The translations under genes and the position numbers were made by a program. Shown piece by piece: positions 1-64,000 of a DNA stretch of 64,000 nucleotides (the first letter of the stretch is position 1; each line of letters begins with the position of its first letter). The DNA comes from Okeanomitos corallinicola TIOX110 (GTDB taxonomy: Bacteria; Cyanobacteriota; Cyanobacteriia; Cyanobacteriales; Nostocaceae), in the NCBI RefSeq assembly GCF_038050375.1, contig NZ_CP150886.1, positions 2,521,318 to 2,585,317 on the forward strand, read 5' to 3'. Below the pieces are notes generated by a model, which did no database searches, was not told the origin of the DNA, and saw only the letters and a list, made by a program, of their open reading frames with translations.

Positions 1-464
1 ATGACAATATAATAGAATACCACAAGCAAAGTTTAAATATTATGCAGGAATTACAAGATCGTAAAGGTGAAGCCGAAGCTTTGTGTAATCTAGGAGTTAC
101 TTTTGCAAAAATGCAACAATATCGAGAAGCTGAAGAAAACTTAAAAGCTGCTTTAGGCATTTGTAGAGATATTGAGAACTATTCTACAGAAGTTTATATT
201 TTGGAGAATTTAGCAATGCTTTATTGTCAATTAAATAATCACAATTCTGCTAAAGAATATTGCAAACAAGGTTTAAATCTGCACACAAAATTATACCAAA
301 TCCGGTTCTCATAACCCCCTAAAAAAATACCGGAATTTAACGCAATATCATGATTTTGAGGCTTAATCGTTCGGGGGGCGTGGCAACCGGATTTGGTATT
401 AAACCTTCCTTTGTCACAAAGTTTTCAACAATTAGTTAAATATTTCCAACATAACAATTATTAA
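1..464 (+). pseudogene. TPR protein, 3' part, interrupted by a MITE
   Basis: The frame is open from the window edge, so the 5' end is missing. It encodes TPR helices (ALCNLGVTFAKMQQYREAEE, then ILENLAMLYCQLNNHNSAKE), which normally act as protein-interaction scaffolds. A 106-bp inverted-repeat element enters at about 293 and brings an in-frame TAA at 312-314. Beyond it, from 400, the same frame resumes with a plausible tail (NLPLSQSFQQLVKYF) and stops at 462-464. Element plus one TA duplication is 108 bp, a multiple of three, so removing it restores one reading frame. I infer an intact TPR gene broken recently. It is followed by more TPR coding at 644-814. Confidence 0.75.
294..399. mobile_element. 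106-bp MITE at a TA target
   Basis: The ends are perfect inverted repeats, ATACCAAATCCGGTT at 293-307 and AACCGGATTTGGTAT at 385-399. TA dinucleotides flank it (292-293 and 400-401). It has no ORF. Size, ends and TA target fit a MITE mobilised by an IS630/Tc1-type transposase; the family is inferred from the TA target only. Confidence 0.8.
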
Positions 465-466
465 TT

Positions 467-637
467 ATGAGCAATTCAACTACAAGAAATAACCAAGATA
501 GTTTAACTGATATCTTACCTTCAGGTGATTCCCTTCTTAAAAAACTATCAATTGATCCATCTAGCATAAAAAATATAAAACCCCGTTGGAAACGTACTCA
601 TTATAGAGCCATAATTAATTGGTTGTGTATTTATTAA
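467..637 (+). CDS. Small hypothetical protein, 56 aa
   Basis: ATG at 467 follows the stop of the TPR remnant by 2 nt, and the ORF ends with TAA at 635-637. The product is polar at the start (MSNSTTRNNQDSLTDILPSG) and basic in the middle (PRWKRTHYR). It sits between two TPR gene pieces on the same strand, so it may be part of that operon. I do not recognise the family. It could equally be a remnant, because the C-terminus ends abruptly. Confidence 0.4.
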   Translation: MSNSTTRNNQDSLTDILPSGDSLLKKLSIDPSSIKNIKPRWKRTHYRAIINWLCIY

Positions 638-643
638 AAATAA

Positions 644-814
644 ATGTCAAAATCAATCTCAGACAATAATCTTTCTAAAATTGAGAAACTTCTCCTAGAT
701 TTAAAGCAAGCAAAAGCTGTAAATGATCACCATAAACAAGCACAACTACTCATGAATTTAGGTAGTGCTTATTACTCTCAAGGTGACTATGAACAAGCCT
801 TTTTATGTTACTAG
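644..814 (+). pseudogene. TPR protein, N-terminal piece cut off by an IS
   Basis: ATG at 644 opens a coding stretch ending in the start of a TPR motif (LLMNLGSAYYSQGDYEQAF). Coding then runs into the terminal repeat of the IS701-like element at 813, whose first bases supply the TAG. The rest of the gene is not on the far side of the IS, where a gene of opposite strand lies. The insertion was therefore accompanied by a deletion or rearrangement. Confidence 0.7.
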
Positions 815-1971
815 GACTTACGCATTGACAAAAATATCATTTATGCAGTCTAGACAATGGCATTCTTGTCAAGGTTAGCAAAAATGTGTTCACGGACAAC
901 AGAAGTAAACAGATTCCTCTGTACTTCATACCAATTGCTAATTATTTTTTCAGAGCGCATAAACTCCAATTTCACAAAAGCTTGAAGTGAACAAAATATG
1001 TGAGTTTTGATTGCACAGGTATCTCTAACCATGAACCGACAAATTCCACATACTTGTTTTATGGCTCGATGAAATGTTTCAATACCCCAATGGGTATCAT
1101 GAATTGTGACGAAGGTACTTCTAGTTATGTCTTTGATTTTCTCCTCATCTGGCAGATATAAAATATAATGTCTAGAGTCTTCTTTTTTAAAGTCTTTCCT
1201 AAACAACTTTATAAATCCAAATTCTTTCAGATGAGTCCTTAATCCTTCTTCAGAAATAGCCAGAGTGCTGACCTGACAATACTTATGTGGCTCGTTTGAA
1301 ACAGTTCTATTTTTTTCAATTCCGAATAAAAACCCCAATTTCTGGTTTTTTAGAAACTTCAAGTTTTCTACTCCAGAATACCAACTATCTCCTGTTACCA
1401 TTCTGGGTTTGACTCCCCAGCTTATTATTTCACTTACCATTTCTCTAAAATAATCGTTTTTTGTTTTTCCCTCCTTTTTATCATATATTCTGTAATTAAT
1501 TGGGACTGAATTACCATTAATATCACTGTAATATAAAGTGATTAAATTTAAGCCAATAATAGTTTTATGGGCTTTTCCTGACCAAAAATAACCGATTAAT
1601 TCGGCATTTTTGGGGTCGCTGTAAATCTTTTCTATAACCGTGTCATCTACACTTAATATTCCTCCTTCTAGGTTAATTATTTTCTCTATTATTTTGAATA
1701 AATCTTTGGGTTCGTATCTCTCTCTCAATAAAAAGCGGTTTACACTATCATGTGAAACATTTCCCAATATCTCTGCTAACCTACTGCACCCTCCATACTT
1801 TGGCTCTGACAGCAAAAATAAGGTGTAGATGTCTAGATTGCATTGTGCTGTCGTTCGCGTTAGCGTTGCGTAGCAAGGGTTTAGTAATTTCTCTCATTCT
1901 CCCACACCCATTACTAGACGACCCATATTTATCAATGCACTATTTTATTATTCTGTCAATGCGTAAGTCCT
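813..1971. mobile_element. IS701-like insertion sequence, 1159 bp
   Basis: Terminal inverted repeats AGGACTTACGCATTGACA (813-830) and TGTCAATGCGTAAGTCCT (1954-1971) bound a DDE transposase gene on the minus strand. The flanking tetranucleotides are CTAG on the left and CTAA on the right. Both fit the YTAR target known for IS701-type elements, but they are not identical. With unrelated genes on each side, this suggests that DNA next to the IS was lost after insertion. Confidence 0.85.
850..1815 (-). CDS. IS4/IS701-type transposase, N-terminus frame-disrupted
   Basis: A DDE transposase of the IS4 superfamily that would move the surrounding element. Acidic residues lie in typical contexts: SVDDTVIEK near residue 57, VTGDSWYSG near 142 and HWGIETFHRAIK near 243. 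The ORF opens at a TTG. A better start, ATG at 1897, encodes MREITKPLL in another frame. The two frames are separated by a GC-rich stretch around 1848-1877 (TTGCGTAGC, CGTTAGCG) that looks like a short Nostocales palindromic repeat. I infer that a small repeat inserted into the 5' end and shifted the frame, so the enzyme is probably inactive. Confidence 0.8.
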   Translation of the reverse strand: MLSEPKYGGCSRLAEILGNVSHDSVNRFLLRERYEPKDLFKIIEKIINLEGGILSVDDTVIEKIYSDPKNAELIGYFWSGKAHKTIIGLNLITLYYSDINGNSVPINYRIYDKKEGKTKNDYFREMVSEIISWGVKPRMVTGDSWYSGVENLKFLKNQKLGFLFGIEKNRTVSNEPHKYCQVSTLAISEEGLRTHLKEFGFIKLFRKDFKKEDSRHYILYLPDEEKIKDITRSTFVTIHDTHWGIETFHRAIKQVCGICRFMVRDTCAIKTHIFCSLQAFVKLEFMRSEKIISNWYEVQRNLFTSVVREHIFANLDKNAIV

Positions 1972-2146
1972 AATTAATATGAATTAAATTGACTAACTCT
2001 GGAGTCAGAAATAAAGGTAGGGCTGCATGACAAGCTAACCATAAGTGCTTCATGCCAAAGTGTCGCTCAAAAGCTACTACTTCCCGAACAGCAAATTCAG
2101 GAGGTAGCCATTGCCTTCTAATAACTGCTTCCAAAGTTTTAATCAT
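1970..2146 (-). pseudogene. Unidentified protein, N-terminal 58 aa only
   Basis: ATG at 2146 lies 41 nt after the stop of the 340-aa gene on the same strand, so the two probably formed an operon. The product begins MIKTLEAVIRRQWLPPEF and continues with FERHFGMKHLWLACHAALP. It ends at a TAG made by the IS701-like end. The smooth, amphipathic coding sequence looks like the start of a larger cyanobacterial protein. I cannot name the family. Confidence 0.6.
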
Positions 2147-2187
2147 CTAACCCAACTCCTGGTGGAAATGGATGTCCCTGCAAAATT

Positions 2188-3210
2188 TTAACTGTATCGT
2201 TTAAACCTTCTCTGTCCAAAGAAAACATTGGCACTAGATGGGCAATATCCTCGAAACCACTGTAATAAACTCGTAGTTTCAAATTCTTTGGGAATAGTAA
2301 GACTTGTTAAACCATTTATAGGGTGTTCAAATCCAACATGAGCAAAAATAATTACAAAAGAACGGCTCTTTTTGTTGATATAAGAATCTACTTCTAATCT
2401 ACTTTTTTCGCAAAACTCAATAGCCACAGATTCCATCTGTTCTCGATTTGTTTCTGGGATATTATATAACCATATAACTAATACAATATCCAGACAAGTT
2501 TCTGGAAGAAATAAATCTAAAATATTTTGACATTGATTACAATTTTTCAGTTTCGATTCTATTATCTGTCCTCCTGTTAATATATCAGATGGATAGAGAC
2601 GAACATCAATTTTTCTGTTAGGTCGCTCAGTCTTATGTTTTAGATCCCGTAACATCCTCTCAATTATATAGTCTTGAAGAATAGTCGTATCATAACCACT
2701 AATGGTAAAGGTAAATATTCCTTCATAACCAACTCGTTGTGTAAACTCAGGAGCTAAAGTTTCTAAATCATAACCAACTATAACTTCTTTATCAATTCTC
2801 ACTGCTTCTACTCTGGATGTTATTTGTGGTTTTGCTTGTCTATTCTTAGCCAGTAAATCATTGTAATCTTTGCGTCTGAGTGGAGATTCTAAATTTTCTC
2901 TTTGGCTGGATTTAGCAATTAAGTTTTCGATGAATTCCTGTTCATCATCTACTACTTTAAACTTGAAATACTTTAAAAATATAATTAAATTTAATTGTTT
3001 CCCATCACCATTATAGTTATAAGTTGTCGTAGCTTCAGCCAAAAAGATTTCCACAAATTCTTTTGGTGGACAATTATAGTTTAAATTTAGTTGATCTTGA
3101 AGATTACAATTAGACATGAGAGACTTTAAATACTGACTACTACGAGCCGCAAAATGTTCTTCCAAAATTTCTCGTAACTGTGCCATTTCATAAAAATTAA
3201 ACCCTAGCAT
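2188..3210 (-). CDS. Hypothetical protein with possible N-terminal effector-associated domain
   Basis: 340 aa, starting at ATG 3210; a second ATG lies 8 codons in. The first 85 residues (LREILEEHFAARSSQYLKSL, then FLKYFKFKV) look like the small helical effector-associated (death-like) adaptor domains common in cyanobacterial conflict proteins. A polar linker follows. The C-terminal half is an alpha/beta domain with strand-like segments (DIVLVIWLYNI, SFVIIFAHVGF) and no Walker A motif. That is the layout of an inactive STAND-like or adaptor protein, but this is inference from pattern. The truncated gene at 2146 is its downstream partner. Confidence 0.5.
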   Translation of the reverse strand: MLGFNFYEMAQLREILEEHFAARSSQYLKSLMSNCNLQDQLNLNYNCPPKEFVEIFLAEATTTYNYNGDGKQLNLIIFLKYFKFKVVDDEQEFIENLIAKSSQRENLESPLRRKDYNDLLAKNRQAKPQITSRVEAVRIDKEVIVGYDLETLAPEFTQRVGYEGIFTFTISGYDTTILQDYIIERMLRDLKHKTERPNRKIDVRLYPSDILTGGQIIESKLKNCNQCQNILDLFLPETCLDIVLVIWLYNIPETNREQMESVAIEFCEKSRLEVDSYINKKSRSFVIIFAHVGFEHPINGLTSLTIPKEFETTSLLQWFRGYCPSSANVFFGQRRFKRYS

Positions 3211-3473
3211 TGAAAAGTTTTAAAATATGTAAGATTGCATTTCAATTTGCATCGAAGTTAAGGTGCTATTAAGTAACTGGAGCTTAATGACAAGATATTG
3301 CTCTTTAATTTATACCTCAATCTAGGTCAAGAATGATCTTCATCCAGTTTTTTCAAGTGTTCAAAGGTTTTTCAACTTTTTTGGTTTCCAAGGACTAAAC
3401 TATTGTTAGGCGATCGCGCAGATGCAAATGGCGCTAAATTATCAATGTTACATTTAAAACTACTAGTTAACTT

Positions 3474-4031
3474 ATGAGTGATAAGGAACAAATCCTGGAA
3501 GTATACCTTCACGAATATGAAAAACTAAAGGAAGAACAAGCACAGCGAATAGGTTTTCGCGATAATATGCTGTATGTAACGCTGGGTGTATTTGGTGGTA
3601 TTCTCTCTTTTGCCCTATCTGGTAAAAACAACAACAACAACTACGCACTCCTAGTTATTCCTTGGGTTTGTCTTATCCTTGGTTGGGCTTATCTGGTCAA
3701 CGACGAAAAAATCTCAGCTATCGGAAGATACATTCGTTATACCCTTGTCAATAAAATTCAAGAACTAACTGGTAATGCAGACATAGAATCTATATTTGGT
3801 TGGGAAATAGCCCATAGAAGTGATAAGCGACGTTTTCGACGCAAGATAGAGCAATTAATCGTTGATGAGATTACTTTTGTTTTATCTGGTATAGTTGCAT
3901 TGCTTGCTTTTTGGTTTTTAGTCTCACAGCCGCCTTTAGCTATTAATATTTTGTGTATTGTGGAGTTTATCCTTTTAATAGTCTTAGCTGTGGAAATTTT
4001 CATTTACGCTGACTTAGGAGTTGGAAGGTAG
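3474..4031 (+). CDS. Four-helix integral membrane protein, 185 aa
   Basis: A polar N-terminal helix (about 1-30) is followed by two hydrophobic segments (MLYVTLGVFGGILSF and LLVIPWVCLILGWAYLV), a soluble basic stretch (about 85-135), and two more (FVLSGIVALLAFWFLV and ILCIVEFILLIVLAVEIFIY). No catalytic motif is visible. Proteins of this shape are frequent in Nostocales beside STAND or effector-associated genes. Its divergent placement from the gene at 2188-3210 fits such a context. Function unknown. Confidence 0.6.
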   Translation: MSDKEQILEVYLHEYEKLKEEQAQRIGFRDNMLYVTLGVFGGILSFALSGKNNNNNYALLVIPWVCLILGWAYLVNDEKISAIGRYIRYTLVNKIQELTGNADIESIFGWEIAHRSDKRRFRRKIEQLIVDEITFVLSGIVALLAFWFLVSQPPLAINILCIVEFILLIVLAVEIFIYADLGVGR

Positions 4032-4588
4032 TTTTATCCCTCTTATATCAGACTCTGAAAAATGGTTGTCAAACCCTGATTCTTTCCTTTTCAGGGTGCG
4101 ATAAAGAAGCTGAAGTTTAGACAGGTTATAGGGTGTGGGGTGTGGGGTTTTTTGATCATGAACTCTACTATCAAGCAGATAATTATCTTATACCATTTCT
4201 TTATGAGGCTGCGCTTAATTTTGCGACTTGTATTTTCCTCCTCTGTTACCTCTGCGGTTAATATCCTAATGAATTTGGCGCATCTTTATACAGAATTGGT
4301 ATTAGTTTCTTTAGGGTTTACGAAGGAATAAAAACTTAATAAATTGATATCTGATTCTAAATAAATACTATATTTTATTGAGGTTTTATCAGCCCAAACC
4401 CTTTATTTATATTTCTTTCAACCTACTTGTCACCCCCTGAACTTGCCTACCAAGTCTTGCTCTCACGACAATGTAAAATACCTACCCTTGTGAGATCCCC
4501 CTGCGCTCTGCTTCCACGGATCACTTTTATGGCTTACGCCAAACTTCTCAGCGCAGCCATACCCAAAAGGCTTTACAGCAAGCCATAT
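4032..4588. other. Intergenic region, no convincing gene
   Basis: 557 bp of mixed-composition spacer. A 63-codon ORF at 4140-4331 has no ribosome binding site or recognisable domain and includes a phrase (CCTCTGTTACCTCTGCGGTTAAT split over 4235-4262) typical of Nostocales intergenic repeats. Near 4490-4570 there is GC-richer repeat-like DNA. Confidence 0.5.
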
Positions 4589-5194
4589 CTAGTCTCTTGA
4601 GCCTAAAAAATTAATGAGAATGCCAATTATTTTACCTATATTAACTAAAAAGTATTCATTCAAATCAATAGTAATAGTTGTTTCTTGTAATTGCATAAAT
4701 TTCCAAATACTTCCTGTAGTGATAACTCCATAAATTGTATTAATTTCTTGATTGTGACGTTGATTAAATAACTGAGCAGCAATCATTTCTGCCATACATT
4801 GAGCTAAACCTGATTCTATGTTATCATTCTTCGCTTCTACCAAAGTAATTATAGGTGCTTCGATAATTAATTGTTCAGAAGATTTACTAATCAGAAAATC
4901 ACAAAATCCAGTTAAACCCCTTTCTGGATCTACATTAAAATCTTTACCTGAAAATAAACTTATTTGATTGGTTAATTGTTTTCTAATTTCAATTAATATT
5001 GGTGTAACTATCATTTCTGAACGAGATTTTTCGGAGTTAATAGATAGAGCTAAAGGAACGTTATATTCTAGTGTTTCTGACAGTAACTGACTATATTTTC
5101 GTTCAGGAATTGCGGAGAAGAAGCCGATTTGTTCAGATAAAGTTATCCCAAATTCAGATTTAATTTGTTCCAGGGTAAATTGGCTGTATGACAT
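4589..5194 (-). CDS. Cyanobacterial PD-(D/E)XK nuclease-like protein
   Basis: 201 aa. The middle carries DPERGLTGFCDFLISKSSEQ and then IITLVEAKNDNIESGLAQCM. The pattern D...(I/V)EAKN, followed by a helix with Q and M, is that of a PD-(D/E)XK nuclease-fold core, the E-x-K being EAK near residue 120. This compact family is common in cyanobacteria and often annotated only as hypothetical. It stands alone, so whether it cuts DNA, RNA or nothing cannot be said. The fold is inferred from motif spacing. Confidence 0.6.
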   Translation of the reverse strand: MSYSQFTLEQIKSEFGITLSEQIGFFSAIPERKYSQLLSETLEYNVPLALSINSEKSRSEMIVTPILIEIRKQLTNQISLFSGKDFNVDPERGLTGFCDFLISKSSEQLIIEAPIITLVEAKNDNIESGLAQCMAEMIAAQLFNQRHNQEINTIYGVITTGSIWKFMQLQETTITIDLNEYFLVNIGKIIGILINFLGSRD

Positions 5195-5397
5195 TTGATT
5201 TTTATCCTATTTTTATAACGTTATACCAATTTTGTATCAAGATGCACGAAATTCATTAGAGAATTAACCACAGAGTATAAAAATACGAGTTATTAGTAGG
5301 ACTTAGGCATTTTAAATGTTAGGTTCTGAGATTGCTTCCTTTCGTCGCAATGACACTATTTGAAGTAGATTTTGTGTAATTCCTGATTAAATTAAAA
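5195..5397. other. Spacer with IS701-type end fragment
   Basis: Near 5299-5310 the string GTAGGACTTAGGCATT resembles one end of the IS701-like element at 813 with a single mismatch. No partner end or transposase is present, so this is at most a relic. Low-complexity AT-rich DNA otherwise. Confidence 0.35.
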
Positions 5398-5556
5398 GGG
5401 AGCATCCCAATTTTGCAAATTTACCAAAATTATTAGTTGTCATTGCGTTAGCGGAGCTTTCGGTTGAACGATACACTCCATTTCATTCCGCAAAGCTAAA
5501 GCTACACTTCGTGAACGTAATGACAGATTTTATTTTTACACATTTGGGATACTCCC
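5398..5556. mobile_element. GGGAGCATCCC-type MITE, copy A (159 bp)
   Basis: Begins GGGAGCATCCCAATTTTGC and ends TTTGGGATACTCCC in inverted orientation. The flanking octamers AATTAAAA (5390-5397) and AATAAAAA (5557-5564) match at 7 of 8 positions, a decayed target duplication. No ORF. It is the first of four related elements in the window. Confidence 0.8.
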
Positions 5557-5565
5557 AATAAAAAG

Positions 5566-5727
5566 GGGAGCATCCCAATTTTGCAAATTCACAAAAATGA
5601 TAAGTAGTCATTGCGAATGGAGCGTAGCGTAATGAAGCAATCTCAAAGTCTTAATATGCGATTACTTCCCTCCATTTCATTCCGCTCGTAATGACGGGTT
5701 TTATTTTTACACATTTGGGATGCTCCC
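5566..5727. mobile_element. GGGAGCATCCC-type MITE, copy B (162 bp)
   Basis: Ends GGGAGCATCCCAATTTTGC (from 5566) and CATTTGGGATGCTCCC (to 5727). It is flanked by a perfect 8-bp duplication, ATAAAAAG at 5558-5565 and 5728-5735. It sits 9 bp from copy A and shares most of A's sequence in the same orientation. The exact duplication shows insertion as a unit. Confidence 0.88.
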
Positions 5728-5748
5728 ATAAAAAGTACCTAAGAACAG

Positions 5749-6588
5749 CTAAATCAAACTTTTATTTTTGGTTTTCACCCGTTGATAAAATTCCTCCATT
5801 GTTTCAATAAACGAATTATCTTTGTGCCAAAAAGCTGGAAAATCTCCCTGTTTCTTCACAAGAATTGCTGACACACCACTAGAATTAGGTACTTCTATGG
5901 TTTGAGGTAAACGCTTTTTCCCTAACCAAAATTCTCGCACACTTGGCTTTTCATCCACAGATTGTTTTTCTAGCTGAGTATAAAAGGAAGAAGCAGGTTC
6001 TAATCTAAATTCCTGGGGATTTAATTCCTGTACCAGTGCTTTACCTAAGTTAGAATTAGCTAGTTTTTTATGAAGTTCGTCCTTTGATAATCCCCGTAAT
6101 TCAAATAATAGAAATGGATTTTTATCTAATCGAGAAGCAACTAAATAATAAACTCCAGCAATATGTTTGCAGGGATTCGCATAATCTGGACAGGAACAGT
6201 TAGTTTGAAAATCTTTACTACTATGAGGTAATAAATTTAATCCCAATTCTTGAAAAGTATCTTCAATATTTTCTGGAACTTCATTCAACAACAATCTAGA
6301 AATAATACTAGCTTTAGATGATAGTTTATCAATAACTTGATTCCAACTACTTTTATCTATAGCTTTAATCTCAATATGAATATGGTAAGTAGGTTCTTTA
6401 TACACACCAAAGTAAGGATTTATTGAACCTCTAACCTTGGCAGTGATATGATTTTGCTTAACTTCAAAGTTTAAAACCTTACCATTATTAGCATAAGAAC
6501 GACCTCTTTTTAACCGATTATCATCAGTAAAATTTTCTAATGCTTGAATAAAGCGATCTCCCCACCATGTCCGACTAAATTTACCCAT
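5749..6588 (-). CDS. SWIM zinc-finger protein, 279 aa
   Basis: Start chosen at ATG 6588 (MGKFSRTWWG) because an AGGTG lies 7 nt upstream and homologues begin with this tryptophan-rich stretch; upstream open codons are not convincing. The zinc finger CSCPDYANPCKHI (Cys131, Cys133, Cys140, His142) has the CxCx6CxH form of SWIM domains, which bind nucleic acid or protein. In cyanobacteria this family is regularly next to an SNF2 ATPase, as here (7423-10776, same strand). I infer that the two act together in DNA remodelling, possibly in defence. Confidence 0.85.
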   Translation of the reverse strand: MGKFSRTWWGDRFIQALENFTDDNRLKRGRSYANNGKVLNFEVKQNHITAKVRGSINPYFGVYKEPTYHIHIEIKAIDKSSWNQVIDKLSSKASIISRLLLNEVPENIEDTFQELGLNLLPHSSKDFQTNCSCPDYANPCKHIAGVYYLVASRLDKNPFLLFELRGLSKDELHKKLANSNLGKALVQELNPQEFRLEPASSFYTQLEKQSVDEKPSVREFWLGKKRLPQTIEVPNSSGVSAILVKKQGDFPAFWHKDNSFIETMEEFYQRVKTKNKSLI

Positions 6589-6650
6589 AATTAAGCACCT
6601 GAATAAAATTAATTTAACATTTTCAGAACCAACAAAAAGCTCTGTATTTC

Positions 6651-7076
6651 TTAATCTGTTTTCCGGTAAGGGTGGCCACCGAGATACGGATACTGTGATA
6701 CTGTTTGCATCCACCAACCGACAAGAGGAAATTGAATCCAGAAAGAGAAGTAGAAGAACGTCAAATACCAGTATGGAATAACAAACCCGATTCCAAGCCC
6801 CTTATAAACAGCCAGCAGCAGATAGTCATATACAAAAAGCGGAAGTGTTAGGTATAGGGCCAGCCAACACGAGTTGACCAAATGCTTGCTGTCAGTCCAA
6901 TACTTTTTGAGGGTATATTGCGTAATCGGAAAATAGATGAGTGTGACGAAGACACAAACCACAATTTTTGCCCAAAAGTACCATTGCTGGTAATAGTCGG
7001 GAAGTCCAATTATGTAAAAAATGAGCCAAGTAATAAAGCTGTATACAAGCAACTGGAAGTGTTTCTTAGTGTCCAT
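6651..7076 (-). CDS. Small polytopic membrane protein
   Basis: Start set at ATG 7076 (MDTKKHFQLL), preceded by AGGAAAT; the 30 extra upstream codons have no coding character. About 141 aa with four hydrophobic segments rich in Tyr, Trp and Phe (SFITWLIFYIIGLP, VVCVFVTLIYFPI, ALYLTLPLFVYDYLLLAVY, TFFYFSFWIQFPL). It lies between the SNF2 and SWIM genes on the same strand but breaks their usual adjacency, so it may be a later arrival. Family not recognised. Confidence 0.55.
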   Translation of the reverse strand: MDTKKHFQLLVYSFITWLIFYIIGLPDYYQQWYFWAKIVVCVFVTLIYFPITQYTLKKYWTDSKHLVNSCWLALYLTLPLFVYDYLLLAVYKGLGIGFVIPYWYLTFFYFSFWIQFPLVGWWMQTVSQYPYLGGHPYRKTD

Positions 7077-7422
7077 ATTTCCTGTAGTCGTCAGTAGCAC
7101 TTTTGTTGCAACTCTATTTTTATACGATTGCACAAAGTCGGAGAGCAATTTTTTTTCGGCGGCCACCTGGTAAGTATTCAGCTAACTCCTATAGCTTGTG
7201 TGACAATGTAGAAGTCATACGGCAACCTAACGCTAACAGTAATCAGCTTTTTACAGCAATAACAAAGATTCAGAAATTGTAATTTCAGGAATGTGATCTG
7301 CATCTGTCTATTTTCACTCTTTGTATTTCAATATTTCACGTATATAGCTAACGGCTGAATGCTTACGTTTCTCGTTCCCTGTTCCCTTTCATAAATATAC
7401 AATTTATTTACTACTACTTATT
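7077..7422. other. Intergenic spacer
   Basis: 346 bp between the SNF2 stop and the membrane-protein start. AT-rich, with no inverted repeat of note and no coding signal on either strand. Confidence 0.5.
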
Positions 7423-10400
7423 TTACTCCAAAATTGCACTTTTATTTAAAGAAATTAGTTGTTTGAAAGCCTCGTTATCTAATTCTGTTAACCAAGATTC
7501 ATCATTACCAACTACAGATGCAGAAAGTTTTTTCTTATCTTCTATCATTTGATCAATTTTCTCCTCTAAAGTACCCATTGCTACAAATTTATGTACAAAT
7601 ACATTCTTTTGTTGTCCAATCCGAAAAGCTCTATCTGTGGCTTGATTTTCCACTGCGGGATTCCACCATCTATCAAAATGAAAAACGTGATTCGCTTTGG
7701 TTAAAGTAATCCCTACACCTCCTGCTTTTAATGATAAGATAAATACAGATGGTTCTGTATCTGGGTCTTGAAATTCAGTTATCATCTGTTCCCGACGTTT
7801 ACGATTTGTCCCACCATGCAGATAGTAGGTGTTACAATGTAAATTATGTTTAATATGTTTTTCAATTTGTTCGCAAACTTCTGTAAATTGACTAAATATC
7901 AGTAAACTTTCCCCTTCCGAAACAGCTTCCTCTATCATTTCTACTAAACGACTGAGTTTATGAGAACGTTCTGTTGAAAAATCACTGTTATCTTGTAAAA
8001 ATTGAGCCGGATGATTACAAATTTGCTTTAATTTCATCAAGGTTGACAAAATTAAACCTTTGCGTTGAATTCCCTCTACTGTTTGTAATTTCTCTTCTAC
8101 ATCTTTGACAACTACCTCATATAAAGATGCTTGTTCTTTAGTTAAATTAGTGTAGAGTTTTTGTTCAACTTTATCTGGTAAATCGTTAATAATAGATTTA
8201 TCAGTTTTCACCCGACGTAAAATCAAAGGTTCAACTAATTTCTTCAGGGTAGTTGATTTGATTCTATCATTATCTTTTTGAATCGGAACTTCAAAAGCTT
8301 TACGAAACTGTGCTTCTTTACCTAAATAACCAGGATTCAAAAAATTAAAAATTGACCATAAATCTAACAATCTGTTTTCTACAGGAGTTCCTGTTAAAGC
8401 TAGTCTGTGTTTAGCTGCAAGTTTGAGGATAGCTTTGGTTTGTGCAGCTTTAGGATTTTTGATATTTTGTGCTTCATCTAAGACAATTCTTTGCCATTTT
8501 ACACTTTGCAGGAGTTTTTCATCTTTGCGTGCTAGGGTAAAGGAGGTAATGATAACATCGTGTTGTTGACAAGCTGTTTTGAATTCGGGAACAGTTTGGA
8601 TGCGATCGCTCCCATGATGTATCATACTCTGAAGATGAGGTGCAAATTTCGCAATTTCCTGTTTCCAGTTACCAACCACAGATGTCGGTGCAATTAATAA
8701 TGTCGGTAACACAGATGTTTGCAAACTATTGACATTCTCTCCACCTTTTTTATCCTTTTTATTTTCCCTATCTTCTATTTTTTCTATCTCCCCGTCAATA
8801 GAAAGCGACTCTTGCTGATATCTTTCATTTCCTCTATCTTTTTGAGATTTCTTATTTTTCCTATCTTCTATTTTTTCTATCTCCCCTTCAATAGAAAACA
8901 ATTCTCTCTCCTGCACAAGTCTAGCAATTACCTGTACCGACTTCCCTAAACCCATATCATCTGCTAAACAACCATTTAAACCCAACCGTTCCAAATATTC
9001 TAACCAAGCAACACCACGTTTTTGATATTCTCGTAAATTACCTTGCAAATTTAATTGGTCAGAAATTGGTTCTAATCTACTTTTATCCTGTAGTTTTACC
9101 ATCATATCTGACAAAATTTCATCATGTTCAATATCCCAATCTTCCCCAACTTCTGCATTCCATTGTAAAAATTCTAAAACAGACATCTCTGGTTTTTTTT
9201 CACCTTGAGATTGCCAAAATTCTAGTAATTGCTGCATTTTATCCCGGTCTAATTCCATCCACTGACCACGAAAATGCACTAAGGGTGCTTTAGCATTAAT
9301 TAATTGTTCCCATTCTTGTTTCGTAACAACTTCCTCTCCAATTGCTAATTCATATTCATATTGCACCAAAGAATTTAAACCAAAATAACTTTTGTTTTCT
9401 CCTTTAGTTGCAGAACGACTATTACCAGAAGCTTTCAATCTCAGTTTAGCACGACGACGACCAGCAGGGGTATACCAAGCAGGAACGGTAATTTTAAAAC
9501 CTGCATCTTCTAACACCCAAGCACTTTCTTGTAAAAATGCAAATGCTGATTCTAATGTTAATTTCATTCCTACTGGAGTATCTGTTTCTAATCCTTGCCA
9601 TAATTGGGGATACATCCGTGCTGCATATCCTAAATTTAATAACAAGTTAGTTTCAAAGTTACTACCATATTGTTTTTGTACACCTGTTTTTGTTTTTGAA
9701 CTCATTGACCAATAATCTGCTAAAGCTAACTTTAAAGAAGGGTCTTGTTTACTAGATACTAAAAACTGCATTTCCCAGTTATCTATTTGGTCAGCAGCAG
9801 GTGAATTAAGTTGAAAACACAGATAAAAAGGTAGTTCTGATTGGGAACGGGTAATTTTACTTTTCCATGTCTGCCATTGATGATATTCTGCTAAGGTTAC
9901 ATATCGGGTAAAATGTGAACGAGAAAAACAATGGTAAACTAAGGAATCTGTAATTTTTTTATCAAAGGCGGCTGTTAAGGGTGTATGAATAACTATGTTA
10001 TTGAGGATATATTCAGAAAAGTGTCTTAATAGGGTTTCTTGGTTATAAAACTCAATGTTTTCATTTTCTATAGTTGAACCTGCTACACAAATTAATGGCA
10101 TATATTCAATATATTTCTGAATACTAGCTTCATACTGTTCGGAAATTATTTCCCACCCGGCATAAATTTCAAATGTAGGGGGAAGTAGTCTGTTTGGTTT
10201 AGTTTTACCTGTGGGTTTATTTAATTCTAATGGTTTGTATTTGAGGGTGGGAATATATTGATCTTTGAGAATTATTTGTTTGAATGATTGGGTATAGTGA
10301 TACCAAAATAATAAGTCTGAACCAAGTTGAATTTCACTCAGGTTATTGATTGTTAAAAAATGAATATCGTTGAGCAGTTTGATAATATTAATTGCTGAGG

Positions 10401-10776
10401 TAATATCACCTTTTAAGGAGCTTAAAGTTTTATAACAACATACTTGCCAATATTGAAAATCTGTGTATTCTTCAGGAATTTCTATTTCTAAATATTTAAT
10501 TAGTTCTGGTGAGGGTAAAGGTTGATTATTAGCGGTTGGCAGTGCAAAATATTTTGTAGATATGCGTTCTTTTAAGGTTGGTAATGGTTCTTTAATTCCT
10601 AATTCCTGTCCTAAAAATTGTAATAATTCGTCTTTGTCCAGATGTCCAGGATGAATCTGTTGTTTAGGGTTACGTTTCTTTTTTAATACAGGCGTTTCTA
10701 CCCACAGATAAAATGAACCTGACTGCACAAAGTCGGTTTTTGGGTTGGGTATCCAAGTGCCATGAAGGATTTTCAT
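7423..10776 (-). CDS. SNF2/Rad54-family DNA translocase, 1117 aa
   Basis: The N-terminal 540 residues are the long helical region usual for cyanobacterial SNF2 proteins. The ATPase core follows: Walker A in DDMGLGKSVQVIA near residue 608, motif II LDEAQNIKN near 765, LTGTPVENR, and a helicase C domain with LKAGGVGITLT and QATDRAFRIGQ. It should use ATP to translocate on double-stranded DNA. An insert between motifs I and Ia (about 625-677) contains two copies of a GEIEKIEDR-type unit followed by Lys/Asp/Asn-rich sequence, which looks like an in-frame duplication. The SWIM protein at 5749-6588 is its probable partner. Confidence 0.93.
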   Translation of the reverse strand: MKILHGTWIPNPKTDFVQSGSFYLWVETPVLKKKRNPKQQIHPGHLDKDELLQFLGQELGIKEPLPTLKERISTKYFALPTANNQPLPSPELIKYLEIEIPEEYTDFQYWQVCCYKTLSSLKGDITSAINIIKLLNDIHFLTINNLSEIQLGSDLLFWYHYTQSFKQIILKDQYIPTLKYKPLELNKPTGKTKPNRLLPPTFEIYAGWEIISEQYEASIQKYIEYMPLICVAGSTIENENIEFYNQETLLRHFSEYILNNIVIHTPLTAAFDKKITDSLVYHCFSRSHFTRYVTLAEYHQWQTWKSKITRSQSELPFYLCFQLNSPAADQIDNWEMQFLVSSKQDPSLKLALADYWSMSSKTKTGVQKQYGSNFETNLLLNLGYAARMYPQLWQGLETDTPVGMKLTLESAFAFLQESAWVLEDAGFKITVPAWYTPAGRRRAKLRLKASGNSRSATKGENKSYFGLNSLVQYEYELAIGEEVVTKQEWEQLINAKAPLVHFRGQWMELDRDKMQQLLEFWQSQGEKKPEMSVLEFLQWNAEVGEDWDIEHDEILSDMMVKLQDKSRLEPISDQLNLQGNLREYQKRGVAWLEYLERLGLNGCLADDMGLGKSVQVIARLVQERELFSIEGEIEKIEDRKNKKSQKDRGNERYQQESLSIDGEIEKIEDRENKKDKKGGENVNSLQTSVLPTLLIAPTSVVGNWKQEIAKFAPHLQSMIHHGSDRIQTVPEFKTACQQHDVIITSFTLARKDEKLLQSVKWQRIVLDEAQNIKNPKAAQTKAILKLAAKHRLALTGTPVENRLLDLWSIFNFLNPGYLGKEAQFRKAFEVPIQKDNDRIKSTTLKKLVEPLILRRVKTDKSIINDLPDKVEQKLYTNLTKEQASLYEVVVKDVEEKLQTVEGIQRKGLILSTLMKLKQICNHPAQFLQDNSDFSTERSHKLSRLVEMIEEAVSEGESLLIFSQFTEVCEQIEKHIKHNLHCNTYYLHGGTNRKRREQMITEFQDPDTEPSVFILSLKAGGVGITLTKANHVFHFDRWWNPAVENQATDRAFRIGQQKNVFVHKFVAMGTLEEKIDQMIEDKKKLSASVVGNDESWLTELDNEAFKQLISLNKSAILE

Positions 10777-11162
10777 AGCTTTATTCTGATTATTTTTGAC
10801 TATAAATTTTCATGTTTAGCATACATGAATTTGGCGATAATTTTACTACCAAATATTAAATTTTGTGTACTTGTAGCGGTTTCTGTTCACCGAAGTATGA
10901 CGTTAGGGTGTTGGAACTTCAGTCATAGTTATCAGGTACAGTCTACACTTGAAAGGTCATAATTAGGACAGCAATTCTCATTTTGAAAACAGTTTACGCC
11001 ATTTTAGCAATCTCTAAGGGACTTCCAAATCAAAAAATATCAATCTTTAAGACAGCAGGGAGCAGGTGGGAAAAAAGTTGTTTTGATAATAGGATAATTT
11101 ACAGCAGTTTCCGAAGCTATGAGTTACAGTCTATCGATCTTATCCTTTTCCTATACCTATAC
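10777..11162. other. Intergenic region upstream of the AAA gene
   Basis: Spacer with no gene found. A short frame from ATG 11119 (MSYSLSILSF) stops at 11176 just before AAA homology starts in another frame, so it may be a relic of that gene's 5' end. Confidence 0.4.
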
Positions 11163-11281
11163 TTTCAATATTTAAATCAAGTGTACCTCATTACAACGGG
11201 AAGCGCTGTATTGCCCTACCTGATGTACCTTCAGCCGGGGGTTTAGATTTACTCTCAAAACGGTTAGAAACGATTACCTGT

Positions 11282-12073
11282 TTGTTGCAACCAGAAGCAC
11301 AAAAATATAACTTGAAGTTTCCCACGGGAATGCTGTTATGGGGACCACCAGGAACAGGTAAAAGTTTATCGGCTAAGTTAGCAGCTAAGAAAATGGGCTT
11401 GCCATTGTTAGCAGCTAATTGGGGTGTACTATTAGGTAGTCCTCATCCTGATCGAGCTTTAAAGGAGTTTATCGCTTTGGTAACATCCCTTGCTCCCTGT
11501 GTTCTCTACTGGGATGATTTTGATAAGGGTTTTGCTGGCTGGGACTCGAATGCAGATGGAGGTGTGGCACGGCGTTTATCTGCGGCGTTGTTAACTTGGA
11601 TGCAGGAGCATCAAGAGCCTGTTTATACCGTTGCTACTATTAACCGCTTGGAAATGCTACCTGCTGAATTGGTACGTCGTTTTGATGATGTGTTTTTTGT
11701 AGATTTACCCCATGAGGGGGCAAGATACGAAGTTTTTAATTTGCATTTAGCTAGGTATTTTCCAGCTTTTCGAGGTAATGATTCGCCTTGGAGTGATGAG
11801 CAATGGCGCAGGTTATTGACTGAATATAGGATTTGTACTCCCGCAGAAATTGGTAATGCTGTGCGTCGTTGTGCTGAAAGGGCTTTTGCTCAAGGTAAAC
11901 CAGGGCGAATTGAGTTTGAGGATTTACTAAGACAGCGATCGCATTTTACCCCGGCGATGGAACGAGAATCTGAGCAGATGCAAGCTATTCGCAATCAGGC
12001 TATTTACGCTCAACCCGTGTCGAGTGAAGATGTTTCACGGTTTGCTTATCAGCACCAGGAGCTATTTGAATAA
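11282..12073 (+). CDS. AAA ATPase (Ycf46/FtsH-like module), 5'-truncated
   Basis: 263 aa from a TTG. Walker A GPPGTGKS is near residue 21, Walker B VLYWDDFDKGF near 80, sensor 1 region TVATINRLEML near 120, and an RRFDD arginine-finger region follows. Protein-like sequence in the same frame extends upstream (PDVPSAGGLDLLSKRLET) to about 11177 without an ATG, so the normal N-terminal region (about 200 aa in Ycf46-type proteins) is missing. The ATPase core looks intact, but a proper start is not visible. This is probably a truncated gene. Confidence 0.75.
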   Translation: MLQPEAQKYNLKFPTGMLLWGPPGTGKSLSAKLAAKKMGLPLLAANWGVLLGSPHPDRALKEFIALVTSLAPCVLYWDDFDKGFAGWDSNADGGVARRLSAALLTWMQEHQEPVYTVATINRLEMLPAELVRRFDDVFFVDLPHEGARYEVFNLHLARYFPAFRGNDSPWSDEQWRRLLTEYRICTPAEIGNAVRRCAERAFAQGKPGRIEFEDLLRQRSHFTPAMERESEQMQAIRNQAIYAQPVSSEDVSRFAYQHQELFE

Positions 12074-12096
12074 GCTGGGTTTATCCTCAACAATTT

Positions 12097-12246
12097 GGGA
12101 GCATCCCAAATGTGTAAGTTTATTTTTTACTTGAGTTCAAGACGTGAAATGAACGAACCACGAAGACACGAAGGACACGAAGGGAAGAAGGAAAAAGAGA
12201 GTTTTTGGTGTTGTTGCGGTTATTTTTTCAAAATTGGGATGCTCCC
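12097..12246. mobile_element. GGGAGCATCCC-type MITE, copy C (150 bp)
   Basis: Ends GGGAGCATCCCAAATGTG (from 12097) and CAAAATTGGGATGCTCCC (to 12246). It is bounded by a perfect 8-bp duplication, AACAATTT at 12089-12096 and 12247-12254. Its interior differs from copies A and B, so only the ends define the family. No ORF. Confidence 0.88.
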
Positions 12247-12254
12247 AACAATTT

Positions 12255-12531
12255 AGCTAATATAGAACTGGTATTTGATTTGTGAAATTATCTGTGTAGA
12301 AAGTGAATATGGGAAGTGTACGGAGTGTTTCCAATAATCAAATATAGGACTCCTATTTGATTTTTGATAGCTTGCGTGGCGTAGCCATACAAAACTCGGT
12401 ACACCTTAATATTTTCTAATCCTCTTGCCTTCCTACGTAGGAAAATTCAGAAATCAAACCGGATTCCTATATGATTCCTATATATGATTTTAGATTTTCA
12501 TCAAAAAAAGCAGTAATGCTACCAACAATCA
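12255..12531. other. Spacer upstream of the MtfA-like gene
   Basis: AT-rich, with repeated phrases around GATTCCTATATGATTCCTATATATGAT (split over 12473-12488) that are not long enough to define an element. No gene seen. Confidence 0.4.
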
Positions 12532-13356
12532 ATGATTGAAACAATAATTATTTTTGTTATCATCGGGCTAATTGTTACTCTAATTTTAATTAATCCCATT
12601 CTCAGTAAAAGGAGAAGAAACCGTCTCAAAGGTCGTTCTTTTCCTCCCCTTTGGAATGCCATTATTGAAAATAATTTGCCAATATATCTCTATCTTGTTC
12701 CTGATGAAAGAAAGCGACTACAAGGACATATTCAAGTATTTTTAACAGAAAAGCAATTTATTGGCTGTAGAGAATTACAGGTAACAGAAGAGATGAAAAT
12801 AATCATTGCTGCTGTTGCCTGTTTACTTCTACTTAATGAACGAGGAGAATACTTCCCTAAACTGCGTTCAATTTTGGTTTATCCTAGTGCTTATATTGTT
12901 AAGGAAACGACTGCTATTGATAATTATGTTGTTGAAGAAAGGCGTGTAGCAAGACTAGGAGAATCGTGGACAAGAGATCAGGTAATATTATCTTGGGAAC
13001 AGATAAAACAGGACACCCTTAATTGGCAGGATGGACATAATGTTATTCTGCATGAATTTGCCCATCAGTTAGATCAAGAAGATGGAAAAGCTGAAGGTGT
13101 GCCGATTTTAAAACACAGTTCAGATTATCCAATTTGGGCTAAAGTGATGAGCGAAGCATATCAACAACTTTGTAATGATGTTCTCCAAGGTGTAAATAAT
13201 GTCATAGATAGTTATGGTGCAACAAATCCCGCAGAATTTTTTGCTGTGGCGACTGAAACTTTCTTTGAAAAACCACACCAATTGTTATCTCATTATCCGG
13301 GGGTTTATCAGCAATTACAATCTTATTATCAATTAGATCCTGTGCAGTGGAAATGA
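12532..13356 (+). CDS. mtfA: MtfA-like zinc metallopeptidase (M90 family)
   Basis: 274 aa, starting at ATG 12532. An N-terminal membrane anchor (IIIFVIIGLIVTLILINPIL) precedes a basic stop-transfer (SKRRRNR). The HEFAH zinc motif is at about 174-178, with a downstream acidic ligand in NPAEFFAVATE (about 232-240). In Escherichia coli MtfA is a peptidase linked to glucose PTS control through Mlc. In cyanobacteria it is an orphan, so only the protease family is asserted. Length and motif order match the family. It is a single gene with no obvious operon partner. Confidence 0.88.
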   Translation: MIETIIIFVIIGLIVTLILINPILSKRRRNRLKGRSFPPLWNAIIENNLPIYLYLVPDERKRLQGHIQVFLTEKQFIGCRELQVTEEMKIIIAAVACLLLLNERGEYFPKLRSILVYPSAYIVKETTAIDNYVVEERRVARLGESWTRDQVILSWEQIKQDTLNWQDGHNVILHEFAHQLDQEDGKAEGVPILKHSSDYPIWAKVMSEAYQQLCNDVLQGVNNVIDSYGATNPAEFFAVATETFFEKPHQLLSHYPGVYQQLQSYYQLDPVQWK

Positions 13357-13677
13357 TTTAGGCTACTATTATCAATTGATAATTAACAATTGACAGTTGA
13401 TAATTGTTTAATTCAAGGTTTAAAACCTCCCCTTTCAAGGGAAAAAACAAAAAAATGCGCTTTTTCAATTCTCTGACTTTAAGGTAGAGGTCATTGTCAA
13501 TTGTCCATTATTGAAGTAGCCATCATGAAATATTCAAAGAATGAGAACAAAGGAGGAAAGTGTAAATTTCTGAAATTAATGTTCCTGAATCTTTTTTCTT
13601 GGTTTGATACTATAGGCTGATTACTAATAGCTGAATAATTACTGAAAAACTAACTTTCTTTCAGCTAGTCACAGAAT
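13357..13677. other. Intergenic spacer with AT-rich palindromes
   Basis: From 13373 to 13403 short overlapping inverted repeats built from ATCAATTGATAATT and CAATTGACAGTTGATAATTG occur, a common cyanobacterial intergenic pattern that may act as a terminator between the convergent mtfA and polymerase genes. No gene seen. Confidence 0.4.
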
Positions 13678-15234
13678 TTACCAGCTATCACCCACACTAA
13701 CATCCACCACCACAGGCACAGGATTCAGAAACTTTTCAGCCGCAGCAACCATACATCTGTGTAAAATCCTGCTTACCTGTTCAATCTCATTTCCTGGACA
13801 TTCCAGCACAATTTCATCATGAACAACACAAATCAACCTGGCATTAGTCCTACTTAACGGCTTAACAAGCTTCACCATAGCCAACTTATTAATATCAGCA
13901 TTTAACCCCTGCACAGGATGATTGAGCATTTCAGCCAACCTTGGTTTATCAGCCCATCTCCGTCTTCTCCCTGCCAAAGTCCGGCTTTCTTTCACACCCC
14001 GCAAATATGCTTTCTTAATCGTTTCATGCCACCTAGTCACACCAGAATAAGCATCAAAAAACCGCTTTCTAAAAGCCTTCGCCGACTCCAGTGTCATAGT
14101 CACACCATACTTAGTTTCAGCATAGATGCGAAGTTTAGCAGCACCCATACCGTAAATCAGCCCAAAATTAATCGCTTTAGCCAGTCTGCGGTCTTCCTCT
14201 GTCACCTCCGTGATCAGCTTACCAGTTACCAAAGCAGCAGTCAGTTTGTGTAAATCAGCACCTTGACGGTATGCTTGGCGCATCTTAGCATCACCACTCA
14301 AACGCGCCACAATTCTTAACTCAATTTGCGAATAATCAGCTTTAAGTATTTGATAGTTAGGTGCTGCAATAAAACAACTTCTAGCAGCAGCATCACGGGG
14401 AATAGTTTGTAAAGGTGGTTGACGACAGGAAAATCTTCCAGACCTTGCCCCTAATTGATAGTAATTAGGGTGAATTCTCCCAGTTTTTGGGTGAATATGT
14501 TTAGGTAAACTATCAGTAAAAGTGGCAGTAATTTTAGCAAGGTGACGATAGTCCAAAAGAGCCTTAATAATAGGATATTGCTCAACTAAAGGCACTAAAT
14601 CTTTTTGATTAGTTGACTGTACTGGAATACCCATAGTTTGGAAAGCAGCTAAAACTTGTTGGGAAGAATTAGGATTAACAGTATCAGTCAATTCTGGTAA
14701 CAGAGATAATTGAGATTTACCCACCAAACGCAATTGTTTAAGTTGTTGAAGTGCAGTTATTTTATCAGCTTCTAACTTTGTACCTAATTTATGCCATTGA
14801 GACACATCAAACAACATTCCATTGAGTTCCATTTGAGCAACAACAGGCAGACAATGAAATTCAAGTTGGGCAATTTTCAGCAAATGAGCCTGTTTTAATT
14901 TCTTGACTAAAATCGGGTAAATGTCGAGTAAAATAGCTGCATCTAGAGCAGCATATTGTAATTGTTCTGGAGTCAGAGATTGATGCCAATTGCTAGTTTG
15001 TAAGGTTTTATCTATTTGGATACGTAACAGTTTACGAGTGACATTTTCTAAAGAAGCACTGGTTTTAATGCCAGCATTTAAAACTTGGTAAGCAAGTTGA
15101 GTATCAAAGAAACGTCCAGAGATTTGCGGGAGCATCCCAATTTTGCAAAGAGATAGGGAGAAGGCAAGAATATTCGCGAGATAAACTCGCGAATAAAGCG
15201 GGGGACTGTACATAAACACAAAAATTCGCGACAA
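13678..15234 (-). CDS. Family A DNA polymerase, N-terminally truncated by an IS-like element
   Basis: The polymerase domain is complete: motif A ADYSQIELRIVARL, motif B RRLAKAINFGLIYGMG, motif C VCVVHDEIVLECPG. Upstream is the 3' half of a DnaQ-like 3'-5' exonuclease (FFDTQLAYQVLNAG, YAALDAAILLDIY). Homology ends at about 15127, where the GGGAGCATCCC element begins; the first ~36 codons of the open frame are element sequence. The exonuclease start with its first catalytic acidic residues is absent. Short polymerases of this type are typical of cyanobacterial plasmids and phages rather than the housekeeping polA. Probably not functional as a proofreading enzyme. Confidence 0.88.
   Translation of the reverse strand: MSRIFVFMYSPPLYSRVYLANILAFSLSLCKIGMLPQISGRFFDTQLAYQVLNAGIKTSASLENVTRKLLRIQIDKTLQTSNWHQSLTPEQLQYAALDAAILLDIYPILVKKLKQAHLLKIAQLEFHCLPVVAQMELNGMLFDVSQWHKLGTKLEADKITALQQLKQLRLVGKSQLSLLPELTDTVNPNSSQQVLAAFQTMGIPVQSTNQKDLVPLVEQYPIIKALLDYRHLAKITATFTDSLPKHIHPKTGRIHPNYYQLGARSGRFSCRQPPLQTIPRDAAARSCFIAAPNYQILKADYSQIELRIVARLSGDAKMRQAYRQGADLHKLTAALVTGKLITEVTEEDRRLAKAINFGLIYGMGAAKLRIYAETKYGVTMTLESAKAFRKRFFDAYSGVTRWHETIKKAYLRGVKESRTLAGRRRRWADKPRLAEMLNHPVQGLNADINKLAMVKLVKPLSRTNARLICVVHDEIVLECPGNEIEQVSRILHRCMVAAAEKFLNPVPVVVDVSVGDSW
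15171..15195. repeat. Left hairpin of the inner cassette
   Basis: TATTCGCGAG and CTCGCGAATA form a 10-bp perfect stem around a short loop (ATAAA). A matching hairpin lies at 16045-16067. The pair brackets the coding remnants in the same way as the pair near 47.1 and 47.5 kb. Confidence 0.7.
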
Positions 15235-15896
15235 TTGAAAAGTGTTCCATCCCCAGTAGAAAGGCCAATGACACCAGAAGAGAAAAAAGAACTAGATGCA
15301 CACGTAAAAGCCATCGCCAAAATCCTGTATAAAAACACGCCACCAGAAAAAATAGAAACCTTTGAAGGAATCGAAACAGCCGTCAGAGACCAAGTATTAG
15401 AACACGTCAGCCCGAAAATCGCCTTTTTTTTGTCGGAGAAAAGACGGGAACAACAAGAGGACGCAGCCGAACCATAAGAAGTTGTCTGGGGAAAATAATC
15501 ATCACCAAACAACAAGCCGCAAGAATGGGAATTGAGCCATATAGGAGGTTTAGCCCATTACTAGAAAAGTGCTGTTTATTACTAGCAGCCAATGAATCAT
15601 TCCAAAATGCAGAACAAGACCTCAAGGTAATGACCGGAATAGAAGTAGGTCATAGCACCTATCATCGTCAAGTACATAAATTGGATACATCCCCACCGAA
15701 TGTCAAACAGAAATTAACAGAAGTCTGTCTAGATGGCGGAAAAGTCAGAATCCGCTCACAAGAGCAAGGAAAACCAGCGTACTGGAAAGAGTATAAAACA
15801 GGCAGATTACAAGGAATATATTACGGAGCATTCTTTCAGGATAATCTTTCCCTCACCAACTGGGTTAATAGTCAAAACATCGGTAAAACATACTGA
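15235..15896 (+). pseudogene. ISKra4-type transposase, degenerate and internally deleted
   Basis: The first frame (15235-15477) encodes a helical N-terminal domain (PMTPEEKKELDAHVKAIAKI, FEGIETAVRDQVLEHVSP). The second (15525-15896, another frame) continues with GIEPYRRFSPLLEKCCLLL, VMTGIEVGHSTYHRQVHK and EVCLDGGKVRIRS, the D of the last being in the position of a DDE residue in this family. The break is near 15492, a run of As. After about 15845 the transposase stops and sequence passes into a different small ORF, so the catalytic C-terminus is gone. It cannot act in cis. Confidence 0.75.
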
Positions 15897-16032
15897 GCAT
15901 ATTGATGCTGTGATGTCGGTTTTTCGACGCTCTGTTTGGGAAGAATTACAGAGAATCATTGATACTCTGGATGAGTGTCTTCTCGATATTCGTTCTGGGT
16001 TGGAACAGGAGGAGGAAGAGGCGCAAGATTGA
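15871..16032 (+). pseudogene. C-terminal fragment of the small cassette protein family
   Basis: The segment EHIDAVMSVFRRSVWEEL and its acidic tail match, by eye, the C-terminus of the intact 130-aa protein at 47125-47517 (AHIDAVLSVARRTQVDYL). The N-terminal two thirds are missing and replaced by transposase remnant. It ends just before a hairpin, as the intact copy does. Confidence 0.6.
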
Positions 16033-16044
16033 GACCCCCTATTT

Positions 16045-16067
16045 ATTCGCGAGAATTTATCGCGAAT
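16045..16067. repeat. Right hairpin of the inner cassette
   Basis: ATTCGCG (16045-16051) pairs with CGCGAAT (16061-16067). The stem uses the same TTCGCG core as the left hairpin, suggesting a shared recognition signal for both ends. Confidence 0.6.
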
Positions 16068-16107
16068 TCTTTTTCTCTCTCTATTTTTGCAAAATTGGGA
16101 TGCTCCC

Positions 16108-16393
16108 TTTTAAAGTGGTGGTGATGGAAGCAGATGAAACCACAGATACCGTAGATACTGCTTTATATTTTCGTTTTTGTGCTTGGAGGATGGGTTGTAC
16201 ACCTTATTTTATCGGTCCAATTCCGTTTTTCAGTTATCAGGTGAATGCATTGATGTTTGTAGGCAATTTAGACAGTGGGAATGAGCAGAGTGTTAATACT
16301 ACTTCTACACCAACAGGTGCAAATAGAGAGGTGAAAGGTAATCTTAGTCAAAGTAGTACAGTAACAAGTCAAATTAATCCTTGCACATTATAA
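16108..16393 (+). pseudogene. C-terminal fragment of an unidentified gene
   Basis: Directly after the element an open frame encodes VVVMEADETTDTVDTALYF, then CAWRMGCTPYFIGPIPFF, with a polar Ser/Thr tail, ending at TAA 16391-16393. The sequence has coding character but no start of its own; it reads in from the element. I infer the 3' end of a gene cut by the same event that truncated the polymerase. Family unknown. Confidence 0.5.
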
Positions 16394-16405
16394 CGCCAAG
16401 GGATA

Positions 16406-16580
16406 CACGGAAAAATTCCATATAATCCTCCCGTGAAGGGTGAATATACGGAAAAATTCTGTATAATATCCAAAATAGGGGTTTAAAAAGCAGTTTTCCG
16501 TATATCCAGAAAGAAGGTAGCTGTAATGCTTGATATATTAGGATTTAGAAAAAGATTATACGGAAAGTTTCCGTATAATA
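16406..16580. repeat. Iterated palindromes TATACGGAAA-N-TTTCCGTATA
   Basis: Three complete or near-complete copies occur: 16406-16428, 16445-16469 and 16557-16580 (the best, TATACGGAAA then TTTCCGTATA), with a half copy TTCCGTATA at 16495. Each is a roughly 21-bp inverted repeat. The array lies in the largest non-coding gap of the plasmid-like block. It could be an operator array for a dimeric regulator or iterons of a replication origin; the sequence alone cannot decide. Confidence 0.65.
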
Positions 16581-16919
16581 AATGGTTATGCGGCGTTATG
16601 CCGCTCAACCTTCGGAACATCAGTACAGCAGGATGGTCTGTTAGTTTTCAGAATTAGTTGCCGAAAAACTATCCAGGCGACGTGACATTTTAATGTGGTG
16701 TAGTTATAACAGTTGGATAAGTCTGTATAACCCTTTAGGGCAATGTATAACCAACAACTCTTCTGGCTTTATGCTTATAAGTAGGACTGATATTGTCTAG
16801 TATATAATGCTACACTTTTATGGTTCGAGTTTTTTGTAGCTTAAGCTACTGTTTTAACCATAAATTCGGGAGATCCCGACTACCTGTCTAGAAAATTTCA
16901 GAAATCACCTAAGTTTCTT
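16581..16919. other. Non-coding spacer next to the palindrome array
   Basis: 339 bp with no gene. AT-rich stretches and one inverted pair (CTTAAGCTACTG near 16838) are visible but nothing diagnostic. With 16394-16580 this forms a ~525-bp non-coding gap. Confidence 0.45.
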
Positions 16920-17465
16920 ATGCAGTTTAATCCTCGTCCTATCCGCTTACCTAATTTCATCCAGAAGCCACTAACCCCCATGCAGAAAATGATTAGTGGT
17001 CAGGGACAGTATTTTCAGCGTATGGAAGCTGGAGCTTGTCTTGCTGCAATGCGCTCTCAACAAGACCGCTGGCTACTATACAGTCGTATTGAGTTAAACA
17101 TTAAACATAGGTCATCAGAAGCTACAGCAGTTATTACAACAGTTAATTTTTCTGCTGAAGATATTTCCAATTCAGTTATTCAACAAGGCAGCCAAATTAT
17201 TAACAATATTAATGTTTATGTTTGCTGTGAAACTCCTCAGCTTCGGAGATTGAAAACTCTTCTTGGGAAGTTAGAAGAGCAAGACAACTTGACTCAAACG
17301 TATAAGCTCTACAATCAACGGATTGATTCTCCATCTACCAACCAATCGCTTACTAACAGTGAAAAGGAAGACGGCATTGAAACTCTTAAGGCAATTTTTA
17401 ATCATCCATCGGTGAGTGTTCCTGTTGAAGCCATCAAAGGTTTTCTTGAAGCAGAGGCAGAGTAA
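16920..17465 (+). CDS. Hypothetical protein, 181 aa
   Basis: ATG at 16920; no strong ribosome binding site. The N-terminal half is basic and mixed (FIQKPLTPMQKMISGQGQYF, CLAAMRSQQDRWLLYSRIEL), the middle beta-like (ATAVITTVNFSAEDISNSVI), and the C-terminus helical and acidic. It is first in a run of small plus-strand genes after the palindrome array, so the array may control it. I do not recognise the family. Confidence 0.5.
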   Translation: MQFNPRPIRLPNFIQKPLTPMQKMISGQGQYFQRMEAGACLAAMRSQQDRWLLYSRIELNIKHRSSEATAVITTVNFSAEDISNSVIQQGSQIINNINVYVCCETPQLRRLKTLLGKLEEQDNLTQTYKLYNQRIDSPSTNQSLTNSEKEDGIETLKAIFNHPSVSVPVEAIKGFLEAEAE

Positions 17466-17605
17466 TCTGTGGACAGCAACGCAGCATAACACTCTGTCAG
17501 ATTTGACTGTTGAGGAATCTTGGTTGTGTTGCAAAGGTTACTTTCAGCCGCGCAATTTCACTGTTAGGCTACACAATCAAAACTTATACAATCTCGTCAA
17601 TTTAT

Positions 17606-17920
17606 ATGAAGAAAACATCTTTTCAGGATCTGATAAACGAGTTGTCATCGCCTAGGCTGATGGCTGGCGACCCCACGATCTTACTAATAATATTGGCAAT
17701 ACCTTTGGTTATAGTGATTGGCATCATCAGTAGTATTGTTTGGCTTGTAGAGAATTATCCTAGATTTACGATACCTCCTCTAGTTTCAACTGTAGTCGCT
17801 ACAGTGCTTAGTTGGATGTTTACCGGAGAAGTTAATGTGATTATTAAGTTCTCTTTAGGGGGAGGAATCATAGGAGCAATCATTGGTGCAGTATTAGAGA
17901 TTATTGGAGATAACTATTAG
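17606..17920 (+). CDS. Small membrane protein, 104 aa
   Basis: Start set at ATG 17606 (MKKTSFQDLINELSSPRLM); the upstream open codons are not protein-like. Two or three hydrophobic segments (ILLIILAIPLVIVIGIISSI, LVSTVVATVLSWMF and a glycine-rich GGGIIGAIIGAVLEIIG) make up most of the protein. The glycine-zipper-like last segment is a form seen in small membrane effectors and phage holins, but no function is supported. Confidence 0.5.
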   Translation: MKKTSFQDLINELSSPRLMAGDPTILLIILAIPLVIVIGIISSIVWLVENYPRFTIPPLVSTVVATVLSWMFTGEVNVIIKFSLGGGIIGAIIGAVLEIIGDNY

Positions 17921-18101
17921 GTCAATCCACCACACTGTCTTACGGCTACCTACTGTAAATCGTCAATGCTATGTTACTAAGATAATGACTAAGATGTCTA
18001 ACAAGTCATTGGAATTGACCAAGCGGGAATGTTTGAATGTGATCAAGTGTGCAATCGGTGAAAACGCAGCATAACTGATAAATTTATGGAGTCAATTTTC
18101 A

Positions 18102-18536
18102 ATGTCGCTAACACCACTACAGGCTGCCGAAGAAGCAATTAAGAAGTTAGAAGATGCGCGGCTTGAGTTCTTAACTAAGTCTTCTGAGATTGACAGTCTA
18201 AGCACAGAACTCAAAAAAACCAAGGATGAACTAGCTGCCACAAAACAAGCCCTAGAAAGCCAAATTTCATCTGGCATATCTACTTTGAAAAATGATGTAG
18301 AGACAGGCTCAGTGATTGCTCAGAGAGCAGTAATGCTTCAAGCAAGGGATAGGTTCTTATTCTTGTTTGGTGGTAACACTTCCACCTCAACAGAAGTTGA
18401 TTCTCCTGGTAAAGCAGGTAGAGATTGTGGTTCATTAAAACCTGCAATCGCATCATGTTGTTGCCAAACTAAACTTTTAGCTGCGGGTTTACCTAAATAC
18501 AGTTGGGGGAAATTATCAACTGTAGGTTTAGTATAA
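18102..18536 (+). CDS. Coiled-coil protein, C-terminus antisense to the next gene
   Basis: The first ~80 residues are a heptad-rich coiled coil (EEAIKKLEDARLEFL, LSTELKKTKDELAATKQAL). After about 18335 the frame runs antisense through the end of the DUF5895-like gene and loses coding character. A junction near 18338 has probably removed the real 3' end. Only 18102-18337 is convincing. Function unknown. Confidence 0.5.
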   Translation: MSLTPLQAAEEAIKKLEDARLEFLTKSSEIDSLSTELKKTKDELAATKQALESQISSGISTLKNDVETGSVIAQRAVMLQARDRFLFLFGGNTSTSTEVDSPGKAGRDCGSLKPAIASCCCQTKLLAAGLPKYSWGKLSTVGLV

Positions 18537-19285
18537 GCTACTGTTTTACAGCAATTATGTTTATTCTTACCTTCACCTTCTTTAAGTGCTTTAAACTCAA
18601 CTTCCAGTACACCTAAACTCCGCCATTTATCGCTTTTACCGCTAAATTGCACTTGGAAATAATCAGCAAAGGTTTTCTCTAATGAACGATAAAACTCCTC
18701 ACGCACTGATTTAAAACTCCAGAGAGCTACATTCTTGAATCGGACTACAACAGGAGTAGTATGTAATGGTTTGTTTTTGTCATTCAGAAACATAATTGCG
18801 TGTTCTGAACAGACATCCATTGTTCTTTTATCCAGACTATTTCTGTAGTCATCATAAAGACCAACCAACGAACCACCCACATCTTCCACGTCTGATTTAT
18901 AGCGGATATATTCTGGTGCAAAACCTAAAACCAGTAACCGACCTTCAGTAATTAATAATCCGGTAACATCTTCAGTTAAAGTAACAGTAGTTAAGTCATC
19001 TTCTGTTGGCATTTCTATCCAACCAGCTTTTTCTAATTGGTCTTCTGGAATCAAAAGTCCAGCAGGTTTATCGTTAACAACAATGCCATAGGGAAGAAGT
19101 GGTTTACGAACTTGGTTATAATTATCATCAAATAGTTCTGGGTCTATTTCAAATTCTTCTCCTTCAAAGTCATAAGCATCCGTGTCATTTGGTTTGGCTT
19201 TTGAAGTTTTAGGTTGAGAAGCAGTGGTTTTGGTGCTAGATTGATTAGGGCGATGAGAGTTGTTTGTAGTTCTTGATTTAACCAT
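18338..19285 (-). CDS. DUF5895-like cyanobacterial protein
   Basis: 315 aa, starting at ATG 19285. A disordered Thr/Lys/Ser-rich N-terminus (1-35) leads to an acidic patch (DFEGEEFEIDPELFDD) and a conserved domain (YGIVVNDKPAGLLIPEDQL, YDDYRNSLDKRTMDVCSEHA, LGVLEVEFKALKEGEG). From memory this matches the DUF5895 family, found mainly on cyanobacterial plasmids and mobile regions; the assignment is not verified. The convergent coiled-coil gene overlaps its 3' end. No catalytic residues can be named. Confidence 0.65.
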   Translation of the reverse strand: MVKSRTTNNSHRPNQSSTKTTASQPKTSKAKPNDTDAYDFEGEEFEIDPELFDDNYNQVRKPLLPYGIVVNDKPAGLLIPEDQLEKAGWIEMPTEDDLTTVTLTEDVTGLLITEGRLLVLGFAPEYIRYKSDVEDVGGSLVGLYDDYRNSLDKRTMDVCSEHAIMFLNDKNKPLHTTPVVVRFKNVALWSFKSVREEFYRSLEKTFADYFQVQFSGKSDKWRSLGVLEVEFKALKEGEGKNKHNCCKTVAYTKPTVDNFPQLYLGKPAAKSLVWQQHDAIAGFNEPQSLPALPGESTSVEVEVLPPNKNKNLSLA

Positions 19286-19445
19286 TGGACTGTATAAATA
19301 TGATTGTCCAATGTCTGAGGCGTTAGCCTCTAAATTTAGTTATTGAGTTTGCTTAATGCTCTGTGTGATTTCAAGTTTGATATTGCCGCAACGGCACTTC
19401 CAGGAATAATTTTGTGTTTTTTGTTTAGCATACTATGTTTTGATT

Positions 19446-19756
19446 TTAATCTGATTCATAATGATAACGAGCTTGTAAAAAATAAACTTTATTTTGTGTT
19501 ACTTTATAAACCAAACGATGTTCTAAATCAATGCGTCGTGACCAAGTATCAGGAGCAATATATTTAAGAGGTTCAGGTTTACCTAAGCCTGTAAACGGTT
19601 GACCGTCAAGAATATCCGCTACTAAATCTAATATCTTATCCCCTTTTTTTCTATCATGATTATACCACCAAGCTAAATCTGCTTTAAAATCAGGACTGAA
19701 AACAGGAAAATAACCAGATAATTCTTTTTCTTGATTATGAGTATCTGGCTTTTTTT
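19446..19756 (-). CDS. yoeB: YoeB/Txe-family mRNA-interferase toxin, start unclear
   Basis: The minus strand encodes FPVFSPDFKADLAWWYNHDR, then FTGLGKPEPLKY, TWSRRIDLEHRLVY and FLQARYHYES. These are hallmarks of YoeB, the ribosome-dependent endoribonuclease with a C-terminal catalytic His-Tyr region. Stop at 19446-19448. The gene follows the antitoxin by a few bases, but no ATG, GTG or TTG exists in frame between the TAA at its 5' edge and the conserved core, and a run of ten As lies exactly there. Either a homopolymer indel killed or shifted the start, or translation begins unusually. Missed in simple ORF listings for that reason. Confidence 0.8.
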
Positions 19757-19760
19757 TTTA

Positions 19761-20042
19761 TTATTCAATTCCTAACTCCTCTTTTAACTCAGCCAATGTT
19801 TGAGGAGTTTCCATTGCTGTTTGTGTCCATTCTAAAGCCCGAAATAAACGTTTAGCATTTTCAGGTGATCTTAATAAATAAACACACTCTAATAAACTGG
19901 AAAGTTCATCTTCTGCAATTAACGCCACATTTTTCTGATTACGACGTTTAATTACTACAATTTCCCGTTGATCACACACCTGATCTAAGATAGTTGCTAA
20001 ATTCAACCTTGCTTGAGAGTAAGTGGTTTCTTTGTTTAACAT
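19761..20042 (-). CDS. yefM: YefM/Phd-family antitoxin
   Basis: 93 aa from ATG 20042 (MLNKETTYSQARLNLATI), with AAGAGA just upstream; the longer TTG reading would start inside the operator. The N-terminal Phd/YefM fold binds DNA (TYSQARLNLATILDQV, VVIKRRNQKNVALI) and the C-terminal helix (ETPQTLAELKEELG) would block the toxin. It pairs with the YoeB-like gene downstream and faces the TGTACA double palindrome at 20058-20080. Confidence 0.88.
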   Translation of the reverse strand: MLNKETTYSQARLNLATILDQVCDQREIVVIKRRNQKNVALIAEDELSSLLECVYLLRSPENAKRLFRALEWTQTAMETPQTLAELKEELGIE

Positions 20043-20057
20043 TCTCTTTTTTAAGAA

Positions 20058-20080
20058 GTTGTACAACTATATTGTACAAC
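20058..20080 (-). promoter_or_regulatory. YefM operator: two TGTACA palindromes
   Basis: GTTGTACAAC (20058-20067) and ATTGTACAAC (20071-20080), both with a TGTACA core, centres 13 bp apart, 16 bp upstream of the antitoxin ATG. In E. coli the yefM-yoeB operator also consists of two adjacent palindromes with a TGTACA core about one helical turn apart, so autoregulation by the complex is a well supported inference. Confidence 0.8.
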
Positions 20081-20231
20081 ATTTAAAGAGGAAGCTTATC
20101 TCTGTCAAAAAAAATATCCAGAAGGTCAATACCCTAACTTTGGCTTGGTAACTAAAATTGCTGGTAAACCCATACTCAACCGCTATGAACTTTTACCAGA
20201 AAAATCTACCAAACAGCCATATCAGTGCTAA
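20081..20231 (+). pseudogene. C-terminal fragment of an unknown plasmid gene
   Basis: A protein-like frame without a start (KEEAYLCQKKYPEGQYPNF, VTKIAGKPILNRYELLPEK) ends at TAA 20229-20231, overlapping the coupling-protein start by 47 nt. It abuts the toxin-antitoxin operator. I infer that the module was inserted into, or recombined with, the gene that preceded the coupling protein. Confidence 0.4.
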
Positions 20232-22053
20232 CTCGACATTATTTGAAGTACCATCCTACCAACCCACACTAGCCAGTATTGACTTCAGTAAATTCCTGCA
20301 ACAGTACAACAATCCCCAAGGCTGGACAATGATAGGTGGACTACTGGTAGTCCTAATTCTGCTACAAATCAGTGGTACTGGTAAAGGTAAAATCACCACT
20401 GGTAAAGTCTGCGGTATCAGCGAAAAACTAGCAGCTACTAACCTCGCACTTAAACAAATTAAAGAACACAAACACAATAAAGTTACCCTTTGGTCTGGTA
20501 CACCCCGTTATTGGGCAAAAGGTAAGTGGCGATCGCCTATTGCTAACCTGCAAACCATTCTGGGTGCTGCACCTACAGTTTGGTTTCCTCATGCCGAACG
20601 GGGAACACTGGTAATAGGTGCGCCGGGTTCTGGGAAAACTTACTCAACTATAGACAGGATGCTAGAAAGTGCAATGCAGCAAGGGTTTCCGATTATACTT
20701 TACGATAAAAAAGGCGACCAAATGCGACTCCACGCACCTTTAGCTGCAAGGTACGGTTATAAAGTGCGAGTATTTGCCCCCGGTGAAGCATTTAGCGGCG
20801 TTATCAATCCCCTTGATTATATGCGTGATGCACGCGATGGGGTGATGGCTGGGGAAATTGGTCAAGTCATTAACCGCAATGCTGCTAGTGGTGGTAAAAG
20901 CGACGAATTTTTTGCTAAAGCCGGTGACTTGTTAGCAAAAGCATTATTACAGTTAGTCAAGGGTTCACCTTACCCAGATATGGCGATGTTGTATGCAGTG
21001 TTGCGGTTGCCAAAATTGGTACAACGTCTTGATCATGCGGTACAGTCTAAACGCTTAGATGAATGGGTAGCAACTTCATTTATTCAATTTTTGAGTGCTA
21101 AGGACGCAGAAAAGACTGTTTCCGGGATTTTAACCACCGCCGCAGGTACTTTCTCATCTTTTATTCAAGCTGATTTACTGCGGGCATTCATCGGTAAATC
21201 GGATATTCCTACCCAGCTAGAAGGTAGAGAAATGGTAGTGTTTAAGCTGGATGATGAACGCCGCAGTGTGGTCGGTCCCCTGTTAGCAGCTGCAATGCAC
21301 TTAATGATTGTCGGTAATTTAAGCCGTCCCCGGAAAGACCCGTTGATTATTTCTTTGGATGAATTACCATCAATTAAACTGGATAGGCTACCACAATGGA
21401 TTAATGAATATCGTTCTAATGGGGCTTGTTTTATCTTGGGTATTCAAAGTTTAGAGCAGCTTTATGATATTTATGGGGATAAAATGGGGAGTGCCATTGC
21501 TTCAGCTTGCAGTACCCATGTTTTATTCAATCCTGGTAACTACAAAACGGCAGAGGATTACTCAAAACGCTATGGTGAAAAGGAAGTATTAATTAAAAAT
21601 CGTACCACAGGGCGAACTCTTGGTGGACAAATGAGCCGTTCAATTAGCTGGAGTGAGAATTTACAAAAAATGCCTGTTATCAGTGCCGATGAAATTCTCA
21701 AATTTCCCCAAGGTAAATGTGTAATTACCAGTCCTGGTTACGGTTCAGGGGGACAAGCATCTATTCCTTATCCTTTAATTATTCCTGTGTCGAAAACAGA
21801 TGAAAAACGAGCTAAAGAAAGTGAGAATCTTTGGGATAAACAAGTGAGACTGGCGTTAGAAAGTCAGGTGACAATTCCTGATATTAAAATGTTGACACAG
21901 GCATTGTATGACCGCATTGAGGAAGCAGGACGGATGTTGCCATTACCAGAGGAAGATGTGGCGACAGTACAGGAGTCTAATAATCATCAAGAACCTGATG
22001 TGTTGGAGAATTTTGTACCACGAGTTTATCAAACACCGGGATTACAAGGATAA
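20185..22053 (+). CDS. Type IV coupling protein-like ATPase (VirD4/TraG/TraD)
   Basis: ATG at 20185 is preferred to the TTG at 20158. A single membrane helix lies near 45-60 (MIGGLLVVLILLQI). The ATPase has Walker A GAPGSGKT near residue 145 and Walker B LIISLDELPSIKL near 390, and the C-terminal TraD/TraG part follows (YGEKEVLIKNRTTGR, LQKMPVISADEIL). Such proteins link relaxosomes to a type IV secretion channel during conjugation. No relaxase or other transfer gene is in the window, so this is either a relic or part of a larger element beyond a rearrangement. Confidence 0.88.
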   Translation: MNFYQKNLPNSHISANSTLFEVPSYQPTLASIDFSKFLQQYNNPQGWTMIGGLLVVLILLQISGTGKGKITTGKVCGISEKLAATNLALKQIKEHKHNKVTLWSGTPRYWAKGKWRSPIANLQTILGAAPTVWFPHAERGTLVIGAPGSGKTYSTIDRMLESAMQQGFPIILYDKKGDQMRLHAPLAARYGYKVRVFAPGEAFSGVINPLDYMRDARDGVMAGEIGQVINRNAASGGKSDEFFAKAGDLLAKALLQLVKGSPYPDMAMLYAVLRLPKLVQRLDHAVQSKRLDEWVATSFIQFLSAKDAEKTVSGILTTAAGTFSSFIQADLLRAFIGKSDIPTQLEGREMVVFKLDDERRSVVGPLLAAAMHLMIVGNLSRPRKDPLIISLDELPSIKLDRLPQWINEYRSNGACFILGIQSLEQLYDIYGDKMGSAIASACSTHVLFNPGNYKTAEDYSKRYGEKEVLIKNRTTGRTLGGQMSRSISWSENLQKMPVISADEILKFPQGKCVITSPGYGSGGQASIPYPLIIPVSKTDEKRAKESENLWDKQVRLALESQVTIPDIKMLTQALYDRIEEAGRMLPLPEEDVATVQESNNHQEPDVLENFVPRVYQTPGLQG

Positions 22054-22121
22054 AATTTGTTAGCTTTACAAAGCACAAATTTATTGAATATGCTGTTATT
22101 TACAGTAGTTTTTACAAAATA

Positions 22122-23306
22122 TTACCTTTTACCCTTGGCTTTCTTCAGTGCTGCCTGTCTTACTTCTGCATTGAGTAAATAACCAAACCCTACCTTTTCT
22201 AAACGTTGCACAAACTCCTCTCGTGTATTGCCCAATTTACTAGCTGTAGCATCCAAATTCCAATTATGCTCTGCTAATTGACTCAGCAAATAAATTCGAC
22301 GAGTTTGCATTCCTGATAAACGGTAAGTTTTCAAATACTCCAATTCACCATTTTCTCGAATAATTGCTTCTCCAATATGATTCTCTTCTTTGGGGTTGAG
22401 GTCAGTAATAAATCGCTGTAATATAAATGAACCAGCAGTATAAACCCTCTGAGAAATCAACCTGCGTCCTAGCAGTCCTTCTGCCATAAAACCCTGAAAA
22501 GATGCCCAATCTGCACGCATATTTTCTACTGCTGCTCTCAAAGCTGTTAAATCATTAATTTTTGACTCATTTAAAGATACACTCATAGGAAAAGTTGTCT
22601 GATGAAGTAAAGCATATTGATACAATAATTCACCATAAAAATCTTCTAATAAACTATTGTGTAAAAGTTTATAATCTTCTGGTGTAGGAACTACAAAAGC
22701 TGATGCTAATGCTTCTGCTACAAATACCAATACCCCCACCTGTCGAGAATGAATTTCAAACACTCGCAAAGCATCTTCAAGTCCAGCAATATAACGCCCA
22801 CTAAAAGAGCTTTCGATACGAATACCTAGACCACGAGAAAGGGTGTATTTAGAATATTCACGCCAAGCAATATCAGGCCCCTCAAAAAACATTGATAAAA
22901 AGCCTTCCATTGCTAAATGCAGTGGTAAAAATCTCAGTTGATTCTTAGATTCCCGTTTTATCATGCGGTGCATTAATCGCACACTAGCAAAATTGCAGTT
23001 TAGCTGCTTACCATCTGTTTTCAAAAGTTGTCCCCCAAAAGCACCTACAGGACTACCATCATCAGTCCAAGATAATACTAATCCATGAGGAATATAGGAG
23101 AAATATTTCATTCCTGGTGCGGTGATTTCTCCTGCTAAGGAAACAACTGTTAAATCTTCATTATAGCTACGACGTAGTAAGCGTAAATCGTTCCGAACCT
23201 GATGACGCAATAATGGCACAATACGGACTGAACCCCATACTTGGGAAGGGGCAATTTCTAATCCTTTAAGTGATATGTCTGTTAATAAGTTACTTTTGGA
23301 TACCAT
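22122..23306 (-). CDS. ARPP-1-like domain protein
   Basis: 394 aa, ATG at 23306. The N-terminal beta-rich half (VWGSVRIVPLLRHQVRNDL, PHGLVLSWTDDGSPVGAF) resembles the ARPP-1 domain, named for association with ADP-ribosylglycohydrolase and rhodanese-phosphatase genes in RNA-repair-type operons. The C-terminal ~90 residues (LAEHNWNLDATASKLGNTRE) look like a Fis-type helix-turn-helix. It lies 90 bp downstream of the TROVE-vWA gene on the same strand, a pairing that matches my memory of RNA-damage systems. Domain name is from memory, unverified. Confidence 0.65.
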   Translation of the reverse strand: MVSKSNLLTDISLKGLEIAPSQVWGSVRIVPLLRHQVRNDLRLLRRSYNEDLTVVSLAGEITAPGMKYFSYIPHGLVLSWTDDGSPVGAFGGQLLKTDGKQLNCNFASVRLMHRMIKRESKNQLRFLPLHLAMEGFLSMFFEGPDIAWREYSKYTLSRGLGIRIESSFSGRYIAGLEDALRVFEIHSRQVGVLVFVAEALASAFVVPTPEDYKLLHNSLLEDFYGELLYQYALLHQTTFPMSVSLNESKINDLTALRAAVENMRADWASFQGFMAEGLLGRRLISQRVYTAGSFILQRFITDLNPKEENHIGEAIIRENGELEYLKTYRLSGMQTRRIYLLSQLAEHNWNLDATASKLGNTREEFVQRLEKVGFGYLLNAEVRQAALKKAKGKR

Positions 23307-23396
23307 ATAATAGTGTGTCTAGTTTGATTATTTTTAAGCAACACCACACATAATTTAGTATATGGATGTTTGTATGGGGGATGTAAATTGTAGATT

Positions 23397-24821
23397 TTAT
23401 CCACTTAACATTTGCTTAACTCGCGCTGCTAGATATTCCTCTAAATCGGCTAAAGATGCAGAACCTTCAGCAAATCTGGCAAAACCTAACATCGTCGGTA
23501 AATCTTCTGCATCTCTTAATCCGACTGTAGGAATTGTGGGACTGAGGGTATGTAAAGAAAAGTCATCGGCATTGTAAACAGGATTGCAATGCACAATGGA
23601 AGTTTTCTGTTTAGGGTCTAAACGTTGGCGATATATACGCAGAATTTCCGATGCACCATTGGGGGGGTCGTTTTCCCAACCGTCGCTAATGATGACTACT
23701 AAATCTGCACTCCAATCTAAAGCATCAAGTAGGGGTGTGGCTAAATCTGTTTGTCCGCGAGGTAAAATCAACAGTGGGTCATTGGTTGGTATTGTCCAAA
23801 AAGCTTGGTATTCCTGGGATGCTGCTTTAAGTAGGTAATGAGTTGCTAACGCTACTCCTAGAGGACGACGACGTTTTTCAGTTGAACCGGAACTGGAGTA
23901 ACTACAATCTAGAACTGCTGCTACTCGTCCAAGTTTGAGGGGAGATTTTTTTAATGTGAAGGCCGCAGATTTCTCTAATGCTTGATTGAAGATATCCCCC
24001 TGCTGTTTACGAGTATCTAATGATAGGGAGAGGATATATAGTGCTAAACGAGTCAGAGGAAGACGACCTAAATTAATGTCAATTTCTATTTCTGCACGGT
24101 TGGCTGAAGTTTGCGATCGCAATTTTTCGTTTAAGGTCATTTGGTCTTGGATGCGGGACAAAAAAACCTCACGTTTAATGCCGTGTTTTACAGCTAAACC
24201 TTCAGCAACGGTAAAGGGTAGCTGATAAACTGCTTCTGCACTATGGTGTGCTTGGCGAAATGTCTCAAATAATTCGGTTTGATAAACTTGCTGTTTCCAT
24301 TTACCAAAAAGAAAGTTACCTAATTCTCCTGGGAGGGTGAGGTGTGCATGGGAGGCAATCGCTCTAAATTTAGAACGATATTTGACAGCATCAAAGTTAA
24401 TGTCGCGTCTTTGTTGAAGATAGTCACGGGCGATCGCTCTACTCCGGCGATTATTAATACCTCTTTTCCGTAATTGTTGCAATACTTCCCAACCTCGTTG
24501 TGATGGTAGGGCTGCTAAGACGGTGGCTATTAATGCCCCCTCTTCTTGGCGATGTTCAGGGGGTGTGTGTTTTCCGGTGGCTAGTAATTTGAGAATAATC
24601 TGTGCTTGGTTGAAGTGGTTAATTCCTGCTGCTAATGTCCGGGTATAAAGCAAGCGGTAATTACCTAGAATATAGTCGTGTAAAAAGTCTATAGATACAC
24701 GCTGCCCATAACCATCACTGTAAAACTCACGCTGTCCTGTGCAGGAAAGACAAGCGTTAATGAACATGACTAAATCTTCCCTGGCCACCTGTTGATGTTG
24801 GTTAGTCCAATTCATGTTCAT
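23397..24821 (-). CDS. TROVE-vWA (Ro60-like) RNA-binding protein
   Basis: 474 aa. Residues ~1-280 are the helical TROVE region (VMFINACLSCTGQREFYSDG, LRKRGINNRRSRAIARDYL). Residues ~295-474 are a von Willebrand A domain with a MIDAS motif (AAVLDCSYSSSGS near 300) and DLATPLLDALDWSADLVVIISDG. Ro proteins bind Y-type and misfolded RNAs and assist ring nucleases or RNA repair. MIDAS Asp and Ser residues are present, so metal binding should be intact. No Y-like RNA could be recognised in the flanking spacers. First gene of a two-gene operon with the ARPP-1-like protein. Confidence 0.85.
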   Translation of the reverse strand: MNMNWTNQHQQVAREDLVMFINACLSCTGQREFYSDGYGQRVSIDFLHDYILGNYRLLYTRTLAAGINHFNQAQIILKLLATGKHTPPEHRQEEGALIATVLAALPSQRGWEVLQQLRKRGINNRRSRAIARDYLQQRRDINFDAVKYRSKFRAIASHAHLTLPGELGNFLFGKWKQQVYQTELFETFRQAHHSAEAVYQLPFTVAEGLAVKHGIKREVFLSRIQDQMTLNEKLRSQTSANRAEIEIDINLGRLPLTRLALYILSLSLDTRKQQGDIFNQALEKSAAFTLKKSPLKLGRVAAVLDCSYSSSGSTEKRRRPLGVALATHYLLKAASQEYQAFWTIPTNDPLLILPRGQTDLATPLLDALDWSADLVVIISDGWENDPPNGASEILRIYRQRLDPKQKTSIVHCNPVYNADDFSLHTLSPTIPTVGLRDAEDLPTMLGFARFAEGSASLADLEEYLAARVKQMLSG

Positions 24822-25114
24822 TTTGGCATCGTGACTTTTTTTGTAGGAGGTACTGTTCGGGGAATGGCGGTACGACTAGCTAGGATAGCTGCAAAAGGCT
24901 AGATTCGGAAGTCATACCAAAGTCCCGCAAACAGTATTAATCACTATTTTAATTTCTGAATTAGAAAATAGCTACAGGAATATAACTAAATTTTACTAAT
25001 AAAACTGAGGCTTTAAGCTCTTATATCATGTCCGACTAATTGCCCATAATTGTAATTTCCTAAAAATAGGAGTTTCAAGCATTTTTATTTAAAGGTGTTT
25101 AGCCAGACATAATA

Positions 25115-25774
25115 TTAAATATTGGTTTCAGGAATATTGTCTAAATTTATCATTGATGATATTATTTCCTGATTTACCTGTTTTGATATTAAATTATTAT
25201 CTTGAGTTTGACTGAGTAATTTAATTAACCATTTTTCAGTTTGTTGATGCAATTTTTGAGTCCAGTTTATATCTAACCTTTGGGCTGGTTTTACGGGGTC
25301 TACTGCTACAATTACAAGTTGTATTTGGTTAGGGTAAACTGAATATTGAACAGTTGTAGTCCACAACTTTACTCGGTCTTGCCAGCTTAATTTAGGATAA
25401 CGCATCGCCCATTCATAAATTCTAGGAATACCCCGTTTAAATGCTATATTTGTGATGATTTGAATAAAGTAATTTTCATTATTTACTGTCAAAGGTGCAA
25501 TGACTGGGTTATCAACTAATAACTTCTTGCGTGGGTGAAAAAGTTCAGGTGCAAGTTCTTGTACTTGAGCAACTAATTGAGCAATTTGAGGATTAGCATT
25601 TAATAAAGGTTGTACAGGAAGTTGTAAAAACAATTGTTTCATCACCAATTGAAAGTTATCTGCTATGATATAATCAAATGCGGAGTGATTTTGATTGTGT
25701 TTTTGTTTAGGAAATAGAAGTTGTTGCTGTGTTTTATTAATTTGTTGAATATCAGCAAGGTTAATTATTGACAT
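25115..25774 (-). CDS. Conserved-looking hypothetical protein, 219 aa
   Basis: Start chosen at ATG 25774 (MSIINLADIQQINKTQQQLL) because the 15 codons upstream read from repeat-like DNA. The protein is helical in its first half and contains FFIQIITNIAFKRGIPRIYEW-like sequence mid-chain and a beta-alpha unit (QLVIVAVDPVKPAQRLDINW) near residue 150. It has no membrane helix or clear catalytic motif. First of a run of five minus-strand genes leading from the helicase. Family not recognised. Confidence 0.55.
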   Translation of the reverse strand: MSIINLADIQQINKTQQQLLFPKQKHNQNHSAFDYIIADNFQLVMKQLFLQLPVQPLLNANPQIAQLVAQVQELAPELFHPRKKLLVDNPVIAPLTVNNENYFIQIITNIAFKRGIPRIYEWAMRYPKLSWQDRVKLWTTTVQYSVYPNQIQLVIVAVDPVKPAQRLDINWTQKLHQQTEKWLIKLLSQTQDNNLISKQVNQEIISSMINLDNIPETNI

Positions 25775-25891
25775 AGTCGGGAGAAAATTACATCTCTCCC
25801 ATGCAGCGTAACGCTGCAAATTAATTATTTTGATTAATATTGCTGAACAAGTTTAATGAAAATTAATACTATCACATTACTCATCCATTGT

Positions 25892-26305
25892 TTATTCAGG
25901 AAATCTGTAAATAATTCCCTCGTTGTCACTGGTTTCAAAATTAGCATTTAGTTGTTTAGCCTTTTCATCTAAATATTGTTTAGCTTCTTCTATAGATATT
26001 TGAGCAGCTAAAGCAAATTTTGTAATAGTAACTCTTCCTTCTTCTTGTTGTAAGAGACGCAGAAATAGTTGCTCTCTTTCTAATTGAAATTGTTTAAGTT
26101 TCTGTTCATGCTGCTGACGTAACCCCCAAATAATCCATGTTCCTATAGCTGTTGATGGTATACCAAATACAACTATTGCTGCTAATGCACCTTCTTTATC
26201 TTCATTGGATTTATTAGAATCAATTAATTCTATAGTTCCTAGTAAGAGTATGGCTAAACCTATTACTAAGAATGAACCTGCAAATATTTTTTTTATAATT
26301 TTCAT
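25892..26305 (-). CDS. Two-helix membrane protein with C-terminal winged-helix-like region
   Basis: 137 aa. Two hydrophobic segments (FLVIGLAILLLGTIELI and LAAIVVFGIPSTAIGTWII) are followed by a basic coiled-coil linker (QQHEQKLKQFQLEREQLFLR) and a small soluble domain (GRVTITKFALAAQISIEEAK) that looks like a winged helix. This layout recurs in cyanobacterial membrane proteins of unknown role. Confidence 0.6.
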   Translation of the reverse strand: MKIIKKIFAGSFLVIGLAILLLGTIELIDSNKSNEDKEGALAAIVVFGIPSTAIGTWIIWGLRQQHEQKLKQFQLEREQLFLRLLQQEEGRVTITKFALAAQISIEEAKQYLDEKAKQLNANFETSDNEGIIYRFPE

Positions 26306-26448
26306 AGATGTTTATAAAACTTTGGTAGACAATTATTTTCATGAATAGATACAGCAGATTGCAAGTCAATGAAGTACAAACTGAAAACCAAAACATGACT
26401 TATGCCACGCTATCAAGCAGTAACCATGTTTAACCTCCTGCCTTTGTA

Positions 26449-26913
26449 CTACTTGTATACCACACGAAACCGCTCACATACCAATAGCATTTCCGGTGTT
26501 GGTTGTTTACCTATTTTGGGTAAAACACGGGAAAAATAGTTCCAGTGTTCTTGTCTCCAAAACTCCAGTGAGCCATCGCCTTCACCTTCATCATAAGCAA
26601 ACTGGGCATCAACCTCAATATACGGTTTAATGCTTACTTCGGTGATTTCAATAATACAAATTGGTTGTTCATTACCATCAATTACAATTGCTTTTAATCC
26701 CACTTTAGGAAGTGTGCTTCCTTCTGCTTCCCATTCCCATAAAGCTGAACAAGTTGCAGTTTTGATTCCTTTGACAACTAAATCACTGAGTTGATTTGCT
26801 AAACAAGAATTGTCACCAAATTGACTTATATCATATTTATTGTCAGCTTGTGAATTATTTGGAAGTGTGGCTAAATAAGCTTGCCAATAATTTTCTATTA
26901 TTTGATTATTCAT
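26449..26913 (-). CDS. ASCH-domain protein
   Basis: About 154 aa from ATG 26913 (MNNQIIENYWQAYLAT); an ATG at 26925 is possible. The core has GIKTATCSALWEWEAEGS, VGLKAIVIDGNEQPICIIEI and EGEGDGSLEFWRQEHWNYF, the signature of the YhfF/ASCH family (COG4405), whose fold resembles PUA RNA-binding domains. Some ASCH proteins are RNases or amidohydrolases acting on modified nucleosides. Complete length for the family. Confidence 0.82.
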   Translation of the reverse strand: MNNQIIENYWQAYLATLPNNSQADNKYDISQFGDNSCLANQLSDLVVKGIKTATCSALWEWEAEGSTLPKVGLKAIVIDGNEQPICIIEITEVSIKPYIEVDAQFAYDEGEGDGSLEFWRQEHWNYFSRVLPKIGKQPTPEMLLVCERFRVVYK

Positions 26914-27007
26914 GAGCGATAACATCTTAGATATTTTGTAAATTCTCATTCAGGTTTTAATCTCTTGTACATTTAATTGAGATAAAACCTTTTTTTTGAG
27001 TTCATTA

Positions 27008-27367
27008 CTATACCATAGATTCAGATAGCAAGCCTGACATATCTAAAACTTGTTTAGACCAAATACCAGATTGTTCTGCAACTTCAGCACGCAATTTTTC
27101 ATCCTCCCCAATATCATTCCAAGTTAATTCCCACATCGCTAGTTGAACTTGAATATTTACTAATTCTTCAGTTTGAATAGGTTCTATTTCTGCTGCTGTC
27201 CACTCAATAAACAACTTTATTTCGGAAATTACGCTTTTCACCGCTTCTTTATAAGCAACTTGGGAAAAAGACTTAATCCGTGCTAAATTAGATGCGATAT
27301 GTCCTAAGCGATTTGGTATATTGTTGAGTTGAAAACGAGCTTGTTTTTCATCTAAATTCTGGTTCAT
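27008..27367 (-). CDS. Hypothetical helical protein, 119 aa
   Basis: Start set at ATG 27367 (MNQNLDEKQARFQLNNIP). Almost entirely helical, with many Glu, Ile and Leu (IASNLARIKSFSQVAYKEAV, AAEIEPIQTEELVNIQVQLA). It has the look of a small four-helix bundle. No family recognised. Same strand as the ASCH gene 95 bp downstream. Confidence 0.6.
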   Translation of the reverse strand: MNQNLDEKQARFQLNNIPNRLGHIASNLARIKSFSQVAYKEAVKSVISEIKLFIEWTAAEIEPIQTEELVNIQVQLAMWELTWNDIGEDEKLRAEVAEQSGIWSKQVLDMSGLLSESMV

Positions 27368-27445
27368 AAAAATCATCAAATAAAAGGTTAGTTGTTTTCT
27401 TTTTACTATGATATGATAAATCCTATTCGAGTGAGATACAAGCAT

Positions 27446-27788
27446 TAATAATTGAATGCAGATGGACGCAGATAAACGCAGATAATGTTGTAATTCGTTA
27501 CACTAGGAAATGCTATAACTGTTAACGAAGGCAGGAGGCAGAAGGCCGTTTTTGTAACGGAGATTTATGCCCCGCTCCAAAAACTTTTTGCCTTCAAAGG
27601 CGTTAGCGTAGCGGGACGAAGTCCGGTTTTATATCCCATTGTTTCGATAACTTTTTTTATCCTACCCTTTGAGTGGCCTGTTAAGGGTAGGTATTTTCGC
27701 AAATTTAACAAGTAAAGAAGCTACATTTCAACTTAGAAACCGTCGTGAAATCTCTTGTTTTATTGTGCTTCACAAATTGAACAAGAAC
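27446..27788. other. Intergenic repeat-rich spacer
   Basis: Contains GATGGACGCAGATAAACGCA (from 27461) and GGCAGGAGGCAGAAGG (from 27531), both common Nostocales intergenic phrases, and a GGCGTTAGCGTAGCGGGACG stretch (27599-27618). No gene seen. Confidence 0.5.
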
Positions 27789-30770
27789 CTACGTTTCAGC
27801 TATAGCAACTGCATCTAACAACACCAACCCCATCTGCTTCAATAAAGCAGTATTCCCATCGGGACAACCATGTTGAATTAGACACTTAGCACAGCCAGTA
27901 TGACAATTACAATCTCGTGCCATTACCCTACCAACCTCCGCTAGTTTTGGCAGATGTTTAAACACAGCTTCAGCCGCACCATTGCCACCATCACTGGTAT
28001 CATAGAAATAACCAGTATAGTTGTTACCGTCTCCCAACTCCTTCACCACAGTAAAATTCACCTGTTTGGGGTCAACTGTAGCTACAAGCTGTAATGCTCT
28101 CATAATTTGATGTCCAAAGCTGTGCATAGCAATGAAGGTACTGGAATATTCCCACAACTGTTGATAACCAGAAGGAATTGGTTCTTTACTGCGAGTTAAA
28201 CCGCTTCTAATTTCCTTTGCAAATTGCTGGATATATTCCCGCGCACTGGAGTTAATTGTTACCTTTACCATTGGAGCAGAAAACTGAGTACGGAAAGGTT
28301 GCTTAAACTTTTCTTCTGATAAAGTTTTGACAATTACAGCTTTGCGGGTGAGTTTACGACACAGGGGACAGCGCGGTTGTTGAGGTAAGGGTTCTTTATA
28401 ATTGAGACAGCGTTTATTTAAACAAGTCTGCTCATGAATTTGCGTCATTAAATTGTAACCACTGGTAATGTGCTGCACTTCCCCAAAACTCAATTCCAGC
28501 GTTAAATATTCCTGACATGACTTACGCAAAATCTCTCTCAAACCCTCATTTCTCTGCGTTGCGCCAGTTGCTGCCTCTTGCTCCCTTTGGGAGAGCTTCG
28601 CTAACAGAGGAGCTTCGCTAACAAGTCGGGAAACCCTTTCGGCAGTTCCTCCTGGGGGACACCCCCAAGACCGGACTGCCTCACCAACGCACTGGCTTCT
28701 CTGCATCTCTGCGGTAGCCTTCGGCACGACCTTCGGTCTACGTTTATTCCGCGTAAGTTCTACTTGACATTCTTCAACTTCAGATAGAGGTACAGAATGC
28801 GAAATTTCCCCCTTTATTCTCTGTTCCTCCTTCACAGATTTTCCTATGACTAGGATGTCAGTTTTGTGCGAAACTTTCCCCTTTATTTTCTGTTCCTGTT
28901 CCCCCTGTTTCTTTTCTTCTAAACTATCTGGAGAAAACAATAATGGTAAATTTACTGGGTCAGTCAGCACAGTTAAACTACTGGTTTGTGATATTGTAGT
29001 TGCAACTGTAAAAATTGAACTATCTGTTACTTGTTTTAAAATCGCTCGTTTACTGTTCAGGTCTAGAGAAATACATTGATAAGTCAGCATTTGTCCCTTA
29101 GCATTTTGTCGTTTATAAATAGCTTGGGGATGCACTTCTCGATGAGCGATATCTTCAGATATTTCCTCTAATTCTTCCCCAGAAATTGCGGCGATTAATT
29201 TGATAGTTGTTTGCGATAAACCACCACGAAAATTAACATCTTTATGGGGATAACCTTTAGCCCATAAACCATTACGACCTTTGTGTAAATGTCCTTGGGC
29301 TAATAACAGTTTGGCGACATCAAAAGCGGCTGCACCGAAATAGTGTTTAATTTTGTTTGTGGGAATACCTGTTTCTGCGGCTGCACACATCAAATGTTTG
29401 GCTGCAAAGATGGGATATTCATCATTAAAAAACACTTCCTCAGCTTCTCCAGATACTAGCATTTCTGGATGTTCTGCCACATAACAGTCAATGGGATTTA
29501 AAGCATTGGGAAGCAGCACTGTTAGTCCTGGTTGAGAACGTCCTGCTCTACCACTGCGTTGCTGATACGCCATTTTAGAACCAGGCCAGCCACGCAATAC
29601 ACAACATTCTAATTCTGGTAAATCAATTCCTGCTTCTAAGGCTTCTGTGGCAATTATCCACTTGATTATACCAGACTGAAGTTGATTAACTACTTCGGCT
29701 CGACGCTCGGACGTAATGCCACTATAAAATGCGGTAACTTGGTTTGATTTTAACAGTTCTGTTAATTCTCGCACACTGCGCCGGGAGTTACAAAAAGCGA
29801 TTCCTGATTTATTTTGATTGAGTAAAAATTGAATTATTCGGGCTGTGTCAGCAGTTAAATTGTAACTCGGTTGGGTGACAATTATTTGTTTTTGTGGTGC
29901 AGATGCGCCACTTTTACGAATCCAAATTAAGGGTTTGGGGTTGAGTTTTGTAGGTTTTAAACCAGAGATTTTTAAAGCTAATTGTTTAGGATTACCACAA
30001 GTAGCACTGAGGAAGATAAATTGCAGTTTTTGGGAGTCACCACCGTATTTATCTACTGCTAGTTTAATGCGGCGAATTAACCAAGCCATGTTTGCGCCAT
30101 AGCTACCGGAAAGGGTGTGTGCTTCATCAATTAAGATGTAGCGTAATCGTTGATAAAAGTTTGCCCAATTTGGTGATTTCCAAAGTTGTTTGAGTTGGAA
30201 GTGAATTAATTCGGGAGTGACACCTAATATATGGGGTTCACTGGCAAGAATTTGTTCTCTTTCTGCTGATTTGACATCTCCTGTGATCATTGCTAAGACT
30301 GGGCGATATTTTTGAGGTATGGTAGAAAGTAATTGTGAGATTTTATGGAATTGGTCTAGTGCTAAAGCTCGCAGTCCATAAAATGCTAAGGCTCGGTGTT
30401 GTTGATTCATGCAACCTTCGAGAATGCCGGGGTATGTGCTGAGGGTTTTACCACTGGCTGTAGGGGATGTGAGGATAAAACTTTTACCTGTTCTAATTGC
30501 TTGTAAGGCTTTGATTTGATGGGAGTAAAGTTGGGTAATTCCTAATGATTGTAGGGCTTTTATTAGTTGTTTTGGTAGGTCTTTGGGGATGGTTTTGAGG
30601 TTGGGTTCGGTGGCGGGAATTGTTTGTTGATAGAGTATTTCTTCTCCTAGAAATTCGGTGATTTCTGTTGGTTCTGGGGGATGGTGATTGGGGTGGGAAT
30701 TTTCGGCAATGGGTGTGGTAGGTGGTGTCCACAGGCTTTGTAGTAATAAGCTGTAGTTGGGCGTGTTCAT
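27789..30770 (-). CDS. DEAD/DEAH-box helicase with DUF1998 C-terminus (Lhr/MrfA-like)
   Basis: 993 aa. Motif I TSPTASGKTLST (about 100), motif II ILIDEAHTLSG (about 215), a C-terminal helicase domain with TEALEAGIDLPELEC and QQRSGRAGR, and a DUF1998 zinc-binding end (DCNCHTGCAKCLIQHGCP). DUF1998 helicases (MrfA, DrmA) act on DNA in repair and in the DISARM defence system. Between the two parts, residues ~625-745 contain low-complexity Lys/Glu sequence and a translated intergenic repeat (see 28556-28760), so this copy is longer than it should be. The frame is maintained throughout. Confidence 0.9.
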   Translation of the reverse strand: MNTPNYSLLLQSLWTPPTTPIAENSHPNHHPPEPTEITEFLGEEILYQQTIPATEPNLKTIPKDLPKQLIKALQSLGITQLYSHQIKALQAIRTGKSFILTSPTASGKTLSTYPGILEGCMNQQHRALAFYGLRALALDQFHKISQLLSTIPQKYRPVLAMITGDVKSAEREQILASEPHILGVTPELIHFQLKQLWKSPNWANFYQRLRYILIDEAHTLSGSYGANMAWLIRRIKLAVDKYGGDSQKLQFIFLSATCGNPKQLALKISGLKPTKLNPKPLIWIRKSGASAPQKQIIVTQPSYNLTADTARIIQFLLNQNKSGIAFCNSRRSVRELTELLKSNQVTAFYSGITSERRAEVVNQLQSGIIKWIIATEALEAGIDLPELECCVLRGWPGSKMAYQQRSGRAGRSQPGLTVLLPNALNPIDCYVAEHPEMLVSGEAEEVFFNDEYPIFAAKHLMCAAAETGIPTNKIKHYFGAAAFDVAKLLLAQGHLHKGRNGLWAKGYPHKDVNFRGGLSQTTIKLIAAISGEELEEISEDIAHREVHPQAIYKRQNAKGQMLTYQCISLDLNSKRAILKQVTDSSIFTVATTISQTSSLTVLTDPVNLPLLFSPDSLEEKKQGEQEQKIKGKVSHKTDILVIGKSVKEEQRIKGEISHSVPLSEVEECQVELTRNKRRPKVVPKATAEMQRSQCVGEAVRSWGCPPGGTAERVSRLVSEAPLLAKLSQREQEAATGATQRNEGLREILRKSCQEYLTLELSFGEVQHITSGYNLMTQIHEQTCLNKRCLNYKEPLPQQPRCPLCRKLTRKAVIVKTLSEEKFKQPFRTQFSAPMVKVTINSSAREYIQQFAKEIRSGLTRSKEPIPSGYQQLWEYSSTFIAMHSFGHQIMRALQLVATVDPKQVNFTVVKELGDGNNYTGYFYDTSDGGNGAAEAVFKHLPKLAEVGRVMARDCNCHTGCAKCLIQHGCPDGNTALLKQMGLVLLDAVAIAET
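28556..28760 (-). repeat. Intergenic-type repeat carried in frame inside the helicase gene
   Basis: This stretch is GC-richer than its surroundings. It contains inverted and direct short repeats (CTTCGCTAACAGAGGAGCTT, then GGAGCTTCGCTAACAAG) and the phrase CCTGGGGGACACCCCCAAG, all typical of Nostocales intergenic repeats. Read on the minus strand it stays open and adds Cys/Arg/Gly-rich residues (WGCPPGGTAERVSRLV) with no resemblance to helicase sequence. Confidence 0.7.
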
Positions 30771-30896
30771 GGTGGTGTTTTTTGAACTTTGCCCTTATAA
30801 ATCCCCCATTGGGGGAAGATATTAAGTTGACAGAAGTAAACTCCGAATTTACAAAGTTATTTTTGATAAATGCCATAGTAATTTATTAGAAAATTA

Positions 30897-31751
30897 TCAT
30901 CTGGCAAATATTTTACTCTCTGAAGGATGTTTGTAATGGGGTTGATTAATAGTTGAACATAAATAGTCGAAGGAATTATCAGTATGTTCTAGTTGCATAT
31001 TCCGGGGTGCATTTAAAGCAATGACAGCATCTCCAATCTTTTCACAACGTTTGCAGTCACAAGCAGCTGCTCCTTGAGCTAATATTTCTTTTAAATTATT
31101 GGCAATATTGATAAATCCCCTAGTATTTGAGTTTTTGGGTAGTTGAGCAGCAATTTGGATAAGTTGCTCAATTTCTGAACGGTATTGTACTAAGAGAAAT
31201 TGGTCAATCTGACATTTGCTGCGACAGTTCTTTACATCTCCAAACTCATCAGCAAACTGTTTTAAGCCAGCAGCCAGATTTTGTAAGTCAAGGGTAAGCG
31301 GTACTAGGGCGCGGGTACAGGTGGTAGAATCTGTATTGGTATTATTAAACTTTTTTCTGAGTAGCAGTTCAAAACGTTTGATATAAATTCCTAAAATCGA
31401 GATGGCTTTTTCTTTATCTTGGGGACTACTAAAGTTAAGTTGATGGGTGCTAAAAAGTTGGGGAATAAGTTGTAAAATAGCTTTGAGTTCGCTAGTTTTA
31501 AATCTATTGCTCCACAGTGCAATAGCATCGCCAATATTATTTATAGTCTCTAGGCGCAGCACAAAGTAGAAGGAAATAAGATTAATTAGATAACTGCGTC
31601 TCATTTCCATTTGCACGTAATTAGAAATATAAAGTGGTTGGTCAGTAAATTGAGATTCAAAATACTGCTTATAGACTTGTGTACCTAGTAGCAGAGAACG
31701 TAAAACTGAGGTATCTAGAAAGTGTTGAGGAATAGATTTATCATCATCCAT
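30897..31751 (-). CDS. PIN-domain-like ribonuclease candidate
   Basis: 284 aa. Starts DKSIPQHFLDTSVLRSLLLG, with the first PIN acidic residue in FLDTS, followed by YISNYVQMEMRRSY (second acidic position). The C-terminus has KIGDAVIALNAPRNMQLEHT and DNSFDYLCSTI, the D-A...HTD...F motif of PIN folds. A Cys cluster (AACDCKRCEKIG) may bind zinc, which is unusual. The long helical middle exceeds a normal 130-aa PIN toxin. The gene 6 bp upstream is its likely partner. RNase activity is inferred from the fold. Confidence 0.7.
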   Translation of the reverse strand: MDDDKSIPQHFLDTSVLRSLLLGTQVYKQYFESQFTDQPLYISNYVQMEMRRSYLINLISFYFVLRLETINNIGDAIALWSNRFKTSELKAILQLIPQLFSTHQLNFSSPQDKEKAISILGIYIKRFELLLRKKFNNTNTDSTTCTRALVPLTLDLQNLAAGLKQFADEFGDVKNCRSKCQIDQFLLVQYRSEIEQLIQIAAQLPKNSNTRGFINIANNLKEILAQGAAACDCKRCEKIGDAVIALNAPRNMQLEHTDNSFDYLCSTINQPHYKHPSESKIFAR

Positions 31752-31757
31752 TTGCTA

Positions 31758-32168
31758 TTATTCCTCGTCTTTATCTAGATCCAGGTTTTCATCAAGTGTG
31801 ACTCCGAATGGTAGGGTATCAAAGCCTAATTCTTCTAGAGTTAAAATTGCTGTTTCAACTGATGAATTGTTGATTGTTTCTTGATTGACTAGGGATGTAA
31901 GTAATTCACAAACTCCCTGGTATTGACTGGCGTTATAGTCAATCCAACGGTTAGAATATGCAAGTGCATCATGTAATGCCATTACCACTTCTGTATAGGG
32001 GTCAAACGGTAATTTATCGCGCATAGTACGCATGGTACGTAGTAGGTTATCTGCATAGACAGATGCTATTGGTTCTCCAGAGCAAGAGGAGAGTTTTTGT
32101 AAATCTATTAAGATAGATTTAGTGATTTCTACTCCTGAAACTTCTAAAACATTCTGATTAATGTTCAT
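31758..32168 (-). CDS. Small acidic partner of the PIN-like protein
   Basis: 136 aa, ATG 32168, ending 6 bp before the PIN-like gene starts, so the two are co-transcribed. Helical, with an acidic tail (DENLDLDKDEE) of the kind seen in antitoxins or immunity partners. No DNA-binding domain is obvious. Antitoxin role is a guess from order, size and charge. Confidence 0.55.
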   Translation of the reverse strand: MNINQNVLEVSGVEITKSILIDLQKLSSCSGEPIASVYADNLLRTMRTMRDKLPFDPYTEVVMALHDALAYSNRWIDYNASQYQGVCELLTSLVNQETINNSSVETAILTLEELGFDTLPFGVTLDENLDLDKDEE

Positions 32169-32490
32169 TGTTTTTATTCAATAATTTTTGAGGTTTTAAA
32201 TTAGCTATTGCTTTATATTCTAATACATATTTGACGGTAGTTTAATTGAAATTTAATTATACTTTTACTTATGTTGTTTTTAAAGGCGTGTTTTTCGCTC
32301 TTTACCATAAAAAATACCTCAGAGGGGGAGTGATACTGACTTAGGATAGGATATTTAGGATAAAATGCTAAAGATTCAGTTAAAAACCTGTTATGGCTTT
32401 CTGCCTTAAAAGGCTAAGTAGATTTTTATTTACACTTGTACTTATATTCCTGAGATAAAATAAAATTAATCAATTAAAAAGGCTGTGAAT
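32169..32490. other. Divergent intergenic region before the CHAT operon
   Basis: 322 bp between divergent operons, so it should hold promoters for both. A TTGACG at 32232 with a TATACT 21 bp further on is suggestive but badly spaced for the plus strand. AAAGG at 32478-32482 sets the ATG at 32491. Confidence 0.4.
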
Positions 32491-35052
32491 ATGGCGAAAA
32501 ATTGCTTGCAGATTACTCATGATGGAAATTCGATTCAACTTTCCTGGCAACGGGGACAAGCTATTCGTCGCACTGCACCAGCAATACCTTTTGAGCATCC
32601 CTTTGATCAGAAAGCATTAGACGATTTGCGCTGGTATCTGGAAGACTACTTGCGTCAGCCCTATGGACTAGCCCCGGACATTGCAGCCAGGATTGAGCGG
32701 CAATTTCAGACTTGGGGAGAGCAGTTATTTGAGTTAGTATTTCGCAGTAGTGAAAAAGCACGAGAATTTTTTCATGAATCTACTAGAGAAGGGTTGAATA
32801 ACTGCGAATTGGTGATTATTTCTGATAATCCAGAAGTGCTAAACTTGCCTTGGGAATTGTTGTACTCACCAAGCGATCGCCTATTTCTCGCACCTTCTTT
32901 AGCAGGTATGTCTCGCAGCCTCAGCGACTATCCTATTCGGGCAGAAATGGGAGACTTACCCGCAGATAAACTGAATATTTTGTTAGTAATTGCCCGTCCT
33001 TATGGAGAAAAAGATATTGCTTTTAAAACCATTGCCCGTCCTCTTTTAGAGTCAGTATCAAATATTCGGAAAAGAGTTAATATTAAAGTATTGCGTCCGC
33101 CCAGCTTTGAGCAATTTGAACGGGAATTAAACGATAAACCAGGATTTTATCATATTGTTCACTTTGATGGACATGGCAATTTTGATCCCAACAGCCAAGG
33201 ATTTCAGCATAGTTTCGGTGTTGCAGGACAAGGAGTTTTAATATTTGAGGCGTTTGATGGTTCACCACAAATTATCACAGCAGCAAAAATTGCACAAAAT
33301 TTAGCAAATTGTCGTGTGCCTATTTTTGTATTGAATGCTTGCAAATCGGCTCAGGAGGGAGAAGGGAGTTTTTCTTCAGTAGCTACGCGCTTAGTGTCTT
33401 TGGGAGCTAAGGGTGTAGTAGCAATGGCTTATAGTGTTTATGCCCAAGCTGCTAAACATTTCATGGGGCGTTTATATGGGGAATTAGCAGCAGGTAAAAG
33501 CCTCTCAACAGCAGTAAGTGCAGGGCGAAAACAAGTTTTAAATCAGCCACAGCGTCCTAGTCCCAAAGGAGATAAACCACTACAAGATTGGCTAGTGCCA
33601 GTGCTATATCAGCAAGAAAACTATACGCCCTTCACACCTGCAAATACAGTTGATGATATTGAAAGTTACTTTGAAGAAACTGTTAGTAATTTAGTGGATT
33701 TTTCCCAAGAGGGAAGCTATGGTTTTATTGGACGAGATTACGACATTTTGCGGTTAGAGCGAGCATTTCGCCAAAACAATATTGTACTGTTGCAAGGCAT
33801 GGGAGGGGTGGGTAAAACTGAGTTAGCTGGAGGTTTTGCTCGATGGCTAGATGAAACTCAGGGACGCTCATTTATATTCTTTATTTCCTTTGAGCATGGT
33901 GCAACTTTAAGTAATGTTATCAATCATGTTGGTAGAAAGGTTTGGGGGGATAAATTTTCACAGTATGCAACGGAGAAGCAACAACAGGCTGTATTAAATT
34001 ACCTGAAAAATAATAACTGTTTATTAATTTGGGATAACTTTGAACCTGTGGCGGGGTTTCCTGTGGGAAATGAGCCGTTATTGAGTGCAAGTGAGCGAGA
34101 GAATTTACAACGATTTCTCAAAAATTTGCGTGGTGGAAAGTCTTGGATATTGATTACTAGCCGTCGTGAGGAATCTTGGCTTGGTTGTGCTTACAGTTTA
34201 GTAAATTTGCAGGGACTACGTGAGCAAGATGTGGAAGAATTAGCCGCGAAGATTCTGCAAATGGTGGGGGTAGATAGAGCGAAACTTCCCAAAGAATATT
34301 TAGATTTGTTGAAACTTTTGGGCGGACATCCGTTATCTTTGCGGGTAATTTTACCGCACTTGAAAACGCAGACACCATCACAATTAATTGAAGCGTTGCA
34401 GCTGGGATTAGATACTTTTTCAGGTGCTGAGGAAGAAGGGAGAGATAAATCTCTCACGGTGTCTTTGGACTATTCTTTTTCTAAGTTGTCGGAAAAAGCG
34501 CAGCGACATTTACCGTTTTTGGGTTTGTTTTCTGAGCGTTTTTATTCATATTGGCTGTGCATCTTCTTATTAAATCCTGATAGTGATTTTGGAAAGGCGT
34601 ACAGAGAAATTTGTGGCGAAAATTTACAAACCAATAACTGGGAAACAATACTTGTTGAAGCAGTAGAAGTAGGTATTATAGAACATCTTGGCAATAACAT
34701 CTATCAAATTCACCCCGTTCTACCTTGGTATTTGCGCCAACTGCTGATTAAAAAAAGTACCCAAGCTGCGATTTGGGAACTGGAGAAAAATGTACTTCTT
34801 TTTTATGCAGCACTGGCGGAAAAATACTCTGAGCAATTAATTAGCAATCCAGAATCCACCAGCATAATGTTGCAATTGGAAGAACCAAATTTTTTACAGA
34901 GTTTACATCTTGCTGAAAAAAATAAACTTTGGGGTACTGTTCAATTAATTCTTACGGTATTAGGAGATGTATATAAACTCTGGGGACGTACACCTGAGTT
35001 TATATCTCTACGACAACGAGCGATTAAGCAAATAGGTATAGATGAGATGTGA
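32491..35052 (+). CDS. CHAT protease-STAND NTPase protein
   Basis: 853 aa from ATG 32491; the AAAGG sits 8 nt before it, too close to the GTG at 32485. Residues ~100-380 form a CHAT (caspase-like) domain with catalytic His228 in VHFDGHG and Cys284 in LNACKSAQ. A STAND NTPase follows with Walker A GMGGVGKT (436-443), Walker B CLLIWDNFEP, LITSRREE, and GGHPLSLRV near 620. Homologues continue into TPRs in one chain, but here translation stops at TGA 35050-35052 and the TPR part is the next gene. Such proteins sense a ligand through the repeats, oligomerise through the NTPase and release the protease. No membrane segment. Confidence 0.92.
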   Translation: MAKNCLQITHDGNSIQLSWQRGQAIRRTAPAIPFEHPFDQKALDDLRWYLEDYLRQPYGLAPDIAARIERQFQTWGEQLFELVFRSSEKAREFFHESTREGLNNCELVIISDNPEVLNLPWELLYSPSDRLFLAPSLAGMSRSLSDYPIRAEMGDLPADKLNILLVIARPYGEKDIAFKTIARPLLESVSNIRKRVNIKVLRPPSFEQFERELNDKPGFYHIVHFDGHGNFDPNSQGFQHSFGVAGQGVLIFEAFDGSPQIITAAKIAQNLANCRVPIFVLNACKSAQEGEGSFSSVATRLVSLGAKGVVAMAYSVYAQAAKHFMGRLYGELAAGKSLSTAVSAGRKQVLNQPQRPSPKGDKPLQDWLVPVLYQQENYTPFTPANTVDDIESYFEETVSNLVDFSQEGSYGFIGRDYDILRLERAFRQNNIVLLQGMGGVGKTELAGGFARWLDETQGRSFIFFISFEHGATLSNVINHVGRKVWGDKFSQYATEKQQQAVLNYLKNNNCLLIWDNFEPVAGFPVGNEPLLSASERENLQRFLKNLRGGKSWILITSRREESWLGCAYSLVNLQGLREQDVEELAAKILQMVGVDRAKLPKEYLDLLKLLGGHPLSLRVILPHLKTQTPSQLIEALQLGLDTFSGAEEEGRDKSLTVSLDYSFSKLSEKAQRHLPFLGLFSERFYSYWLCIFLLNPDSDFGKAYREICGENLQTNNWETILVEAVEVGIIEHLGNNIYQIHPVLPWYLRQLLIKKSTQAAIWELEKNVLLFYAALAEKYSEQLISNPESTSIMLQLEEPNFLQSLHLAEKNKLWGTVQLILTVLGDVYKLWGRTPEFISLRQRAIKQIGIDEM

Positions 35053-36341
35053 AAGAAGCAAAAGAAAAAGGTAATGATGCTTTTGATTTGTGGATGTATC
35101 TACGCAATAATGAAGCAAATGAAGCTCTAGAAATAAATGCTTTAGAAAAAGCAAGGGAAATTTATCAAAAAATTTTAGATGAGCTAGTAGCACTAGAAAA
35201 TCCTTTAGTAAATGATGGAATTGCCACTTTAAATAATAATTTAGGCAATGTTGCTATGGAATTAAGAGACTTTGTCCAAGCGACTGCTCATTACCAAATA
35301 GCTCTGAATATCAGAAACAAATCTGGAGATTTTCACAGGGCTGCTGGTATTTATCATAATTTGGGTAGAGTAGAACAACTGCAAAAACATTTTGACCAAG
35401 CAATATATTATTCAAAAAAAGCTTTGGAAATCTACGAGGATAATAAAAATATATATAAAACAGGAGACGCATATAAAGCGGCAGGTACATATTATCAATT
35501 GGGTGATATAGCGCGAGAACAAGGACAATTGAAGGAATCTCTCGACTACTCTCAAAAGGCTTTTAATATTTACAATAAGACTGGTAATTTACATGATATT
35601 GCAAGGATATATTATCAATTTGGTAATATAGCCTATTTACAAGAAAAAGTTGACAAAGCAAGAGATTTTTACAATAAATCCTTAAAGATATACGAGGATG
35701 CCAAAGACTGGTATAACACTGCTGATGTATATGTCCAATTGGGTACATTAACACAAAGACAACATCAATTTGATGACAGCGTTGCCTATTACAAAAAAGC
35801 CTTGAAAATTTTTGAAGATATAAAAAATTGGGATAAAGTTGCAACTGTATATCATCAACTTGGAATTATGTCACTGCAAGAGCAGCAGTTTAAGGAAGCA
35901 ATTAATTACTGCCAACAATCCCTAAACATAAGAGAAGATATACAGGATTGGTACAAAGCTGCGGATGATTATTGTTTATTGGGTATAATAGCACAGATAG
36001 AACAACAGTTTGAAATGGCAATGACTTATTACAAAAAATCATTGGAAATTTTTCAACAGTTTAAAGATTGGTATAAAATTCCATTAACATTGAGAGAATT
36101 AGGCAATGTGTTAGAAAATTTATTAAATTGGAATGAGGCTATGAAAATGTATATTCAAGCTTTTGAACTTGATATTGAGCATGAGAAAAAATGGATTAAC
36201 TTGCTTATCAAAGATTTAGCGCGAATGCTCAACCAATTAGGAGAAAACCAATTTGAAGCAATCTGGCGTGAGATAACAGGTGAAGATTGCGCTGGAGAAA
36301 TACGTGATGCAATTTGGTCAGCACCAGATAATCTAAAATGA
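35049..36341 (+). CDS. TPR sensor part split from the CHAT-STAND protein
   Basis: 430 aa from GTG 35049; GTGA overlaps the upstream stop by 4 nt, favouring translational coupling. After a short helical lead (EKGNDAFDLWMYLRNNEANE) come eight TPRs of about 40 residues with the same W/Y-x-x-LG pattern (YYQLGDIAREQGQLKESLDY). The C-terminus (GENQFEAIWREITGED) caps the array. The split coincides with a tandem GATGA/GATG duplication at 35041-35049; deleting 5 nt makes one frame with the CHAT-STAND gene. It would supply target recognition. Whether two separate chains still assemble is unknown. Confidence 0.88.
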   Translation: MKEAKEKGNDAFDLWMYLRNNEANEALEINALEKAREIYQKILDELVALENPLVNDGIATLNNNLGNVAMELRDFVQATAHYQIALNIRNKSGDFHRAAGIYHNLGRVEQLQKHFDQAIYYSKKALEIYEDNKNIYKTGDAYKAAGTYYQLGDIAREQGQLKESLDYSQKAFNIYNKTGNLHDIARIYYQFGNIAYLQEKVDKARDFYNKSLKIYEDAKDWYNTADVYVQLGTLTQRQHQFDDSVAYYKKALKIFEDIKNWDKVATVYHQLGIMSLQEQQFKEAINYCQQSLNIREDIQDWYKAADDYCLLGIIAQIEQQFEMAMTYYKKSLEIFQQFKDWYKIPLTLRELGNVLENLLNWNEAMKMYIQAFELDIEHEKKWINLLIKDLARMLNQLGENQFEAIWREITGEDCAGEIRDAIWSAPDNLK

Positions 36342-36375
36342 GAATATTTAAAAGAGAAACATAACCTGTAAAAAC

Positions 36376-36783
36376 ATGACTATCCAATTAACCTCTGCCG
36401 AAATCCAAGAAATTCAGCAACTTCTCAAAGACTACGCCCCAGCACAAGCAGCATTCACTACTCTAGAGAAATATAATGGCAGATTTGACACCAGTTTTGA
36501 TGAACTGTGGCAAGAAAAAACGAGTATAGAAGTCTATGGTAATAAATCTCTATGGGATTCTACCCTAAAAATTCTGCGCGAAGAACTCTGTGGTGATGAT
36601 GGCTTTCGCTCTCAATTTCAAGAATATACCAAAAACCCGGCCAGCGCCCCTTTACTCACAGGGTTAATAGTCTCTGTAACTACTTTATCAGGCTTACCTC
36701 TTGATCCGGCGATCTCTACTGTCGTTGTTTTATATTTGCTCAAAGTGGGTTTGAAGATTTTTTGCGAATATACCGCTCCATAA
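36376..36783 (+). CDS. Small third protein of the CHAT operon, hydrophobic C-terminus
   Basis: 135 aa, 34 bp after the TPR gene. The N-terminus is helical and amphipathic (LTSAEIQEIQQLLKDYAP, FDELWQEKTSIEVYG). The last 45 residues are uncharged and hydrophobic (SAPLLTGLIVSVTTLSGLPL, STVVVLYLLKVGLKIF) and could insert into a membrane. Position suggests it is the substrate, effector or regulator of the protease. I do not know the family. The comparison with protease-activated pore-formers is speculation. Confidence 0.6.
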   Translation: MTIQLTSAEIQEIQQLLKDYAPAQAAFTTLEKYNGRFDTSFDELWQEKTSIEVYGNKSLWDSTLKILREELCGDDGFRSQFQEYTKNPASAPLLTGLIVSVTTLSGLPLDPAISTVVVLYLLKVGLKIFCEYTAP

Positions 36784-36808
36784 ATCTTATTTTTATGCTA
36801 TAAACACA

Positions 36809-36860
36809 TAATTTTGGATTTTAGACCGACATTAAACATCCAATCCAAAATCCAAAATTA
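36809..36860. repeat. Hairpin downstream of the CHAT operon
   Basis: TAATTTTGGATTTTAG (36809-36824) pairs with CCAAAATCCAAAATTA (36845-36860) with one mismatch, loop about 20 nt. It follows the operon by 26 bp and could terminate transcription. The same ATTTTGGATTTT palindrome is a common cyanobacterial intergenic repeat, and no U-run follows. Confidence 0.5.
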
Positions 36861-37033
36861 TCCTTCAACTTCCTCCTAATTAAACTCCCTGAAATAACCT
36901 ACAAACACCAAGAATCACCACTAATAAATCCCTACCATCAGCACCCCTCTTAATAGACATCTCCCAATTCAAAATCATAGTCACAGCCTTAGCTAGATTG
37001 GTCTAACGCGAGATAATATAAAAATAGAATCTA

Positions 37034-37735
37034 ATGAAAAATACTATGCAAGCATACAAACTCAAAGGAAAAATTGATTCATCTGGTAACTTGGTAATTA
37101 CCGACCCCCTGAATTTACCCCCCGGAGATGTGGAAATTGTAGTTTGGCAAGCTACTGAGACGCTTGATAATACCACAACTCCAGCCAGTGAACCAGCAGC
37201 AGAAACACCCAGAAGACGAACTCAAATCAAAGCCTTGCAAAACTGGTTTGAAAAAACCCAACCAGCACCTCCTGATTTTGATCCAGATGATCCGCCAATG
37301 CTAGAAAATACGGTGAAGATGGTGGTACTTGCGCCCTTGTTAGATTTGGCGGGTTTTTATCATAAACCGTTTAGGATTGAAACAGAAACGGGTGTGGCTT
37401 TAGAAATGGAGGATGAAGGAACGATTATTCGGGGGCGAATTGATGTTTTGGTGTTAAAAAATCGGCTTTGGTTGTTGGTAATTGAATCAAAACGGAGTGA
37501 TTTTGCGGTGACACGCGCAATTCCTCAAGCTTTGGCTTATATGTTGGGTAATGAGGAAACTGTGCTACCAACCTTTGGCATGATTACCAATGGTAATGAG
37601 TTTTTATTTTTAAAGGTATTGGAACATAAATATGCTAATTCACGGCTGTTTTCTTTGGTAAATCCTGATAATGAGCTTTATAGGGTATTACAGGTATTGA
37701 AGCGTTTGGGGATGGAAACGATAGCGTATTGCTAA
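37034..37735 (+). CDS. Nuclease-like protein with AbrB/antitoxin-like N-terminus
   Basis: 233 aa (ATG 37034; ATG 37046 also fits). Residues 1-40 (LKGKIDSSGNLVITDPLNLP) have the strand-turn pattern of short cyanobacterial antitoxins or AbrB-like arms. After a Thr/Pro linker, residues ~95-233 are a type I restriction HsdR-N/PD-(D/E)XK-like domain: GRIDVLVLKNRLWLLVIESK, with Asp near 137 and the E-x-K in ESKR. A fused antitoxin-nuclease arrangement is unusual. No methyltransferase subunit lies beside it. Confidence 0.75.
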   Translation: MKNTMQAYKLKGKIDSSGNLVITDPLNLPPGDVEIVVWQATETLDNTTTPASEPAAETPRRRTQIKALQNWFEKTQPAPPDFDPDDPPMLENTVKMVVLAPLLDLAGFYHKPFRIETETGVALEMEDEGTIIRGRIDVLVLKNRLWLLVIESKRSDFAVTRAIPQALAYMLGNEETVLPTFGMITNGNEFLFLKVLEHKYANSRLFSLVNPDNELYRVLQVLKRLGMETIAYC

Positions 37736-37842
37736 CGCAAGGCTAACGCCAACGCAAAGCGTCCCGGAGGGAACTAGCGCGACCTAGGAATCGCGTTCAA
37801 TGAGACATAAAATTGTATCCCCTCAATATTTCGGGGAAAGAA
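37736..37842. repeat. GC-rich Nostocales repeat
   Basis: Directly after the nuclease stop come repeated CTAACGCAAGGCTAACGCC and CAAAGCGTCCCGGAGGGAAC, the same class of short palindromic repeat found inside the IS701 transposase and the helicase. Non-coding. Confidence 0.55.
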
Positions 37843-38040
37843 TTATTCAGGCAGGGAGGCCAATCTATATTTAATACAGTAGCTATCCATGCACCTCGAA
37901 ATTCTCTTTGTGGTATTGGGGGGGGATAATATTGGGATATTTGGGGTTTTGGGTTTGTTTTCCTGTGCTTGGATGGGAAATGTGGGACTAATTGCTAACA
38001 GTCCACTGAGAAAAATCGCTTTAATCTTGACAATTTTCAT
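37843..38040 (-). CDS. Small exported protein candidate, 65 aa
   Basis: ATG 38040. A clear signal peptide (KIVKIKAIFLSGLLAISPTF, cleavage likely after PIQA) precedes a short Pro/Asn-rich mature part (NKPKTPNIPILSPPNTTK). One cysteine pair (CMDSYC). It overlaps by ATGA a 27-codon ORF (38120-38037) of unknown value. Plausible but unproven. Confidence 0.4.
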   Translation of the reverse strand: MKIVKIKAIFLSGLLAISPTFPIQAQENKPKTPNIPILSPPNTTKRISRCMDSYCIKYRLASLPE

Positions 38041-38471
38041 GTTTCATTAGGTAATTTTTTGCTTCTTCGGTACTTTTCTTCAAATTCGTTGAAAGCCTTA
38101 TTATATAGGCGTTTCATCGAAAATCATGGCATTATGCTTCATCAACTTTTCCTCATCAGGGTTTTGTGATCATCAATCCTCAACTACTATAAAAACAACG
38201 AGGGTGAAATGATGATACTTTAAGCATTAGCTCCCATTTCTCGTTAGGCTTGGCCAAAACAATCAGGTCAAAAATTCCTTGCAGGTTTCCCACAAGAGTT
38301 TTTTAACGTATTGTATTGAAAGCAGAATAAGGGTTTCAGATTCCAGACTACTTTTTAGGCACAACGCTTATTTATGCTTGCTTTTACCAGTTTTGCCAAA
38401 ATTTATTTAGGCTACAGTATTGATACTGAGAGAGCTTTTTACATCCTTTCTTACTTTGCAAACACCCTCAT
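38041..38471. other. Intergenic region before the large SWIM/SNF2 gene
   Basis: 431 bp. A 27-codon minus-strand ORF (MKRLYNKAFNEFEEKYRR) ends at the small exported-protein start. Nothing else recognisable. AT-rich, with no clear promoter hexamers. Confidence 0.4.
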
Positions 38472-41400
38472 ATGCCAACTCTACCAATTTCTGAAGCAAT
38501 AATTCGCCATAACTCTAATTCCTCATCTTACAGTCGTGGTGAAGATTATTATCGTAGAGATGCAATTGCAGACCTGAAAAAACGAGGTAATCTAATTCAA
38601 GCAGCAGTAGAAGGAAGCGAAATTAGACCCTATCAAGTCAGTATCAATTTTGATGCAGCCGGCATTACCTCAGATGATTGTAACTGTGATTACAATTATG
38701 ATGGGTGGTGTAAACATATTGTCGCTACTTTATTATGTTGTTTACGTAAATCAGAAACAATTACAGAACGTCCCACATTAGAACAGTTATTAAATTGTCT
38801 TGATATTGTTCAAACCCAAAGATTATTACAGGAATTAGTAGAAAATCAGCCAGAACTAATTGATGAAATTGATAACTTTGTCAGTTTAATAGATTTGCCA
38901 AAACCAGCTAAAAAGCAACCATCTACCCCACAACGGAATATTGATGTCAAACCATTTCGTTCTCAGGTCAAGCGGATTTTACGAGATGGATTACAAGAAT
39001 TAGAATATGGTTCAGAAGATAGTGAATTTATAGATGAATTACTAGCTATAGTTGAGGAAGTACAAGAATTTGTAAGGAATGGAGATGGTAATAATGCCGT
39101 TTTAATTCTGGAAGCTATCACCACAGCTTACACCGAAGAATGGAATGAATTATACAATTATGGTGCAGACTGCTTTTCCATAGCAGAGAATCTTGATATC
39201 GCATGGACAGAAGCAATTTTATATGATGCGTTAATGCTATTGGCAGATAAATGTGATGAACCTGAAAAATATATCTCAGATTATTTGCATTTGATGTTGG
39301 CAGAACAATATTTCTTACGTGGTGATACGGAAGATGCACAGGATAGTTTGAAAGAGATATCAGAAGAATTTGCAAATAATGGCGCTATTGGTTGGGGTTG
39401 GTCAAGTTTTTTACGGGGTGAGAACGAGAAAGCTATTAAATATTATACAGATGCCCTAAAATCATTGAAAAAAGCCACAGGCAAACGCCAAATATATTTT
39501 AATACAATTGCTGGCTTATTCTTTATTTTAGCACTGTTGAAAGATGGTTCACCAGAACGCCTCAAAGAAGCAGAAAATTACACCAATATCATGATTCGGC
39601 AATCAGATCATTTTCTTAATTCAGTTTATATAAGACTGAAAATGATTCTGCAAGTTCAGCAAGGTGATATTACTCAAAAAGAATTAATAGTTAATGCTCC
39701 CATTCCTTCCTTAGAAAAAGAAAATAGTTTAGAAACATTCTTTTCTTCTCTATGTCTGTACTGGATGGATGTGGATGCTGCAAAAAAACAATTACCAGAT
39801 TTATTAGAACCATTGTACAGGAGAGCGACCTGCTTTCAGCAGCGCTTCGCTAACGCATCCGGTCATCACTGGTTAGCAATGGAAACCGCAGAACTCCTAT
39901 CCCGACTCAAACCCAGCAGCAACTACCAACAACAAGCACAAGCAATACGAGAAGACAACGAAGTTGAAACCATCATAGATATCATCGAACCCCAAGAAGC
40001 TTGGGAAATGTGTCTTAATGCCCTAGCAAACCTGCAAAAAGAAGCCCCAACACCCACAAAACCCCAATCAGAACTACGTTTAGCATGGTTCATTACCTTC
40101 TACCCTAGCCAATGTGGTCTGCAACCCAAAGAACAAAAAATTAGTGTCAAAGGACAATGGAGTAAAGGTCGTCCCATTGCCCTCAAAAATCTGAGCAATA
40201 ATTTAAGTGAGTATGATTATCTTACTCATCAAGATATTCGGGCTTGTAATTGTATTGAAACTTATGGCGATGGTTATTATGGCAAAGTTAACTATCGCTT
40301 CAACGAAAAAACCATCCTCGCATTAATTGGACATCCCTTAGTTTTTTGGGAAGATAACCCTAATATCCGGGTAGAAATAGTCAAAGGAGAACCAGAACTA
40401 CTCGTTAAAAAAGAAAAACAAGGTCGTCTCACCTTAGAATTTTCACCCAAATTAACATCACAAAATATCATCAATATCAAAGAAACCCCCACCCGCATAA
40501 AAGTCATTGAAATTACACCTGAACATAGACGTATAGGCGAAATTTTGGGTAAGGAAAATAAACTAAACGTCCCCATCATTGCCGAGAAAAAAGTTCTAGC
40601 AGCCATCAACGCCGTTTCCGGTATTGTCACCGTTCATTCTGACATTGGTGGAGGAGTAGAAGGTGCAGAAGAAGTACCCGCCCAAACTTTACCCCATATT
40701 CATCTTTTACCTGCCAATGCAGGTTTGAAAGTTACCCTGTTATCACGTCCTTTTGTCCAAGGTGGACCTTATTTCCGTCCCGGTGCAGGTGGAGAAACAG
40801 TCATTGCTGAAATTGAAGGTAAACGTTTACAAACTAGAAGAAACTTATCAGAAGAAAAACAACTTGCCCAAACTGCCATTCAAGCTTGTCCCACCCTCAG
40901 CACAGAAGAAGAAGACAGCGAATGGTTAATAGAAAACCCAGAGGACTGTTTAGAACTACTTTTAGAACTACAAGCATTAGGAAACAGCGTAGTTATTGAA
41001 TGGCCAGAAGGGGAAAAACTGCGGGTTAGTCATAATGCAGACTTGAAAGATTTTAACTTATCAATTCAACGTCAACAAGATTGGTTTGCTGCTACTGGTG
41101 AATTGAAATTAAGTGCAGATTTAGTATTGGATATGCAGCAACTATTGGAACTCTTAGAAAAAACTCCTAGCAGGTTTATTCCTCTTGGTGATGGTCAATT
41201 TTTAGCTTTAACCCAAGCCTTTCGGAAACGTTTGGATGAGTTACGATTATTTTCCGAAAAACATGGTAAAGGGATGCGTTTTCACCCCTTAGCAACACTA
41301 GGGTTAGAAGATTTTGTAGATGAAGTAGGGAAACTCAAAGCAGATAAACATTGGAAAGAACATATCAAGAAACTCAAGGAAGTGCAAGACCTTAAACCAG

Positions 41401-42803
41401 AACTTCCATCTACATTCCAAGCCGAATTACGAGATTATCAGATGGAAGGTTTTTGTTGGTTGGCGCGTTTAGCACATTGGGGTGTAGGTGCTTGTTTAGC
41501 TGACCAAATGGGACTGGGTAAAACCGTGCAAGCATTAGCTGTTATTCTCAGAAATGCCCATCATGGATCAACTCTAATTATTGCCCCAACTTCCGTTTGT
41601 ATGAATTGGGTAAGTGAAGCAGAGAAATTTGCCCCAACTTTGAATATCATTCAATTTACAGGTTCTAACCGCCAAAAATTACTAGATGGCTTACAACCCT
41701 TGGATATGTTGGTTTGTAGTTATGGTTTATTGCAGCAGGATGAAGTAGCACAAATGCTGTCTGGGGTGCAGTGGCAAACCATTGTTTTAGATGAAGCTCA
41801 AGCTATCAAAAATATGTCTACTAAACGTTCCCAGGCGGCGATGAATTTGCAAGCTAATTTTAAATTATTGACTACTGGGACACCGATTGAAAATCATCTG
41901 GGTGAGTTGTGGAATTTGTTCCGATTTATTAATCCTGGTTTATTGGGTTCTTTTGAAAGTTTTAATCAACGTTTTGCCAATCCTATTGAGAGATATCAAG
42001 ATAAACAAGCACGAAATAAACTCAAAAAATTAATTCAACCATTTCTATTAAGACGTACAAAAAATCAGGTGTTGGAAGAATTGCCTTCTCGTACAGAGAT
42101 TTTACTTCATGTGGAGTTGAGTAAAGAGGAAAAGGCATTTTATGAAGCTTTGCGTCGTCAAGCTATATCTAAATTGAGTGAAAGTGATGCAGATGCAGGA
42201 CAAAAACATTTGCAAGTTTTAGCAGAGATTATGAGGTTGCGTCGCGCTTGCTGTAATCCTAGTTTGGTGATGCCTGATACTGAGTTATCTAGTTCTAAGT
42301 TGCAACTTTTTGGTGAGGTGTTGGGTGAACTGTTGGAAAATCGCCATAAGGCTTTGGTGTTTAGTCAGTTTGTAGATCATTTGCATATTATCCGTAATTA
42401 TTTGGATAGTCAAAGTATTAAATATCAGTATTTAGATGGTAGTACCCCAATGAATGAACGGAAAAAAAGTGTGGATGCGTTTCAAGCTGGGGAGGGGGAT
42501 GTGTTTCTGATTAGTTTGAAGGCTGGGGGTACAGGACTGAATCTAACTGCGGCTGATTATGTTATCCATACAGACCCTTGGTGGAATCCGGCGGTTGAGG
42601 ATCAAGCTTCTGACCGCGCCCACCGCATTGGCCAACAACGCCCGGTGACGATTTATAGGTTGGTAGCAAAGGACACTATTGAGGATAAGATTGTGGAGTT
42701 ACATCACCATAAGCGGGATTTGGCGGATAGTCTCTTGGAAGGTACGGATATGAGTGGGAAGATTTCTACTGAGGCTTTGTTACAATTGATTCATGAAGGT
42801 TAG
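38472..42803 (+). CDS. SWIM-SNF2 fusion, DNA translocase 1443 aa
   Basis: A SWIM zinc finger at the N-terminus (Cys70, Cys72, Cys80, His82: DCNCDYNYDGWCKHI) is joined in one chain to a long TPR-like helical region (~150-560), a beta-rich middle, and an SNF2 ATPase: Walker A ADQMGLGKTVQALA near 1010, motif II VLDEAQAIKN near 1110, LTTGTPIENHLGEL, and ISLKAGGTGLNLT with QASDRAHRIGQ. Length is normal for this family. It is the fused counterpart of the split pair at 5749-10776. It should remodel or translocate on DNA and may belong to the restriction gene that follows 136 bp later. Confidence 0.95.
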   Translation: MPTLPISEAIIRHNSNSSSYSRGEDYYRRDAIADLKKRGNLIQAAVEGSEIRPYQVSINFDAAGITSDDCNCDYNYDGWCKHIVATLLCCLRKSETITERPTLEQLLNCLDIVQTQRLLQELVENQPELIDEIDNFVSLIDLPKPAKKQPSTPQRNIDVKPFRSQVKRILRDGLQELEYGSEDSEFIDELLAIVEEVQEFVRNGDGNNAVLILEAITTAYTEEWNELYNYGADCFSIAENLDIAWTEAILYDALMLLADKCDEPEKYISDYLHLMLAEQYFLRGDTEDAQDSLKEISEEFANNGAIGWGWSSFLRGENEKAIKYYTDALKSLKKATGKRQIYFNTIAGLFFILALLKDGSPERLKEAENYTNIMIRQSDHFLNSVYIRLKMILQVQQGDITQKELIVNAPIPSLEKENSLETFFSSLCLYWMDVDAAKKQLPDLLEPLYRRATCFQQRFANASGHHWLAMETAELLSRLKPSSNYQQQAQAIREDNEVETIIDIIEPQEAWEMCLNALANLQKEAPTPTKPQSELRLAWFITFYPSQCGLQPKEQKISVKGQWSKGRPIALKNLSNNLSEYDYLTHQDIRACNCIETYGDGYYGKVNYRFNEKTILALIGHPLVFWEDNPNIRVEIVKGEPELLVKKEKQGRLTLEFSPKLTSQNIINIKETPTRIKVIEITPEHRRIGEILGKENKLNVPIIAEKKVLAAINAVSGIVTVHSDIGGGVEGAEEVPAQTLPHIHLLPANAGLKVTLLSRPFVQGGPYFRPGAGGETVIAEIEGKRLQTRRNLSEEKQLAQTAIQACPTLSTEEEDSEWLIENPEDCLELLLELQALGNSVVIEWPEGEKLRVSHNADLKDFNLSIQRQQDWFAATGELKLSADLVLDMQQLLELLEKTPSRFIPLGDGQFLALTQAFRKRLDELRLFSEKHGKGMRFHPLATLGLEDFVDEVGKLKADKHWKEHIKKLKEVQDLKPELPSTFQAELRDYQMEGFCWLARLAHWGVGACLADQMGLGKTVQALAVILRNAHHGSTLIIAPTSVCMNWVSEAEKFAPTLNIIQFTGSNRQKLLDGLQPLDMLVCSYGLLQQDEVAQMLSGVQWQTIVLDEAQAIKNMSTKRSQAAMNLQANFKLLTTGTPIENHLGELWNLFRFINPGLLGSFESFNQRFANPIERYQDKQARNKLKKLIQPFLLRRTKNQVLEELPSRTEILLHVELSKEEKAFYEALRRQAISKLSESDADAGQKHLQVLAEIMRLRRACCNPSLVMPDTELSSSKLQLFGEVLGELLENRHKALVFSQFVDHLHIIRNYLDSQSIKYQYLDGSTPMNERKKSVDAFQAGEGDVFLISLKAGGTGLNLTAADYVIHTDPWWNPAVEDQASDRAHRIGQQRPVTIYRLVAKDTIEDKIVELHHHKRDLADSLLEGTDMSGKISTEALLQLIHEG

Positions 42804-42939
42804 GTTTTTAGGTGTTAGGGGATGGTAGTGGGGAAGGCGATCGCTTGTTGAAAGAGAAAGTAAGAAAAGGGCGATCGCACAATACTAATCTGCCTTATAT
42901 TAAAATGTCAATCATCACTCAATACAGAGAGGTTAGACT
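42804..42939. promoter_or_regulatory. Short gap with two HIP1 sites and the restriction-gene ribosome site
   Basis: Two HIP1 octamers lie at 42837-42844 and 42869-42876. AGAGAGG at 42926-42932 is 7 nt from the GTG at 42940 and decides that start. Confidence 0.6.
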
Positions 42940-45900
42940 GTGCCTAAAAATAGTAGATCACCAAAACAACAGCTGAACGCATTAGAAAAATGGCTGGCTT
43001 TAGAGTGGAATAGGCCGGAAAGATCCTACAATCCAGATGTCCGAGATTTTTTGTCAGCATTGCTTGATTATCCTAAAGATCATGTTGTCACAGAGGATGC
43101 AGCCGGAGGAGGGTATGCAGATATTAAGCTTTTAACCCATGAAAAAATCGCTTGGGTTGTGGGTGATTTAAAAAAAGATGATAAAGAACTGACTACAGAA
43201 ACCGGACGACAAAAGCTATGGAATCAAAAGCGCAAATATGTTGAAGGTTTAACTCGCTATGTTGTATTTCTTACGGCTCACTATCTTTGGATTGTTATAC
43301 CAACAGGTGAGGCTGTTCAAGGTTTAGAAAATCCAATTTATTTATCTGATATTACTTTTGAAGAATTGAGAGAAACACTCAAATTTCTTTCTTATTCACA
43401 AGCATCTCACAATAATCAATGGCAAACTTTTATTGAAGGAAACCTACCTTATATTTATTTAAAACTTGATACAAATGATACTTTAAATCAATTGCGACAA
43501 GATTTACAAATTAGTTTTACAGAATTAAACGCTGCCGCAGAAGGTGTTATTGCAGCATTAAGTAAAAATTATGAATATTTTAAGCAGCAAGAAAAAGAAG
43601 CTGAGGGCAATTTAGCATCTGCGACGAAAGATAGTAGAGAGCGAGCAATGATGCGCCTCAAACGTAAATTTAATTTTGAAAGGCATTTATGTGAGGATAT
43701 TTTACCCCAGTTTGAAGCTCAATATGGGCGAGAAATAAATGCAAAAGATAAACAAATACAAGAAAGAATTAGGGAGGCATTTGCGGCTGATTCTGTAGCT
43801 GTATTGATTGCACGAGTTTTGTTTCTACGATTAGTAGAGGATTTAGAATTAACCAATAAACGACGACTTTCTAATGGTGGTCCAAAAGATTGGTCAGCGT
43901 TTGTTGATCACCTAATTGGAGATGCAAAGGCATTAGTAAAACTGGTTGCTGAGGACTTGGGACGGCTGTATCATGAACCATTTGAACAAAATGTGTTTGA
44001 TTGGATTTATGAAACAAATGGAGCATTAAATGAAGCATTACAACGTCTGATTCTCCGATTTAATGCTTATGATTTTTCGGGGTTATCTGAAGAAATTTTA
44101 GGAGACATTTATCAAGGATTTTTACCTGTTGCTAAACGAAAAAGATTAGGAGAATTTTATACACCCCCTTCAATTGTTGATTGGTTATTAGAACAAACTG
44201 TTTTCAGTCACGCAGAAGGAAAATTACTAGATCCATCTTGTGGCAGTGGTTCATTTCTCGTGCGCTATGTTCATCGCTGTTTGGAAGATGCAAAAGCGAG
44301 AGATTTAGATATAGATTTTGTATTGCAAGAGCTACAAAAAAATGTTTGGGGGTTTGATCTGAATCCATTTGCCGCTTTCATCAGCCACTTTCAATTAATG
44401 TGGGCAATGATAAGATTTAAACCTTCTAGAAAACAAACAGATATTCCCAATATTTATGTTTATAACTTAAATAGTTTGCTTCGGGATGATGATTTGGTTT
44501 CGATTTTAGGAGAAGATTTTTTATCTCCTGGATCATGGGAACGCGATCGCAGTCAGTGGAAATACATTCTCGGAAATCCGCCTTACATTCGTGCCGAACG
44601 GGTAAAATATGGCGAGGAAATGAAAGGACTATGGCAACAAGTCTGGGGACAAAATGCTGATACAGGCTTAGTTTTTCTCTATCGTTCTTTGACAGAATGG
44701 TTAGAACCGAATGGCTTTTTAGGCATGGTGGTAAGTGGTGGTTATGCTAACTCAGAAGCTGCCGCAAAGGTTTGGAAACTGCTTTATCCAAGACAAAATG
44801 CGGCATTAAGAAAAATAGTTTGGCTAGAATTTGCTGGAAAACAGTGGGATGCAAATGTAATTCCTATGTTGTTAGTAATTGAAAAAACATCAGCCCAAGA
44901 AGATGATGAAATTGAAGTTTATGTACCATCAAAATGGCCAAGTAATGAACAATCGGTGAAAATTAAATACAAAGATTTTTTTGATGCCAAAATTAGTCCA
45001 AGAATTACTGCTATTGATCCCAGTAATCCCGCAGAAGCTTTGTGGGGAGATTATTTGTTACCATTGGTGCATCCTCATGATGTTCCAATACTAAAAAAAC
45101 TTTATCCAAACGGTAATGGTGGAAACGTTGTTGAGTTAAAAGAAGCAGTTGCACGACAAATCAGCCGAAATAACCGCCCATTTTGGTTTACCTATGGCAT
45201 TCAAAGAGGTGGAACAGAAGTGACCCCAGAATCTACAGGAGCAAGTGCTGTTCAAGTCATTGCTGGACGCAGTATATCAATGGGTTGGGCAGGGGAGTTT
45301 ACTGGTTGGGTTGATCTTGAAGCTGTTAAGAACAGACCCTACGGAAAACTTAGTCTTTGGGCTGATCAAACTTATGATAATTTTCTTGCAGTTGCTAAGT
45401 TTACTCTTGCTCCAACTTCTGCTGTAGTATCTAGCAACAGCAATGAGCAAATTTTGGCAGCAATTGATACAGTTATCGTTGCCTTGCCTAAACCTGACGG
45501 ACCATCAATAGAAGCGGTTGCAGCATATCTGAATAGTAAAGTTGTTCGTTTCTATTGGGCTGTAAGACTACGTTCAGGAGTATTAGAAGGATCTTCACGA
45601 ACAACTTTTTATCCTCGAACACTTGAAGCTTTACCCTGGTTAAAAAATTTAGAACCTGATATAGAACAGCAATTAGTAGATAGTTATAATAATCTAGCTC
45701 GTTTAGCCGCGATCGCTAGAAACAATCCCAATGAGTGGCTATTATCAGAAGTAGAAAAGCAAATTGTCACAAGTCGCTACAGGTTAAGCGATCGCAGTTT
45801 GGGTTTAAACTTTTCTAACTGGAGTCAAGAAGACGTATTAGCAGAAGAATTAATCTTGGATAATAACTGTATTCGCACAGGTTTGTTTTCCATAGAACTG

Positions 45901-46251
45901 GTCAATGCTGATTTAGCAGAATTAGTTTATTTACTCTTAACTAATAGCACTGATGAAACTATTTCAAAAGTGACCATTCAAAAATTGAATGTGCCTCAAG
46001 ATTATACCACTTTGATGCAAACCTATCGCCAGCGATTTGCTGATTTTCAAAAAGTTGAATCCGATTTTTTCAATGCTCTTCACCAAATTGATGAAACTGT
46101 TTACACCATGTTTAACATCACTGATGAAGAAAAAAATCATATTGAAAACCGTCTTGCCAGTTTCCCATTAAACAAATTACAACCTCGATATCCCTGGCAA
46201 ACAGTTAGACCCCGATCCATCAAGGCATATACTGAAGACCGATTTGCATAA
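42940..46251 (+). CDS. Type IIG-like restriction-modification protein, N6-adenine methyltransferase
   Basis: 1103 aa from GTG 42940. The N-terminus has a nuclease-like core (GGGYADIKLLTHEKIAWVVG then DLKKDDKEL, Asp ~45 and D-x-K ~77). The methyltransferase follows: motif X region GEFYTPPSIVDWLL, motif I LLDPSCGSGSFLV near 430, motif IV ILGNPPYIRAER near 545, which is Eco57I/N6-adenine class. A large C-terminal region with a TaqI-like specificity domain (SRTTFYPRTLEALPWL) completes the R-M-S fusion. It should modify adenine and cut unmodified DNA. One open frame, no damage. Single-gene defence system; its site cannot be predicted. Confidence 0.9.
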   Translation: MPKNSRSPKQQLNALEKWLALEWNRPERSYNPDVRDFLSALLDYPKDHVVTEDAAGGGYADIKLLTHEKIAWVVGDLKKDDKELTTETGRQKLWNQKRKYVEGLTRYVVFLTAHYLWIVIPTGEAVQGLENPIYLSDITFEELRETLKFLSYSQASHNNQWQTFIEGNLPYIYLKLDTNDTLNQLRQDLQISFTELNAAAEGVIAALSKNYEYFKQQEKEAEGNLASATKDSRERAMMRLKRKFNFERHLCEDILPQFEAQYGREINAKDKQIQERIREAFAADSVAVLIARVLFLRLVEDLELTNKRRLSNGGPKDWSAFVDHLIGDAKALVKLVAEDLGRLYHEPFEQNVFDWIYETNGALNEALQRLILRFNAYDFSGLSEEILGDIYQGFLPVAKRKRLGEFYTPPSIVDWLLEQTVFSHAEGKLLDPSCGSGSFLVRYVHRCLEDAKARDLDIDFVLQELQKNVWGFDLNPFAAFISHFQLMWAMIRFKPSRKQTDIPNIYVYNLNSLLRDDDLVSILGEDFLSPGSWERDRSQWKYILGNPPYIRAERVKYGEEMKGLWQQVWGQNADTGLVFLYRSLTEWLEPNGFLGMVVSGGYANSEAAAKVWKLLYPRQNAALRKIVWLEFAGKQWDANVIPMLLVIEKTSAQEDDEIEVYVPSKWPSNEQSVKIKYKDFFDAKISPRITAIDPSNPAEALWGDYLLPLVHPHDVPILKKLYPNGNGGNVVELKEAVARQISRNNRPFWFTYGIQRGGTEVTPESTGASAVQVIAGRSISMGWAGEFTGWVDLEAVKNRPYGKLSLWADQTYDNFLAVAKFTLAPTSAVVSSNSNEQILAAIDTVIVALPKPDGPSIEAVAAYLNSKVVRFYWAVRLRSGVLEGSSRTTFYPRTLEALPWLKNLEPDIEQQLVDSYNNLARLAAIARNNPNEWLLSEVEKQIVTSRYRLSDRSLGLNFSNWSQEDVLAEELILDNNCIRTGLFSIELVNADLAELVYLLLTNSTDETISKVTIQKLNVPQDYTTLMQTYRQRFADFQKVESDFFNALHQIDETVYTMFNITDEEKNHIENRLASFPLNKLQPRYPWQTVRPRSIKAYTEDRFA

Positions 46252-46326
46252 ATGTATTGACTTGAGTACATCCAGATAAATTATCCTAAATTGTAGGGGC
46301 ATCATAAAATTTGCCCTTGCACTTGA

Positions 46327-46440
46327 TTACACCCAATCAAAAGTCCTACTAACCGCCTTCTTCCACAACTCACAATAACCTTCCCTCTCCACATCATCCA
46401 TGTTCTCTTCCCAAGTCTGATCTAAAAGCCAATTTTCACT
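46327..46440 (-). pseudogene. FGGY-kinase (glycerol kinase-like) C-terminal fragment
   Basis: About 37 codons: LSENWLLDQTWEENMDD, then ELWKKAVSRTFDWV and TAA at 46327-46329. The W...P/E-M...Y..W..AV.R...W pattern is that of the glycerol kinase C-terminus. The rest of the gene is absent. Assignment rests on a short stretch. Confidence 0.45.
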
Positions 46441-46773
46441 TAATGGGTGGCAAGGTGGCTAAACAGCTTGTTTCATAAGGGATAGAGCCTGAAAGCCACG
46501 TTGAAAAAAGAGGCGTTTATAAGGTATAACAATTATAAGCGATCGCTCTCATATTTAACATTAAAAAAAATTTACAGAATATGATTATTAACAATTACCT
46601 TCTAAAATCTCTATAAGAATGTTCCAACCAATAAATAATCCAATACTACTCATTGCGATCGCAACATCTGTCTCTCATTCCCAGTCTGGAGACTGAGAAT
46701 GGTTTTTGAAAGGTTCTACCTTTCTTTTTTATCTCACGCAAAGACACAAAGGAGCAAAGATAAGAAGATATTT

Positions 46774-46961
46774 TTAGGCTACTCCATAATCTGTATAGGG
46801 GCGTTTATAAGGAGGATGTAAACCTAGTACAATATCTTCTTTAGGTACTCCCATTTTTACTAAATCTGCGGTGGGATTTTCTTCTGTGAGATTTTGTTGT
46901 AACCAAACTTTGCCGTTGTTAATATCTAGGTGTATAACATTCCGATAAACACGATTTAAAA
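46774..46961 (-). pseudogene. xisI C-terminal fragment
   Basis: About 62 codons: RVYRNVIHLDINNGKVWLQ, then LVKMGVPKEDIVLGLHPP and KRPYTDYGVA, the standard end of XisI (fdxN element excision controlling factor). A TAG at 46962-46964 and no upstream coding show the 5' half is lost. XisI proteins usually pair with XisH, not seen here. Confidence 0.75.
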
Positions 46962-47020
46962 TCTAGAGAATAGGTTTGTTTGTACCTGAAACCTCCAAGA
47001 GTATAATTTAAAAGCACTAG

Positions 47021-47134
47021 ATGTCTACACCGATTTATCACATCACCCACATTGATAACTTAACCTCCATAATCACCAGTAGGGGATTGATAGCAGTTCT
47101 CGAATATATTTCGAGAACATACAAATGTTATTGA
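47021..47134 (+). pseudogene. darT N-terminal fragment
   Basis: ATG 47021 encodes STPIYHITHIDNLTSIITSR, the typical start of DarT (DUF4433), which ADP-ribosylates thymidine in single-stranded DNA. Homology ends at the hairpin near 47096; the frame then reads through it to TGA 47132-47134. Neither the darT remainder nor darG is present. Confidence 0.7.
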
Positions 47135-47557
47135 TCATGTCCACAAAAGAAGATGATCTCATTGCCAGAGCGGAACTGTTGCAACAAGCGATTGCGACTT
47201 TGCTTCTTATGATTCAACAAATTAAAGCGGCGGGGGAAATCGCGCCTCCTGGTTGTTCTGTTTCCCGTTATCAAGCACGGGGTAAACAAGGGGTTTATTG
47301 GTACTATAAGTTACACGCTTCTCAACCCATTTTCCCTACTTCTCAACCAGGCAAGTTAACTAAATACAAGCATTTAGGGAAGGCTGGAAGTCCTGCTCAT
47401 ATTGATGCGGTTCTCTCGGTTGCTCGGAGGACTCAGGTTGATTACTTACAATCATGTATTGATTCTCTGCGACAAAACTGGGCTGACTTATACAACAGTC
47501 TCAAGGAGAAAAAGTAAGTCTCTCAATTTTCCTTGTTCTCGCAATTAAAACGCGAAC
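47096..47557. mobile_element. Hairpin-bounded mini-cassette, about 460 bp
   Basis: The left end is a perfect palindrome (GTTCTCGAA and TTCGAGAAC within 47096-47118). The right end is an imperfect one (GTTCTCGC 47535-47542, GCGAAC 47552-47557). Between them is only the 130-aa gene. The left flank is darT and the right flank a dynamin-like gene, both cut at the cassette. The same design occurs at 15171-16067. I infer a mobile or selfish unit; its ends are approximate. Confidence 0.55.
47125..47517 (+). CDS. Cassette protein, 130 aa (DUF6788-like)
   Basis: ATG 47125 (or ATG 47137). Helical N-terminus (LIARAELLQQAIATLLLMI), a middle with CSVSRYQARGKQGVYWYYKL (a strand-turn-strand like a small DNA-binding fold), KYKHLGKAGSPAHIDAVLSV, and a helical end. 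The YWYY...LGK pattern recalls the DUF6788 family, from memory. It is basic and may bind the flanking hairpins. A fragment of the same family is in the 15-16 kb element. No transposase motif, so the means of movement is unknown. Confidence 0.6.
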   Translation: MLLIMSTKEDDLIARAELLQQAIATLLLMIQQIKAAGEIAPPGCSVSRYQARGKQGVYWYYKLHASQPIFPTSQPGKLTKYKHLGKAGSPAHIDAVLSVARRTQVDYLQSCIDSLRQNWADLYNSLKEKK

Positions 47558-47566
47558 TCTTTTCTC

Positions 47567-48040
47567 TTGATCTTACCCCTTTTTTTCCTTAACCGAACAG
47601 TATTGGATCAGGGATATGAAACTAAAGTAGTTGAGAAGAGGAAATTTACACATTGGTTTTGGATAGTTCCTAAAAAAGAGACAATTAGAGTTAAACGTCC
47701 AGATAAAAAAGAAGATTACTATACTGTTTCTTTACAAGAAATTATTGACAAAGCTAATGAATCAATTGAACAAAGCATTAAAAATATAAAACAGGGAATA
47801 AACCAATATTTAGATGAAGACTTCAAACAACGAGTTAATATATTTTTCAAAGACCTTGATATTTACTTAAGTAACTACCGCGAAAGTTTAATTCAATCAC
47901 AGCAGGATCAAAAATTGCAAGTTGAGGAGAAAGAAAAATTAGTTACTGAACTTAATTACTTATTCTCTGAATCAAGAGAAAAAACCAAAAAAGCTGATGC
48001 TTTTTTACAATACGTAGGTGATTTAATAAGGAATAAGTAA
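47567..48040 (+). pseudogene. Dynamin-like GTPase (RdcA/CrfC-like), C-terminal fragment
   Basis: The coherent part starts about 47590 (VLDQGYETKVVEKRKFTHWF). It is a helical C-terminal stalk (SLQEIIDKANESIEQSIKNI, LQVEEKEKLVTELNYLFSES). The GTPase domain that should precede it is missing, cut off at the cassette. The RdcB-like gene follows with a 1-nt overlap. In E. coli the dynamin-like yjdA (crfC/rdcA) precedes yjcZ (rdcB) in the same order, which supports the identity. Confidence 0.6.
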
Positions 48041-49098
48041 TGACTAATCTTTTTTCTCCTCAAGAATCAGGTAATTTCCAACAAAATACAGGTTTTGTAA
48101 CTCCATCTACCCAAACCTTAGAAAAACTGCAACGTCGAGTTCCTGTTGTGGGAGATAAAGCCATTATTGACTTAATAAATGGCATCCAAATTAACAAAGA
48201 AATGCTCCGCTATCGCAAAAATAGAGGATGGTTTGGAAACCTAATATCTAAACTAGATGGCAGTGATAATAAACGCCAAATTCTATTAGATGGTAACTTA
48301 ATTGCAGGACAAGAAGCACTAGCTAACTGGGTTTTAGAACTGACTGACTCATTAAAAATTAGTCAAACTGCCTTAGAAATTACTCAAAACTCATTATTAG
48401 AAGCTCGTGATGCTATTCGTCATCAAAAACAACGACTGCAAAAACAAGAAGATGCAATAAATAAACTGAGTGAACAATTCAATCAATTAGCTGAACAAGT
48501 ACATCAAAGATTGAATAATATAGAATCACGAATCCGTAAATTAGAAGTACGAGTAGCTGCTAATGAAGACTTAGATCATATTATCACAGCTTGGGCTGCT
48601 GGACAAACTTACAGTCAACTACCTTGGGCAATACAAATTGCATTATTAGCACGGGAAGTATTCAGCAGTTCAGTAATTAACTATGAATTAGAAACAGGAG
48701 ATAAAGAACGGTATCGGCAATTATTAGTTAATAAAATTATCGCTCATTCTAAACAATTACCTAACAGTTTTTTTGGAATAGGTGATTTATTAGAACAAAC
48801 TTGGATTTCCATGAATAATGATGATAGAGAATTAACTGCTGGCTTATTAGAAATTCGTTCTATTCCTCAAAAAAGATTAACAAATATACCTCATTTATTT
48901 GTCATTGGTACAACATTAGAATTAGCAACACTTCCCGAAGAAGTTAGACCAAATAAACCTGCTCAAAGTGCAATTTATCTGTGTCGCGCTCAAATTGATA
49001 GTATTTCTCGTACCACCGACGCACGGGAATTTATCACCACTATTGTTGAAGAAACAGCAAACGATTGTCTAACAATAATCAATAATATTTCTAATTAA
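48040..49098 (+). CDS. RdcB/YjcZ-like protein
   Basis: 352 aa. Helical throughout, with a strong coiled coil (QKQRLQKQEDAINKLSEQFN, VHQRLNNIESRIRKLEVRV) and a C-terminal domain (AAGQTYSQLPWAIQIALLAR) that resembles the diguanylate-cyclase regulator RdcB. It overlaps the dynamin stalk gene by 1 nt and precedes the patatin gene by 5 nt, so all three were one operon. Its partner has lost the GTPase, so its role here is unclear. Family call is from memory. Confidence 0.65.
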   Translation: MTNLFSPQESGNFQQNTGFVTPSTQTLEKLQRRVPVVGDKAIIDLINGIQINKEMLRYRKNRGWFGNLISKLDGSDNKRQILLDGNLIAGQEALANWVLELTDSLKISQTALEITQNSLLEARDAIRHQKQRLQKQEDAINKLSEQFNQLAEQVHQRLNNIESRIRKLEVRVAANEDLDHIITAWAAGQTYSQLPWAIQIALLAREVFSSSVINYELETGDKERYRQLLVNKIIAHSKQLPNSFFGIGDLLEQTWISMNNDDRELTAGLLEIRSIPQKRLTNIPHLFVIGTTLELATLPEEVRPNKPAQSAIYLCRAQIDSISRTTDAREFITTIVEETANDCLTIINNISN

Positions 49099-49103
49099 TA
49101 AAT

Positions 49104-50111
49104 ATGAAAACAGCTAACCCGACATTTGGACTCGTACTCACTGGAGGAGGTGCAAAAGGAGCATATCAAGCCGGTGCATTAAAATATATTGCAGAAATCG
49201 GATTAGTACCACATATTATTGCAGGAACTAGCATAGGCGCTCTAAATGGTGCAGTTTTGTCATCTTATCGCCCTTTTTCCCAAGCAGTACAGCAGCTTAA
49301 CGAATTTTGGAAAGAACTAGCCGAAGCTGAGATTTTACGCCCCAATACAGGTACAATTCTCCGCACACTTAGTTACACTACTCAAACCTTTGTACCCATA
49401 CTGCGGGAATGGATGCTTCATTTCCTACTAGAACAGGGGATATTAAAAGATTCTACCGCAATTTTTGACCCTGCACCCATTGAAAAACTATTAAGAGAAA
49501 AAATCAATCCTAACAGCCTAAGAAATGGAATTGAGTTATGGGTTACAGTATTTCCCAGCTTGAAAATTCCCGGTTTAGGTTACGACTGGTTAATTAATTT
49601 TGTTCGCGCACACACCGGGACAGATGCTCACTGGCTTTGTGTACAAGACTTCACAGATGATGAAACAATTCATAATCTTCTTTTAGCTAGTGCTGCTCTT
49701 CCTTTAGCATTTCCTAGTAGAGAAGTAAATGGAAAATCTTACGTTGATGGTGGGTTAGCTGATAACGTTCCTTTAAAAGCTTTAGCTGTGCGTGGCTGTA
49801 CTCATGCAATTATTATTCACTTGCAAAATGGAGTAACTTGGAATCGTCATGATTTTCCAGAACAAACTATTATTGAAATTAGACCAGAACAGCCGATTAA
49901 TAAATCAAATATGCCAATTATAGGTTTAATTGATAGTTGGTTAGACTTCAGTTTTGAACGAATTACCGAACTCCAACAGCGTGGATATGAAGATGCACAA
50001 CGTTGTTTAACTCCCATTATTCAAACTTTAACCACTGTCAAAAAACAACGTCAGACTCATGATAGACTGGTTAACTCTACACAGCAGCTATTGAATGACC
50101 CTCCCCTATAA
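49104..50111 (+). CDS. Patatin-like phospholipase
   Basis: 335 aa. Oxyanion-hole motif GGGAKG at 14-19, nucleophile Ser43 in GTSIG, and the catalytic Asp near 215 in YVDGGLADNVP, so the Ser-Asp dyad is complete. No signal peptide. Patatin phospholipases are membrane-degrading effectors in several defence systems. As the third gene of a dynamin/RdcB operon it could be one, but the family also has housekeeping members. Confidence 0.9.
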   Translation: MKTANPTFGLVLTGGGAKGAYQAGALKYIAEIGLVPHIIAGTSIGALNGAVLSSYRPFSQAVQQLNEFWKELAEAEILRPNTGTILRTLSYTTQTFVPILREWMLHFLLEQGILKDSTAIFDPAPIEKLLREKINPNSLRNGIELWVTVFPSLKIPGLGYDWLINFVRAHTGTDAHWLCVQDFTDDETIHNLLLASAALPLAFPSREVNGKSYVDGGLADNVPLKALAVRGCTHAIIIHLQNGVTWNRHDFPEQTIIEIRPEQPINKSNMPIIGLIDSWLDFSFERITELQQRGYEDAQRCLTPIIQTLTTVKKQRQTHDRLVNSTQQLLNDPPL

Positions 50112-50149
50112 AAAATTATCGCCAATTCAGTTAGAAATATTTTCTGTTA

Positions 50150-50662
50150 TTAAAGGTTTGCAACAATATCTTGTAAAGGCAACATTAATGTTAAAGGTTC
50201 TATCGGTGAGGGCTTAAATTTATGTTTTAGATAAAATTGTTTAGCTTCTTCATCTTTCGCATGAACTAAAATACATCGTATTCCTACAATTTTGGATGCT
50301 TGTAGAACCCGAAAAATTGCATCTCTTAGTAAACCAGATCCTACACCTTGCCCTTCCCATTGTTCATCAACAGCCAACCTACCAATGATCATACAAGGCA
50401 CTGGATCTGGTGCATTTTGCTTGACTTTTCTAATAGCCACTGAGTGATATACACCAGAACTTGCCAAACAGTAATAACCAATTACTTTATTTTCACAAAT
50501 TACTACATAAGTTCTAGCAGTATCCCCCTCATTCTTTAAAGCTTTTTCCCTCAACCAATTATTTAAAGTTTCTGACCTTGATTTGAATTGTGATATATCA
50601 TGGCTAGAATTAATTGGTTGAGGAGCTTCTATAATTTTCGTCTGTGCCATTCTTAATCCCAA
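50150..50662 (-). CDS. GNAT-family acetyltransferase toxin (AtaT/TacT-like)
   Basis: 170 aa. The GNAT fold is shown by VIGYYCLASSGVYHSVAI, MIIGRLAVDEQWEGQGVGSG (the acetyl-CoA pyrophosphate loop Q/R-x-x-G-x-G/A as QGVGSG) and CILVHAKDEEAKQFYLKHKF. Downstream of, and overlapping by 10 nt, a DUF1778 antitoxin. This order is that of AtaRT/TacAT modules, in which the enzyme acetylates aminoacyl-tRNA and stops translation. All core motifs intact. Confidence 0.9.
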   Translation of the reverse strand: MGLRMAQTKIIEAPQPINSSHDISQFKSRSETLNNWLREKALKNEGDTARTYVVICENKVIGYYCLASSGVYHSVAIRKVKQNAPDPVPCMIIGRLAVDEQWEGQGVGSGLLRDAIFRVLQASKIVGIRCILVHAKDEEAKQFYLKHKFKPSPIEPLTLMLPLQDIVANL

Positions 50663-50943
50663 GGTGATTTAGCAGCCAAAAACTTACGTAGTTCCTCATC
50701 TACTTGAGGTGGTGCATCTAAAATATCAATAAATTCTTGATATTTCTTTTCATCTAAAGCAAAAAAAGTTTGCTCACAAATTACTTTTTCTGCTTCTCTA
50801 CAAGCGACATCTAGCATGAAATCAGAACGAGTTTTACCAAGAATTGATGCAGCATAATCAATTAAATTACGCTGTTTTTCTTGAACTCTAATATTAATAA
50901 CCTGATTGCGCCCAGGATTATCCATTTCAAAGGAAGCTACCAT
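50653..50943 (-). CDS. DUF1778 ribbon-helix-helix antitoxin (AtaR/TacA-like)
   Basis: 96 aa, ATG 50943 with AGGA 7 nt upstream. The N-terminus has INIRVQEKQRNLIDYAASIL, the ribbon-helix-helix, then GKTRSDFMLDVACREAEKVI, and a C-terminal helix (KKYQEFIDILDAPPQVDE) that would neutralise the acetyltransferase. It overlaps the toxin gene. A promoter with an inverted repeat in its -35 region lies directly upstream. Confidence 0.9.
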   Translation of the reverse strand: MVASFEMDNPGRNQVINIRVQEKQRNLIDYAASILGKTRSDFMLDVACREAEKVICEQTFFALDEKKYQEFIDILDAPPQVDEELRKFLAAKSPWD

Positions 50944-50978
50944 TTTAGTTTCCTGAATTTTATTACTCCATTACCCCT

Positions 50979-51015
50979 ACTATAGATAATCGTGTACACA
51001 ATGTCAATACATTGT
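50979..51015 (-). promoter_or_regulatory. Sigma-70 promoter with overlapping operator for the toxin-antitoxin operon
   Basis: On the minus strand TTGACA (51002-51007), 17 bp, TATAGT (50979-50984). The inverted repeat ACAATGT (50998-51004) and ACATTGT (51009-51015) covers the -35 box and suits a ribbon-helix-helix dimer. Autorepression is inferred. Confidence 0.7.
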
Positions 51016-51103
51016 TGTCTGGGTGGTAGGCTGGTCGTCATAACCTTATACACGAATAAATAGACTTGTTAAACAACTAGACATTAGATGTAGCGACATA
51101 CAA

Positions 51104-51137
51104 AAAAATGTGTCATAAATAACTTAGGCACATTTTT
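51104..51137. terminator. Candidate hairpin between antitoxin promoter and LRAT gene
   Basis: AAAAATGTG (51104-51112) pairs with CACATTTTT (51129-51137), loop 16 nt, flanked by A and T runs. It could end transcription entering from either side. AT-rich, so stability is modest. Confidence 0.4.
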
Positions 51138-51183
51138 ATTTTGTTGTTATTAATAAAATTCGAGTATTCAAGGTGACTAGAGC

Positions 51184-51992
51184 ATGAGAGAAGATCACGT
51201 TTACTATAATTGCGGTGCTTACAGCCATCATGGTATAGACTGCGGTGATGGTACAGTTATTCATTATACAAAGAACTATGGGAAGATTTCTCATATTTCT
51301 TGGGCTTCCTTTGCATCTGGAAACACGGTTTTTGTAAGAGAGTACGGCCATGTGATACACCAGATATTGTGGTTTGGCGTGCTGAAAGCAGATTAGGAGA
51401 AGATGCTTATCACCTATTTGATAATAATTGTGAACACTTTGCTACTTGGTGTAAAACAGGTGTACACGCCAGCGAACAAGTAAAAAATGCAGGAGCAGTT
51501 GGAGCGGGAGCATCTGGAAGTGGAGCCGCAGTTGCGGGTAGTCTTGGTGTTGTTAGTGCTGCTGGTGCGGCTGCTGGGTTAAGTGGTGCTGGTATTATGT
51601 CAGGTTTAGCAGCAGTTGGAGGTAGTGCAGTTGCGGGTATTGGCGTACTTGGTGCTGCTCCTGCTGCTATTACAACACTAGCTATGAATCAGGTTTTAAA
51701 CGATGATGAGAGTCTTCCTGATGATGAACGTGAAGCTCGTGCTGTTGGTAGAACTATGACAACTGTAGGCGCAGTAGCTGGTACTGCTGGAGCAGTTGGT
51801 ACAGTTGCAGCTGCCGGAAGTGTTGCAGGTTTGAGTCCTGCTGGAATTACTTCTGGTTTAGCCGCAGTTGGATCAACAGTAGGAATGGGAATGGCTGCCG
51901 GTGTTGCTATTACAGTGGCCGCACCAGCAGCAGCAGCGGCCGCTGTTGGCTATGGTACTTACAAATTCTGGAAATGGATATCGGAAAAGTAG
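51184..51992 (+). pseudogene. LRAT-like protein with Gly/Ala-rich tail, frameshifted once
   Basis: AAGGTGA precedes ATG 51184. The first frame has the LRAT/NlpC-P60-type His region (NCGAYSHHGIDCGDGTVIHY); the second has the catalytic Cys motif LFDNNCEHFATWC. Homology leaves one frame and enters the other at TACGG|CCATG, about 51347, consistent with one lost base. After it, ~150 residues are almost all Gly, Ala, Val and Ser, with two copies of a GLS-AGI-SGLAAVG unit, probably a membrane region. LRAT-type enzymes are thiol acyltransferases or lipases. It may be a pseudogene, a sequencing error or a frameshifted gene. Confidence 0.75.
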
Positions 51993-52042
51993 GCAGTCAC
52001 TTCACTATATTTCTGAGACATATTACATTTGAGTTCTAAAGT

Positions 52043-52177
52043 ATGAACAACCTTGATGCAATACTTGATAAAGCCTTGAAGCTTGGTAGTTTGATGTCAT
52101 TAGATTTTCATAATCCAGATGGTACAGCACTTCCGGCTGTAATGAGGTACACTAGATTAAAATACAAATGCTTTTAA
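52043..52177 (+). pseudogene. Gene start cut by IS630
   Basis: ATG 52043 encodes NNLDAILDKALKLGSLMSLD and some 25 more residues, then runs into IS630 sequence and stops at TAA 52175-52177. It starts 51 bp after the LRAT stop, so it may be the second gene of that operon. Family unknown. Confidence 0.45.
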
Positions 52178-52996
52178 ATGAAATCATACTCTCTGGATCT
52201 TCGAGAAAAAATAGTTGCTGCCCATATTCAAAAAAACATATCAATCAGGAAAGTAGCTAATATATTTTCTGTGTCAAAAAGTTTAGTACAAAAGCTGGTA
52301 AAACAACAAAAAATTGATGGAGATTTACAACCCAAGAAGCGAGGAAAACCACAATTTAGTCATCTGACAAATGCGGACATAGATTTAAGAGAATTGGTTG
52401 AAGCAAATTCGGATGCAACATTGATAGAATTGTGTGAATTATTTGCAGATAAAACTGGTAATTGGGTAGGTCGAAGTGCAATGTGTTCTGCATTACAGAA
52501 ATTAGGATTAAATCGTAAAAAAAAACAACGCGGAGTACCCAAGCAGGAACAGAAAGAGTTCTGAATTTAAGATTAGATTATTGGGATCAGGTCAAAAATA
52601 TAGAGCCAGAAAATTTAGTATTTCTGGACGAAACTGGTATCCTACTTGGCTTAACGAGGACTCATGCCCGCTCACAACTAGGAGCAAGAGCTTACTCTGT
52701 CAAACCCTTTTATCGAGGCTCAAAGGTTACAGTAATTGGAGCTATTAGTATTCAAAAAGTAGTTGCATTAATGACAATGAATGATTCAATGGATGGCAAC
52801 GCTTTTGAAGTATTTGTTGAAAAGTTTTTAGTGCCACAGTTATGGTCGGGAGCAGTGGTAGTAATGGATAATTTATCCGCACATAAACGAGATTCAATTG
52901 TGTCAATGATTGAAGCTGTTGGTGCTTCAGTTCTTTGTTTATCCTCATACTCTCCTGATTTTAATCCAATTGAATTATGGTGGTCACAACTCAAAA
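52148..52996. mobile_element. IS630-type element, right end missing
   Basis: The left edge is near a TA at 52148 (GTACACTAGATTAAAATAC). The transposase lies in two frames joined at a run of nine As. After about 52996 the sequence changes to a different gene, so the right end and transposase C-terminus are lost. Confidence 0.7.
52178..52996 (+). pseudogene. IS630 transposase, two frames, C-terminus lost
   Basis: First frame (52178-52564): KSYSLDLREKIVAAHIQKN, an HTH, then a second helix pair. Second frame in -1: EPENLVFLDETG, VVVMDNLSAHKRD, and YSPDFNPIELWWSQLK, the three parts holding the D, D and E of IS630. They join at the A9 run 52517-52525, where -1 slippage is normal in this family. 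The tail after SQLK is missing, so the copy is dead. Confidence 0.85.
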
Positions 52997-53408
52997 TTCA
53001 GTGCAAGGTGAATTTGCTACATCAGCCAATAGCGCACCACGTAGCATTGTTGGTTCTCGCGCCCAAATTCATACTCGTAGACCTTCTACTTGGAATGATT
53101 TAACTGAGACTGAAACATCTCTATTGGATTTTTTGAGATGTAAGGGAAAACTAAGTGAGTTATCTCCTACTGAAACAAAACAAAAATTGCTTAATTATTT
53201 TCGAGAAGGAGATAGGTTTGAGCGACTTGTTAACGTGGCAGATAAAGAACCTCCAAGAGTGCGAGCTATGCTGGGAGCAATCGGGCAAGAGCTAGGAAAG
53301 AGTCGAGATATCTTAGTAAAAATCAAGAAAGGATTAAACCCCGTATCTCGTTTTGATTTTGGTAATCTAAGGAATCTTCGCTATGCCAAGGAGTGGCAAG
53401 CTAAGTGA
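52977..53408 (+). CDS. AbiEi-like antitoxin partner, 5' end replaced by IS630 sequence
   Basis: 143 aa. ATG 52977 lies inside the IS630 remnant, in another frame, so the first ~7 codons are IS-derived. The rest (RPSTWNDLTETETSLLDFLR, LVNVADKEPPRVRAMLGAIG, FDFGNLRNLRYAKEW) resembles the partner of AbiEii-type nucleotidyltransferases. It overlaps that gene as GTGA. The N-terminal wing of the family is missing. Expression from a fused start is possible but doubtful. Confidence 0.6.
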   Translation: MVVTTQNSVQGEFATSANSAPRSIVGSRAQIHTRRPSTWNDLTETETSLLDFLRCKGKLSELSPTETKQKLLNYFREGDRFERLVNVADKEPPRVRAMLGAIGQELGKSRDILVKIKKGLNPVSRFDFGNLRNLRYAKEWQAK

Positions 53409-54888
53409 AACTTTACGAACATCCAGAATTCGCAGATGCTATCAAAGCTGCTAAACAACATTTTGCACATCCAGGGCTAACCGAACAGTTCATTGAAAAG
53501 GATTACTATGTCACAGAAGCTCTGCGAATTGTGGCACAGAACTATCCAAATGAAGTGATTTTTAAAGGAGGAACGAGTTTATCTAAGGGGTGGAAGCTAA
53601 TAGAAAGGTTCTCAGAAGATATTGACCTGTTTTTGAATCCTCAAAGTTTTAATCCATCTCTTAGTAAAAATAGTATTGATAAACATTTAAAAAATATAGA
53701 AACATTGGTAAATGGGCATCCCGGTTTTACACTTGATAACACCAGGGGTAATAGTGGTAAAGGAACTCATCGTCATAGTTTTTTTAACTATAAGCCTCAG
53801 TTTTTAGGTAATAAACCAATAGCTAATAATGTTTACTTAGAAATGGGAATACGTAGTGGTAATTATCCTGTAGAAGAAATATCAATATCTTCTTATTTAG
53901 CTGATTTCTTAAAAGAAACAGGTATTAGTTTAGGTACAGATGATGAATCTGCATTTCCTATGAAATTGTTACATTTCCGACGCACTTTTGTAGAGAAATT
54001 ATTTGCTATACACTCTAGAGTGTTGCTTTTAAAAGAAGAAAAACAACCAATAGGAACTCACGCCAGACATTACTACGATCTGTACTGTTTAGCCCAAAGG
54101 CAAGAAGTACAAGAAATGCTTAACACGGAAGAATATAATAACATTAAAAAAGATTGTAATGACATTGGACAACAACATTTTAATAATTATCAACCACCTG
54201 AAAATTTGAGTTTTTCAAAGAGCATAGCAATTTTTCCAACAGGAGACTTACGACAATTAATTGTAGCGACCTGCAATACTAATCGCTCAAACCTGCAATC
54301 AAGGGATTTTCAAACCAGGATTAATTGCAACTATAATTATGCTTTAGCCAGGATTAACTGCAACTGAACCAGGATTAATTGCAACCAACCTGCAATCATC
54401 GGTTTGAGCCAGGATTATCTGCAACTATAAAAGTAAAAAAAACGAACGTTTTGTTAACTGCCTCACTGGTAAGGCTTAGAGAACCTTAAACCGTTGCTTT
54501 TCGAGTTAAAAAACTCAGTAAAGAATTCAAAGTTAATCTATTAAATTCTCAAATGAGTTTTTTGACAAACCCCTGCGAATACTGAAAACTCAGTCCTGGT
54601 AAAGCGTCGAGTTTATTTGCAAATAATCCTGGTCGAAACGGATGATTGCAGGCTGGTTGCATTTAATCCTGGCTCAGTTGCAATTAATTCTGGTTCAAAT
54701 GAAATTATAGTTGCAAATAATCCTGGCTGGAGACAACGATGATTGCAGGTTGGGGGACTTATAATTGCAGGTCGCTACAATTAATTGCTAAGGAATATAG
54801 CCAACAATGCAGAAATTTATGCTATGGCGATTATCCAACATGGGAAGAAATAGAATCATGCTTTGAGCAATTACGAAATATTTTGTAA
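53405..54888 (+). pseudogene. AbiEii-type nucleotidyltransferase, split by a 516-bp element
   Basis: GTG 53405. The enzyme core has VIFKGGTSLSKGWKLIERFS and EDIDLFLNP, the GG(S/T)...D-x-D of the DNA polymerase-beta superfamily; in type IV AbiE systems it pairs with AbiEi. At 54262 the mobile element enters, and the frame reads a few codons of it before its stop at 54367. From 54787 the C-terminus resumes (AKEYSQQCRNLCYGDYPTWE) to TAA 54886-54888. Removing the element and one AATTAATT restores an unbroken frame. Interrupted recently. Confidence 0.85.
54263..54778. mobile_element. 516-bp element with mirrored subterminal motif arrays
   Basis: Terminal repeats GTAGCGACCTGCAAT (54263-54277) and ATTGCAGGTCGCTAC (54764-54778); 8-bp target duplication AATTAATT at 54255-54262 and 54779-54786. 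Each 163-bp end holds three CCTGCAAT and four CCAGGATTAATTGCAAC-type boxes. Their order from the tip (P P B B B P B) is the same on both sides. Left boxes start at 54270, 54292, 54315, 54348, 54369, 54389 and 54409; right boxes at 54764, 54742, 54710, 54677, 54656, 54645 and 54616. The 190-bp centre has no ORF. Non-autonomous; the mobilising transposase is unknown. Confidence 0.9.
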
Positions 54889-55187
54889 AACATTCGCTAA
54901 CAGGGGGTTCAGCCGGAATACCTGCAAGTGCGATTCGTTGTAAATATGATTTTCAGGCATGACGACAAACATAAGATTTTTGTCTATAAGATTGAGTTTT
55001 TTGACCATGTAACCATGCAGAAGTCATTGCCAAAGCAATAAATAAAATTATCCGGACAAGTCTATCAGGAGAAGCTTGAGGTTCTTGAACCTCGGTACAT
55101 AGTATGCTTAACTAATATTTAAATCTCCAAGGAAGCATCTTAATTTTTTTACCTGTTGTTTGTTTTTATTTGGAATGACTATAGTTT
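54889..55187. other. Intergenic spacer
   Basis: About 300 bp between convergent genes. No hairpin or coding signal found. Composition is that of ordinary Nostocales spacer. Confidence 0.4.
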
Positions 55188-56261
55188 TTAGAACCAGTTA
55201 AGACGTGACCTACACCACAAGGCCAAGTGAGCCATTAGAGGAACTGCAATTGTTTTTTCATATTGTTCAATAAGTTCATCAACTTTTGATAAAAATTTAG
55301 ATTGTCGTTCTAGAGAGTCAAGTGGTTCATTGGCTAATGAACCCATCTCAAAAAACAATAAATATATTGATTCAAATTTGTCTATAGCATTTCGATACGC
55401 ATCTACTACCTGATTCTTATCTGAATCAATATATGCTGATAGAAACAATTCAGGTTGTCCACCTCGGTTTAACTCTCTAAGAACTCCTAGAAACTTGACT
55501 GAACTTTCAGTAATACTAGATGGTTCTAGTCCAATTTCTTCAAACATTTCTCTTAGAAATGCAGGTAATAATTTATCAGCGCTGAATTCTTGTTGATAAG
55601 TTGGAACATCTGCTTTTGTTAGTGTTCCTGAAGCTGATGAACAAATTTGATTAGGACGAACTAGGGTATGGGCAGACCTCTTTTGGAGAATTAGAGTTCC
55701 ATCTGATGTAAATATCAAAATATTGATTCCCAATATATTGGCTAATGGAGAGTCTTCAAGTTCCTCTAATTGATAATTGTTATCTCTGATGTGTACTTTC
55801 TCTCTTAAGGAGATATGGTTTTTATTTAATTTTGCATCTAAGCAAAGGTTAGTTTGAACATAATCAAAGTAGTCAGATGTTTGAAGTTGAAACAAAATAC
55901 ATTTGGAATTGGTTGATTTTTGCTGAACTTTTATTGAAACAAGCCTGAGACAAGTCTCATTAAATAGTTTACGTTTGTGTAAATAGATAAATTGTTTATA
56001 GAGTTTAAATATTTTCTCAGCTTCCAGACTCTCGTCTATTTGAAATTTATGAGAAGTTAATTGAAAGTTAATTTTGCTTAAATCTAAATTTTCCTTTGTG
56101 TTATCAAAAACAATAACTTGTGGAAGTGAACGATAACATCCTTGATAGTAGATATTTAATAAACAAGTTTGGTTTTTATAAATTTCTTGCCAATTTTCAA
56201 GTTTCCAGTCGAGGAAGAAATCAGAGAAAAACCACTTGGGCAATATTTTTTTAAAAATCAT
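55188..56261 (-). CDS. Nudix-domain protein, 357 aa
   Basis: The N-terminal ~180 residues are an unrecognised alpha/beta domain. The C-terminal half has ILIFTSDGTLILQKRSAH and a Nudix box whose Glu-rich part is REMFEEIGLEP (R-E-x2-E-E-x-G), with a longer than usual loop between GTLTKAD and REMFEE. Nudix enzymes hydrolyse nucleoside-diphosphate-linked substrates. The key Glu residues are present. It lies 287 bp downstream of the CHAT-STAND-WD40 gene on the same strand and could belong to that operon. Confidence 0.75.
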   Translation of the reverse strand: MIFKKILPKWFFSDFFLDWKLENWQEIYKNQTCLLNIYYQGCYRSLPQVIVFDNTKENLDLSKINFQLTSHKFQIDESLEAEKIFKLYKQFIYLHKRKLFNETCLRLVSIKVQQKSTNSKCILFQLQTSDYFDYVQTNLCLDAKLNKNHISLREKVHIRDNNYQLEELEDSPLANILGINILIFTSDGTLILQKRSAHTLVRPNQICSSASGTLTKADVPTYQQEFSADKLLPAFLREMFEEIGLEPSSITESSVKFLGVLRELNRGGQPELFLSAYIDSDKNQVVDAYRNAIDKFESIYLLFFEMGSLANEPLDSLERQSKFLSKVDELIEQYEKTIAVPLMAHLALWCRSRLNWF

Positions 56262-56548
56262 AACGGCTTATATCAAGTTAATCAATAGTCCGGATACTTT
56301 TTCGGTGGCTGTATCGCTTATCCTCTAGGGCTTTGAGTTACCAACAATAATTAAATTTTAGTCAGGTCTAAACCTGAGTTGCATTTAATTCGACATTTCC
56401 TAGACTCCATACGCTGTAAGCTGTGTGACTTCGTTCTAAAAATTGTCCGAAGTATTGGTTAATTTAATTTTTTATAAAAATTACTGCTTCTGCTTGTCAC
56501 ACTGTCTCTGCATCAACCTTAATTATCGAATTTTTCTCTGAAGTTACT
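56262..56548. other. Spacer between Nudix and CHAT genes
   Basis: 287 bp, AT-rich, no gene and no clear terminator. Read-through between the two genes is possible. Confidence 0.35.
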
Positions 56549-59500
56549 CTAACTATTAGTATCACCTTTATCGCAAACTTTTTTAAGACGCTGATCTCCT
56601 TTATCAGCATTCAAATTATGTTGTAAATAATCACCTACCCAATCACAGCTTTGTTGCATTACCTGATTTAAGTCTGACTTCCATATAGCAGCAGTTTTCT
56701 CTAGTTCTTCTAAATCTAAAGTCCACAAAATAACCGAATCATCCCTGCTGGCACTGGCAACAGTTTTACCATCAGGACTGAAACTAACATTGTCAGCGAT
56801 ATCAGTGTGTCCCTCTAGAATTTTGAGCAAATCACCGTTTGTATTCCAAACAGTGATTCTTCCATCTCTAGTTGCGGCAGCAATTAATTTACCGTTGGGG
56901 CCAAATCTAGTACTGTAGACTTGACCAGCGTAAATAGAAGAAACATCAATAGTGTTGAGCAGTTCGCCATCTAGATTCCAGAGTTTAATAGTTCCATCCC
57001 GACTAGAAGTAGCGATCTCCGTACCATCAGAACTAAAGCTAATATTAAAGACTTGATCTGAGTGTCCATCCAAAGACTCGATTTGTCTACCCTTGAGATT
57101 CCAGAGTTTAGCCTTGTTATCTTTGCTAGCTGTAGCAATCATGTTACCATCTGGACTAAAAGTAATGTCGTAAATTCTATCTTTATGTGCTTGGAAAGCA
57201 TCTAATTCTTTACCGTCTCGACTCCAAAGCTTAACTTCTCCAGTCCAATCTGCCGTTGCAAATATCTTACCGTTGGGACTAAAACTTAAACTATCAACCC
57301 GGTTATCTTTGGAATTTTTAAACCCCGTCAGCGTCTTGATCTGTTTACCATTTCGACTCCATAATCTCACAGTCTTATCTTTGCTCGTAGTAGCGATTAT
57401 TGCACCATCTGGGCTAAATATTACACTTGTCACTATGTCTTTATGCCCTTGTAGGGTATTAATTACTTGACCATTATGATTCCATAGTTTAACAGTTCCA
57501 TCTTGGCTAGCTGTAGCAATTGTTTCACCATCGGGGCTAAAGACTACTCCCCAAACATTATCTTTATGCCCATTCAGCCTCTGAAGCTGTTGGTGGTTGA
57601 AAGCCCAAAGTTTAGCAGTTTGATCGAATCCAGCACTAGCAATAGTTTTACCATCTGGACTGAAAACAACTTGATTCACTTGTCCATTGTGTCCTGTCAG
57701 AGATGGTTTAAGTTGTTCACCATTGAGATTCCAAAATCTAACTGTCTTATCAAAACCAGCACTGACAATAGTTCGACTATCTCTATCTGGGCTGAAACTA
57801 ACACTACTGACCTCACCAGTGTGTCCTTTAAGGGTTTTAAGTACCTTGCCCTCTAAACTCCAAAGCTTGATAGTTTGATCCCGGCTAGCCGTAACCAGCA
57901 TCTTACCATCTGGACTGAAGCTGACGTTGTTGACTGCATCTTGATGGCCCCTGAAAATTTTCTCCTGTCCATCTTTGAGGCTCCACAGCCTGACTGTTTT
58001 ATCCCAACTTGATGCGGCAATAGTATTTCCGTCTGGACTAAAAGTGACAGTGTTTAGTCCACCATCACTCTTATCGGCAGGTGCTGGAACCATAAATTCT
58101 CGAAGCAGCTTTCCATCTCGATTCCAAAGCTTAACGGTTCCATCTTTACTGGCAGAAGCAATGATTTTACCATCTGGACTGAAGCTGACACTATAAACCC
58201 AACCTTTATGTCCTTCTTTATGTCCTTCTTTATGTCCTTCTTTATATCCTTCTATGGTTTTTAGTGGTTGCCCCTGACGATTCCAGAGTTTGATAGTTTT
58301 ATCAAAGCTAGCAGTAGCTATTGTTTGGCTATCTGGACTAAAGCTGACGCTAGCTACAACACCTTCATGTCCTTTTAGGGTTTTTAGTTTTTTTCCCTTA
58401 CGACTCCAGAGTATGACAGTGTTATCAGCACTAGCAGTAGCGATTAACTGATGATCTGGGCTAAAGCTCACACTCCAAACTTCATCTTGATGTCCATCTA
58501 GACGATTTTGCTCTCTAACTTTAAACAATGACCATTGCAGAGTTTTCTGTGCTTGTTTCCATGTTTCATCTTTAGGCTCTACCTGAATTTGCTTTGTTAG
58601 AATTGGCTCTGCTGCCTTCATTGCTGAAAGTAAAGCATCAAAGGGCTGACCTGAATTTCTCAGTACATCAGACGATTGACTCAGAGCATTAACTTGGTCT
58701 TCTAAAGCGACAACTGCTGCTTGTCTAGATAACCAAGCGATACCAGCAGCAGCTGAAATAATCGTAAAAATAGTGCTAAGTGTAAAGATAGTGATGTTTC
58801 TACGCCGATTCCGGAGTTTGGTACTTAGCTCAATATATTTTTGTTCTTCCCTGGTTAATTCTGGCTGTCTGTCTCGTAGCCAGTTTTCTGCTTCGATTAA
58901 AAATTTCCCTCGTAGTAAGCCTGCATCATCTCTGTTATTTTTCTTCCATTCGATGATTGACGAGCGCAAACGTTCCTGCCAAGTACGAAACTCTCGGTCA
59001 AGATCCAGCCAAATTTTTAGGAGAGACCATTTTTCGATTAGCGCTTCATGAACAATTTCGACAATTTCTTCTTCGATGAGTTTGCCATGGTTATCTAAAA
59101 CTAAGTGATTATTAGTTGTTACAAGCCGAACATTGGCTAAATGTTGAATTAAATCCCAATTTTCTTCACCTATCTGCCTACGATTTGCTATCCGTCTAGT
59201 ATCTGGAGTTCCTTCTCCTGGGTGTCCTGGACGTACAAGTTGAACAAAGATGCGTCTGACTCGCTCTTTTTGTTCTTCATTAAGTTGATTGAAAACCTGA
59301 TCTGCATAGTGAGCGATCGCTTCTTTGATTCCTCCTAGCTGTTTGTATGCATCGTGCGTTAATTTAGCATCCTGTTGTTTCTCCCATAACTGCGTGAGAG
59401 TAAATTCCACCAAAGGCAAGTAACCTGGTTCCATTGCCTTGCCATTCGGCATAATCTCCTCTAATATCAACTCTGTCAATCCAGATTCAATCGTTACACC

Positions 59501-61297
59501 AAATAACTGGGCGGGTTGAGTGATTGCCTGTTCCAACTCAACAGAATTCATTGGCCCAAGCATCTGATCGGCAATGGGAATAACATCAGCAAAGGAGCGG
59601 TCAGAAAGGGCATAACCAAGAAAGTCCGCCCGTAAAGTCAGCACCAGAGTCAGATGTAAATTATAATGGTTAACAGTTTTAACTGCTTCTAATAATCGCT
59701 CTAAAAAGCTCTGACACTCTTGTTTAGAACAAAGAGTATAAAGTTCCTCAAATTGATCTATCACCATTAAAAAGCGAGTACCAGGATTATTCCAAATAAT
59801 CCGTTCGATCACATCTCGAAGCGATTCTGGTTCTTGTCGTAAATCAGTAGCTAGTTTGCGAGTCTCCCTGAGTCGATCATTCTCACTTTCTAGATTTGGT
59901 TCTAAGTACTGAATTAGCTTAAATGCCAAAGCATGAAAGGGGCGATCGCCAGGACGAAAATCCAGAGTCCGCCAATTGCCTTGAGAACACAACTTAGGAA
60001 TTAGTCCTGCAAATACTGCCGAGGATTTACCGCTTCCTGATGGTCCAATCACCGTGACTAAAGGCTCTCTGTGGACAGCATTTTCTAGCTGTTGGGTAAA
60101 GTTTTCTCTGCCAAAGAAGAATGGTGCATCCTCCTTTCGGAAAGCAGACAACCCACGATAGGGGCAGATGTTGGTAGTCCGTCGTCCCAACGCTGACCAC
60201 TTCAGCGGCGCAGATGCAGCATTTTGGCATAGTACAGGAATCCAGCTGGCACAGGGATACTTATCTTCTAAACCATGTAGCCTTTGACGTGCATCTCGTA
60301 CTGCTGCATCTAGAGACTGCCCCCCAGCAAAAGCACTAAGGAAGTGCTTCAAAAACTCCCGTGCTACTTTATCTTCCACAGGTTCCCGCATAACAATTAT
60401 GTTGGGAATGTGTAAATCTTCTAGTTGATATGCTAGACCCAATCCATCACAAGAATTAAATATTGCCAGCTGCAACCCGTGTCGAATAGCTTTTTTGAGA
60501 CCATACTTCAAATCTGCAATTGTCAAAGTGTCCGGGGGGCTGTTTTGATTAATCTCTATCTTTCCCACCTCTTCTAAAGTTTCACTGTGACCAGCAAAAT
60601 ACAAAATATCCCAAGTTTGTTCCCATAATTCATCATTGATTTGATAACGCTCTGGCTGTTGCAGAACTCTGATTTCTGACCTTGGTAATTGCTTTAAAAA
60701 TTCCAGGTCTTGCTCGGATTTAATGCCTTTAGTATTACCCACAATAGCCAAGATTTTTACTTTATCTTCAATAGTAGGTATATTATTTTTGTCCACTTTT
60801 TCAGACTCAGGATTACTCAGGGCTACTTCTCCCATTGAGTATTCCTCAATCAAGTCCCATAACTGCCAAGGGATGCGTCGTAGATTAACTAACTTAGTGG
60901 CATTTTGGTTGCGAAGGCGAAGCAGTACACGCACTTCTTCTGAGGATGTATACTTCGCTAGCAATTTGTCTCGGATACGGCGAAATGACTCAGATTGGTT
61001 TAGCCAGTTATTCAGGTTTCGGCGCAATACATCAGCTTGTTTTTGGGAGTCTTCAATCAGATGCTTAACGGAAAATTGATCAGTTGGTGATGATGGAATT
61101 TTCATCCGTCCCCTCTTCAGCCACGCTATTTGTGATAACTGCCAATCTTTATAAAATTCGAGCATTTCTGGCTTGGGAGGCAGTTCACCAATGGTTTTAG
61201 AAGTAGGGCGTTTATCTCCCTCTTCACCGATTTCAAGAGTGGCTTTAAAGCCACTCTTGAAATCACCCTCTAAACTTAGAACAAATAATTGGCTCAT
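56549..61297 (-). CDS. CHAT-STAND-WD40 protein, 1582 aa
   Basis: Domain order: CHAT protease (~175-365) with His237 in LYFAGHSE and Cys283 in FNSCDG; nSTAND1 NTPase beginning CPYRGLSAFRKED, with Walker A GPSGSGKS (418-425) and Walker B FLMVIDQFEELY; a transmembrane helix (TIFTLSTIFTIISAAAGIAW, ~845-865); then 14 WD40 repeats, enough for two seven-bladed propellers, to the C-terminus. The N-terminus probably regulates the protease. Ligand binding by the propellers would trigger the protease at the membrane. It is last in an operon after DUF1822 and a sigma-like protein. Complete, with intact catalytic residues. Confidence 0.93.
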   Translation of the reverse strand: MSQLFVLSLEGDFKSGFKATLEIGEEGDKRPTSKTIGELPPKPEMLEFYKDWQLSQIAWLKRGRMKIPSSPTDQFSVKHLIEDSQKQADVLRRNLNNWLNQSESFRRIRDKLLAKYTSSEEVRVLLRLRNQNATKLVNLRRIPWQLWDLIEEYSMGEVALSNPESEKVDKNNIPTIEDKVKILAIVGNTKGIKSEQDLEFLKQLPRSEIRVLQQPERYQINDELWEQTWDILYFAGHSETLEEVGKIEINQNSPPDTLTIADLKYGLKKAIRHGLQLAIFNSCDGLGLAYQLEDLHIPNIIVMREPVEDKVAREFLKHFLSAFAGGQSLDAAVRDARQRLHGLEDKYPCASWIPVLCQNAASAPLKWSALGRRTTNICPYRGLSAFRKEDAPFFFGRENFTQQLENAVHREPLVTVIGPSGSGKSSAVFAGLIPKLCSQGNWRTLDFRPGDRPFHALAFKLIQYLEPNLESENDRLRETRKLATDLRQEPESLRDVIERIIWNNPGTRFLMVIDQFEELYTLCSKQECQSFLERLLEAVKTVNHYNLHLTLVLTLRADFLGYALSDRSFADVIPIADQMLGPMNSVELEQAITQPAQLFGVTIESGLTELILEEIMPNGKAMEPGYLPLVEFTLTQLWEKQQDAKLTHDAYKQLGGIKEAIAHYADQVFNQLNEEQKERVRRIFVQLVRPGHPGEGTPDTRRIANRRQIGEENWDLIQHLANVRLVTTNNHLVLDNHGKLIEEEIVEIVHEALIEKWSLLKIWLDLDREFRTWQERLRSSIIEWKKNNRDDAGLLRGKFLIEAENWLRDRQPELTREEQKYIELSTKLRNRRRNITIFTLSTIFTIISAAAGIAWLSRQAAVVALEDQVNALSQSSDVLRNSGQPFDALLSAMKAAEPILTKQIQVEPKDETWKQAQKTLQWSLFKVREQNRLDGHQDEVWSVSFSPDHQLIATASADNTVILWSRKGKKLKTLKGHEGVVASVSFSPDSQTIATASFDKTIKLWNRQGQPLKTIEGYKEGHKEGHKEGHKGWVYSVSFSPDGKIIASASKDGTVKLWNRDGKLLREFMVPAPADKSDGGLNTVTFSPDGNTIAASSWDKTVRLWSLKDGQEKIFRGHQDAVNNVSFSPDGKMLVTASRDQTIKLWSLEGKVLKTLKGHTGEVSSVSFSPDRDSRTIVSAGFDKTVRFWNLNGEQLKPSLTGHNGQVNQVVFSPDGKTIASAGFDQTAKLWAFNHQQLQRLNGHKDNVWGVVFSPDGETIATASQDGTVKLWNHNGQVINTLQGHKDIVTSVIFSPDGAIIATTSKDKTVRLWSRNGKQIKTLTGFKNSKDNRVDSLSFSPNGKIFATADWTGEVKLWSRDGKELDAFQAHKDRIYDITFSPDGNMIATASKDNKAKLWNLKGRQIESLDGHSDQVFNISFSSDGTEIATSSRDGTIKLWNLDGELLNTIDVSSIYAGQVYSTRFGPNGKLIAAATRDGRITVWNTNGDLLKILEGHTDIADNVSFSPDGKTVASASRDDSVILWTLDLEELEKTAAIWKSDLNQVMQQSCDWVGDYLQHNLNADKGDQRLKKVCDKGDTNS
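58205..58252 (-). repeat. 12-bp tandem repeat inside the WD40 array
   Basis: Four units of TTTATGTCCTTC (last one TTTATATCCTTC) encode Gly-His-Lys-Glu steps (KEGHKEGHKEGHK) in the loop between blades 2 and 3. In-frame units suggest copy-number slippage that alters loop length. Confidence 0.85.
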
Positions 61298-61544
61298 TGT
61301 TGATATCTGTAGTTCTTACTTATATGGCTAGAGTCATATCGTTTCCGGGTGCATCGGTATTATTTATTGACTATCTCCCGTTGCAATATCAATAGCTTTG
61401 GGGAAAACATATCATTCCGATGCTACCGGATTTGATATCAGTCACAATATGGGCAATTCACATTCAAGCATTTACTAATTCATACTCCTTTATGCAACGC
61501 CTACCGAGTTCGGATTAATGAAATGATAAATTAAGATTTATTTG
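61298..61544. other. Spacer between DUF1822 and CHAT genes
   Basis: 247 bp. Contains CATCGGTATT and a partial inverted match near 61420 (GATGCTACCGGAT), too weak to call. No promoter recognised. Confidence 0.35.
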
Positions 61545-62507
61545 CTAATTCTCTGCAACGAAAAACGACTCAGTTACACTGGCATTTTCTAAAGAAACAG
61601 CAATACTGAAAAGGTCTCCTGGTTCAGCGGTAAACTTCAATTGGATATAATTATCAGACTCTCTAGATTGATTATCCAAAACAGCAGTTCCATTTTTATC
61701 GAGTAATTTCATTTGTACACTTTCTGGTAGATAGAATTGATCCTTAATTGGATGTAACTGTACAATCAGGTCTACTTCTGTTTCATCATTCACCCTTGGT
61801 ATTACAATTAAAGCTAGTGAATGAGAAACAAGTTGCATACCTAAGTCTATTTTTTTAGCTCTTATGATGTCGAATTCTGATGATAATAAACTTGACTGTC
61901 GGTTTCTTGCACTACCAAAAGCCAGTTCTATCTGTTCTTCGCTTAAAAGTTCCTTCAAAACCAGCCAACCCGCTTCAAAAACTCCCTCAAACCATTGCCG
62001 CAAGTTTACTGGTTTTGGTTGTCTAATATGACTCAGGTATTCTGAAAACTTTGCAAGTGTTCGCAACTCACTAATAGGTAAAATACCTTTATTTTCAGAT
62101 ACTGTTGTGGCGAATCCTATAATTGTCGCCTGTTGCAATGATTCGTTCAGATGGACAACCATATAGCCAATTCTATCTGACCAAACATCTGGTGGTACAT
62201 AACAAACATCTGCATCTGATAGCACCGGACGACACTCTAACTTACCGTAATTTTTTACATCTATATCTGCCACATCTGTAAAAGTTAGCATTACTTTATC
62301 ATGACTATCACTTTGAGCGACATCTGTGTCTAGTCCCATGCATCGCAGATAAAAATCTACTGTATGTACGGCTAAAATATTGTGATAGACTTTTCGGACT
62401 TTCTCGGCAGTAAATTGTGCTTGAGATAACTGTTGCGCTATTCTATGTGCTTTCAAAGGGATAGGGACTGTAAAAGTCAATGCTTCTATCATGCTACTAA
62501 TTTCCAT
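61545..62507 (-). CDS. DUF1822 protein
   Basis: 320 aa, ATG 62507, with GAGG upstream. Helical N-terminus (TVPIPLKAHRIAQQLSQAQF), a central beta-rich part (CYVPPDVWSDRIGYMVVHLN), RQWFEGVFEAGWLVLKELL near 185, and a beta-sandwich-like end (AEPGDLFSIAVSLENASVTE). This is the DUF1822 family, cyanobacteria-specific, which repeatedly sits between a sigma-like gene and a CHAT/WD40 gene. Molecular role unknown; it may link regulation to the protease. Confidence 0.8.
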   Translation of the reverse strand: MEISSMIEALTFTVPIPLKAHRIAQQLSQAQFTAEKVRKVYHNILAVHTVDFYLRCMGLDTDVAQSDSHDKVMLTFTDVADIDVKNYGKLECRPVLSDADVCYVPPDVWSDRIGYMVVHLNESLQQATIIGFATTVSENKGILPISELRTLAKFSEYLSHIRQPKPVNLRQWFEGVFEAGWLVLKELLSEEQIELAFGSARNRQSSLLSSEFDIIRAKKIDLGMQLVSHSLALIVIPRVNDETEVDLIVQLHPIKDQFYLPESVQMKLLDKNGTAVLDNQSRESDNYIQLKFTAEPGDLFSIAVSLENASVTESFFVAEN

Positions 62508-62546
62508 AATTGAAAAATTACCTCGCCAATTAGCTAAATTTTTGTA

Positions 62547-63554
62547 TTAATCTTGTAAGTATTCCTGAAAAGTAGAGCTAAATTTTTTTACGCAACGATT
62601 GTAAAAACTACAAAGGGTTTGAATGGAATCAATTTGCCATTTATCTGCCAAATATTCCCAAGTTTTATCTCCCCACACTTTCTCCAACGCAATAACTTTA
62701 AAATTTACATCTGGTCTTCCTGTGATGTGTGCGTTACTAAACACACTATCTGGGTCTGATTCGATCAAATCTCTCAGTTGTTGTGATTTGGAAAACGCTG
62801 CTTCTTTTTGCCAAGGTATTTCTAAAGTTTCTGCGTTATCTAGGGAGACTATTTTAATTCTAGAGTGCTTATCATCTGTTATTTTTTTGCTAATTTTTGG
62901 TAATTTTGTGATACCCCTCTTCTTATATTTATCGCGTACATCACTAATTTTTTTACAGAGCAAAAAATTAACCCAAGTCATTAGGTGAGCACGACTTGGG
63001 TCGTATTTGTGAATATTTAGGCACACATACAGTAGAGTTTCCTGAATTGCCTCGTTATATATGTATTTACCATCTAAACTAGGCGGCAATAGAAAAGATA
63101 CGTTGTTAAGATTGTGAATTTTATCTGATATTTGGATAGCTTCAACTAACAAATTTAAAGCCAGCCTCCGTTGATTACTATCAGGTGCGGCCTTTTTGGC
63201 TTCTTGAGCTATCTGATCAATTATTATGTGATCGCTCAATATTTTTTTCAAAGCTCGATTCCGCCGAGAATTTGCCCATTCTCTTATGGGTATGCGTTGT
63301 GGATTATAACTATCTATATCGTGGCTAATATCATGCAAAAGTTGCTTCCGTAAGTCCAAAGAAATTTTTTGCACAACATGAGGGAGTAATTTTGACGGAC
63401 GACAAAGTCTGTGCGATCGCATTATTGCATCAACTAGTTCACCCAGAGCTTGCTGTCGTTCTAGACTCTGTGTTAGGTACTGTTGTAGCCTATCAGCTAA
63501 CTGTTGAAGTTGCACATCAAAATCAGGTAAATCACTTGGGAAAGAGTCAACCAT
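62547..63554 (-). CDS. Sigma-70-like regulator of the CHAT operon
   Basis: 335 aa from ATG 63554 (GGAAG 9 nt upstream), preferred to the TTG at 63605. A helical N-terminus leads to a sigma region-2-like segment (DPSRAHLMTWVNFLLCKKIS, ~210-230) and a C-terminal helix-turn-helix (WEYLADKWQIDSIQTLCSF). It is divergent from true sigma factors and may be a one-operon regulator. First gene of the operon, 39 bp before DUF1822. It may recruit RNA polymerase to its own promoter or serve as an adaptor; this is inference. Confidence 0.6.
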   Translation of the reverse strand: MVDSFPSDLPDFDVQLQQLADRLQQYLTQSLERQQALGELVDAIMRSHRLCRPSKLLPHVVQKISLDLRKQLLHDISHDIDSYNPQRIPIREWANSRRNRALKKILSDHIIIDQIAQEAKKAAPDSNQRRLALNLLVEAIQISDKIHNLNNVSFLLPPSLDGKYIYNEAIQETLLYVCLNIHKYDPSRAHLMTWVNFLLCKKISDVRDKYKKRGITKLPKISKKITDDKHSRIKIVSLDNAETLEIPWQKEAAFSKSQQLRDLIESDPDSVFSNAHITGRPDVNFKVIALEKVWGDKTWEYLADKWQIDSIQTLCSFYNRCVKKFSSTFQEYLQD

Positions 63555-63605
63555 ACTAAATTCTTCCGAAGATTTCAAGATACAGTAGTCCTGGAAAAGT
63601 ATCAA

Positions 63606-64000
63606 GTGATACTATTTAACCCTGATTAGGTTCGGCGAATCTAAAATTGCACTCCCGATGATAATGAGGAATGAAACTTTGAACCTCTAATCATCTTTCT
63701 GACTGACTGGCAAAACTTTACGCCAGTCCTACTTTTTGTTACAAAACTTTATATAATCCATTGTTACCCTTACAATCAATGAAGATAAAAGTGGCGTAAA
63801 AACTATGGAGTATTTCTGAAAGATTAGTAGGTAGGTATGCTTGGATCTGCGTTGCATTCTCTGCTTTAACCGCAGCAGAGGTATTCTTAATCTACCCCAT
63901 AGGTCAAGGTTATTTCTCTAACTGAAGCAAAGCGTCATTAATTTCTTTATGGAGTTTAATGGCTGCTAGAATTTTTTAACGAATACTTAGAAGCAGTAAA
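63606..64000. other. Upstream region of the sigma-like operon, to the window end
   Basis: Should contain the operon promoter. Between 63911 and 63968 the minus strand encodes [20 protein letters not shown] followed by a stop, perhaps the tail of a gene entering from the right, but an in-frame TAA near 63978 in an A-run breaks it. No other gene seen. Confidence 0.4.

Follow-up and report, generated by a model that had tools for sequence, protein, structure and literature searches.

The three-gene operon of Okeanomitos corallinicola TIOX110, which encodes a σ-like protein, a DUF1822 protein, and a CHAT-nSTAND1-TM-WD40 protein, all on the minus strand, may well specify an envelope-crossing receptor-protease that would release a self-regulated σ factor; this is the reading we favour, at about an even chance of being right. 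The operon lies in a stretch of 64,000 nucleotides, the whole of which was analysed and is called the window here. The analysis shows the three linked genes, a σ fold, catalytic residues that are intact, and a conserved promoter-like site, of which only the copy ahead of the operon is placed in this genome as a promoter would be.

Operon layout and gene linkage

The three minus-strand open reading frames are present where a preliminary description of this DNA had placed a σ-like, a DUF1822, and a CHAT-STAND-WD40 gene. The ECF-like σ factor of 335 aa is encoded at 62547..63554 (minus strand) from an ATG start, and a TTG start at 63605 is also open. It is followed by the DUF1822 protein of 320 aa at 61545..62507 (minus strand; Pfam PF08852, E 8e-65) and the CHAT-nSTAND1-TM-WD40 protein of 1582 aa at 56549..61297 (minus strand; ORF and Pfam matches). 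Helicase, methylase, patatin, and AbiEii genes lie ~2-18 kb from the operon, inside the window. Viral contigs were searched with the DUF1822 protein of the window, a search limited to close relatives, and no viral source was confirmed.

In 69 of 73 loci, a set that includes the window, the σ gene has DUF1822 behind it. Beside 74 DUF1822 places, σ was found at 63, CHAT at 47, and both at 39, so the three families are linked, as the preliminary description had supposed; σ is absent next to 11 of the 74 places, and CHAT is present at 8 of those 11. The distance matrices of σ, DUF1822, and CHAT correlate at r 0.75, 0.84, and 0.83 (49 loci), and 0 of 1,000 permutations were as high. The linkage, distance, and domain-doubling counts exclude the L053 response regulator, a wrong row in the first σ profile. 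The linkage of σ, DUF1822, and CHAT is not due to chance; the arrangement itself is not new, because it was already published by Kaur et al. 2021. Of the sensing circuit envisaged in the preliminary description, the self-contained part gains support from the promoter-like site ahead of the σ gene, and the Nudix gene was dropped as a component, since of 125 loci only that of the window has a homologue.

The σ factor and its upstream site

The first operon gene encodes a divergent ECF-type σ factor, by family profile and by fold. As a single sequence, the window σ matches Sigma70_r2 at E 0.048, under the Pfam curated cut-off, and does not reach E 0.1 with Sigma70_r4_2; Pfam gave no match to σ1.1 or σ3. 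The σ homology assumed in the preliminary description holds at the family level, where Sigma70_r2 is matched at E <=0.1 by 8 of 27 members and Sigma70_r4_2 at E <=0.1 by 9 of 27 (best 1.7e-5). The family profile searched against the PDB places ECF σ factors at the top (2q1z RpoE, E 2.3e-4; 4nqw SigK, 1.9e-3), judged on the best 5 of 22 rows, with E up to 0.064. All 50 VIA matches listed for the model of the window σ are RNA polymerase or σ entries, at Z <=7.5, a level that models with no clear match also attain. Foldseek alone gives the first σ chain only at rank 37 (E 2.1).

The window σ has two σ2-like domains in tandem, then σ4. The first, extra domain (residues 12-106; 63237..63521, minus strand) is defined by the helices of the structure model (12-25, 31-46, 58-82, and 90-106) and by the comparison of N-copy and C-copy σ2 profiles (probability 99.3, E 1.2e-20, with the L053 response regulator still in the σ profile). 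For the second domain (residues 109-212; 62919..63230, minus strand), the model superimposes on the M. tuberculosis SigC σ2 (2o7g) with 87 of 88 residues aligned, at rmsd 2.4 and Z 6.7. The σ4-like helix-turn-helix region (residues 256-334; 62553..62789, minus strand) was located by family Pfam matches and fold alignment, and in the model it is aligned within full σ chains, such as 1or7_B with residues 108-335. The linker between σ2 and σ4 has ~43 residues, 23 of them with pLDDT < 50 in the model. A second σ2-like domain occurs in 22 of 110 unique σ proteins from loci fetched largely by likeness to the window σ, yet in 1 of 27 proteins of a DUF1822 sample not chosen by σ, and a family-wide share of about one fifth was rejected. 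In five σ proteins, σ2 and σ4 are separated by a hydrophobic stretch or predicted membrane helix, a count made with the L053 response regulator in the profile. Either feature, a doubled σ2 or a membrane helix in this position, would make for an unusual σ factor.

An ECF-promoter-like bipartite site, AAAGTTTTGTAAC-N14-GCGTAAAG, is present at 63716..63750 (minus strand), 110 nt upstream of the TTG and 161 nt upstream of the ATG of the σ gene. The first half contains AAC and the second half CGTA, at a spacing like that of ECF promoters. The site scores 40 against a maximum of 35 among 1,030 shuffled upstream regions and is the top site of the window, 5 points clear of the next. With a score derived from the same σ-upstream regions to which it was then applied, 36 of 103 non-redundant regions exceed the 99% shuffle limit. 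Scores of at least 38 in 1.57 Mb mark 15 distinct sites, 11 ahead of a σ gene and the remaining 4 ahead of other genes of those loci. In 388 evenly drawn genomes, 26 strict-pattern sites were found in 18 genomes, compared with 5 for the reversed pattern; the σ family is present in 13 of these 18 genomes against 145 of 388 overall (p 0.0025), and the strict pattern is absent from 132 of the 145 σ-bearing genomes. The site precedes the σ gene in the operon and in some relatives, and is rare elsewhere. As a promoter read by the operon's σ it is putative, judged from its conservation.

Within the TIOX110 genome, only the operon's copy stands where a promoter would. The other exact matches (6 of 7) lie inside genes or end 2 nt ahead of a start codon, a one-mismatch site (C2:149500) lies on the antisense strand at the end of a 985-aa gene, and a three-mismatch site (C1:9459) is within a gene; the reversed-pattern controls of these searches gave 2, 2, and 3 matches. 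No exported target of the site was found in this genome by the exact, one-mismatch, and three-mismatch searches. The 247 nt between DUF1822 and the CHAT gene were considered for a further promoter, which was rejected, as the best score there, 29, is at the level of random pieces (mean 28.6). In the locus L076, a promoter-like site lies 34 nt ahead of a CHAT-STAND gene. The motif halves are merely 3-5 nt apart in 18 upstream regions; such spacing goes with the doubled σ2, as it accompanies 12 of 14 long σ proteins and 6 of 21 short ones (p 0.0016), at a length cut of 285 aa, with kinship ignored and the window as an exception, and nothing is built on it.

In some relatives, the site also precedes genes that encode TPS proteins, exported peptidases, and a lectin-bearing peptidase. 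Among 15 distinct putative non-σ targets, 8 are marked exported by a crude signal-peptide script, compared with 226 of 917 genes (one-sided p 0.017), and 7 are not flagged.

The putative receptor-protease and the DUF1822 protein

The large protein begins with a conserved N-terminal domain of ~124 residues (60926..61297, minus strand; CHAT-family alignment), which, judged by position, may correspond to EACC2 as outlined by Kaur et al. 2021. The CHAT domain (residues 125-360; 60218..60925, minus strand) matches the Pfam CHAT family at E 1.9e-14 in a scan restricted to the N-terminal 376 residues. Its dyad consists of His237 (codon 60587-60589) and Cys283 (codon 60449-60451, both minus strand), a pair retained by all 94 CHAT domains in the alignment, which comprise 93 different ones. 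The nSTAND1 NTPase (residues 379-791; 58925..60163, minus strand; Pfam E 3.1e-112) contains the P-loop GPSGSGKS at residues 418-425 (60023-60046, minus strand). A hydrophobic, predicted membrane helix (residues 834-856; 58730..58798, minus strand) is preceded by KLRNRRR, and 14 WD40 repeats follow (56687..58525, minus strand; Pfam), a count with which two seven-bladed propellers would agree. The preliminary description of a membrane-tethered CHAT protein with intact dyad and P-loop and two WD40 propellers is upheld by these features.

By the positive-inside rule, the positively charged side of a membrane helix is inside; because KLRNRRR precedes the helix, its N-side is predicted to be inside. 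A hydrophobic helix C-terminal to CHAT is found in 81 of 83 complete proteins of the family, and extracellular CHASE2 or periplasmic-binding modules are C-terminal to the helix in 5 of 7 proteins scanned. Among 88 CHAT proteins, 60 have CHASE2 and 13 have periplasmic-binding modules. The sensor modules are exchangeable between relatives, and most are extracellular receptor domains. The CHAT tree of the 88 proteins needs 3 changes for STAND-WD40, and the window row is a long branch. The CHASE2 form of the system has a DUF928 partner.

In the model of the DUF1822 protein, an α/β part at the N-terminus is followed by an Ig-like β-sandwich at the C-terminus. The fold comparison revealed no anti-σ fold, the match list being filled by the Ig-like domain with the N-terminal part barely covered, and prediction found no membrane helix in the window's DUF1822. 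The joint model of σ and DUF1822 gave an overall score only (pTM 0.73), and their binding is putative.

Proposed mechanism, rival explanations, and known systems

The operon may form a signalling unit spanning the cell envelope. The C-terminal propellers would lie on the opposite side of the membrane from CHAT and the NTPase and take up the signal, and the STAND NTPase would then bring CHAT domains together. Activated CHAT would then cleave a partner. The likeliest one is DUF1822, which would keep the σ factor inactive until cut. The released ECF-type σ would transcribe from the bipartite promoter at its own gene, giving positive feedback, and in some relatives would also drive the exported peptidases, the lectin-bearing peptidase, and TPS proteins. 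In this scheme, we infer the direction across the membrane, oligomerisation, cleavage, the substrate, and the use of the site by this σ.

STAND-WD40 proteins are common in conflict and cell-death systems. A system of this kind, where the C-terminal module detects an invader, the caspase-like domain releases itself and attacks cell proteins, and σ adds a transcriptional response, is proposed with the same gene set and with autopeptidase activation by Kaur et al. 2021 (PMC8195603), and would suit the helicase, methylase, patatin, and AbiEii genes nearby. We consider it rather unlikely for this operon, since the relatives' sensors are mainly extracellular and the named putative σ targets are exported peptidases and surface proteins. 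Moreover, PADLOC models match neither the window σ, nor the DUF1822 protein, nor the window's CHAT part, and the CHAT of 1 of 15 relatives weakly matches SAVED_CHAT (E 0.003). For the large protein, the WD40 part is matched by HEAT-ARM_XIII (E 2.6e-47), and there are weak matches to mad8, TPR, and mad3 (E 0.006-0.013). Judging from these matches and the sensors of relatives, the anti-phage role raised in the preliminary description is not indicated.

Two other explanations concern the σ factor. It could itself be the CHAT substrate, with the extra N-terminal σ2 (in relatives, the membrane helix) inhibiting it until cleaved off and DUF1822 serving as a scaffold. σ factors switched on by losing their own extension are known (PMC8999054), and the doubled σ2 and the five hydrophobic stretches would fit; however, 88 of the 110 σ proteins have no extra domain, nor do 26 of the 27 in the sample not chosen by σ, with the same DUF1822 adjacency, and we regard this explanation as distinctly improbable. 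Lower still do we place a σ-derived adaptor that is no longer active in transcription, the upstream motif serving another regulator. The distance of single sequences from σ profiles, the membrane helix between σ2 and σ4 in five relatives, and the 18 regions whose motif halves are too narrowly spaced to suit both σ2 and σ4 of a single σ are in its favour, whereas the σ2 and σ4 folds are retained and the AAC/CGTA motif, at ECF-like spacing, is tied to the σ gene.

EACC2-caspase systems with ECF σ and DUF1822 were described by Kaur, Iyer, Burroughs, and Aravind in 2021 (PMC8195603). They likewise have a constant N-terminal domain and caspase-like peptidase with a variable C-terminus (CHASE2, STAND, and others), ECF σ and DUF1822 genes alongside, and a proposed transcriptional output; the operon here has CHAT with an intact dyad and the linked σ and DUF1822 genes. 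In the available parts of that paper, DUF1822 is presented as a TPR protein; the model obtained here has an Ig-like sandwich at its C-terminal end. Those parts are silent on σ2 doubling, on a promoter and its target genes, and on the DUF928 partner that accompanies the CHASE2 form.

A caspase-like domain fused to an extracellular sensor is also seen in cyanobacterial metacaspases that carry ANF_receptor or CHASE2, and σ genes occur in some metacaspase operons, as in the metacaspase-σ70 operons of deltaproteobacteria (PMC3501461). In contrast, the window protein matches the CHAT profile, and the available parts of that source do not mention DUF1822 for metacaspases. In type III-E CRISPR, a CHAT protease that cleaves a σ inhibitor is known (PMC10028731). 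This Craspase (TPR-CHAT Csx29, Csx30, and ECF σ) resembles the operon in combining a CHAT protease and an ECF σ in one locus, with Csx30 as the inhibitor and σ motifs inside its own locus. Its RNA trigger via Cas7-11 is a difference, as no Cas7-11 or CRISPR effector was found among the four genes scanned. The CHAT module profile matches no solved chain at E 10, and the parallel between DUF1822 and Csx30 would be by role only.

In canonical regulation, an envelope signal leads through proteolysis by DegS/RseP to an autoregulated ECF σ. The operon, as proposed, would share the envelope signal, proteolysis, ECF σ, and autoregulation, and differs in having receptor and protease in one protein and a DUF1822 with no predicted membrane helix. 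The membrane anti-σ cut by DegS/RseP is mentioned in PMC10028731 and PMC8999054.

The promoter-like site, the σ2 doubling and helix, and the exchangeable sensor modules are additions to the published system. We suggest, only tentatively, that cyanobacteria have a new class of σ regulation acting across the envelope, where receptor and CHAT protease in one protein, with exchangeable outer sensors, would free an ECF-type σ. This σ can have a second σ2, perhaps to read an additional promoter element or to act as an internal brake, and in some lineages would be anchored by the membrane helix that separates σ2 from σ4. It would drive the operon it belongs to and, in some species, a small set of genes for exported peptidases and surface proteins. 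The target genes of the published systems were left open by Kaur et al. 2021, in the parts available, and the site with a short list of likely targets makes the output testable. Site and targets point toward envelope signalling and secretion, beyond cell death alone. If CHAT cuts DUF1822 to free σ, the CHAT-inhibitor-σ logic of type III-E CRISPR would also operate in a widespread non-CRISPR system.

Architecture and conserved linkage of the operon

The three minus-strand genes that the preliminary description placed within 56549-63554 are confirmed at their positions, with spacings of 39 nt between the σ-like and DUF1822 genes and 247 nt between the DUF1822 and CHAT genes. DUF1822, nSTAND1, 14 WD40 stretches, and CHAT are all matched by Pfam in the window proteins. 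The dyad and P-loop of the CHAT protein, described as intact, are indeed so: His237 and Cys283, taken as the catalytic pair, are conserved in 94/94 aligned CHAT domains (93 of these different), and the P-loop lies at residues 418-425. A single hydrophobic helix occupies residues 834-856.

DUF1822 is present in 36 of 40 related genomes. The suggested linkage of the three families is borne out among the odd ranks of the 150 DUF1822 matches listed (74 without the window, and 6 more), where counting with a clean σ profile places σ before DUF1822 in 63/74, CHAT after it in 47/74, and both in 39/74. Five of the 27 DUF1822 places without CHAT have less than 2,500 nt of contig remaining. DUF1822 comes next after σ in 69 of the 73 loci with a σ ORF, the window's own locus counted, and two of the four loci lacking it run off the locus edge. 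Across 49 loci, with species kinship ignored, distances correlate at 0.75 (σ-DUF1822), 0.84 (σ-CHAT), and 0.83 (DUF1822-CHAT), values equalled by none of 1,000 permutations. The σ genes in the 63 places comprise 26 of the window's class and 37 of a longer class. This second class (loci L032-L047 and others), which thus precedes DUF1822 in 37/74 places, matches the window class weakly in region 4, and its ~400-aa form is mostly without CHAT behind. Kaur et al. (2021, PMC8195603) describe EACC2-caspase proteins whose C-termini vary, STAND and CHASE2 being among them, and report that the majority of the neighbourhoods of such proteins without TRADD-N also contain ECF σ and DUF1822.

The part behind CHAT in 88 proteins is CHASE2 (60), periplasmic-binding (13), STAND-WD40 (7), or other (8), with Pfam names taken from 7 representatives, and a hydrophobic helix lies C-terminal to CHAT in 81 of 83 complete proteins. 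In the window's genome, the other DUF1822 operon (L072) has a periplasmic-binding module. At locus L103, STAND-WD40 and CHAT are encoded as separate, adjoining proteins, resembling a split version of the window's fusion. A DUF928-like gene, identified by Pfam in 3/3 scanned, follows CHAT in 55/60 CHASE2 forms vs 0/28 other forms, and is therefore a partner of the CHASE2 sensor rather than of the system. The Nudix gene, once considered a further component, has a counterpart in 0/124 other loci and is dropped. Elsewhere in the window, the plus strand at 38472-54367 has genes for a SNF2 helicase, an Eco57I-like methylase, a phospholipase of the patatin kind, and a toxin of AbiEii type, possibly a defence neighbourhood.

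The σ-like protein and its forms

Judged by profiles and a predicted model, the first gene encodes a σ factor at the level of its family, though hardly by its single sequence. The window protein alone matches Sigma70_r2 at E 0.048, below the Pfam cut-off. Regions 2 and 4, suggested as a check on this gene, are present at the family level in Pfam and family-profile matches: Sigma70_r4_2 is found in 9/27 and Sigma70_r2 in 8/27 family members at E 0.1 or better, and ECF σ factors head the family profile's comparison with the PDB (RpoE, E 2.3e-4; SigK, E 1.9e-3; first 5 of 22 rows). Foldseek's 993 top-ranked usable chains served as the comparison set for the AlphaFold model (pLDDT 88.1, pTM 0.63), and each of the 50 listed rows belongs to an RNA polymerase or σ entry. 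The maximum Z is 7.5, two-domain matches have an rmsd near 20, and SigC σ2 alone fits over 87/88 residues at 2.4 Å (Z 6.7), Z values below 8 being also attained by models without a clear match. In Foldseek's own ranking, no σ chain comes before place 37 (E 2.1). The gene is taken as σ because the profile and fold lists agree.

Two σ2-like domains, at residues 12-106 and 109-212, match each other in profile comparison with probability 99.3 (E 1.2e-20). Double σ2 occurs in 22/110 unique σ proteins of the fetched loci, many of them fetched by likeness to the window σ, and in 1/27 of the DUF1822 sample. A hydrophobic stretch of membrane length separates σ2 and σ4 in five proteins; a sixth match, in L096, is at the extreme N-terminus. 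The five σ-like proteins of L181, L182, L183, L184, and L185 (372-425 aa) have a predicted membrane helix that separates the σ2 pair from σ4, at residues 226-281 or thereabouts, and that of L184 may be two helices. No report of a promoter, regulon, or doubled σ2 for this family was found in the literature searched, mostly outside subscription journals.

A promoter-like site and its putative targets

A bipartite site, AAAGTTTTGTAAC and GCGTAAAA separated by 14 or 15 nt, recurs before σ genes. AAC in the first half and CGTA in the second, ~16 nt apart, corresponds to the arrangement of ECF promoters, e.g., that of B. subtilis σW. Of 103 non-redundant sequences upstream of σ genes, 36 have a simple motif score above the 99% limit from 1,030 dinucleotide shuffles of such regions; in 18 of the 36, at the cut-offs applied, the halves are a mere 3-5 nt apart. 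The window's site scores 40 (spacer 14 nt) and the top shuffle 35. Because the score was derived from the same σ-upstream regions, it was tried on other sequence. The 1.57 Mb of loci plus the window hold 15 distinct sites scoring at least 38, located before σ genes (11, that of L097 inside an ORF of the opposite strand), a CHAT-STAND gene (1), and other same-locus genes (3); among sites reaching 36, one more lacks a nearby gene start.

The strict pattern AGTTTTGTAAM-N13-16-GYRTAAA, controlled by its reversal, occurs 28 times in 13/17 chosen genomes (reversed, 0), twice in 17 genomes without a σ match, and 26 times in 18 of 388 evenly drawn genomes (reversed, 5). Window-σ matches are found in 13/18 pattern-bearing genomes vs 145/388 overall (p 0.0025), both counts covering the same genomes among those listed. 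Since 132 of the 145 σ-bearing genomes are without the strict pattern, it fits part of the σ family. Before the σ genes of L169, L173, L175, L176, and L180, GCATAA is followed ~19 nt on by GAGTT(A), close to motif halves spaced 3-5 nt; together these elements may make up a three-part site for some of the doubled σ proteins.

In the 17 chosen genomes, 9/28 strict-pattern sites precede σ genes. Others precede the genes of three M23 peptidases in genome G025, of which one carries a ricin-type lectin and another a tectonin domain, of two TPS-type proteins in G012 that resemble each other (one scanned), of trypsin-like proteins in G006 and G143, and of a COP23 protein in G006. Four sites have no assigned gene (L256, L260, L261, L264), and three lie within an ORF of the opposite strand (L239, L256, L259). 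A crude signal-peptide script is positive in 8/15 distinct non-σ targets vs 226/917 other genes; among the 7 negatives, the trypsin of L248 seems exported by eye and the other six do not. In the window's own genome, only the operon's site has promoter-like placement, and no exported target was seen. A motif copy with one mismatch on its 178-kb contig C2 (L268) lies on the strand opposite the end of a gene of 985 aa, a Tn3-type transposase by appearance, and adjoins toxin-antitoxin-like genes. A weaker copy (score 36) lies 83 nt before L078:6589-9927:-, encoding a 1113-aa protein that adjoins the operon and is TPS-like by eye.

A proposed circuit

The σ and DUF1822 proteins modelled as one read-through chain give pLDDT 81.7 and pTM 0.73, scores that say nothing on contact. 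We infer the role of DUF1822 as inhibitor or scaffold, the protein that would be cut, and the side on which the propellers would lie. According to a type III-E CRISPR study (PMC10028731), the CHAT protease Csx29 cleaves the ECF σ inhibitor Csx30; the proposed circuit plainly resembles this in logic, and as to kinship, a profile of the operon's CHAT module gave no solved chain at E 10. The operon would combine a receptor-protease, an inhibitor, and a σ factor, whose own promoter would give feedback.
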